Origin: a virus
Reading direction: 5' to 3' (one strand)
Length of the DNA: 29,424 nucleotides
Virus record (IMG/VR): IMGVR_UViG_3300050015_000182
Coordinates: 1-29,424 of that record
The notes under the pieces are model-generated. The model had not been told where the DNA came from and ran no database searches. It worked only from the letters and a program-made list of their open reading frames with translations. Below are positions 1-29,424 of this stretch, piece after piece; positions within the stretch are counted from its first letter, which is position 1; every line of letters begins with the position of its first letter. The position numbers were made by a program, and so were the translations under genes.

Positions 1-90
1 TACAGGGTGCCAACTTACAGGATGTCAACTTACAGGGTGCCAACTTACAGGATGTCAACTTACAGGGTGCCGACTTACAGGGTGCCGACT
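1..90 (+). repeat. 15/30-bp tandem repeat coding for pentapeptides
   Basis: Bases 1-60 are two exact copies of a 30-bp unit, and 61-90 are two exact copies of a 15-bp unit that differs from the first half of the 30-bp unit at one base (A to G, Asn to Asp). The period is a multiple of 15 and stays in frame. This identifies coding repeats rather than a CRISPR or iteron array, and suggests recent unequal exchange or slippage. Confidence 0.9.
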
Positions 91-428
91 TGAAAAAATT
101 AATTACTCAAACGACAATACTTCCAGAAGGCAAATTAATTGTATGGAAAAAACTGAAAGATAATTTACTTGCAAAACTTCTTATCCCTGTAAAAGCGAAA
201 CGAGTAAACGCTATTGGGTATAGAAAATGTCGGTTTGAGTTTGCTAAGGTAATTGCTATTTATGACGGTAAAAAGAAAGTTAAGGAAGGTATTTCAAAAA
301 CACCTTATGATCTAATTTATAAAGTTGGCGCAATAGTCACTCCTGATTCATTTGATCCTTCACCACTAATCGAATGTTCACATGGTATCAATGCCTTTAT
401 TACTAAACAGGAAGCAATTAATTATTAA
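1..428 (+). CDS. Pentapeptide-repeat protein with DUF5758-like C-terminal domain (5' end outside window)
   Basis: The reading frame is open from the first bases and the gene begins upstream. Bases 3-92 encode six pentapeptide repeats of the A(D/N)LQ(G/D) type, which fold as a right-handed quadrilateral beta-helix in known members. The TTG at 90 is a leucine codon inside the last repeat, not a start. The remaining ~110 residues match my memory of the DUF5758 domain found after pentapeptide repeats in phage and bacterial proteins: a conserved IPVKAKR segment, a YRKCRFEFAKV segment, and a terminal CSHGINAFITKQEA segment. Molecular function is not established for this architecture. Some pentapeptide-repeat proteins (Qnr, MfpA) mimic DNA and bind gyrase, but nothing here shows that activity. 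Confidence 0.85.
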   Translation, partial: QGANLQDVNLQGANLQDVNLQGADLQGADLKKLITQTTILPEGKLIVWKKLKDNLLAKLLIPVKAKRVNAIGYRKCRFEFAKVIAIYDGKKKVKEGISKTPYDLIYKVGAIVTPDSFDPSPLIECSHGINAFITKQEAINY

Positions 429-447
429 TATTTAAAACTCAAAAATC

Positions 448-699
448 ATGAATGGAAGAAAAAGAATTAAAGCATTACTGAAAAGTAAAAGACAAGAAAT
501 TATTATTCTGAAAAGAACAATAAAGTTAAATGCTGAGAATCACCGATTTACCCTAAATGAACAAAAGGGTATGTATGAAGGTATGCTTCAGGATTATAAT
601 GATGTTATGAATGATCTGAAAGTTAAATTGGGACAAACCCAGATAGCTTTAAAAGAAGCTAACAGAAAGAAGTGGTATCAATTCCGAAGGATTAATTAA
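448..699 (+). CDS. Small basic coiled-coil protein
   Basis: This 83-residue protein is rich in Lys, Glu, Leu and Ile. A predicted long helix with heptad-like spacing of hydrophobics runs from about residue 5 to 72, and the tail is basic and aromatic (KKWYQFRR). The same KKWxQFxx ending occurs in the 69-residue protein at 1848-2057, so the two are probably paralogs. No catalytic motif is visible and I do not recognise a function. An amphipathic aromatic/basic tail could contact membrane or nucleic acid, which is inference. The start follows an A-rich leader that resembles other leaders in the window. Confidence 0.6.
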   Translation: MNGRKRIKALLKSKRQEIIILKRTIKLNAENHRFTLNEQKGMYEGMLQDYNDVMNDLKVKLGQTQIALKEANRKKWYQFRRIN

Positions 700-712
700 A
701 TTGAAAACAATT

Positions 713-925
713 ATGGAACCAACTACAAAAGAACTACGAATTGCTTTTGAAGAGTTAAGAAGTAAGATGGGATTAAAAAATGAAGATGATACTCCTTTAA
801 TCTTTAACAAAGAATATTCCAGGGATGAGTTATTGGATCATTTACAAAAGGCTAAATCTTTAATCAATCCATTGGATAAATTTACGGTAAAAACAAGGAT
901 AATATTACTTCAATTTACTAAATAA
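713..925 (+). CDS. Hypothetical small charged protein
   Basis: I choose the ATG at 713 rather than the in-frame TTG at 701, because the sequence between them (TTGAAAACAATT) resembles the A-rich pre-start box seen before other genes here. The product is about 70 residues, mostly helical and charged, with no recognisable motif. It sits between a coiled-coil gene and the primase and is separated from each by only a few bases, so it is probably co-transcribed with them. Function unknown. Confidence 0.55.
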   Translation: MEPTTKELRIAFEELRSKMGLKNEDDTPLIFNKEYSRDELLDHLQKAKSLINPLDKFTVKTRIILLQFTK

Positions 926-927
926 GA

Positions 928-1851
928 ATGGATATCATTCAACTATATCAGGACTTTAGTGTTGACTACAAAACGGAAGGACATAAACATTGCCGACCAG
1001 GATGGGTCAACACTCCTTGTCCTTTCTGTGTGAGTACCGGAGGGCATGAAGGTTATCATTTAGGTTATGAGATAGAAACTAATCACTTCGTATGCTGGCG
1101 TTGTGGCTGGCATCCTGTTTCTCTAGCTATATCCTTACTCATAGGTATTCCAGAAAAGCAAGTATATGCTCTGGTCAAAAAATATGGAATCCTTGTACCT
1201 AGATTAATCAAGAATCCTGAAGTTAAAGCTATTAAAGTTGATTTCAAATTTCCTAGTGGTGTAATTACTTCTGGTTTACTTCCTCATCATGAAGAATATT
1301 TATGGAATAGAGGTTTTCTGGATACTGATACTTTGATAAAGACTTGGGACTTAATGAGTACTGGACCAGTGGCTAGATTAGGAAACTTAGATTACAAGCA
1401 CCGCATAATGATTCCTTTCATATGGAACTCTGTGTATGTATCCTTTGATAGTAGAGATGTAACTAATAAAGCTCTTAACAAGTATCAAGCCTGTCCTAAA
1501 GAAAGAGAATTAATCCCTCATAAAGAAATAATCTATTGCAAACAGGAAGCCTTACAAGACACTGCTATCTGTGTAGAAGGTCCAACCGATGTTTGGAGGT
1601 TTGGAGTGAATAGCTTTGCTACATCCGGTATCAAGTACACTCCTAAGCAAGTCCGGTTGATAGCTCGTATGTTTAAAAGAGTACCTGTATGCTTTGATGG
1701 TGGAGAGCCTCAAGCTATTGCTCAAGCTAACAAGCTTGTAGCTGACTTAAAATTCCGTGGAGTAGATTCCTTCAGAGTTGATATAGAAGGTGACCCAGGA
1801 AGTATGAAACAAGAAGATGCTGATTATTTAGTAAAACAACTTATAAAATGA
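928..1851 (+). CDS. DNA primase, CHC2-type zinc finger plus Toprim
   Basis: Primases lay RNA primers for DNA synthesis. Residues 31-34 (CPFC) and 56-59 (CWRC) form the zinc-binding pair typical of DnaG/T7 gp4 primases. The Toprim core follows, with EGPTD at 217-221 as the first acidic motif and FDGGE at 256-260 as the second; the second is a variant of the usual DxD form. At 307 residues it has no helicase domain, unlike T7 gp4, which fits the separate helicase gene at 5570. Its end overlaps the next start by ATGA. It lies away from the main replication block, among small accessory genes. Confidence 0.88.
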   Translation: MDIIQLYQDFSVDYKTEGHKHCRPGWVNTPCPFCVSTGGHEGYHLGYEIETNHFVCWRCGWHPVSLAISLLIGIPEKQVYALVKKYGILVPRLIKNPEVKAIKVDFKFPSGVITSGLLPHHEEYLWNRGFLDTDTLIKTWDLMSTGPVARLGNLDYKHRIMIPFIWNSVYVSFDSRDVTNKALNKYQACPKERELIPHKEIIYCKQEALQDTAICVEGPTDVWRFGVNSFATSGIKYTPKQVRLIARMFKRVPVCFDGGEPQAIAQANKLVADLKFRGVDSFRVDIEGDPGSMKQEDADYLVKQLIK

Positions 1852-2057
1852 AAAACAGAAAGAAAAGGCTAGCACTTGTAATTGAAAAAAGGAATGCTTT
1901 ATATCACAAGACGATCATTCATAATCTGGAGTTGGCAACTAAAAATACAACCTTAGCCAATGCCTGTGATGAACTCAGATATAAACTAAGAATGATTGAG
2001 AGAAAACATAATGAAAAAAAATGGTGGCAATTTTGGAAATGGTTTAAAACTACATAA
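1848..2057 (+). CDS. Small coiled-coil protein with tryptophan-rich tail
   Basis: This is a 69-residue basic protein coupled to the primase by an ATGA overlap. Residues ~5-52 are helical with leucine/isoleucine heptad character. The tail KKWWQFWKWFK carries four Trp in about nine residues and parallels the KKWYQFRR end of the protein at 448-699. Such a tail could anchor at a membrane interface, but this is inference. No known family recognised. Confidence 0.6.
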   Translation: MKNRKKRLALVIEKRNALYHKTIIHNLELATKNTTLANACDELRYKLRMIERKHNEKKWWQFWKWFKTT

Positions 2058-2059
2058 TT

Positions 2060-2341
2060 ATGAAAAAATTAATGATGATTTTAACCTTGGTTGTTATAAC
2101 AACCTTGTTTAGTGGGTGTGCTATAATGAGTAATTTGGCAGGAATTGAACCTCCCAATCCTACTTATGGTCACCCAGATGATGTAACTAATTACAGTTCT
2201 GGTGATTTTACTTCTATAACTTATATTTACTATTGCCATGATGGGGTGTATATAGCTGAAACTTGGAATCATTCCGGTGGAATAGGATTCTGGGAAAGAA
2301 GTCTTTATACTTCAGCAGGAATTTGTAATAAAACTAAATAA
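2060..2341 (+). CDS. Predicted phage-encoded lipoprotein
   Basis: The N-terminus has a classic type II signal: KK, a hydrophobic core from residue 5 to 16, then a lipobox LFSGC with the acylated Cys at position 20. The mature protein (~74 residues) is Pro/Tyr/Ser/Gly-rich, with aromatic clusters and three further cysteines. It would be exported and anchored in the membrane of the host. Phage and prophage lipoproteins often act in superinfection exclusion or surface change, but no specific homology supports that here. Its small membrane-protein neighbours and the exported SLT protein downstream point to an envelope-directed gene group. Confidence 0.75.
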   Translation: MKKLMMILTLVVITTLFSGCAIMSNLAGIEPPNPTYGHPDDVTNYSSGDFTSITYIYYCHDGVYIAETWNHSGGIGFWERSLYTSAGICNKTK

Positions 2342-2342
2342 A

Positions 2343-2534
2343 ATGAAACAACTATTCAAACACTCTTGGATTGAACAAGATGGTTTCAAAGTAGATCAAT
2401 GTGAACACTGTGGTCTTATCCGATACTGGGATAGTGAATTTAGAAGGCTTATGTACAAAACCAAATGGAAGATATTCTACTTTGGTATGCCCAAATGCCT
2501 CAGAACAATGCATTGTGATCTAATAACTAAATAA
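2343..2534 (+). CDS. Small zinc-ribbon-like protein
   Basis: This 63-residue protein has CEHCGLI followed ~30 residues later by a second Cys/His cluster (CLRTMHC), a plausible zinc site. The CxxCGLIxR core with an upstream histidine/aspartate stretch recurs in the products at 3630 and 18584, so a small domain family is present three times in this window. Function unknown; a nucleic acid or protein contact role is possible. Confidence 0.55.
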   Translation: MKQLFKHSWIEQDGFKVDQCEHCGLIRYWDSEFRRLMYKTKWKIFYFGMPKCLRTMHCDLITK

Positions 2535-2748
2535 ATAAAGCTATGAATAAATTAAAAGTAATTATCATTTTAATAATAATTGGGGGAATTCTTGGTTTTA
2601 TTAAAGGAGGGCTTTTCTCATTTTTTATGATAGCAGGAATTGAGTTTATGTTATTCACTGCAATTGTTATATTAGGAATTTTTGCACTTCTTGATTTTTT
2701 TAATAAAAAGAATAAGATAAAAATTTAATAACTAAATAAAGCTATGAA
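2521..2748 (+). repeat. Pair of direct repeats spanning two consecutive gene starts
   Basis: The stretch beginning TAATAACTAAATAAA and ending GCTATGAA occurs at 2521-2547 and again at 2726-2748. The first copy has an extra TAAA. Each copy covers the stop region of one gene and the initiation region of the next, so the pair looks like a duplicated translation-start cassette, with a 4-base slippage difference. Confidence 0.7.
2543..2728 (+). CDS. Small inner-membrane protein, two predicted TM segments
   Basis: Of 61 residues, nearly all from 4 to 50 are hydrophobic. They form two membrane spans (about 5-22 and 27-50) linked by a short glycine/lysine turn (FIKGG), and the protein ends in a basic tail (FNKKNKIKI). 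It could be a holin-like or membrane-modulating phage protein by size and topology, but no family is recognised. It starts after the duplicated AAATAAAGCTATG leader. Confidence 0.6.
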   Translation: MNKLKVIIILIIIGGILGFIKGGLFSFFMIAGIEFMLFTAIVILGIFALLDFFNKKNKIKI

Positions 2749-3411
<663 letters not shown>

Positions 3412-3419
3412 ATAAAACT

Positions 3420-3626
3420 ATGAAATGGATTATGTTACTTTTATTTACTCTTGTAGTTGGTATTATTTATCTGATAATCAAAGGTATGTTAGATGCTATT
3501 GATCCTGATGAATCTGAATTAGGTATAGATGAACATTCTCCAGAGAATCTGGATGATATTGATAAGACTATCCGATTGTTACAATTGAAAGAAAAACTAA
3601 ATAAAATTGAAGAAGAAAGGAATTAA
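3420..3626 (+). CDS. Small single-pass membrane protein with acidic cytoplasmic tail
   Basis: I choose the ATG at 3420, after an AATAAAACT leader like those of neighbouring genes, over the upstream in-frame ATG at 3357, which would overlap the preceding gene by 55 bases. The product is 68 residues: one hydrophobic span (about 3-21), then an Asp/Glu-rich linker (DPDESELGIDEH) and an amphipathic Leu/Lys helix. Function unknown. Confidence 0.6.
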   Translation: MKWIMLLLFTLVVGIIYLIIKGMLDAIDPDESELGIDEHSPENLDDIDKTIRLLQLKEKLNKIEEERN

Positions 3627-3629
3627 ATT

Positions 3630-4130
3630 ATGATTAAAGTACCTATTGACGGAACTCATGACTTTAAAAAGACTCATGACTTCACTCAAAATGATCGTGG
3701 AGAATCTTTTGATCGTATGAAATGCTCTCACTGTGGATTGATAGGCAGAAGACATTTTAGAAAAGATTTATTTGTAATGGTTTCTGATACATATTCTTCT
3801 CAAAGGATTCAGGACTGTGAACGGGATAACTTTATTGATATATACCGTGGAAAACAAATACAAACTATTTGTAATATTCATGGAGGTAAGGATTATAATA
3901 ATATTCCCATCTATTCCATACATAACATAATTACTCCTCCCATAGGCATTATCAATGGAGAGAATGGTGTATGGGTTCAGGGTGTAACTAAGCCTGTTCA
4001 AATACTTCCTGATGAATTTATATTCTATCCTTTAAAATCTAGGTTCAAACCACGTCAAAGAACTATTCCTGTTAAAGTAATCCGAACACGCACTCTTCCT
4101 CCGGTAATACAGAGAAAGAGAACTAAATAA
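3630..4130 (+). CDS. Zinc-ribbon-like protein
   Basis: The 166-residue product has an N-terminal zinc-like module: HDFKKTHDF, then KCSHCGLIGRRHF, then a Cys about 30 residues on (IQDCERD). The module resembles those at 2343 and 18584. The remainder is beta-rich and ends in a strongly basic Arg/Lys/Pro tail (about 140-166) that could bind nucleic acid. No known domain recognised in the second half. Confidence 0.6.
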   Translation: MIKVPIDGTHDFKKTHDFTQNDRGESFDRMKCSHCGLIGRRHFRKDLFVMVSDTYSSQRIQDCERDNFIDIYRGKQIQTICNIHGGKDYNNIPIYSIHNIITPPIGIINGENGVWVQGVTKPVQILPDEFIFYPLKSRFKPRQRTIPVKVIRTRTLPPVIQRKRTK

Positions 4131-4157
4131 ATCAGTATTCACTAAAAATGAAATGTT

Positions 4158-4610
4158 ATGAAAAAGATGATCTTATTCCTAGTATTAATCCTGGCAACTT
4201 ATATCCCTTTGTTTGCCCCTGTTACTGGGATTTTAGACATTCCTATTTCTTCTCCTATACTTCGGACAGGAACTCCCCAGGAGTGGCTTAAAGCCATTGT
4301 TTGGGTGGAAACAAGAGATAAGGGTTCAAAGGTATGTAACCGACATGAACCTCAAGCTCAGGGAAAACTTCAGCAATGGCCTATCTTTGTAGATGATGTA
4401 AATCGAATACTAAAGCATAAAAAGTATTCCTACAAAGATCGGTTAAACGATAAAAAAGCTGAAGAAATGTTCTGGATTTACCAGAAATATTATAATCCAG
4501 AAATGTCTTTTGAAAAGATGTGCCGGATACAATGTGGTGGTCCATCTGGTTATTCCTGCGATTGTACTTTAAATTACTATACGTTGGTTAAGACTCATCT
4601 ATTTAGCTAA
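4158..4610 (+). CDS. Exported lysozyme-like (SLT-type transglycosylase-like) protein
   Basis: Residues 1-24 form a signal peptide or N-terminal anchor (KK then hydrophobic). The rest follows the SLT/lysozyme-like pattern seen in small Bacteroidota phage proteins: AIVWVETR with the candidate catalytic Glu at 51, then AQGKLQQWPIFVDDVNRIL, and a later IYQKYYNP and CGGPSG region corresponding to the usual N-G-G-P segment. Such enzymes cut peptidoglycan glycan strands during entry or lysis. The catalytic Glu is present, but the usual Asn-Gly before Gly-Pro is replaced by Cys-Gly. Five extra cysteines suggest disulfides in the periplasm. This is the last gene before the regulatory leader. Confidence 0.72.
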   Translation: MKKMILFLVLILATYIPLFAPVTGILDIPISSPILRTGTPQEWLKAIVWVETRDKGSKVCNRHEPQAQGKLQQWPIFVDDVNRILKHKKYSYKDRLNDKKAEEMFWIYQKYYNPEMSFEKMCRIQCGGPSGYSCDCTLNYYTLVKTHLFS

Positions 4611-4641
4611 GTATCAGTAATTTAAAACTTTATTTTAAAAT

Positions 4642-4651
4642 ATGTATAATA
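4642..4651 (+). promoter_or_regulatory. Candidate promoter box ATGTATAATA
   Basis: A TATAAT hexamer in the context (A/T)TGTATAATA is shared with three other intergenic sites in this window (6861, 20349, 28999). It lies 27 bases before a 24-codon leader ORF. A weaker Bacteroidota-style -7 match (TACCTTCG, 4669-4676) lies downstream. No clear -35 is visible. Confidence 0.45.
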
Positions 4652-4677
4652 TTATCGAAATATTTTAGTACCTTCGT

Positions 4678-4752
4678 ATGTCTAAAAATAGAGAATTATT
4701 CATGGTAGCGGACATGATCAAATATATAACCTTTTTGATTTCTAAGTTTTAG
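4678..4752 (+). CDS. Possible 24-codon leader peptide
   Basis: The ATG at 4678 opens 24 codons ending TAG at 4750-4752, with two further in-frame ATGs (4702, 4714). The product starts MSKNRELF and ends in a hydrophobic stretch (YITFLISKF). The stop lies 7 bases before the 5' arm of a strong terminator hairpin. A ribosome at the stop would cover that arm, an arrangement typical of attenuators. No regulatory codon run is visible. The size is at the limit of what can be trusted as coding. Confidence 0.4.
   Translation: MSKNRELFMVADMIKYITFLISKF
4700..4717 (+). other. Small hairpin whose loop complements the terminator loop
   Basis: TCATG (4700-4704) pairs with CATGA (4713-4717) around an 8-base loop, GTAGCGGA. 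TAGCGG in this loop (4706-4711) is the exact complement of CCGCTA (4778-4783) in the loop of the downstream terminator hairpin, so a loop-loop contact is possible. A second short stem (ATCAAA/TTTGAT, 4717-4722 with 4734-4739) lies between them. Confidence 0.4.
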
Positions 4753-4758
4753 GTTTTT

Positions 4759-4806
4759 AGTTTGAGGATAGTACCCACCGCTATGGGGAACTCCTCAAAC
4801 TTTTTT
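4759..4806 (+). terminator. Intrinsic terminator/attenuator before the replication initiator
   Basis: A ten-base-pair stem (4759-4768 with 4792-4801, core GTTTGAGGA/TCCTCAAAC) encloses a further GT-x-CCC/GGG-x-AC helix. It is followed by six T residues. It stands only 13 bases before the ATG at 4820. It therefore either ends a short leader transcript or gates expression of the initiator and helicase. Confidence 0.8.
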
Positions 4807-4819
4807 AATCTCTACTATT

Positions 4820-5566
4820 ATGCAAAGAACAAAATTACCAAACCCTATTTCACAAAACAATATATCCTATCCTATTCAAGATGAACCTTTAGTATTTTCC
4901 AAGGCTGTATTTGATTTATTTTTAAAAGAAGGAAAATTTCCAAGCTTGATGGCTTTATATTCTTTTTATTATTATACTGCTAAATGGCAGAAAACTGATT
5001 ATCCTAAAGCTACTACTGAGTATGCTGCTGAAGCATTAGGATGGGGAAGAGGTAAATTAATAGCCACTAAAAGACATTTAAAAGAATTAGGTTTGATTGA
5101 AGATCAAATATATAAAGATGTAAATGGAAGAGTGATAGGTCATTATATAAAGATAAATTTTATATTCACCACCCTACGAGTTCAACCACGGGTGGTGAAA
5201 CTGGAGGGAAATGCTTTAAATCCTAATAGTATATATAATACGCCTACGAGCAACAATAAAAATAAAATACCTCCTTCCATTGAACAAGTAACTGCTTATT
5301 GTAAAGAAAGAAAGAATAAAGTGGATCCACAAAACTTTATAGATCATTATTCATCCAATGGATGGATGGTAGGTAAAACAAAGATGAAGGATTGGCAAGC
5401 TGCTGTTCGTACATGGGAAAAGAATTCATACACTACCCAAACTAAAGAAAAAGATGCTTCTTTGAAGTATAAACCTAAGTTCATTATTGATGATGGTATA
5501 AAGTATATTCTTAGTGAAGATGGTTATTATCGTCATTGTCGTACAGGACAAATTTATATAGAATAG
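4820..5566 (+). CDS. Replication initiator-like helix-turn-helix protein
   Basis: The 248-residue product has a winged-helix-type N-terminal region (about 25-110). EYAAEALGWGRGKLIATKRHLKELGLI there looks like a DNA-binding helix pair plus wing, as in phage replisome organisers. After a polar linker, a C-terminal module (about 150-197) reads PSIEQVTAYC..., then NFIDHYSSNGWMVGK, then DWQAAVRTWEKN. This module is recurrent in phage replication proteins that work with a helicase. It is immediately followed (3 bases) by the helicase gene. Expression is probably gated by the attenuator upstream. It begins MQRTK, one of five MxRT starts in the window. The identification rests on pattern memory, not on a search. 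Confidence 0.72.
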   Translation: MQRTKLPNPISQNNISYPIQDEPLVFSKAVFDLFLKEGKFPSLMALYSFYYYTAKWQKTDYPKATTEYAAEALGWGRGKLIATKRHLKELGLIEDQIYKDVNGRVIGHYIKINFIFTTLRVQPRVVKLEGNALNPNSIYNTPTSNNKNKIPPSIEQVTAYCKERKNKVDPQNFIDHYSSNGWMVGKTKMKDWQAAVRTWEKNSYTTQTKEKDASLKYKPKFIIDDGIKYILSEDGYYRHCRTGQIYIE

Positions 5567-5569
5567 GAT

Positions 5570-6823
5570 ATGATAGAAAGAAAAATAATCATAGGACTAA
5601 TCACTTCCACTGAATACTTGACAGAAATAAAAAGTATTTGGGATATATCTTTTATAGAATCGGTCATGGCTAAAAGAGTATCTGAATGGTGCTGGGAGTA
5701 TTATAATAAATATCAAAAAGCTCCTTCCAAAAATATTGAAGGAATTTACTTTCAAAAACTGAAAGAAGGAAAACTACCCAAAGACTTATTCTCTGAAATA
5801 GAAGAAGAGATATTGCCAGGCTTGAGTGCTGAATATGAGAATGAATCTTTTAATTTAGCATACTTGATAGAAGAAACAGAAAAGTATTTTATTGAAAGAC
5901 ATTTACTTTTACATTCGGAAAAAGTACAAGCATTAGCAGGAGCAGGGCAATTAGAGGAAGCAGAAACTTTAATGAAGGAATATTTACCTTTGGATAGGAC
6001 TTCTAAAACTTTTGATAATCATATTCTAACAACTTATGCTATTCGGGAAAAAGAAAAACCTAAAACCATCACATTACTTTCCCCATGGTTAAAAGAAGGG
6101 CAAACTACTATCATATATGCTAACTATGGTGTTGGTAAATCATTATTGACTATTTCTATTGCTTATATATTAGGTCTGAAAGATTATACTATTAAAGAAG
6201 CAGAAATTGGTAAGTGGCAGGTAAAGCATCCTACAGGTTGTTTATACATAGATGGGGAATTGGGAGAACAGGAGATGGAAGAAAGAGTAAGTCAATTTGA
6301 ATGGATAGGTAAACAACATGCTAAGCATAAAATGAAAATATTTTCTATACCGGAATATCAATTAGCCACTGAAGATTCTTTTTACCTTTCTGAAAGAAAA
6401 AATCAATTAAAAATAATTCAATGGTTAAAAATCAATTCTACTTATAAATTGGTAGTATTGGATAGTGCTAGTACTTTGTTTGGGTTAGTGGAAGAGAATG
6501 ATAATAGTGAGTGGAATAATAAGGTCAATCCATTCTTGAGGGATTTACGAGCATTAAATGTAGCTTGTATCTTATTACATCATGCTGGAAAGAATGCTAA
6601 GAAAGGATTGAGAGGTGCTAGTTCTATGGGTGCTATGGCTCATAATATTCTCCGGTTATCTAATCATCCTTCCAAGAATACAGAAGAAGGGGAAGCTTGG
6701 TTTGTTATAGGTAAAGATAAACAACGTGCTTCAGGGTTTAGTTTTAAAGATTTTGGTTTACATTTCACCCAGAATACAGATCAATCTGAAACTACATGGG
6801 AAGTAACCAATGCTTTTGATTAG
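5570..6823 (+). CDS. Replicative helicase / RecA-fold ATPase (RepA-AAA_25-like)
   Basis: This 417-residue protein has a helical N-terminal domain (about 1-140) like that of DnaB-type phage helicases and a RecA-type ATPase core. The P-loop YANYGVGKS ends near residue 191 and departs from GxxxxGKS at the first Gly. A YIDGE segment (226-230) supplies the likely catalytic Glu. Walker B is VVLDS (295-299), and LLHHAGK with GLRGASSM (about 335-353) supplies sensor and DNA-loop residues typical of RepA/RSF1010 and T7-like helicases. It would unwind DNA at the fork with the primase encoded at 928. The gene is the second of a two-gene unit and is followed by a 108-base promoter region. Confidence 0.82.
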   Translation: MIERKIIIGLITSTEYLTEIKSIWDISFIESVMAKRVSEWCWEYYNKYQKAPSKNIEGIYFQKLKEGKLPKDLFSEIEEEILPGLSAEYENESFNLAYLIEETEKYFIERHLLLHSEKVQALAGAGQLEEAETLMKEYLPLDRTSKTFDNHILTTYAIREKEKPKTITLLSPWLKEGQTTIIYANYGVGKSLLTISIAYILGLKDYTIKEAEIGKWQVKHPTGCLYIDGELGEQEMEERVSQFEWIGKQHAKHKMKIFSIPEYQLATEDSFYLSERKNQLKIIQWLKINSTYKLVVLDSASTLFGLVEENDNSEWNNKVNPFLRDLRALNVACILLHHAGKNAKKGLRGASSMGAMAHNILRLSNHPSKNTEEGEAWFVIGKDKQRASGFSFKDFGLHFTQNTDQSETTWEVTNAFD

Positions 6824-6860
6824 CCCTGCCTGTTGTAGTTTCCGCTATTTAAAAAATGAT

Positions 6861-6870
6861 TTGTATAATA
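6861..6870 (+). promoter_or_regulatory. Candidate promoter box TTGTATAATA
   Basis: An exact copy of the shared box lies in the 108-base gap before the acidic protein gene, 61 bases from its ATG. Together with the terminator at 7798-7837 it defines a single-gene transcription unit. The rest of the gap (6824-6931) shows only A/T-rich leader sequence. Confidence 0.5.
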
Positions 6871-6931
6871 TGTATGAAGAAAATATAAATGTTTTTAATT
6901 ATTTTATTGTTTAATTTAAAATTTGAAAATT

Positions 6932-7777
6932 ATGATTAGTGAAAAAGCACTGCGTACAGCCGCAAAAGAATTACAAGATGTAATGGGACTTGATCCTGCT
7001 ATTAACCTTAAAGCAAAAGTTGCCGACCTTCTGGCAGAAGTTACTAATGATGCTATTCCACAGATTCAGGAAGGTGATTCATTCTCTGAAGCAACTCAGG
7101 CAGTTATTGATGAGATTAAAGGTGGTGAACCGGAGGAAGAAGAAGCACCTGTTAAGAAAGTTGTTGCTAAGAAAAAACCTGCTCCTGTAGAAGAAGAAGT
7201 TGAAGAAGAACCAGAACCGGAAGAAGCAGTTGAAGAAGATGATGATTTAGCAACTCAAATTGCCGATGCTCAGAAAGTTTCTGACCTGGCTATTATCGTT
7301 AAAGCTAATAGTGAATTTAAATCATTAAAAGCCAAACTTGCTACTTTTACTAAAGCTTCAGTTCTCAAAGCTGCTATGCTTGAACTCCTTCCTGAACCGG
7401 AAGAAGAACCAGAACCTGAGCCTGTGAAGAAGATGGCTGGTAAGGTTGCAAATGCTGCAATCAAGAAACCTGCTGTTGAAGAGGAAGAGGAAGAAGAAAC
7501 GCCTACCAAGAAACCAGCTGGGAAAGGTAAAACGCCTTTTGTAAGTACCAAAGAAACTTTGGGGACAACCAGGGGTATTGAAGTATTCAAAGCTATGCAG
7601 TCAATCAAAGGTTCTCAGACTATTGATGCTATTGCTGCTATTGCCGATGCAAAATTTGTTAAAGCAGGAGGTGCTTCAAACCTTAAGCAGTCAAAGAATA
7701 TTGTTAAAGTCTTTACCCAGGCTGCTATTGAATGGGGGATTGTTGTTGATAAAGCTGATAAACTTTCCAATCCTTAA
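6932..7777 (+). CDS. Acidic, Pro/Lys-linker protein with two or three small helical domains; function unknown
   Basis: I take the ATG at 6932, because the TTG at 6923 falls inside a pre-start box (TTTGAAAATT) shared with other genes. The 281-residue product has an N-terminal helical module (about 1-65), a Glu/Pro/Lys-Lys-Pro linker (about 66-115), a short helical module (about 120-155), a second acidic/KKP linker, and a C-terminal module (about 205-281, TRGIEVFKAMQSIKG... to ...EWGIVVDK) with a winged-helix look. The linkers resemble those in the SSB tail at 22140. The gene has its own promoter-like box and terminator, and its codons are less AT-biased than its neighbours', which suggests strong expression. 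A DNA-binding or structural abundant protein is possible, but I do not recognise it. Confidence 0.75.
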   Translation: MISEKALRTAAKELQDVMGLDPAINLKAKVADLLAEVTNDAIPQIQEGDSFSEATQAVIDEIKGGEPEEEEAPVKKVVAKKKPAPVEEEVEEEPEPEEAVEEDDDLATQIADAQKVSDLAIIVKANSEFKSLKAKLATFTKASVLKAAMLELLPEPEEEPEPEPVKKMAGKVANAAIKKPAVEEEEEEETPTKKPAGKGKTPFVSTKETLGTTRGIEVFKAMQSIKGSQTIDAIAAIADAKFVKAGGASNLKQSKNIVKVFTQAAIEWGIVVDKADKLSNP

Positions 7778-7797
7778 AAAAATTATTCTAAGTTAAA

Positions 7798-7837
7798 AAG
7801 CAAGGAGGGATGTAATGTTCCTCTTTGCTTATTTTTA
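7798..7837 (+). terminator. Intrinsic terminator after the acidic protein gene
   Basis: GCAAGGAGG (7800-7808) pairs with CCTCTTTGC (7820-7828) with one G-T pair. The stem is extended by two A-T pairs outside and is followed by TTATTTTTA. It lies 20 bases after the stop codon. Confidence 0.85.
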
Positions 7838-7857
7838 ATACTTTAAAGACTTGATAA

Positions 7858-8742
7858 ATGATAAAAAAATCTAAAGTTGGTTGGATAATCCCAACAAATA
7901 ATCCAAAGGCTTTATTTAATTACTTTCTAAAGAGCATAGATATTATCCTCTGTGATGAATTTAAACTACTCATAGCATTTCAACCACCCTGGACAAGTAA
8001 GTTAATAGATCAATTTTTATCTAAATGTAAAATGGATGTTGGTTATGATTTTATAGAACCTAAAAGACCAGTGTCTATGATGATGCTAAGAAATCATTGT
8101 GCTATGTTAGATCGGTCTGTTGATTATTATGTCTTAACTGATGATAACTTTTTATTTACAAATGGTACACCTAAATATCCTGCAGATTCATTAACTCGAT
8201 ATCAACAAGTTATTCAATACATGGATGAATTCCAAAATTGTGGATATGTTATGTGTGAAGGTTCTTTAGGAGGCAGTATCCAAAAACTAATAATTAAACC
8301 AACACTATCTGGATTAGTAAGCACTCAACGTGGAGTATTTTTTAGAAATATGAAAGGGAGAAATGTATGGCCATCAGATTGTTTAAATATTCCAGGAACT
8401 TGTGAAGAAACAATAGTGTGTTATGATATTATATCCAAAGGATTCTTTCCAGCCAAACAATTTAATAACCCTACTCAACATAAAGATAAAATTAAAGTAG
8501 AACCTAATAAAAATATAGGTACTATCCATTGTTTAGAGACACTTCAAAATGGTGCAATAAAGTATATAAGGGAAAAGTACAAAACGGATATTTGGACAAA
8601 TGACACAAGGTTCTTTCCAAAGGAATTAATAAAACAATATTTGAAATCTGGGGGAGATTCAGAATGGTTAGATTCTACTTCAGAGAAGTATGCTATGGAT
8701 TTTGAAAATGTTCGTAAATATAAATCAAATAATTTATTTTAA
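7858..8742 (+). CDS. GT-A glycosyltransferase-like protein
   Basis: The 294-residue product begins VGWIIPTNNP, a strand-turn typical of GT-A/family 2 nucleotide-sugar transferases. It places YYVLTDDNFLF (DDN at about 95-97) where such enzymes carry their metal-binding DxD. A GSLGGS segment and a conserved-looking CEE/H region (about 180-205) follow. Known phage GT-A enzymes decorate modified DNA bases or host surface sugars; the sequence does not say which. It opens the run of modification-like genes after a terminator and no clear promoter box precedes it, so read-through is likely. The protein ends in a charged, flexible tail closing -NNLF. No CCGG site occurs in the gene, unlike core replication genes. 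Confidence 0.55.
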   Translation: MIKKSKVGWIIPTNNPKALFNYFLKSIDIILCDEFKLLIAFQPPWTSKLIDQFLSKCKMDVGYDFIEPKRPVSMMMLRNHCAMLDRSVDYYVLTDDNFLFTNGTPKYPADSLTRYQQVIQYMDEFQNCGYVMCEGSLGGSIQKLIIKPTLSGLVSTQRGVFFRNMKGRNVWPSDCLNIPGTCEETIVCYDIISKGFFPAKQFNNPTQHKDKIKVEPNKNIGTIHCLETLQNGAIKYIREKYKTDIWTNDTRFFPKELIKQYLKSGGDSEWLDSTSEKYAMDFENVRKYKSNNLF

Positions 8743-8744
8743 TT

Positions 8745-9476
8745 ATGAAATATATAATAGGAAATCAAACAATACTTATTGAACAAGCTGAAACTTTAGA
8801 AGCAAAAGGAACCCCTCATCAAGTAGTATCTTGGAGGGATTGTGCAGAAACTTGTAGAAATTTAGATGTTATCTGTGACGTTATATCCGCTAAGGATAAT
8901 TTTTCATTAGATATTGTAGATGGGATAGCTCGTGCTGGTTTTTGGTCTGCCGTATTCCGAAATAAATGGGAGGATTGTACTCTTCATTTAAATGAAGGAG
9001 CTAAAGAATGTATTCCTGTATTGAAAAGGAATTTTCCTAATGATAAGATAACCAGTTTTGATATTCGGGAATGGGCACCAAAACAGTGTGATTTAGTAAT
9101 GCTTGATTTTGATTTCTTTACCTTAAAGAAATTTCATTCCGATAAATGGGAAGGGGTTATCACTTCTTGGGATGCTGCTAGTAGTAAATATCTTATACTT
9201 GCTGATGGTGCTTGTTTTGGTTTTAAATTTGGGAACATGAAGCATTATGGTATTTCTGATGAGAAAGACTATTACTATTTACTCAGAGATGAATTAAAAG
9301 GATATATGAACAAAAGACTTACCACTGTAAGTAAGTTTAATAATTCTTCCATAGTTCTATTTGAGAATGTCCGAAGGACTAATGATATAAAATTCTTACC
9401 TCCTTCTGATTTATTTTTAAGCAAAGGAAGTAAAGTATATGGTGGAACTGCTCCAGATTTAAACCCTTTATTCTAA
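8745..9476 (+). CDS. Putative Rossmann-fold methyltransferase-like protein
   Basis: This 243-residue protein shows a class I methyltransferase-like layout: a strand and Gly-containing turn (IVDGIARAGFWSAVF, about 56-71), an acidic end of the next strand (LHLNEGAK), then ITSFDIREW and the motif IV-like strand CDLVMLDFDFF (about 114-125). A later strand is YLILADGACFGFKF. The canonical GxGxG is not intact, so SAM binding is unproven. It is two bases after the glycosyltransferase-like gene and overlaps the next by TAATG, so the three are co-expressed. It ends DLNPLF, matching the KLKPLF end of the Dam-type protein at 13546. It could instead be a degenerate or non-catalytic Rossmann protein. Confidence 0.45.
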   Translation: MKYIIGNQTILIEQAETLEAKGTPHQVVSWRDCAETCRNLDVICDVISAKDNFSLDIVDGIARAGFWSAVFRNKWEDCTLHLNEGAKECIPVLKRNFPNDKITSFDIREWAPKQCDLVMLDFDFFTLKKFHSDKWEGVITSWDAASSKYLILADGACFGFKFGNMKHYGISDEKDYYYLLRDELKGYMNKRLTTVSKFNNSSIVLFENVRRTNDIKFLPPSDLFLSKGSKVYGGTAPDLNPLF

Positions 9477-10462
9477 TGTGGAAACAAGTACAAAAAGAAT
9501 TATTGGTTTTTGATAGTTCTTTAGATAGTTTGTGTGATCTTACCCTAGATACTTTGTATGGTTCTATGTGGGGATTAAATATGCGTTATATGACTTTGGA
9601 AGAAGCAATATTAAAAGATAAAAGAGGAATCCTCAATTACAGTTTGCAACGAATAAATAAACTTGTTGATGAACCTTTCTTTACTTTTAAACTTAGACCT
9701 GTACCAAGATGTAGAGTAGGGTATGGAACATATGGATGGAAATATGATAAGACTATTATTGAATTAGCTATTGAGCAAGCTTCCATAATAGATACCGCTG
9801 AAGGATATGGATATGGAAAGGTGGAAACAGAATTAGGAAAGATATTGAGTTGGGGTAATCCGGTTGAGGTTTATACTAAAGTAAGAAGGGATCATATGAG
9901 TTCATTAGCTATTCATAATTCAGTAACCAGAAGTGTAGATAAATTGAATAAGATTCCTCATGTACAATTACATTTCCCAAATGATAAATTTCCTTTAGCT
10001 ATAAAAGATTTAGCCTTATTAAGGCAACAAGGATTAATTAAAAGTATTGGTTTGAGCAACTGTTCTATCGACATGATAGAATCCGCTCAGCTCTTTCTAT
10101 CCGATTTTAGCGGAGATGTTGTAAACAGTGTTCAAATTGGTTTTAACATGCTAAATAATAGAGCTAGTAAAATACTAATACCTTATTGTCAGGAAAGAGG
10201 TATTTTGGTTCTAGCATATTCCCCTTTAGGACAGAAGTTCCAAACTTTAAAATTTAAGTTCCTTACTTACATAGCTAAAAAATATGGAAGTACAGAAGCT
10301 CAGGTTGCTTTAGCTTGGGTGTTATCATTCAAGGGAGTTATCCCAATTCCTAATACAAATAACATGGATCATCTAAAACAGAACTTTGAAGCTAATGATC
10401 TAATTCTTGAAAGGAACGATATTTTAGCATTAACAGAATTTTATAATGGAAAAAACGTATAA
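9476..10462 (+). CDS. Aldo/keto reductase with ~75-residue N-terminal extension
   Basis: Residues ~78-320 are a TIM-barrel aldo/keto reductase with the complete catalytic tetrad: Asp106 and Tyr111 in DTAEGYGYG, Lys135 in VYTKV and His166 in VQLHFPN. SIGLSNCS and LAYSPLGQ segments and an IPIPNTNN cofactor loop follow, so NAD(P)H-dependent carbonyl reduction is expected. The first ~75 residues are not part of the barrel (LDTLYGSMWGLNMRYMTLEE region) and are unrecognised. They could be a partner- or DNA-contact domain. Aldo/keto reductases are rare in phages. The gene overlaps its neighbours at both ends (TAATG before, 17 bases after), so it works with the rSAM and methyltransferase-like genes. 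Confidence 0.88.
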   Translation: MWKQVQKELLVFDSSLDSLCDLTLDTLYGSMWGLNMRYMTLEEAILKDKRGILNYSLQRINKLVDEPFFTFKLRPVPRCRVGYGTYGWKYDKTIIELAIEQASIIDTAEGYGYGKVETELGKILSWGNPVEVYTKVRRDHMSSLAIHNSVTRSVDKLNKIPHVQLHFPNDKFPLAIKDLALLRQQGLIKSIGLSNCSIDMIESAQLFLSDFSGDVVNSVQIGFNMLNNRASKILIPYCQERGILVLAYSPLGQKFQTLKFKFLTYIAKKYGSTEAQVALAWVLSFKGVIPIPNTNNMDHLKQNFEANDLILERNDILALTEFYNGKNV

Positions 10463-11504
10463 ATCTCCAATTGCAATGCGACAGGCTCATTTAACCTGCC
10501 CTTTAGCTTTAGCTTTAGAATCCTATTGGAATTGTGAAGCAGATTGTTTACATTGTATGGGAAGAAGGTTAAATCAGATATGGGGTACTGAGCAGAGAGT
10601 TACTGATCCGGAAGCTGTAAGGAAAACTCTAGTGAATGCTCTCAAGAATCCTCATCCTAAAACTATCATAGCTCAAGCTTTACATGCTAAGAAAGCTTTT
10701 TTTCTAGGAAGGAAAACTGATCCTTATCAACCGATAGAAAATAAATTGAATGTTACTCGTAGGTTATTGGAAATATTGTCTGAACTAAACTGGTCTGTCG
10801 TAGTGTGTTCAAGATTTCAGGATAATATGAAGAAGGATGTTGATTTAATTATTGATAATAAACGAAATATCTCACTTCTTACCGAGATTACCCCAGGTGG
10901 TGAGGCTGATCGGGAATTGTTTGAACGAAATCGTACAACTTCTATTGATGAGAGATTACTATTTACAAAGTACTTACAGGATAATAAAGTTAATGTAGGA
11001 GTAAGGGGTGAACCATTTATTCCAGGATATCATACTTTCAAACAATTTAGAGACATTTTGAAACGATTAAAAAGCTTCGGTATTAAATCTTATAATACTT
11101 ACAATCTGCATATAAATGAATACACTATCAAGAGGTTATATGCCATAGGGTTGGATATAGAAAAGATTTGGACTTTAAATCAAGATATATATTGGAGTGC
11201 TATACAAAAAAGATTATGCAGGATTGCAGATGAAGAAGGTATTATTTTAGGTTGTCCAGACTTTGTAAATGTTCCTACAGATAGAATGAATACTACCAAT
11301 ACCTGTTGTGGTATAAATGTTCATAACGCTTTAACATTTAATACTCATATTTGGCGAAATTTAATATTAAATGGGGATGAAGAAATAATGGATTATACAT
11401 GGGAAGATATAGGTACTGATGAAGACTGGAATCAAGCTAAATTGATTATATTAGGTAAACTATCTAAAGTTTATTATACATTTAAAGATGCTGGAATATT
11501 ATAA
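10446..11504 (+). CDS. Radical SAM protein 1, spore-photoproduct-lyase-like (SplB/COG1533-like)
   Basis: This 352-residue protein has CEADCLHC, which is Cx3Cx2C at residues 30, 34 and 37, the ligand set for the radical-SAM 4Fe-4S cluster. It is followed by GRKTDPYQPIE (about 88-98) and VTRRLLEIL, both typical of the spore-photoproduct-lyase-like branch. A later GCPDF...NTCCG region (about 270-290) could carry a second metal site. Members cleave SAM to a 5'-deoxyadenosyl radical; SPL itself repairs thymine dimers, but other members have other substrates. Its 17-base overlap with the reductase gene suggests coupled translation. A second, distinct member lies at 12131. Confidence 0.82.
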   Translation: MEKTYKSPIAMRQAHLTCPLALALESYWNCEADCLHCMGRRLNQIWGTEQRVTDPEAVRKTLVNALKNPHPKTIIAQALHAKKAFFLGRKTDPYQPIENKLNVTRRLLEILSELNWSVVVCSRFQDNMKKDVDLIIDNKRNISLLTEITPGGEADRELFERNRTTSIDERLLFTKYLQDNKVNVGVRGEPFIPGYHTFKQFRDILKRLKSFGIKSYNTYNLHINEYTIKRLYAIGLDIEKIWTLNQDIYWSAIQKRLCRIADEEGIILGCPDFVNVPTDRMNTTNTCCGINVHNALTFNTHIWRNLILNGDEEIMDYTWEDIGTDEDWNQAKLIILGKLSKVYYTFKDAGIL

Positions 11505-11522
11505 ATTTAAAACTTAGAAATT

Positions 11523-12134
11523 ATGGATGTAAAAACTACAAAAACTGAAAACAATTCCCATTATGTTTTTAAAGGAGGGAATAATGGAACTATTAAACCT
11601 GTATCTAATTCTAAAATAGATGCTGGAATTTGGTCTTATGAGAAACTATACAGTTCTCACAATCCGTTATTGGAATGTCTAGGAGGGATAGCTGATTTAG
11701 AAAGGATAAAAACCAAAGGGTTAATTATAAATGATGATTCTTCTTTATTTTATTGTTTATGTTTTCTCTATTTGTATATACAGGAAAAAAATAAGGAAGG
11801 TATTAATGCTGATAAAGTTTGGAAATTTATAATATCCTTTTCAGAAATGAAAGGCTTAGATAGGACTTCTGTAAATCATAGTTTAAATTCTTTAGTTGCT
11901 GTAGGTATTCTTGCCATGCAAAAGAAAGGATTACGGTCTATTAATTATTTTTTAGATAATGGGTTTATAAATAATGGAGGATTTTTATGGTTCTTTGTAG
12001 AAGAAAATAGAAGACAAGTTAAACCGGAATTTGATTTATTTGATAGTTTTCAAACTAAAGGGGTTCTGGAAGAAAGCAGACTTCGTATTGGTCTTATAAA
12101 TAGAGCAATTAAACAAACATTAAAATTGATATGA
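11523..12134 (+). CDS. Winged-helix-like protein of unknown role
   Basis: The 203-residue product starts after a clear A-rich pre-start box (TTAAAACTTAGAAATT). Its centre (about 75-150) reads like a winged helix: DRTSVNHSLNSLVAVGILAMQKKGLRSINYFLDNGF, with a recognition-helix-like segment and a wing. This resembles replication-initiator and regulator folds, including the general layout of the initiator at 4820. It sits between the two radical-SAM genes and overlaps the second by ATGA. It may bind DNA for, or regulate, the radical-SAM enzymes. No family assigned. Confidence 0.5.
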   Translation: MDVKTTKTENNSHYVFKGGNNGTIKPVSNSKIDAGIWSYEKLYSSHNPLLECLGGIADLERIKTKGLIINDDSSLFYCLCFLYLYIQEKNKEGINADKVWKFIISFSEMKGLDRTSVNHSLNSLVAVGILAMQKKGLRSINYFLDNGFINNGGFLWFFVEENRRQVKPEFDLFDSFQTKGVLEESRLRIGLINRAIKQTLKLI

Positions 12135-13546
12135 TAAAAGACATGACCTATTGGGAACTCAGGAAGGCAGTAAGCAAGATAGTTCCCCGAATGACACAAC
12201 TAGTTTCTTCCAGTCGTAAAGCGGAAATTGTGAGGGAAAAAGGACGCAAGAAAAACTACAGCCAATTTAATCTCCGGCATAGGGAATGGAGAAAACAGGA
12301 AAGGTTATTGAATACGGAAGAGATTAATTCCTTCCTAGAAATATCGGTCAGAGCTGCTGCTTGTCCGATGCCTTTTAATGTAGATGTATGGGATGGGTTA
12401 ATTTGTCCTTACAACTGTATCTACTGCTTCGCAAATAGCTTTCGAGCCTCTTTATACACCGCTTTCTTCGATAACAGTAAAACGATGGGTTTGCGACACT
12501 GCAATCCGGACTATTATGTTAAGGAGATGACTAAGATGGAAAAGCTCAGGGTTCTGCCTATGGAAGAGAAAAGAAAGCTTTCCGGTATTAACAAAGCTTT
12601 TGCCCTAGATATTCCGGTGCGTATGGGAATCCGGTTTGAGGACTTCTTGAGGAATGAAGGTAGGCACGGTGTAAGTCTAAGGTTGCTGGAATACTTTAAA
12701 GATATAGAGTATCCAGTGATGATTAATACCAAGTCTGATTTAGTAGCTCAGGATGCATACCTAAGAGCTTTAGCGGATAATCCGGCCAAGGCTGCCGTTC
12801 ATATTACTATGATTACTTCTAATGAAGAGATTATTAAGAAACTTGAGCCAGGTGCTCCTTCATACGCTAAAAGATTAGAAGCAATTCGGAAATTAAATGA
12901 TGCCGGAGTGAGAGCTGTTCCAAGGATTGAGCCTTTTCTGTACCTACTTACCGATGAACCGGATTATGTAGAGCAGTATATGCAAGATATTTGGGATGCT
13001 GGCGCCAGACATATTACATTCGATACTTATTCCTACACAGCCAATAACTCCGGACTTCGTCAGAACTTTATTAATGAAGGATATGACTATGATCGTATGT
13101 TCGAAGCAGGGTGCGATAGTCAACCTTTTGGTAGTCTGCTGTTAGGAAAGTTTATGCAACTATTCCGTGATCGTGGATTCTCTTGTTCTAGCTTCGATAT
13201 GGGGAATGCTCCTAGTAATGATCAGGCTGTATGTTGTGAAGTAACGGATTGGTTCAAAGGTGGTTGGAACTATGGTAGTACGGTTTACGCTGCTAGGTTC
13301 ATAGCTGACCGGAAAGGATTACCTACCCATTGGAAAGACTTTGAAGCTTTCGTTTACAAACGTGGAGGATTCTTAACTGAGGACTTGAGAAGGGAAGTGA
13401 AAGAACTTTGGAACCTTGGGGGCAATTTAGCTTATTCCCATAAGTGGGCTGCTGGTATGACTCCTACCGGAAGAGATGAGGATGGAATTATTTGGAGATT
13501 AAATAGTACAGATTATCGTGAAACCTTAATAAAAAGTGTTATATAA
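12131..13546 (+). CDS. Radical SAM protein 2, spore-photoproduct-lyase-like
   Basis: At 471 residues this is larger than protein 1. The radical-SAM cluster motif is CPYNCIYC (C92, C96, C99), preceded by a basic N-terminal ~70 residues that could bind nucleic acid. The strand YPVMINTKSDLVAQD, then HITMITSNEEIIKKLEPGAPS and RIEPFL match the SplB-like barrel. The C-terminal third has extra cysteines (SCSSF, AVCCEV). It is visibly richer in G+C and in CCGG (about 11 sites) than the genes on either side, a sign of a different history from the Dam gene that follows by TAATG. The reaction is unknown; a DNA lesion or a modified base is a reasonable but unproven substrate. Confidence 0.85.
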   Translation: MIKDMTYWELRKAVSKIVPRMTQLVSSSRKAEIVREKGRKKNYSQFNLRHREWRKQERLLNTEEINSFLEISVRAAACPMPFNVDVWDGLICPYNCIYCFANSFRASLYTAFFDNSKTMGLRHCNPDYYVKEMTKMEKLRVLPMEEKRKLSGINKAFALDIPVRMGIRFEDFLRNEGRHGVSLRLLEYFKDIEYPVMINTKSDLVAQDAYLRALADNPAKAAVHITMITSNEEIIKKLEPGAPSYAKRLEAIRKLNDAGVRAVPRIEPFLYLLTDEPDYVEQYMQDIWDAGARHITFDTYSYTANNSGLRQNFINEGYDYDRMFEAGCDSQPFGSLLLGKFMQLFRDRGFSCSSFDMGNAPSNDQAVCCEVTDWFKGGWNYGSTVYAARFIADRKGLPTHWKDFEAFVYKRGGFLTEDLRREVKELWNLGGNLAYSHKWAAGMTPTGRDEDGIIWRLNSTDYRETLIKSVI

Positions 13547-14304
13547 TGTTATTAAGAAGACAGGGAAATAAAGAAAGTATAGCAGATAAAATAATCTCGA
13601 ACTTTCCAAAGCATAATACCTATATAGAACCTTTCTTTGGAGCTGGAGGATTATTTTTTAACAAACCTTTAGTCCAATATAACATAGTAAATGATTTAGA
13701 TTTGGACGTATATAATTTATATATGGTACTTACAAAAGATTTTGAAAATTTAAAATCTGCTTTTTTAGAAATGCCTTTTCATGAAGAATTACATAGGTAT
13801 TGGAAAATAAATAAAGAAACAGATCCTGTTAAAAAAGCGGTACGTTTTTTATTTCTAAGTAATTATGTACTGTACGGAACACCCACAGGAAGTTTACATA
13901 GTTCTGCAGCACGTAATCAAAAACAATTATGTTTAGATGATTTTGTTATTGTAAGAAAAAAGTTACAAAATGTGAAATTCTTTAATCGTGATTTCAAAGA
14001 GTTTTTAAAAATCATAGATTTAGATTTAAAAAGTAGCTTTATTTATGCAGACCCCCCCTACTTAGCTACAGGAGGTAACTATTCAGATCATTTTAAAGAG
14101 CAGGATAGTTTAGATTTATTTGACAGTTTAGAAAGTAAAGGGTCTAAATGGGCTATGAGTGAATTCAATAATCCTTTCATTATAAATCAAGCTAAAAAAC
14201 GAAAATTAAATGTAATTGAAATTGGGGAAAGAAGAAACATAAATAACAGAAGAACTGAAATATTAGTAACTAATTATGATAACAAATTAAAACCATTATT
14301 CTAA
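13546..14304 (+). CDS. DNA adenine N6-methyltransferase, Dam/D12 class
   Basis: The protein has PFFGAGG (about 29-35), the SAM-binding FxGxG motif, and DPPY at 169-172, the catalytic motif of amino-methyltransferases, in the order of the D12/Dam class. At 252 residues it is of typical length. It would methylate adenine in a short DNA site, probably to evade host restriction or mark phage DNA. The sequence shows no cognate nuclease, so it is an orphan methylase. The gene is AT-rich and lacks CCGG, unlike the radical-SAM gene before it, suggesting later acquisition. It ends KLKPLF, like the DLNPLF end at 8745. Confidence 0.92.
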   Translation: MLLRRQGNKESIADKIISNFPKHNTYIEPFFGAGGLFFNKPLVQYNIVNDLDLDVYNLYMVLTKDFENLKSAFLEMPFHEELHRYWKINKETDPVKKAVRFLFLSNYVLYGTPTGSLHSSAARNQKQLCLDDFVIVRKKLQNVKFFNRDFKEFLKIIDLDLKSSFIYADPPYLATGGNYSDHFKEQDSLDLFDSLESKGSKWAMSEFNNPFIINQAKKRKLNVIEIGERRNINNRRTEILVTNYDNKLKPLF

Positions 14305-14633
14305 TGAAAATAGTATATATAGCACACCCAGTAAGTGGAGATATTAGAAAGAATCTAATAAAAATAAAACAGATTGTTAGAGATATTAATATTCACATGC
14401 CTGATGTTCTACCCTTTGTACATTATTGGCTTGATTGCCATGCTTTAAATGATAATATCCCTGAAGAACGGGAAAGAGGAATAAAAAATGATATTGCTTT
14501 ATTAAAAGCTGGGTTCATTGATGAGATGTGGTTATTCGGAAATCATGTAAGTAAAGGAATGCAGCATGAAATAGAATTAGCCAATAAACTTAAAATTCCT
14601 GTAATTTCAAAATCCGAATCTATTAATCTATAA
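14304..14633 (+). CDS. DUF4406-like (nucleoside 2-deoxyribosyltransferase-like) protein
   Basis: The 109-residue protein starts IVYIAHPVSGD, then PFVHYWLDCHAL, EERERGIKND, and DEMWLFGNHVSKGMQHEIELANKLKIPV. This follows the DUF4406/nucleoside 2-deoxyribosyltransferase-like pattern, which has the fold that cleaves N-glycosidic bonds of deoxynucleosides. It is linked to the Dam gene by TAATG and is equally AT-rich, so the two probably arrived together. It may act on nucleotide pools used for base modification. The catalytic Glu and the substrate contacts cannot be confirmed by eye. Confidence 0.75.
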   Translation: MKIVYIAHPVSGDIRKNLIKIKQIVRDINIHMPDVLPFVHYWLDCHALNDNIPEERERGIKNDIALLKAGFIDEMWLFGNHVSKGMQHEIELANKLKIPVISKSESINL

Positions 14634-14645
14634 ATCTATATAAAT

Positions 14646-15416
14646 ATGAAAATTACAAGTCTAGTTGAAGAAATCTTCGCACAAGCCGTAGCTCTGGATC
14701 AGAGTGGCGGATTAAAGAATACTATCTATGCTATTGGGCATGAGATATTTATTCTTAATTATGATCATACGGTATTGCTCCGTTTCCGATTAAGGAACTC
14801 AGAAGGAACTTTTGAGCATCCTATTGCTTTCAAAGCCAACGATTATGATAGTAATACGTTTGAGGAGAAGGATGGTAAGGTGATCTTCTATTCCGGTAAT
14901 GAGGAATATCAAAGGAAGAAGATTTGTGGAACTTCTGATCTTACTCCGGAAGAGGTAAAGGAACTATTTGCTAAGTACATAGCTGATACGGAAGATCGTT
15001 CCATGGTTACTCTTTCCAAAGATGTTCTGTCCTTACTCGATGACGAATTAAGTCATGTAGAGTTTTCCGGTAATGCTGGTGAGTCTATTAAGATGATCCA
15101 ACGCAATATCTATTCCGGAGGTATCATTGAAGTAGAGAAAGTTGAAGGAGGTATGTTCAAAGAAGAGCTAGAAAATGACTTTGGTCCAGTGGCTATCAAG
15201 ACCGGAGATTTTCGTGCTCTATTTACTTTCCAGGATGCTTTGAAATTCTCTTTCCCTAGTCGGGGTAAAGAAGATTTTATCTTAGTCAAAGGACTGGATG
15301 ATAACAAAAGGTCTATCACGGGCATAGTAGCTTGTTGTCTGTACGATGAAGTTATAGCACTTCAGGAAGTAGTAAAAGGAGGAGTTAAACCAAAACCAAT
15401 TAGGAGGAACAAATAA
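14646..15416 (+). CDS. Conserved-looking hypothetical protein next to clamp genes
   Basis: The 256-residue product alternates short beta strands and acidic turns, with an N-terminal helix (SLVEEIFAQAVALD) and a basic tail (KPKPIRRNK). I recognise no domain. Codon choice is G+C-richer and CCGG-rich (about 5 sites), like the clamp and radical-SAM protein 2, so it looks like a resident core gene. The stop shares bases with the next ATG (TAATG). A divergent clamp-like or regulatory beta protein is conceivable, but not supported by a motif. Confidence 0.6.
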   Translation: MKITSLVEEIFAQAVALDQSGGLKNTIYAIGHEIFILNYDHTVLLRFRLRNSEGTFEHPIAFKANDYDSNTFEEKDGKVIFYSGNEEYQRKKICGTSDLTPEEVKELFAKYIADTEDRSMVTLSKDVLSLLDDELSHVEFSGNAGESIKMIQRNIYSGGIIEVEKVEGGMFKEELENDFGPVAIKTGDFRALFTFQDALKFSFPSRGKEDFILVKGLDDNKRSITGIVACCLYDEVIALQEVVKGGVKPKPIRRNK

Positions 15417-15577
15417 TGGGAGGGAAGTCAAGAAAATCAGGTGGAGTATCGCTAAAGCTTATACAAGCTCTGAAAGCATCCAAAGGTGAGAAGTCTAAAT
15501 GCATTAATGTACCCAAGAATGAAAAAGAAAATAGAGGTAAGTCTTTATTTGACAAGAGCTCAGGAACTGAAGATTGA
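15416..15577 (+). CDS. Possible small basic protein (53 aa), overlapping
   Basis: An ATG at 15416 shares bases with the upstream stop (TAATG) and has a strong AGGAGG eight bases upstream (15402-15407), rare in this window. The product is basic and Ser/Lys/Gly-rich (MGGKSRKSGG start) without a motif. It overlaps the next gene by about 59 bases in another frame. It fills what would otherwise be a ~100-base gap. It may instead be a translation-coupling leader. Confidence 0.4.
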   Translation: MGGKSRKSGGVSLKLIQALKASKGEKSKCINVPKNEKENRGKSLFDKSSGTED

Positions 15578-16304
15578 TCCTAACTTCTTTCTCAGTGAAC
15601 CTTATTTAAGGTTTTCCAAGGTACAATGTTACTCTAACAAGGGATGGGTCTGGATAGAAGCGGATGGGTGGACTTTATTCCCACCTCTTCCTACAGGGGA
15701 AATCATAGCAAATTATCCTTACCAATGTAGAAAGATTTGGTCGGACTTTGAAAACCGTAAACCCAATTACTTTCATAGTGAGTTCTTGGATTGGGAATAC
15801 CTGCTCGATTCTAAAGCGTTTAACGACATGACGGGAGGAAAGTGGGAGACTTATAGGAAGAATGCGAGAAAGTGGCCGAAAGCCAATCCAAATTGGTTGT
15901 ATACAGGGTATAATGATCCTTCGGAAGTATCTAGATTACTAGGAAGTTGGTTGGAAGTTAAACAGAAAGATGTTCAGGATGGGAAACTTATCATAGAGTT
16001 TCTTTTGAATAATAAGGAAACTGAGGGAATTTCCAGAAAGTATCTTTACAGTAACGGAAATTTGGTAGCTGTAAACGTATGGGACGAAAACTGGAAATAT
16101 ATTAATTTTCGTTTTTGTATAATAAGACCGGAAGAGCCTTATTTAGATGAGTTCGCCAGACTTCTATTCTATACTGATCCTATTATTCAGATAAAAGGTA
16201 AACTTATTAATGATGGAGGTTCTTTAGGTAGTATGGGGTTGGAGAGGTTTAAAGATAAGCTTCAGCCTGTAAGAAAAAGAAAAGTTCATTCGTGGTGTAT
16301 TTAA
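15519..16304 (+). CDS. GNAT / DUF2156-like acyltransferase-like protein
   Basis: I choose ATG 15519 (MKKKIEVSLYLT); ATG 15507 and GTG 15486 are in frame but lie deeper in the overlap. Residues ~90-261 resemble GNAT proteins of the phosphatidylglycerol-lysyltransferase C-terminal/DUF2156 type: KAFNDMTGGKWETYRKNARKW, a strand LVAVNVWDENWKYINFRF, and the end INDGGSLGSMGLERFKDKLQP, the usual NxG-S...GL..fK.kl.P signature. Such enzymes move acyl or aminoacyl groups. In phages, acyltransferase-like proteins occur in base-hypermodification loci, so the neighbourhood (methylase, DUF4406, radical SAM) is suggestive, not proof. Confidence 0.6.
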   Translation: MKKKIEVSLYLTRAQELKIDPNFFLSEPYLRFSKVQCYSNKGWVWIEADGWTLFPPLPTGEIIANYPYQCRKIWSDFENRKPNYFHSEFLDWEYLLDSKAFNDMTGGKWETYRKNARKWPKANPNWLYTGYNDPSEVSRLLGSWLEVKQKDVQDGKLIIEFLLNNKETEGISRKYLYSNGNLVAVNVWDENWKYINFRFCIIRPEEPYLDEFARLLFYTDPIIQIKGKLINDGGSLGSMGLERFKDKLQPVRKRKVHSWCI

Positions 16305-16315
16305 ACTTAAATAAA

Positions 16316-17341
16316 ATGAAAATCAACAAACAAGAATTACAAACTGCTTTAGGCTTGGTGAAGCCAGGTCTTGCTACAAAGGAAGTTATTGAACAATCTA
16401 CTTCTTTTGCTTTTATGGGTGGACGAGTAGTTACCTATAATGATGAAATAAGTCTTTCTCATCCCGTTCCAGGTTTGGAACTTGAGGGAGCTATCGAATC
16501 CGATAAACTCTATCAACTTCTTACCAAGATTAAGCAGGAAGAGATTGATATTGAAGTAGAAGGGAATGAGGTTATAATTACTGCCGGAAAAGCAAAAGCA
16601 GGATTAACCCTACAAACGGAAATCAGTTTACCTTTGGATGAAGCTCTGAACGAAAAGGGTAAATGGAAACCTATTCCGGATGGGTTCTTGAAGTTTGTAG
16701 CTTTATGTATTCCCTCTTGTGCTCGTCAAGCTACTAAACCGATGCTAGGTGCGGTACACGTTAAGGAAGAGGGAGTGATTGAAGCCAGTGATGGTTACCG
16801 GATTACTCGTTGTAGCTTACCGGAAGAGGGAGCAATGCCCGTAGCATCCTTTTTACTTCCGGCAAGTTCTGCTCGTCAGATGCTTTCCCTACAACCTACC
16901 AAGATAGCAGAAGGGAAAGGATGGATTCACTTTAAAACCGCTGAAGGAACAGTTTTGTCTTGCCGGATATTAGAAGGGGATGAATACCCTGATACTACTC
17001 CTCATATGGTTCTTAAAGGAGCTAAACCTATTATCTTCCCAGGTTCTATTATAGAGATTATGAACCGTGCTTCCGTATTCTCCAAAGATGAATCGGGAGT
17101 GGATTCTATTGAGATACGGGTTGAGCCTAAGAGAATGCATATCAAAGCTCAAACCGAATTAGGATGGTTCAAGGAAGAAGTAAATACCAAGTATGATGGA
17201 GAACCTCTTGAGTTCAAAATCAATCCGGCATTACTTCAAGGGATTCTATCGGAAACGCAAACCGGAGAACTTACCAAGAACAAACTTGCTTTCCGTTTAG
17301 AGGGTTGGGAATATATGACTGTTCTTCAAGCTATACAATAA
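16316..17341 (+). CDS. DNA polymerase sliding clamp (beta-clamp-like)
   Basis: I start at ATG 16316, after an A-rich leader; the GTG at 16292 would overlap the previous gene. The 341-residue product has the repeated beta-alpha pattern of DnaN-type clamps: SDKLYQLLTKI and VIITAGKAKAGLTLQ in domain 1, MLGAVHVKEEGVIEASDGYRITRC in domain 2 (the DGYR/ASDG segment is diagnostic), and ILEGDEYPDTTP joining domains 2 and 3. Family clamps form a ring on DNA and tether polymerases and other enzymes. It overlaps the polymerase-complex gene that follows by TAATG. Possible clients with -LF tails occur in several neighbouring genes. Confidence 0.85.
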   Translation: MKINKQELQTALGLVKPGLATKEVIEQSTSFAFMGGRVVTYNDEISLSHPVPGLELEGAIESDKLYQLLTKIKQEEIDIEVEGNEVIITAGKAKAGLTLQTEISLPLDEALNEKGKWKPIPDGFLKFVALCIPSCARQATKPMLGAVHVKEEGVIEASDGYRITRCSLPEEGAMPVASFLLPASSARQMLSLQPTKIAEGKGWIHFKTAEGTVLSCRILEGDEYPDTTPHMVLKGAKPIIFPGSIIEIMNRASVFSKDESGVDSIEIRVEPKRMHIKAQTELGWFKEEVNTKYDGEPLEFKINPALLQGILSETQTGELTKNKLAFRLEGWEYMTVLQAIQ

Positions 17342-18582
17342 TGGAAGGATTCTTCACTAAGAAAGAAACTGAATCAAAAGCTCGTCCTGACGGGAAGAAA
17401 CTTACCTGTGTTGTCTGTGGATTATACAGGAAAGTTGAATCCCCCAAGATACCTCCATACGGTAACTTTAAGAAAGGTATCATGGTGGTAGGAAATTCTC
17501 CTACTACCCAGGATGATAGAAGAGGAAGTCATTGGCAAGGTAGTGCTGGAAGATTGTTAAAATCTACTTTGAGAGATTTAGGAATAGATTTGTTTGAGGA
17601 TTGCATTAATATTACTGCTTGTCATTGCCGTACCATGGACAAGAATGAAGAAGATCGGGAACCTACTAATTTTGAAATAGAATGTTGTAGAAAATCTACT
17701 CTGGGTTACATAACTCAATATGCTCCTAAAGTAGTTATTCTAATGGGAGATTCTGCAGTATTCAGTGTTATAGGTAATCAGTGGAAGAAAGACTTGGGAA
17801 CTATACATAAATGGCGGGGATGGTGTATTCCTGACTTAGACCTAAATACTTGGATATGTCCTACATTTCATCCTGATTATATTGAATTTATTAGGACTAA
17901 GAAAGTACAAAATCAAGGAGCAGAAGAAACTATTTGGAAGCAGGATTTACAACAAGCTATTGAAAGAGCCTCAGAACCTTTATATGTTTATAAAGAACCT
18001 ACCATAGAAGTGATTGAGGATTTATCTGTATTAAATACTATTACTTCAGATATAGCTTTTGACTATGAAACCACCGGATTAAAACCTCATGCGGAAGGTC
18101 ATAGGATAATTTGCTGTTCTGTAGCTACCAGTAAAGATCATGCTTATGTATTTATGATGCCTAAAAGTAGGAAAGGTCGTCAACCTTTCGTTGATTTATT
18201 AGCTAATCCTCAAATTGGTAAGATTGCTCAAAACATGAAGTTTGAAGAAAGCTGGAGTGAGGTACGGTTACGTCAACCTGTGGTTAATTGGAAATGGGAC
18301 ACTATGCAGTTTACCCATGTAATGGATAATCGTCAAAGTATTACCGGATTAAAATTTCAAGCTTATGTGCAATTTGGTGTGGTGGATTATGATAGTGAAA
18401 TAGCACCTTGGCTTAAATCTAAGAAAGAAGAAAGCTGTAATGATATAAATCAAATAGAAACTCTATTAATGCAAGCTGGGGGTATTAAAAAATTACTTCA
18501 TTATTGTGCACTTGATTCTATTTATGAGTATCGTTTAGCAATGAGACAAATGAGTATGTTGGACAATATATTACCTTTTTGA
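17341..18582 (+). CDS. Uracil-DNA-glycosylase-like domain fused to 3'-5' exonuclease (N-terminal half of a split PolA)
   Basis: I start at ATG 17341 (TAATG with the clamp). Residues ~20-190 resemble family 4 UDG: Cys23/Cys26, Cys94 or Cys96 and Cys115 or Cys116 as 4Fe-4S ligands, GSHWQGSAGRLL, NITACHCR, and a late TFHPDY motif. The catalytic motif GEAPG is VGNSPTTQ here, so the usual Glu is Asn52 and glycosylase activity is doubtful. Residues ~225-405 are a DnaQ-type proofreading exonuclease: FDYETTG (Asp241, Glu243), NMKFEE (Exo II) and HYCALD (Exo III). The polymerase domain is a separate gene at 18955. In phage SPO1 related domains form one chain. The tail MLDNILPF could bind the clamp. 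Confidence 0.85.
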   Translation: MEGFFTKKETESKARPDGKKLTCVVCGLYRKVESPKIPPYGNFKKGIMVVGNSPTTQDDRRGSHWQGSAGRLLKSTLRDLGIDLFEDCINITACHCRTMDKNEEDREPTNFEIECCRKSTLGYITQYAPKVVILMGDSAVFSVIGNQWKKDLGTIHKWRGWCIPDLDLNTWICPTFHPDYIEFIRTKKVQNQGAEETIWKQDLQQAIERASEPLYVYKEPTIEVIEDLSVLNTITSDIAFDYETTGLKPHAEGHRIICCSVATSKDHAYVFMMPKSRKGRQPFVDLLANPQIGKIAQNMKFEESWSEVRLRQPVVNWKWDTMQFTHVMDNRQSITGLKFQAYVQFGVVDYDSEIAPWLKSKKEESCNDINQIETLLMQAGGIKKLLHYCALDSIYEYRLAMRQMSMLDNILPF

Positions 18583-18583
18583 T

Positions 18584-18958
18584 ATGAAACAAATATCTTT
18601 CAAAGCTTTTATAAAAGAGCAAGGGACAGATCGTACATGGCAAGAAGAATTTTCTGATCTAGTGGTAGATGATATGACTCCTATGCAATGTGCTAAGTTT
18701 CTTATAAGAAGGTTCAATGATACTTTACGTCCAGGAGAAAAACCTAGAGAAGTGGTGAGAGTGAGAAGTTTAGAAGTAGGTGTACTAAAAGAGCATAACT
18801 GGGGAAAAATAAGTTTTAGATCAGACGATGAAGGTTATTACCCTTATCAATGTGCTGCTTGTGGAGCTACTGGAAAACGTCATGGGTCTGTTAATTTTAT
18901 TACTCCTGATAGAAAGCATACTATTTATTGTAAATCAATAATGAGAAGAACAACATGA
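18584..18958 (+). CDS. Small protein with C-terminal zinc ribbon, inserted between polymerase halves
   Basis: Residues ~1-85 form an alpha/beta domain (FKAFIKEQGTDRTWQEEFSDLVVDD, then MTPMQCAKFLIRRFN). Residues ~85-124 are a zinc-ribbon-like module: YQCAACGATGKRHG, then IYCKSIMR. This matches the small zinc modules at 2343 and 3630. It starts one base after the exonuclease gene and overlaps the polymerase start by ATGA, so it is translated with both. It may bridge the two polymerase subunits, which is inference from position only. Confidence 0.6.
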   Translation: MKQISFKAFIKEQGTDRTWQEEFSDLVVDDMTPMQCAKFLIRRFNDTLRPGEKPREVVRVRSLEVGVLKEHNWGKISFRSDDEGYYPYQCAACGATGKRHGSVNFITPDRKHTIYCKSIMRRTT

Positions 18959-20343
18959 ATATAAACCCTAATACACAAGAAGCATATCAGTTAATGCATG
19001 ATGGAGCTTTAGCTATGTCTAATGCTGAGCAAGCCGGATTTCATATTGATATGGAATATGTAGAAAGAAAAAAAGCTTTCCTAGTAAAGAAGATGCAACG
19101 TACTGAAGATCAATTTAAAGCTACTGACTTCTTTAAGCATTGGCAACATACTTCTAAGAATAAAGTAAATATTCATTCCCCTCAACAACTTTCTAATTTT
19201 CTTTATAAGATTAAGAAAATTGATGTAGGGAATCTTACAGCTTCAGGGCAAGGTAGCACTAATGAAGAAACATTGAAGCAACTTAACATACCGGAACTTA
19301 ACTTGTTATTAGAAACTACCCGATTCAAGAAACCTTGGGATGTATTGAATGGATTTGCCAATGAACAAATAGATGGGGTGGTTCATCCTTTCTATAATCT
19401 TCATTTAGTGCGTAGTTTTCGCAGTAGTTCTGATAGTCCTAATTTTCAGAATATACCAAAGAGGGATGAAGAAGTAATGCAACTTTGTAGAAGAGCAATA
19501 TTTCCTAGACCTGGTCATCAGTTCTTAGAAATTGACTACAGTGGAATAGAGGTAAGGATTAATGCCTGTATTAATAAAGACCCAAAATTGGTTAAATATG
19601 TTTCTGATCCTAAATCAGATATGCATAGAGATGTAGCTATTCAATTATTTTTATTAGATAAGCTGGACAAATCTTTACCAGAGCATAGTAATTTACGCTA
19701 CATAGCTAAGAATGGTTTTGTATTCCCTGAATTTTATGGAAGTTATTGGAAGAATGTAGCTGATCAAATAGCTTGTAATCATGGTAAATTAGGCTATGGG
19801 AAATGGTTACCCAATCAAGGTATTGCTATGCCTGAAGGAACTTTATCAGATCATTTCCTTTCTAAAGGGATTAAAACACTAACCATGTTTGAAGAACATG
19901 TTAAAAAGATTGAAGCAGATTTTTGGGGAAAAAGATTTAAAGTTTATTCTGAATGGAAAAATCAAAATTGGGATGATTATAAAAAGAACGGATATGTTGA
20001 TTTACCTACAGGATTCCGGTGTAGTGGAGTAATGGATAAGAAACAAGTTAATAACTATCCTGGTCAAGGTTCTGCTTTCCATTGTTTACTTTGGAGTTTT
20101 ATTCAATTAGATAAAACCCGAATATCTCAAGGTTGGGATGCTAAATTAGTAGGACAGATTCATGATTCTATAATTGTGGATGTAGCTCCTAGAGAATTGG
20201 AACATGTGGCTAAGGTTGCTAGACGTATAACCACTCAAGCACTTCCTCAAGCTTGGGAATGGATCAATGTACCATTAGATGTGGAAATGGAGCTTTGTCC
20301 GGTTGATGGTAGCTGGGCAGATAAGACAAAATATATTAATTAA
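18955..20343 (+). CDS. polA: Family A DNA polymerase (polymerase domain only)
   Basis: This 462-residue protein carries the PolA palm and fingers: SSSDSPNFQNIP (about 157-168), motif A FLEIDYSGIEVR (catalytic Asp194), a motif B region with Arg248, Lys252 and FYGSYW, and motif C GQIHDSIIVD (Asp404). Departures are Gly for Gln in motif A, Ser for Glu after HD in motif C, and an insertion of ~50-60 residues after motif B. No exonuclease domain is present; it is encoded separately at 17341, so the holoenzyme is probably assembled from two chains. It works with the clamp and clamp loader encoded on either side. Confidence 0.9.
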   Translation: MNINPNTQEAYQLMHDGALAMSNAEQAGFHIDMEYVERKKAFLVKKMQRTEDQFKATDFFKHWQHTSKNKVNIHSPQQLSNFLYKIKKIDVGNLTASGQGSTNEETLKQLNIPELNLLLETTRFKKPWDVLNGFANEQIDGVVHPFYNLHLVRSFRSSSDSPNFQNIPKRDEEVMQLCRRAIFPRPGHQFLEIDYSGIEVRINACINKDPKLVKYVSDPKSDMHRDVAIQLFLLDKLDKSLPEHSNLRYIAKNGFVFPEFYGSYWKNVADQIACNHGKLGYGKWLPNQGIAMPEGTLSDHFLSKGIKTLTMFEEHVKKIEADFWGKRFKVYSEWKNQNWDDYKKNGYVDLPTGFRCSGVMDKKQVNNYPGQGSAFHCLLWSFIQLDKTRISQGWDAKLVGQIHDSIIVDVAPRELEHVAKVARRITTQALPQAWEWINVPLDVEMELCPVDGSWADKTKYIN

Positions 20344-20348
20344 ATTTA

Positions 20349-20358
20349 TTGTATAATA
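20349..20358 (+). promoter_or_regulatory. Candidate promoter box TTGTATAATA
   Basis: An exact copy of the shared box fills most of the 31-base gap between the polymerase stop and the clamp-loader ATG at 20375. The distance to the ATG (about 16 bases) implies a very short leader. Confidence 0.45.
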
Positions 20359-20374
20359 AGTAAAAGAATTTTAT

Positions 20375-21298
20375 ATGAGTTTATATCAAAAATATCGTCC
20401 AGCTACCCTGACAGAGATTAAGGGAAATGCTGATGTAGTAACTGCTTTAACTACTATGTTGGAGAACAAAGAAACCTGTCCTCATGTATTTTTATTACAT
20501 GGAAGTACAGGTTGTGGTAAAACCACCCTAGCTAGAATCATTGCTAATGAATTAGGTTGTTATATGGATAGTGCTGATTATACAGAAGTAAATACTGCTG
20601 ATAATAGAGGTATAGATACCATACGGGATATTATTTCTAAAACTCAATACCGACCTATTGAAGGAGATTGTAGGGTTTGGGTAATTGATGAATGTCATAA
20701 AATGACCGGAGATGCTCAAAATGCTTTACTAAAGATATTGGAAGATACACCGGAACATATTTACTTTATTCTTTGTACCACTGATCCTAATAAAGTGATA
20801 GGTACTATAAAAGGAAGGTGTCAGCAATTTCAAGTAAAACCTTTACCGGAAACTCAGATGTATGGGTTGTTAAGAAAGATAGTCAGAGCTGAAGGAGAGA
20901 ACATTGAAAAGGAAGTTTATGACCAGATTATTTCCGATTCTCTAGGATTCCCCAGAAATGCTATTCAAATCCTCGAACAGGTTTTATCCGTACCGGAAGA
21001 CAGGCGACTAGAGATCGCCCAGCAAACGGCTTTAGAAGTGTCTGAATCCATAGCTTTATGTAGAGCTTTATTAGAACAGAATGTATCTTGGAAAAAGATT
21101 AGTACTATACTTACCGGATTAAAGGAACAAGAACCTGAGGGCATAAGAAGGGCAGTACTTGGTTATGCCTCCAATACCTTACTGAAAAGTGATAACGTCT
21201 TATGTGGGTTAATACTGGAAGAATTTATCAACCCTTTTTATGACTCAGGTTTTCCTCAATTAGTGTTAGCTTGTTATAGTATAATTAAAAACAAATGA
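20375..21298 (+). CDS. Clamp loader AAA+ ATPase (DnaX-like)
   Basis: Residues 43-50 are the Walker A HGSTGCGKT. VWVIDECHKM (about 101-110) is a DECH Walker B, and GRCQQF (about 147-152) takes the place of the SRC motif with the arginine finger. The N-terminal YQKYRPATLTEIKG is the typical start of DnaX/RFC proteins. At 307 residues it has the ATPase module plus a helical collar domain, without the tau C-terminus. A single gene suggests a homo-oligomeric loader that opens the clamp encoded at 16316. A promoter-like box precedes it. Confidence 0.9.
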   Translation: MSLYQKYRPATLTEIKGNADVVTALTTMLENKETCPHVFLLHGSTGCGKTTLARIIANELGCYMDSADYTEVNTADNRGIDTIRDIISKTQYRPIEGDCRVWVIDECHKMTGDAQNALLKILEDTPEHIYFILCTTDPNKVIGTIKGRCQQFQVKPLPETQMYGLLRKIVRAEGENIEKEVYDQIISDSLGFPRNAIQILEQVLSVPEDRRLEIAQQTALEVSESIALCRALLEQNVSWKKISTILTGLKEQEPEGIRRAVLGYASNTLLKSDNVLCGLILEEFINPFYDSGFPQLVLACYSIIKNK

Positions 21299-21299
21299 T

Positions 21300-21482
21300 A
21301 TGACTCAAAAAGACCTTAGATTAAAGTATGATGCTGGAGTAAAAGATTCTCCTTTTGATGAGCACTTACAAATTTATGTTGGGGATAAGAATGTTTCAGA
21401 AGATAATCTCAGTGATGTAATTTCTTACATAGAATATCTTGAAGAAGAAGTTATTGAACTTAAAAAGCAAATGAATCTATAA
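21300..21482 (+). CDS. Small acidic helical protein
   Basis: This is a 60-residue acidic protein starting one base after the clamp-loader stop. The second half (VISYIEYLEEEVIELKKQMNL) is a likely coiled coil. No motif identifies a function. Its position suggests a small accessory factor of the replisome or a recombination regulator. Confidence 0.6.
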   Translation: MTQKDLRLKYDAGVKDSPFDEHLQIYVGDKNVSEDNLSDVISYIEYLEEEVIELKKQMNL

Positions 21483-21497
21483 TTAAAAATAAATGAT

Positions 21498-21992
21498 ATG
21501 AACTATGAAGATGACATAAGAATTGATGATTCTGCTCTGGACGTTGAGTGGTGTGAACAGGCAAATCTTTCTATGCGTTATGGAAAGCATTATGCTGAAT
21601 GTCGGAAAGCTTTAACCTTATCTGAGGAGAAGATCAAGATTGTTAGGGCAGAACTAATCAAACTTGCTAATCAAGACCCAGATCGTTATTTAGGATCAGG
21701 AGTTAAACCTACTGCCCCTAATATTGAAGCTTTTTATAGAAATCATGTTAGGCATAAAGCTGCTAAGGATGAATGGGTGGAAGCTCAGTATGAACTAAAT
21801 ATGGCAGAAGTAGCTAAAAATGAAATATCCTTCACTAGGAAAGCTGCCTTGGAAGCTTTAGTAACTTTACATGGACAAAACTATTTTGCTGGTCCAAAGA
21901 TGCCTAGAAACTTAACTGAGGAAAGAGCTAATTGGGATAAGAAAGTAAGTGCTGGTATATCTGCTAAAATACAAAGAAGGAGGACATCATGA
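21498..21992 (+). CDS. UvsY-like recombination mediator candidate
   Basis: The 164-residue product matches the pattern of a common phage protein I associate with UvsY-type recombination mediators: YEDDIRIDDSALDVEWCEQ at the start, a long helical middle, and LEALVTLHGQNYFAGPKMPRNL near the end (about 125-147). UvsY helps load RecA-family recombinase on SSB-coated DNA. The neighbouring SSB and RecA genes agree with that role. Assignment is from memory of the family. It ends by ATGA overlap with a small membrane protein. Confidence 0.6.
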   Translation: MNYEDDIRIDDSALDVEWCEQANLSMRYGKHYAECRKALTLSEEKIKIVRAELIKLANQDPDRYLGSGVKPTAPNIEAFYRNHVRHKAAKDEWVEAQYELNMAEVAKNEISFTRKAALEALVTLHGQNYFAGPKMPRNLTEERANWDKKVSAGISAKIQRRRTS

Positions 21993-22165
21993 AAGACTGG
22001 TTAGAATTAATAGTTAAAATACTTGTTATTGGAATAAGTATATATATAATTGGTAGGATTCTTACCAAAGCAGCATTGAAAGAAATAGATAGATTTTTAT
22101 ATAATAAATTTAATAAACATTCAACTAAAACAAAAAACGATGGCAACGAAGAAAAGAGAAAGTAG
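21989..22165 (+). CDS. Small single-span membrane protein (58 aa)
   Basis: The ATG at 21989 overlaps the upstream stop (ATGA) and has a strong AGGAGG five bases upstream (21978-21983). Residues ~6-24 are one hydrophobic span (LIVKILVIGISIYIIGRIL), followed by a basic tail. The frame overlaps the start of the SSB gene by 26 bases. The signal and junctions make it likely real. Confidence 0.6.
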   Translation: MKDWLELIVKILVIGISIYIIGRILTKAALKEIDRFLYNKFNKHSTKTKNDGNEEKRK

Positions 22166-23291
22166 TTTCAGAGGTAAAGTAGCCTCCAATGCACAAAGAA
22201 CAGCCAGTACAGGAGGGGGTTCTAATTATTTACGTGCTCCCAAAGGTATATCCTTTTTTAATCCTGAACCGGAAGGAACAGTCAAATTGGATTTCATTCC
22301 TTATGTAGTAACTGATGAGAAACATCCTGATAGAGATGCTCAGGAAGGAACTGCAGTAGAAGGTTCTTTATGGTATCGCAGACCTTATCGCAGACATAGT
22401 AATGTAGGAGCCGGTAATGGTGACTCTGTAGTATGCCTTTCTTCTTTTGGTAAGAAATGTCCTATTTGTGAGCATAGAGCTAAAATGCAAAAAGAAGGTG
22501 CTCCTAAGGAAGATTTAAAGCCTCTTAATTCATCCAAAAGGAATCTTTATATTGTAATCCCTAAAGGTTCAAAGAAGTATGAAGAAGTACCTCATATTTT
22601 TGATATTTCTGATTTTCTATTTCAGGAATTACTTACCAAAGAATTAAAAGAGAATCCTGATTTTGAAATATTCCCCGATTTACATGAAGGACTTACTTTA
22701 AAAATTCGTTTTGAACCAGGTTCTATGACTACTGCTAAACCTTATCCTGAAGCTAATAGGATTGACTTCTTGGAAAGGGATGAAGAATATGATGATAGTT
22801 TATTGGATGATATTCCTAGTTTGGATGATATGTTGACTCAATTATCTTATAAGGAATTGGAAGCTAAATTCCTTGAAATAGATGATGAAGATATGGAACC
22901 TGAGGATAAACCTATCAAAAGTAAGAGTAAATTCAAACCTGTAGATGATAATGAAGATATTGAAGAAGCTCCTAAAGAAAGAGTGGCTAAGAAAATAAGC
23001 AAACCTGCTCCTGATGAAGAAGAAGAAAAACCTGTTCGCAGAAGTGTAAGAAAACCCATAATAATTGAAGAGGAAGAAGATGAACCAGCTCCGGTAAAGA
23101 AACCTGCTAAGAAACCTATCATAGTTGAAGAAGAGGAAGAAACACCCCCAGTAAAGAAACCTATTGCTAAATCTAGTAAAAAAGTTTGTCCTCATAAACT
23201 TAAATTTGGGGTAGATGCTGAACAATATGATGTCTGTGATACTTGTGATATATGGTCAGAGTGTGTAGCTGAAAAGGAAAAAAACGAGTAA
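22140..23291 (+). CDS. Single-stranded DNA-binding protein, gp32-like, with long acidic linker and Cys-rich end
   Basis: Residues ~25-200 are a gp32-like OB-fold protein: LDFIPYVV, WYRRPYRRH, and a zinc site CLSSFGKKCPICEHR (C99, C107, C110, H112). IVIPKGSKK and an acidic transition follow. Residues ~200-345 are a long Glu/Asp, Lys-Lys-Pro and Arg linker, as in acidic C-tails of SSBs that bind recombination proteins. The end (about 346-380) is a second Cys cluster, CPHKL...CDTCDIWSEC, that I recall from phage SSB relatives. It coats single-stranded DNA at forks and in RecA-dependent recombination. The linker repeat resembles that in the protein at 6932. Confidence 0.82.
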   Translation: MATKKRESSFRGKVASNAQRTASTGGGSNYLRAPKGISFFNPEPEGTVKLDFIPYVVTDEKHPDRDAQEGTAVEGSLWYRRPYRRHSNVGAGNGDSVVCLSSFGKKCPICEHRAKMQKEGAPKEDLKPLNSSKRNLYIVIPKGSKKYEEVPHIFDISDFLFQELLTKELKENPDFEIFPDLHEGLTLKIRFEPGSMTTAKPYPEANRIDFLERDEEYDDSLLDDIPSLDDMLTQLSYKELEAKFLEIDDEDMEPEDKPIKSKSKFKPVDDNEDIEEAPKERVAKKISKPAPDEEEEKPVRRSVRKPIIIEEEEDEPAPVKKPAKKPIIVEEEEETPPVKKPIAKSSKKVCPHKLKFGVDAEQYDVCDTCDIWSECVAEKEKNE

Positions 23292-23292
23292 T

Positions 23293-23646
23293 ATGAATAT
23301 GCTCAAAAATAATAATAAAAGAGATGATTTCAGATTGGTGGGGGTTTCATTACCCTCACCTATTTCTGATTTTATGACTTTATATTCTGCTGCTTATGGT
23401 ACTTCTAAATCTGCTATATTCCGGTATCTATTAGAGAATTGGGTATCAGAAAAACGACAAACTGAATCTGATAATACTCTTTTACAACGTATAGTAGTAA
23501 GAGTCAATAAACAATGGAAGGTGTATAAAAAATCTTCAGGTACTAAATCTATGGTTGTTTTTAAAAGACAATTAACTGAAGAGTTATCCAAGAAAGGATT
23601 GTCTGAAGATCAAATAAATTTTATTCTTACTAAGATAAAACTATAA
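23293..23646 (+). CDS. Ribbon-helix-helix-like DNA-binding protein
   Basis: The 117-residue product has a strand RLVGVSLP, a helix and a YGTSKSAIFRYLLENWV helix (about 33-52), the RHH dimer pattern of small regulators. The C-terminal part has a basic region (VVRVNKQWKVYKKSSG) and a helix. It is between SSB and RecA (TAATG overlap with RecA), so it may autoregulate this operon or assist recombination. No operator is identified. Confidence 0.6.
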   Translation: MNMLKNNNKRDDFRLVGVSLPSPISDFMTLYSAAYGTSKSAIFRYLLENWVSEKRQTESDNTLLQRIVVRVNKQWKVYKKSSGTKSMVVFKRQLTEELSKKGLSEDQINFILTKIKL

Positions 23647-24707
23647 TGGAAAGAACAAGAACAAACAACAAACTTTCTACTCAAATGGTGCGTAGAACCA
23701 AAGTTAAAAAGCCTGAGGAAGAAAAAGAATATGATGGTAATTTTGGTACTGTTATTAGCACTGGTTCTACTTTGTTAAATTTAGCTATATCTGGTGGGCG
23801 TATAAGAGGTGGGGGTTTGCCTGGAGGTATCTTAGTAGAGGCTTTTGGTCCATCGGGAAGTGGTAAAACGGTGTTGTTATCAGAAATAGCTGGAGCAGTA
23901 GAACGTCAGGGTGGAGAAGTCCGGTTTGATGATCCTGAAGCTAGACTTAATGCTCAGTTTGCTAAAATATTTGGATTTGAAATAACTGATACTAATTATG
24001 CTAAACCGGATAAAGTAACCGAAGTATTTCAAGGTGTACGAGCATGGAAACCTAAACCTATTCAGGAAGGACTTATTCACGGTACGTTTGCTGATTCTCT
24101 GGCTGCTCTTTCCACTACTATGGAAATGGATAAAGATGACGGTGATCCATATGGTATGCGCAGAGCTAAAGAATTTAGTGAAGAACTTAGAAAGACTTGT
24201 AGAGTAATAGCTGATAATAATTATTTGATGGTTTGTAGTAATCAAGTGAGAGAAGTTATTGGAGCTACTCAGTATCAAGAAAAGACTTCCACTCCTGGAG
24301 GGAAAGCTATGGGATTCTATTCTAGTTTAAGATTACAATTTTCTAATCCTACCAAATTAAAATTAGATAAAGAAATTGCCGGAAAAAAGCAAGTACGCAT
24401 TATAGGAGTGGAAGTTACCATATCTGTGTATAAAAGTTCTATATGGAAACCTTATCGTGCTGCTCCGGTTACTATTCTATTTGATTATGGAATAGATGAT
24501 ATACGTCAAAACTTACAATATATTAAGGATAATACCACTAATACAGTTTACACTATTGGTGGAGAAAAACTTAATGTAAGTATTGATAAATCTATTTCCC
24601 TGATAGAGCAAAGAGGTTTGGAAGATGTTTTGAAAGAAGAAGTTATTGATCTATGGGAAGATATAGAATCAAAATTTGCTCAAAATCGTAAACCTAAAAT
24701 AAGATGA
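23646..24707 (+). CDS. recA: RecA/UvsX-type recombinase
   Basis: The 353-residue product has STGSTLLNLAISGG, the GPSGSGKT Walker A at 68-75, RFDDPEARL (Walker-like acidic strand), and a DNA-binding loop region with SNQVREV and STPGGKAMGFYSS, the RecA/Sak4/UvsX signature. It forms filaments on single-stranded DNA for strand exchange and replication restart. It starts MERTR, like RuvC (26542) and Mre11-like (28102) proteins. It overlaps both neighbours. Confidence 0.88.
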   Translation: MERTRTNNKLSTQMVRRTKVKKPEEEKEYDGNFGTVISTGSTLLNLAISGGRIRGGGLPGGILVEAFGPSGSGKTVLLSEIAGAVERQGGEVRFDDPEARLNAQFAKIFGFEITDTNYAKPDKVTEVFQGVRAWKPKPIQEGLIHGTFADSLAALSTTMEMDKDDGDPYGMRRAKEFSEELRKTCRVIADNNYLMVCSNQVREVIGATQYQEKTSTPGGKAMGFYSSLRLQFSNPTKLKLDKEIAGKKQVRIIGVEVTISVYKSSIWKPYRAAPVTILFDYGIDDIRQNLQYIKDNTTNTVYTIGGEKLNVSIDKSISLIEQRGLEDVLKEEVIDLWEDIESKFAQNRKPKIR

Positions 24708-24892
24708 AAAAATCAGTTATTATTGTTTATGTACCTGCAAAAAAAACACAGGAAGAAAAAGATTTCTTGGATGAGAATTTGAAAAAAATAAAAGCATCTA
24801 ATTTACATGATGGGTTTAATATGTTATATATTGAAGACCCAGCAAGAACAAAAGCAGAAGTTGAAGTATTTTTTAATCCTTTCCAAGAATGA
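24704..24892 (+). CDS. Hypothetical small protein
   Basis: This 62-residue protein is joined by ATGA to both RecA and the B12 radical-SAM gene. It has a strand (SVIIVYVP), a charged helix and another strand, and looks like a small alpha/beta fold. No motif recognised. Tight coupling implies co-expression with RecA. Confidence 0.6.
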   Translation: MKKSVIIVYVPAKKTQEEKDFLDENLKKIKASNLHDGFNMLYIEDPARTKAEVEVFFNPFQE

Positions 24893-26166
24893 GAATAAGT
24901 CTAATCATACCACCATCTCCTTTCTTGGGAGATGAGAAACGGAATGCTCCACTGGGTATTCTTTATATTGCTTCATGGTTAGAAGAACATGGGCATGAAG
25001 TTTATGTAACGGATTTGAGAGGAGTGGATCCAATTGCTTGGGGACATCATATTTTACGAGCAGATTTATATGGAATAACTGCCACTACCCCTGAATATCC
25101 TTATGCTCTTCAAATTGCATATCTTATCAAAGTACTTAAAGGAAAAAAAGCTTTAACTGTTCTTGGTGGAGTTCATGCTACTGCTGAACCTAAAAATATT
25201 GATCCTATAATGTTTGATAAAGTTATAATTGGAGAAGGGGAAGGAGCTATATTAGAATTAATTTTAGATTGGTTTGATGGAGTTGAAAGAAGATTTTATA
25301 CTTCTTTTGCCCGACAAGGTAATTTGGATTCTCTTCCATTTCCAGCAAGACATTTAGTTCCCGAATCTTCTATTGTTAGTTTGACTTCTACTATAGCTGG
25401 AGAACGATCCACTACTATAATTGGTTCCAGAGGATGTCCATTCAATTGTGCTTTTTGTGCTTCTAAGATTATGTGGGATAGGCATGTTCAATTTCGTAGT
25501 CCTGATAATATCATATCAGAGATTAAAATGCTAATGATAAAGTATGATGTACATCATTTCCGGTTTCAGGATGATACTATGACTCTTAAACCATCCTGGA
25601 TTATTGAACTTTGTAGGAAGATGAAACCTTTGGATATTACGTGGAGATGTACTACAAGAGTAGATCAAGCTCATTTTGTTATTTTAAAGGAAATGTATGA
25701 TGCTGGATGTTATGAAATAGCATTTGGTATTGAGACATTGGAAGATAAGGTACTGGAAATGACCAATAAGCAAATTACCACTCAGCAAATGGTTAAGGCA
25801 ATTAGTGATGCTCATTCGGTAGGATTAAAAACTCGTTTGTTCTTTATGATAGGACTTCCAGGACAGGACGAAAATATAGCAGAGAATATAATTCAGTTTA
25901 TTGAAGAAACTCATCCTACTGCTGTTAATCTTTCTACATTTGTTCCCATGCCAGGATCAGATATTTATAACAATCCCAGTAAATATGGTATTGAGATTAT
26001 TGAACAGGATTGGAGTAAATATACGATGTCTAAAGGATTATATGGTGATGAAGTAAATCATCCATTTATCTTTAAACATGATAAACTTTCTGATCAACAA
26101 CTTCGGGATGCTAGGGAAAAAATATTGAAATATTTTGCTCAACATAATTTAATCTTTAATAAATAG
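24889..26166 (+). CDS. Cobalamin-binding-type radical SAM enzyme
   Basis: Residues ~1-135 form a Rossmann domain of the B12-binding type: ISLIIPPSPFLGDEKRNAPLG, GHEVYVTDLRG, VLGGVHATAEP and VIIGEGEGA. The usual DxHxxG is not seen, so cobalamin may bind without lower-ligand displacement or may not bind. CPFNCAFC (C183, C187, C190) is the radical-SAM cluster motif, and FRFQDDT and IAFGIET continue the barrel. Related enzymes methylate or rearrange carbon centres. It is an unusual cargo in a recombination operon. The substrate is unknown; nucleic acid and metabolite are both possible. Confidence 0.87.
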   Translation: MRISLIIPPSPFLGDEKRNAPLGILYIASWLEEHGHEVYVTDLRGVDPIAWGHHILRADLYGITATTPEYPYALQIAYLIKVLKGKKALTVLGGVHATAEPKNIDPIMFDKVIIGEGEGAILELILDWFDGVERRFYTSFARQGNLDSLPFPARHLVPESSIVSLTSTIAGERSTTIIGSRGCPFNCAFCASKIMWDRHVQFRSPDNIISEIKMLMIKYDVHHFRFQDDTMTLKPSWIIELCRKMKPLDITWRCTTRVDQAHFVILKEMYDAGCYEIAFGIETLEDKVLEMTNKQITTQQMVKAISDAHSVGLKTRLFFMIGLPGQDENIAENIIQFIEETHPTAVNLSTFVPMPGSDIYNNPSKYGIEIIEQDWSKYTMSKGLYGDEVNHPFIFKHDKLSDQQLRDAREKILKYFAQHNLIFNK

Positions 26167-26171
26167 AAATC

Positions 26172-26366
26172 ATGGAAAATTTAATTATTATTCTTGGAAG
26201 TATTTCTTTAGTAATACTCATAGCAATACTTTTAGCATTTCCTGTAATGTGGCTTTGGAATTGGCTTATGCCAGTTATTTTTGGTTTGATAAGAATTACT
26301 GTTTGGCAAGCTCTTGGTTTAAATATGCTTTGTGGATTTTTACTTAAATCTAATTCAAATAAATAG
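26172..26366 (+). CDS. Small hydrophobic membrane protein
   Basis: This 64-residue protein is hydrophobic over most of its length with two likely spans (about 3-27 and 32-58) and several Trp residues at interface positions. It starts five bases after the radical-SAM stop. Function unknown. Confidence 0.6.
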   Translation: MENLIIILGSISLVILIAILLAFPVMWLWNWLMPVIFGLIRITVWQALGLNMLCGFLLKSNSNK

Positions 26367-26371
26367 AAACT

Positions 26372-26542
26372 ATGAAAACAGTAATTACTTCTAATGGAGT
26401 GGAATTTAATATAACTCTTGAACCCGAAAATGAACTTGAAAAAGCTGTTGTTAAATCAATGAATCTTTTTAATCAAAAAACCATTATAACTAAAAGTGAT
26501 GGTGAAGTATTATCTATAACCACAGATACAAGTAATAAGTAA
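26372..26542 (+). CDS. Hypothetical small protein (56 aa)
   Basis: An ATG after an AATAGAAACT leader opens a frame whose TAA shares a base with the RuvC-like gene ATG (TAATG), a typical junction here. The product is short alpha/beta with Thr/Asn-rich ends (TVITSNGVEFNITLEPENEL start). It fills a gap exactly, which supports it as a gene. No family seen. Confidence 0.65.
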   Translation: MKTVITSNGVEFNITLEPENELEKAVVKSMNLFNQKTIITKSDGEVLSITTDTSNK

Positions 26543-27063
26543 TGGAAAGAACTAAACATAAAGAAACAATAGCAGGAACATATCATTCCCCTCGTATAAA
26601 TGTAGAATATTCTAATGGAATATATAATATCCTTGCTCTTGATCCTGCTACTCATTGTGGTTGGGCTGTAAGTAGGCAGGTATATGGAGTATGGAATCTA
26701 TCTGCTAAACGGGATGAAAGTGCCGGTATGCGTTTGATCCGGTTACGAAGTAAACTACATGAGATCATTCCTGCTGAGAATATTAACCTTGTAGTATTTG
26801 AACGTCCTGGTGGAAGATTTAAAGCCTCCATTATTGTGCAATCAGAGATACAAGGTCAAATAAAAACAGTATGTGAAGACATGTTGGTTGAGTATAGAGC
26901 TTACTCTAGTAAAGAGATTAAACTTTATGCTACTGGGAAAGGTGGTGCTGGTAAACCAGCTATGATTAAAGCTGCTCAAGATAAACTAGGTTATCCTGGT
27001 AATGATGATAATGAAGCGGATGCATTGTGGTTATTAGAAATGGCTAAAAATGATTATAAATGA
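26542..27063 (+). CDS. RuvC-like Holliday junction resolvase
   Basis: The 173-residue product has the RNase H-fold nuclease acidic residues in order: ILALDPATHCGWA (Asp34), LVVFERPGG (Glu87) and GNDDNEADALW (Asp155, Asp156 and Asp160). RuvC-like enzymes cleave four-way junctions; in phages they also debranch DNA before packaging. It starts MERTKH and is coupled by ATGA to the Rad50-like gene. Confidence 0.85.
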   Translation: MERTKHKETIAGTYHSPRINVEYSNGIYNILALDPATHCGWAVSRQVYGVWNLSAKRDESAGMRLIRLRSKLHEIIPAENINLVVFERPGGRFKASIIVQSEIQGQIKTVCEDMLVEYRAYSSKEIKLYATGKGGAGKPAMIKAAQDKLGYPGNDDNEADALWLLEMAKNDYK

Positions 27064-28100
27064 TACAAAGTCTTGCTATAAAAAATTTTCAATCCCATAA
27101 AGATAGTTCATTAGAATTTGATCCTGGTGTTAATATCATTATTGGAAATAGTGATTCCGGTAAAACTTCTATCATTAGAGCTATTAGAAAACTAGTCTTC
27201 AATAAACCTTCAGGAAATGAAATGAAATCTCATTGGGGAGGAGAACTTAATATTGAAATGTTTACGGACGATGCTCATGTTGTTTATAAGAATGATAAGA
27301 AAGCAGAATACATTTTAGGGGATTCCCATTTTAAAGCATTTGGTACGGATGTGCCGGAAGAGATAACTCAAGCCTTAAATCTAAATACCATTAATATCCA
27401 ACAACAATTGGATAGTCCTTTCTTACTGAGTGAATCTGCCGGAGAAGTAGCTAAGCATTTTAATAAGGTTGCCCGACTGGATAAAATAGATTTAGGTTTA
27501 CAAAACATAAATAGTTCTATACGGGAAATAACAGCAGATATTAAATATGCTGAAGGACAAGAAATTTCTTTAACTGAAGAACTTACTAAATTTGAGTATC
27601 TTGAAAAAGCTGAGATTGATTTAGAAGTATTGGAAGGAATGGAAAAGCGATTAACTTCATTTTATTCCAAGAAACAAAAGTTAATGGATTTGAATGCTAA
27701 TTATTATGATAATAGCATTCAAATAGATTATCATAATCAAACTTTAGAATTGGAAGAACCTATTAACAAAATACTTGATTTGTATAATAAGAAAAATGAT
27801 TTAGAAGCAAATTATGCAGATATTGTTTCTGACATAGGAGCATTAAAAGTAATAAGTAAAGAAATTGAAGCTCAGCAAGACTTAATTACTATTGAAAAAC
27901 CTCTTACCGATTTATTACATTTAAACCTTAGTTTAAAAACTGCCGTAGAACAAAAGCAAAGCCTGTTTAAAGCCTTAAAAGGAATAAATAGTATAAAGAT
28001 ACAGTTAAGCCTTTCGGAAGAGGAATATACAAGATTACAAGCTAAATTTGAAAGATTGTTTCCTGATATATGTCCATTGTGTGGAACTAAATTAAAATGA
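27060..28100 (+). CDS. Half Rad50/SbcC-like ATPase ending at the zinc hook
   Basis: The N-terminal lobe is IKNFQSHKDSSLEF (typical SMC/Rad50 start) with Walker A GNSDSGKT (29-36). A Q-loop-like region (INIQQQ, about 111-116) follows, then ~200 residues of coiled coil. The chain ends CPLCGTKLK, so the zinc-hook CxxC (C338, C341) is at the extreme C-terminus. The second coiled-coil arm, signature motif and Walker B lobe are absent, and the downstream frame does not contain them. It could work as a dimer with another ATPase half supplied elsewhere, or act without ATP hydrolysis. The Mre11-like gene follows directly. Confidence 0.82.
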   Translation: MIQSLAIKNFQSHKDSSLEFDPGVNIIIGNSDSGKTSIIRAIRKLVFNKPSGNEMKSHWGGELNIEMFTDDAHVVYKNDKKAEYILGDSHFKAFGTDVPEEITQALNLNTINIQQQLDSPFLLSESAGEVAKHFNKVARLDKIDLGLQNINSSIREITADIKYAEGQEISLTEELTKFEYLEKAEIDLEVLEGMEKRLTSFYSKKQKLMDLNANYYDNSIQIDYHNQTLELEEPINKILDLYNKKNDLEANYADIVSDIGALKVISKEIEAQQDLITIEKPLTDLLHLNLSLKTAVEQKQSLFKALKGINSIKIQLSLSEEEYTRLQAKFERLFPDICPLCGTKLK

Positions 28101-28101
28101 T

Positions 28102-28989
28102 ATGGAAAGAACTAAAATAAATAGAATCCCTTCAGCAATCCTAACTAGTGATTGGCACCTGCGTGAAGATACTCCAATATGCTATACTGGAGATTATCAA
28201 AAGGAGCAGTGGAATAGTGTTGACTTTATTTCTGAGTTACAAAGGAAATGGAGAATACCAGTTTTACATGGTGGTGATTTATTTGATCATTGGAAGCCAT
28301 CACCATGGTTAATTAGAATGGCAATAGAGCACATACCTGATCAATTTATAACCATATACGGTCAACATGATCTTCCACAACATAATCTTGAGTTAGTAAA
28401 TAAGTGTGGAATTAATGTATTACAAGCTGCTCATAAATTAATTGTTTCTGATCAATGTCATTGGGGGCAGATACCTTCTTCAAAATCTAATTTAAATCAT
28501 ATATTGAATATACCCAGTAGGGAAATTCTTATTTGGCATAAAATGAATTACCAAGGTAGATTACCATGGCCAGGATGTACTGATCCTATATCTGCTGCTC
28601 TATTACGAAAATATAAACAATATGATTTAATCCTTACCGGAGATAATCATAAACCATTTACAGAAGAATATGAAGGCAGGATATTAGTTAATCCTGGATC
28701 ATTAATGAGGATGGATGCTAATCAAATAGATCATAAACCAAGAGTTTATCTTTGGTTTGCTGAAACAAATGAAATACAACCCATTTACATACCGATTGTA
28801 GCTAATGTCATAAGCAGGGAGCACTTAGATATCAAAAAAGATCGTGACCTAAGAATAGAGGCATTTGTAAGCCGACTTAATAGTGATTGGGAAGCAGATA
28901 TGTCTTTTGAAGATAACTTAGATCAATTTTTTAAAACAAACAAAACTAGAGAACCAATCAAACAAATTATATATAAATCTATTGAGTAA
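28102..28989 (+). CDS. SbcD/Mre11-like metallophosphoesterase nuclease
   Basis: The 295-residue product carries calcineurin-like phosphoesterase motifs in order: TSDWHLRE (Asp17, His19), HGGDLFDHW (Asp59), YGQHDLPQHN (His89), WHKM (His146) and TGDNHKPF (His183). It probably processes DNA ends with the Rad50-like protein encoded one base upstream. It starts MERTK. Its end is followed by a 49-base gap with a promoter-like box. Confidence 0.88.
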   Translation: MERTKINRIPSAILTSDWHLREDTPICYTGDYQKEQWNSVDFISELQRKWRIPVLHGGDLFDHWKPSPWLIRMAIEHIPDQFITIYGQHDLPQHNLELVNKCGINVLQAAHKLIVSDQCHWGQIPSSKSNLNHILNIPSREILIWHKMNYQGRLPWPGCTDPISAALLRKYKQYDLILTGDNHKPFTEEYEGRILVNPGSLMRMDANQIDHKPRVYLWFAETNEIQPIYIPIVANVISREHLDIKKDRDLRIEAFVSRLNSDWEADMSFEDNLDQFFKTNKTREPIKQIIYKSIE

Positions 28990-28998
28990 ATAATTGAA

Positions 28999-29008
28999 TT
29001 GTATAATA
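28999..29008 (+). promoter_or_regulatory. Candidate promoter box TTGTATAATA
   Basis: An exact copy of the shared box lies in the gap after the Mre11-like gene, 30 bases before the ATG at 29039. Confidence 0.45.
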
Positions 29009-29038
29009 TAGAAATCAATAACTTAAAACATGGAAATT

Positions 29039-29263
29039 ATGAACAGAACAATTGCCCCCAGGAAGTCCTCAATCAGAGTAGGATTAGAAGCTTATGTAGT
29101 AGCATGGAATACTTGCTTGAAAGAAGCAGTTAAATCTATGGATTTGGTAACCTTATTAAGGAATGCTCATCCTGCTTATCGAGCTAATTATACAAGGGAG
29201 TTATTAGAAGCAGGTTTGATTCATAAAGGACAAGCCAATGAATTTATTAAAATTGTAGGCTAA
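29039..29263 (+). CDS. Small basic helical protein
   Basis: I prefer ATG 29039 (MNRTIAPRKS) to the in-frame ATG at 29030, because the sequence between (TTAAAACATGGAAATT) matches the shared pre-start box, in which ATG is a position of the box and not the start. The product is ~74 residues, basic and helical. The MNRT start is the fifth MxRT in the window. No known family. Confidence 0.6.
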   Translation: MNRTIAPRKSSIRVGLEAYVVAWNTCLKEAVKSMDLVTLLRNAHPAYRANYTRELLEAGLIHKGQANEFIKIVG

Positions 29264-29424
29264 ATGGAAGTAACACCGCTGGAACTATTAGAAGCAGAAC
29301 TTGCTAAATGGCAAAAAGCTTTAGATAAATCTAAGAAGACTTTTGATGAAGGAGGTATAAGATTAGTAGATCATGAAACTCATAAAGCTAATCTGGAACC
29401 TAAGATTGCTAAGTATAAATATGC
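29264..29424 (+). CDS. Hypothetical helical protein, 3' end outside window
   Basis: An ATG directly after the previous stop opens 53 codons to the window edge without a stop. It is charged with heptad-like Leu (PLELLEAELAKWQKALDKSK), probably a coiled coil. Truncated by the window, so no function can be given. Confidence 0.55.
   Translation, partial: MEVTPLELLEAELAKWQKALDKSKKTFDEGGIRLVDHETHKANLEPKIAKYKY

What the first reader, a model, noticed from the sequence alone, without database searches (positions are those of the whole stretch)
7858..16304. Candidate undescribed DNA modification or lesion-chemistry island with two SplB-like radical SAM enzymes
Eleven contiguous genes include a GT-A-like enzyme, a methyltransferase-like protein, an intact-tetrad aldo/keto reductase, two distinct SplB-like radical-SAM proteins flanking a winged-helix-like protein, a Dam-type methylase, a DUF4406 protein and a GNAT-like protein. 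They are in one coding direction, mostly with overlapping junctions, and placed directly upstream of the sliding clamp. Individually several of these families appear in phage base-hypermodification or DNA repair. The combination of an aldo/keto reductase with paired SplB-like proteins is one I do not know from a described pathway. Substrate and product are unknown.
Basis: partly seen in the sequence, partly recalled or inferred. Interest (0 to 1): 0.72.

Follow-up and report, generated by a model that had tools for sequence, protein, structure and literature searches.

The report
Phage radical-SAM-pair DNA modification cassette
Inside a row of phage genes there is a five-gene core (two iron-sulphur radical enzymes, a clamp-shaped protein, a tiny conserved peptide and an aminoacyl-transferase-like enzyme) that is gained or lost as one block and replaces, at the same spot in related phages, the genes that make 7-deazaguanine DNA, so it very probably makes a different, undescribed DNA base.

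Summary
The genes are real and the 'DNA modification' reading holds up, but the working unit differs from the eleven listed genes. The core is RSA (10446-11504), RSB (12131-13546), p9 (14646-15416), a small ORF 'sp' (15416-15577; MGGKSRKSGGVS...) and p10 (15486-16304). RSA and RSB are paralogous COG1533 radical-SAM enzymes. The model of p9 matches sliding clamps; the model of p10 matches MprF/FemX-type aminoacyl transferases. Among 48 clamp-sharing relatives, 8 carry the core, 39 carry none of it, one is contig-truncated. sp occurs in 47/47 core-bearing loci and 0/39 others. In 23 of the 39, the same interval holds FolE/QueD/QueE/QueC/DpdA-type genes for 7-deazaguanine DNA; FolE+TGT never co-occurs with the core (0/43 versus 23/39), and the clamp tree needs at least 20 swaps. 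Methyltransferase-like p2 and the aldo/keto reductase form an optional slot, elsewhere replaced by a PLP enzyme; Mom, TAGT and FAD-oxidoreductase genes also occur nearby. p1, p5, Dam and DUF7768 are not core. No cultured phage in the collection has the core. Substrate and product remain unknown; nucleoside mass spectrometry would decide.

The parts
10446..11504 (+). RSA: COG1533-type radical-SAM enzyme, core; subtype travels with the slot enzymes
   Evidence: phrog_13321 3.7e-15; rSAM_PA0069 8e-16 below cut-off; C18, C30/C34/C37, C287, C288 invariant in 48 relatives; identity excess among p2+p3 loci
12131..13546 (+). RSB: second COG1533-type radical-SAM enzyme, core; uninterrupted here, intein-bearing in several relatives
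   Evidence: PF04055 31.7 bits versus 29.5; rSAM_Rv2578c 4e-21 below cut-off; C78, C92/C96/C99, C368, C369 invariant in 36 relatives; most conserved protein of the region
14646..15416 (+). p9: protein with sliding-clamp fold, core
   Evidence: AlphaFold pLDDT 86; Foldseek PDB PCNA E 2.5e-8, 487 hits under 1e-3; phage clamps TMt 0.66; not detectable by profile against the neighbouring clamp
15416..15577 (+). sp: small peptide MGGKSRKSGGVS..., core
   Evidence: 47 of 47 core loci, 0 of 39 core-less relatives; no Pfam family
15486..16304 (+). p10: MprF/FemX-type double-GNAT transferase fold, core (ATG near 15519 is the likelier start by alignment)
   Evidence: AlphaFold pLDDT 93; Foldseek 2hqy 7e-13, MprF, Sbb17, FemX; LPG_synthase_C in 25 of 38 relatives, best 6e-6
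9476..10462 (+). p3: aldo/keto reductase with intact tetrad and a roughly 75-residue N-terminal extension; optional slot enzyme
   Evidence: PF00248 3.5e-34; tetrad invariant in 11 relatives; present in a minority of core loci
8745..9476 (+). p2: methyltransferase-like protein; optional slot enzyme, pairs with p3
   Evidence: family of 10 aligned; a relative matches Methyltransf_25 at 9e-5
7858..8742 (+). p1: unassigned protein, only in the window and L002; glycosyltransferase identity unproven
11523..12134 (+). p5: unassigned, rarely found in relatives
13546..14304 (+). p7: D12-type (Dam-like) DNA adenine methylase, accessory, not conserved at this place
   Evidence: PF02086 2.6e-21; scattered in relatives
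14304..14633 (+). p8: DUF7768 protein (phrog_355, nucleoside 2-deoxyribosyltransferase-like), accessory
   Evidence: PF24963 1.6e-20; phrog_355 5e-14
6923..7777 (+). K6923: conserved protein with acidic linkers, left border of the swap site; present with and without the core
16292..17341 (+). replicative sliding clamp, right border of the swap site
   Evidence: phrog_947 2e-39; anchor of the relatives scan

Best explanation
This is a mobile phage DNA base-modification cassette of an undescribed type. SHOWN: a five-gene core (RSA, RSB, p9, sp, p10) behaves as one unit and alternates at one replisome locus with 7-deazaguanine DNA cassettes; RSA travels with the slot enzymes (methyltransferase-like p2 plus aldo/keto reductase p3 here). 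INFERRED: RSA and RSB, each with a radical-SAM cluster and three further invariant cysteines that could hold a second cluster, use SAM-derived radicals to functionalise a base already in DNA. The clamp-fold protein p9, perhaps with sp, ties the enzymes to the replisome next to the true clamp. p10 transfers an aminoacyl group onto the base-linked handle or onto sp. The slot enzymes then elaborate the adduct: here methylation and carbonyl reduction, elsewhere PLP chemistry or FAD oxidation. The product shields phage DNA from host nucleases, as 7-deazaguanines do. The confidence given is for a DNA-modification cassette; the ordered chemistry alone deserves about 0.35.
For: All-or-none presence: 8 loci with all four large core genes, 39 with none, 1 cut by its contig end, among 48 clamp-anchored relatives. 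sp in 47/47 core loci and 0/39 others. The same interval holds FolE, QueD, QueE, QueC and TGT/DpdA-like genes in 23 of the 39; FolE+TGT in 0/43 core loci versus 23/39 (Fisher p 2.8e-10) and none in ten long core contigs. At least 20 state changes on the clamp tree; sister pairs L054/L287 and L056/L262 match at 67-74% DNA identity on both flanks of different cassettes. Mom, TAGT, FAD oxidoreductase, amidoligase and DNA methylases near the core in relatives. Clamp fold of p9 points to DNA. Invariant catalytic cysteines in RSA and RSB.
Against: No nucleoside data exist. p9 is a clamp only by fold (TM about 0.5-0.66), undetectable by profile, and its helices are not basic, so it may not encircle DNA. 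Loci within the phage group share ancestry, so the Fisher test overstates independence. The core could have another role and merely share an insertion site. 16 of the 39 core-less relatives have neither cassette, so the site is not reserved for base modification. Most contigs are fragments.
Confidence: 0.77

Rival explanations
1. Peptide-scaffolded pathway: sp is a precursor or amino-acid carrier (RiPP-like or amino-carrier-like). p10 charges it from aminoacyl-tRNA, RSA/RSB and the slot enzymes remodel the residue, and the product is a small molecule or modified peptide rather than a DNA base.
For: sp has a near-invariant N-terminus and a variable tail, like a leader/core peptide, and stays directly upstream of p10 even when other genes are inserted between p9 and p10; radical-SAM enzymes and MprF/FemX-type folds suit such chemistry; PLP and methyltransferase-like slot enzymes are common there (general knowledge).
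Against: The tail has no constant modifiable residue; no transporter or protease was seen in the core; the clamp fold of p9 and exchange with 7-deazaguanine DNA genes point to DNA. It may be a step of the DNA pathway rather than an alternative.
Confidence: 0.12
2. DNA-lesion repair: RSA/RSB repair photo- or other lesions in phage DNA, as spore photoproduct lyase does, with p9 as a repair clamp (9-1-1-like).
For: COG1533 proteins are often annotated as DNA repair photolyases (general knowledge); weak SP-lyase hit for RSB (E 0.05-0.09); p9 model also matches a 9-1-1 clamp subunit.
Against: Curated SP-lyase models are not met; repair does not explain exchange with 7-deazaguanine genes, the swappable PLP/AKR slot, Mom and TAGT neighbours or the aminoacyl-transferase fold.
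Confidence: 0.06
3. RNA modification: the core modifies tRNA or phage RNA.
For: Several COG1533-like and queuosine enzymes act on RNA; an RtcB gene sits inside one locus (L008); an aminoacyl-tRNA-type fold is present.
Against: Clamp fold in the core, position inside the replisome block, and exchange with cassettes that hold TGT/DpdA-like DNA enzymes. No tRNA gene in the window.
Confidence: 0.04
4. Plain synteny: the genes sit together only because the phages are related; there is no functional unit.
For: The replisome order is conserved too.
Against: 39 of 48 clamp relatives lack all four large core genes at once, and gain or loss recurs across the tree.
Confidence: 0.01

Closest known systems
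Phage 7-deazaguanine DNA modification (FolE/QueD/QueE/QueC/DpdA; Hutinet 2019, PMC6884629)
   Same: Occupies the same helicase-to-clamp interval in sister phages, is gained and lost as a block, has optional decorating enzymes (glycosyltransferase-, radical-SAM- and methyltransferase-like).
   Different: No FolE+TGT in any core locus; no shared enzyme except that both use radical-SAM folds.
Thymidine hypermodification through 5-hydroxymethyl-dU (thymidylate-synthase homologue, DNA kinase, amino-acid transferase, PLP, radical-SAM and acetyltransferase steps; from my own knowledge of Lee et al. 2021, not held)
   Same: Combines radical-SAM, PLP, FAD oxidoreductase and amino-acid-transfer-type enzymes.
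   Different: Thymidylate-synthase homologue in only 3 of 30 core contigs and none in the window; other enzyme families; the 5hmdU kinase was not searched for.
Carboxymethylcytosine system CmoA/CmoX/CmoY (PMC12783734)
   Same: Handle-then-decorate logic with an amino acid attached to a base in phage DNA.
   Different: Uses carboxy-SAM and a C5-methyltransferase homologue, and an ATP-dependent ligase; neither the radical-SAM pair nor the clamp-fold protein is part of it (no mention of radical SAM in the paper).
Phage Mu Mom and TET-associated glycosyltransferase (TAGT) modifiers
   Same: Genes of these families lie near the core in 1 and 3 relatives.
   Different: Absent from the window and most core loci; p1 is not a detectable TAGT.
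COG1533 radical-SAM proteins (PA0069, Rv2578c, mobile pair B; spore photoproduct lyase)
   Same: CxxxCxxC and family-level similarity; some cellular members share the extra cysteines. 'Mobile pair' (TIGR04470) is a precedent for paired genes.
   Different: Below every curated cut-off; SP-lyase model not met.
MprF / FemX / Sbb17 aminoacyl-tRNA-dependent transferases
   Same: Fold of p10.
   Different: About 7-19% identity; acceptor and donor unknown.

Membership tests
Spore photoproduct lyase (SplB) | Match to the curated models TIGR04070 / PF20903 | tested here: not met
   RSB 12.5 bits versus 400 and 12.1 versus 27; RSA no match
COG1533-type radical-SAM protein | CxxxCxxC cluster motif | tested here: met
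   Invariant in 48 RSA and 36 RSB proteins
COG1533-type radical-SAM protein | Curated equivalog cut-off of a named subfamily (PA0069, Rv2578c, mobile pair B) | tested here: not met
   Best 57.9 and 75.4 bits versus 360 and 430
7-deazaguanine DNA cassette | FolE, QueD/E/C and DpdA present | tested here: not met
   FolE+TGT in 0 of 43 core loci and none in ten long contigs
5-hydroxymethyl-dU-type thymidine hypermodification | Thymidylate-synthase/hydroxymethylase homologue | tested here: not met
   PF00303 in 3 of 30 core contigs; none seen in the window, which is a fragment
5-hydroxymethyl-dU-type thymidine hypermodification | 5hmdU DNA kinase | not tested
   No search was made for this family
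TET/JBP-based modification | Tet_JBP oxygenase (PF12851) | tested here: inconclusive
   0 of 50, but no control genome rang either
Phage base-modification cassette (general kind) | Altered nucleoside in virion DNA | not testable with these tools
   Needs mass spectrometry
Phage base-modification cassette (general kind) | Modular block at the swap site of known base-modification genes, with optional decorators | tested here: met
Sliding clamp (p9) | Clamp fold | tested here: met
Sliding clamp (p9) | Basic inner helices | tested here: not met
   Mean helix charges -1.6 to +0.2 across the family
Sliding clamp (p9) | Detectable profile similarity to the phage's own clamp | tested here: not met
   HH probability 2.4%
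Aminoacyl-tRNA-dependent transferase (p10) | MprF/FemX double-GNAT fold | tested here: met
   Foldseek E 7e-13 to 3e-6
Aminoacyl-tRNA-dependent transferase (p10) | Use of aminoacyl-tRNA | not testable with these tools
   Needs biochemistry
Aldo/keto reductase (p3) | Pfam cut-off and D/Y/K/H tetrad | tested here: met
   118.7 bits versus 24; tetrad invariant
TET-associated glycosyltransferase (p1) | Profile similarity to PF20691 proteins | tested here: not met
   No hit in the window; HH probability 0.3%. TAGTs do occur in three relatives

The most novel reading that the evidence does not exclude
A DNA hypermodification route in which a pair of radical-SAM enzymes functionalises a canonical base directly in replicating DNA, held at the fork by a dedicated clamp-fold protein and a 50-residue peptide, with an aminoacyl-tRNA-dependent transferase loading an amino acid onto the base (or onto the peptide as carrier). 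The chemistry of the final base is set by a swappable RSA-plus-slot sub-cassette.
Probability: 0.35. Interest if true: 0.92.

Novelty: new variant of a known kind. Interest (0 to 1): 0.76.

Why it matters
It would add a pathway without a described counterpart (in the papers searchable here) to the known phage base-modification systems, using a COG1533 radical-SAM pair, a clamp-fold partner, an MprF/FemX-fold transferase and a tiny invariant peptide. The site where it swaps with 7-deazaguanine genes gives a simple rule for finding more unknown modification cassettes: read what lies between the replicative helicase and the clamp in this phage group. Three previously unassigned families (p9, p10, sp) get a testable role.

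Tried and rejected
Sequence-profile searches of the PDB with RSA, RSB and p9 gave nothing useful; p10 gave only 2hqy. A profile comparison of p9 with the neighbouring clamp failed, so the clamp claim rests on fold alone. p1 was tested as a TAGT and rejected. PADLOC defence models gave nothing, so a defence-system reading was dropped. Thymidylate synthase and Tet_JBP were tested as sources of a hydroxymethyl handle and not supported. Two family searches failed because more than 50 handles were given and were repeated. Literature searches found no paper on such a phage cassette; two key papers, Lee 2021 and Iyer 2013, are not in the library.
Full report
WHAT IS THERE. The window is a whole 29.4-kb virus record, a fragment. 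Between a protein with acidic linkers (6923-7777, 'K6923') and the replicative clamp (16292-17341) lie the genes of the finding, all on the plus strand, most with overlapping junctions. Family searches named the aldo/keto reductase p3, the D12 methylase p7, DUF7768 p8, and radical-SAM proteins at 10446 (RSA) and 12131 (RSB). They left 7858 (p1), 8745 (p2), 11523 (p5), 14646 (p9) and 15486 (p10) without a secure family.

THE RADICAL-SAM PAIR. RSA and RSB are distant paralogues (HH E 5.6e-18). Both are COG1533-type: the best curated models are PA0069 for RSA (8e-16) and Rv2578c for RSB (4e-21), both far below the equivalog cut-offs, and spore photoproduct lyase is a marginal hit only. Alignment of 48 RSA and 36 RSB proteins shows CxxxCxxC plus three further invariant cysteines in each: C18/C287/C288 and C78/C368/C369. 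The same extra pattern occurs in some cellular COG1533 proteins but not in the generic ones. That these hold a second cluster is an inference. RSB is the most conserved protein of the region: median identity to the window 57.5%, against 31.4% for the clamp, 41.5% for polC and 46.8% for the clamp loader. Four contigs (L073, L179, L195, L207) have a second RSB-like protein instead of RSA, so the pair itself is kept.

CONSERVED CORE. Scans anchored on RSA (57 loci), RSB (25), p10 (22) and p9 (25) return the same arrangement: RSA, slot, RSB, p9, sp, p10, clamp. Ten long contigs all carry RSA/RSB, p9 and p10. In bacterial genomes true RSB occurs only on three short MAG contigs with p9 and p10 beside it, presumably phage contigs. 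RSA, p9 and p10 match none of 50,697 phage records, and RSB matches one faecal fragment at 25%. p9: the AlphaFold model (pLDDT 86) matches PCNA and phage sliding clamps; its helices are not basic. p10: the model (pLDDT 93) matches 2hqy, MprF, Sbb17 and FemX. sp: a small ORF directly upstream of p10 starting (M)GGKSRK(S/T)GG(V/I)S, found in 47 of 47 core loci and 0 of 39 core-less relatives; its tail is variable and often ends in an LF/LL-type motif. A clamp-binding role for that motif is a guess.

THE TEST THAT MATTERS. A scan anchored on the clamp brought in relatives irrespective of the cassette. Of 48 with at least 6 kb upstream, 8 have all of RSA, RSB, p9 and p10, 39 have none and one is cut by its contig end. 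In the 39, the interval is empty (for example L296, L276, L274), holds DNA methylases or other genes, or (23 cases) carries FolE (PF01227), a TGT/DpdA-like protein and QueE, with QueC in 13 and QueD in many: the known 7-deazaguanine DNA set (PMC6884629). FolE plus TGT occurs in 0 of 43 core-bearing loci against 23 of 39 core-less ones (Fisher p 2.8e-10; the loci are related, so the p-value overstates independence) and nowhere in ten long core-bearing contigs. On a clamp tree of 77 rows the three states need at least 20 changes; for the core, starred branches alone force 8. Sister pairs L054/L287 and L056/L262 align at 67-74% DNA identity on both sides of different cassettes. The locus is therefore a swap site for DNA base-modification cassettes, and the present core is one of its occupants.

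SLOT ENZYMES. Between RSA and RSB, or just before RSA, lies a variable slot: p2+p3 (window, L002, L008, L010, L011, L015, L016, L018), a PALP-fold PLP enzyme (26 sequences, PF00291), an FAD oxidoreductase with a reductase (L036, L052, L055, L070), or none of these. Nearby are Mom (L016), TAGT (L035, L036, L018), an amidoligase (L019) and DNA methylases. RSA proteins of p2+p3 loci are 13 identity points closer than RSB, p9 and p10 predict (permutation p 0.001), while RSB, p9 and p10 show no such effect. RSA and the slot enzymes thus move as a sub-cassette. p1, p5, p7 and p8 are rare or window-specific.

HOW IT MAY WORK. Shown: the unit, its site, its alternation with 7-deazaguanine genes, and the predicted folds. 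Inferred from these and from general knowledge of the families: radical functionalisation of a base in DNA by RSA/RSB; tethering through p9 and perhaps sp; aminoacyl transfer by p10; finishing by slot enzymes; protection from host nucleases. Which base and which group cannot be told from sequence. The strongest rival is a peptide-carrier scheme built on sp, which may also be a step of the same pathway.

NOVELTY. The kind (phage base hypermodification) is known; the core has no described counterpart in the papers that could be searched. The library lacks several key papers, so an earlier description cannot be excluded.

Noticed in passing
L002 8685-11122; L005 2966-5643; L011, L024, L030, L050, L051, L052 (RSB gene): Inteins interrupt RSB at two sites inside its CxxxCxxC motif: before the first Cys (L005, L011, L024, L051, L052) or before the third (L002, L011, L030, L050); L011 has both. 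In L002 and L005 the intein halves lie in different frames with a homing-endonuclease-like ORF between, like split inteins of fractured genes. The window's RSB is uninterrupted.
   Followed up: partly
window 4820, 23646, 26542, 28102: Unrelated window proteins (DnaD-like, RecA, RuvC, SbcD-like) begin with nearly the same peptide M(E/Q)RT(K/R), encoded by nearly the same DNA (ATGGAAAGAAC); similar starts occur in relatives (L002, L004, L224). Unexplained.
   Followed up: partly
window 17305-20343: The DNA polymerase is split into two ORFs, the first with a uracil-DNA-glycosylase-like region and exonuclease, with a 124-residue ORF between; the small ORF is missing or replaced in relatives, and polC is interrupted near residue 157 in L032 and L077.
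   Followed up: no
window 24889-26166: A further radical-SAM-like protein (B12-binding type by eye), outside the cassette.
   Followed up: no
L124 7642-11248 (Sphingomonas sp. QA11 chromosome): A cellular COG1533 protein with the same extra cysteines sits beside a PALP-type PLP enzyme (E 6e-13 to the phage PLP profile), a protein that looks DUF4406-like and a membrane protein: a chromosomal echo of the RSA-PLP pair.
   Followed up: partly
window, 31 gene starts: Only 3 of 31 tested starts have a Shine-Dalgarno-like sequence; such scarcity is typical of Bacteroidota and their phages, so the host may be one (inference).
   Followed up: no
L237, L238, L245, L249 and other core-less relatives: The 7-deazaguanine cassettes carry undescribed decorators: a glycosyltransferase-like protein (N10), further radical-SAM proteins (N14, N19, N23), methyltransferase-like proteins (N18, N22) and others.
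   Followed up: partly
L242 about 4793; L008 12465-13643; L054 11754-13268: A PLP-family gene occurs without the core (L242); an RtcB ligase lies between RSB and p9 (L008); a third COG1533 protein lies after p10 (L054).
   Followed up: no
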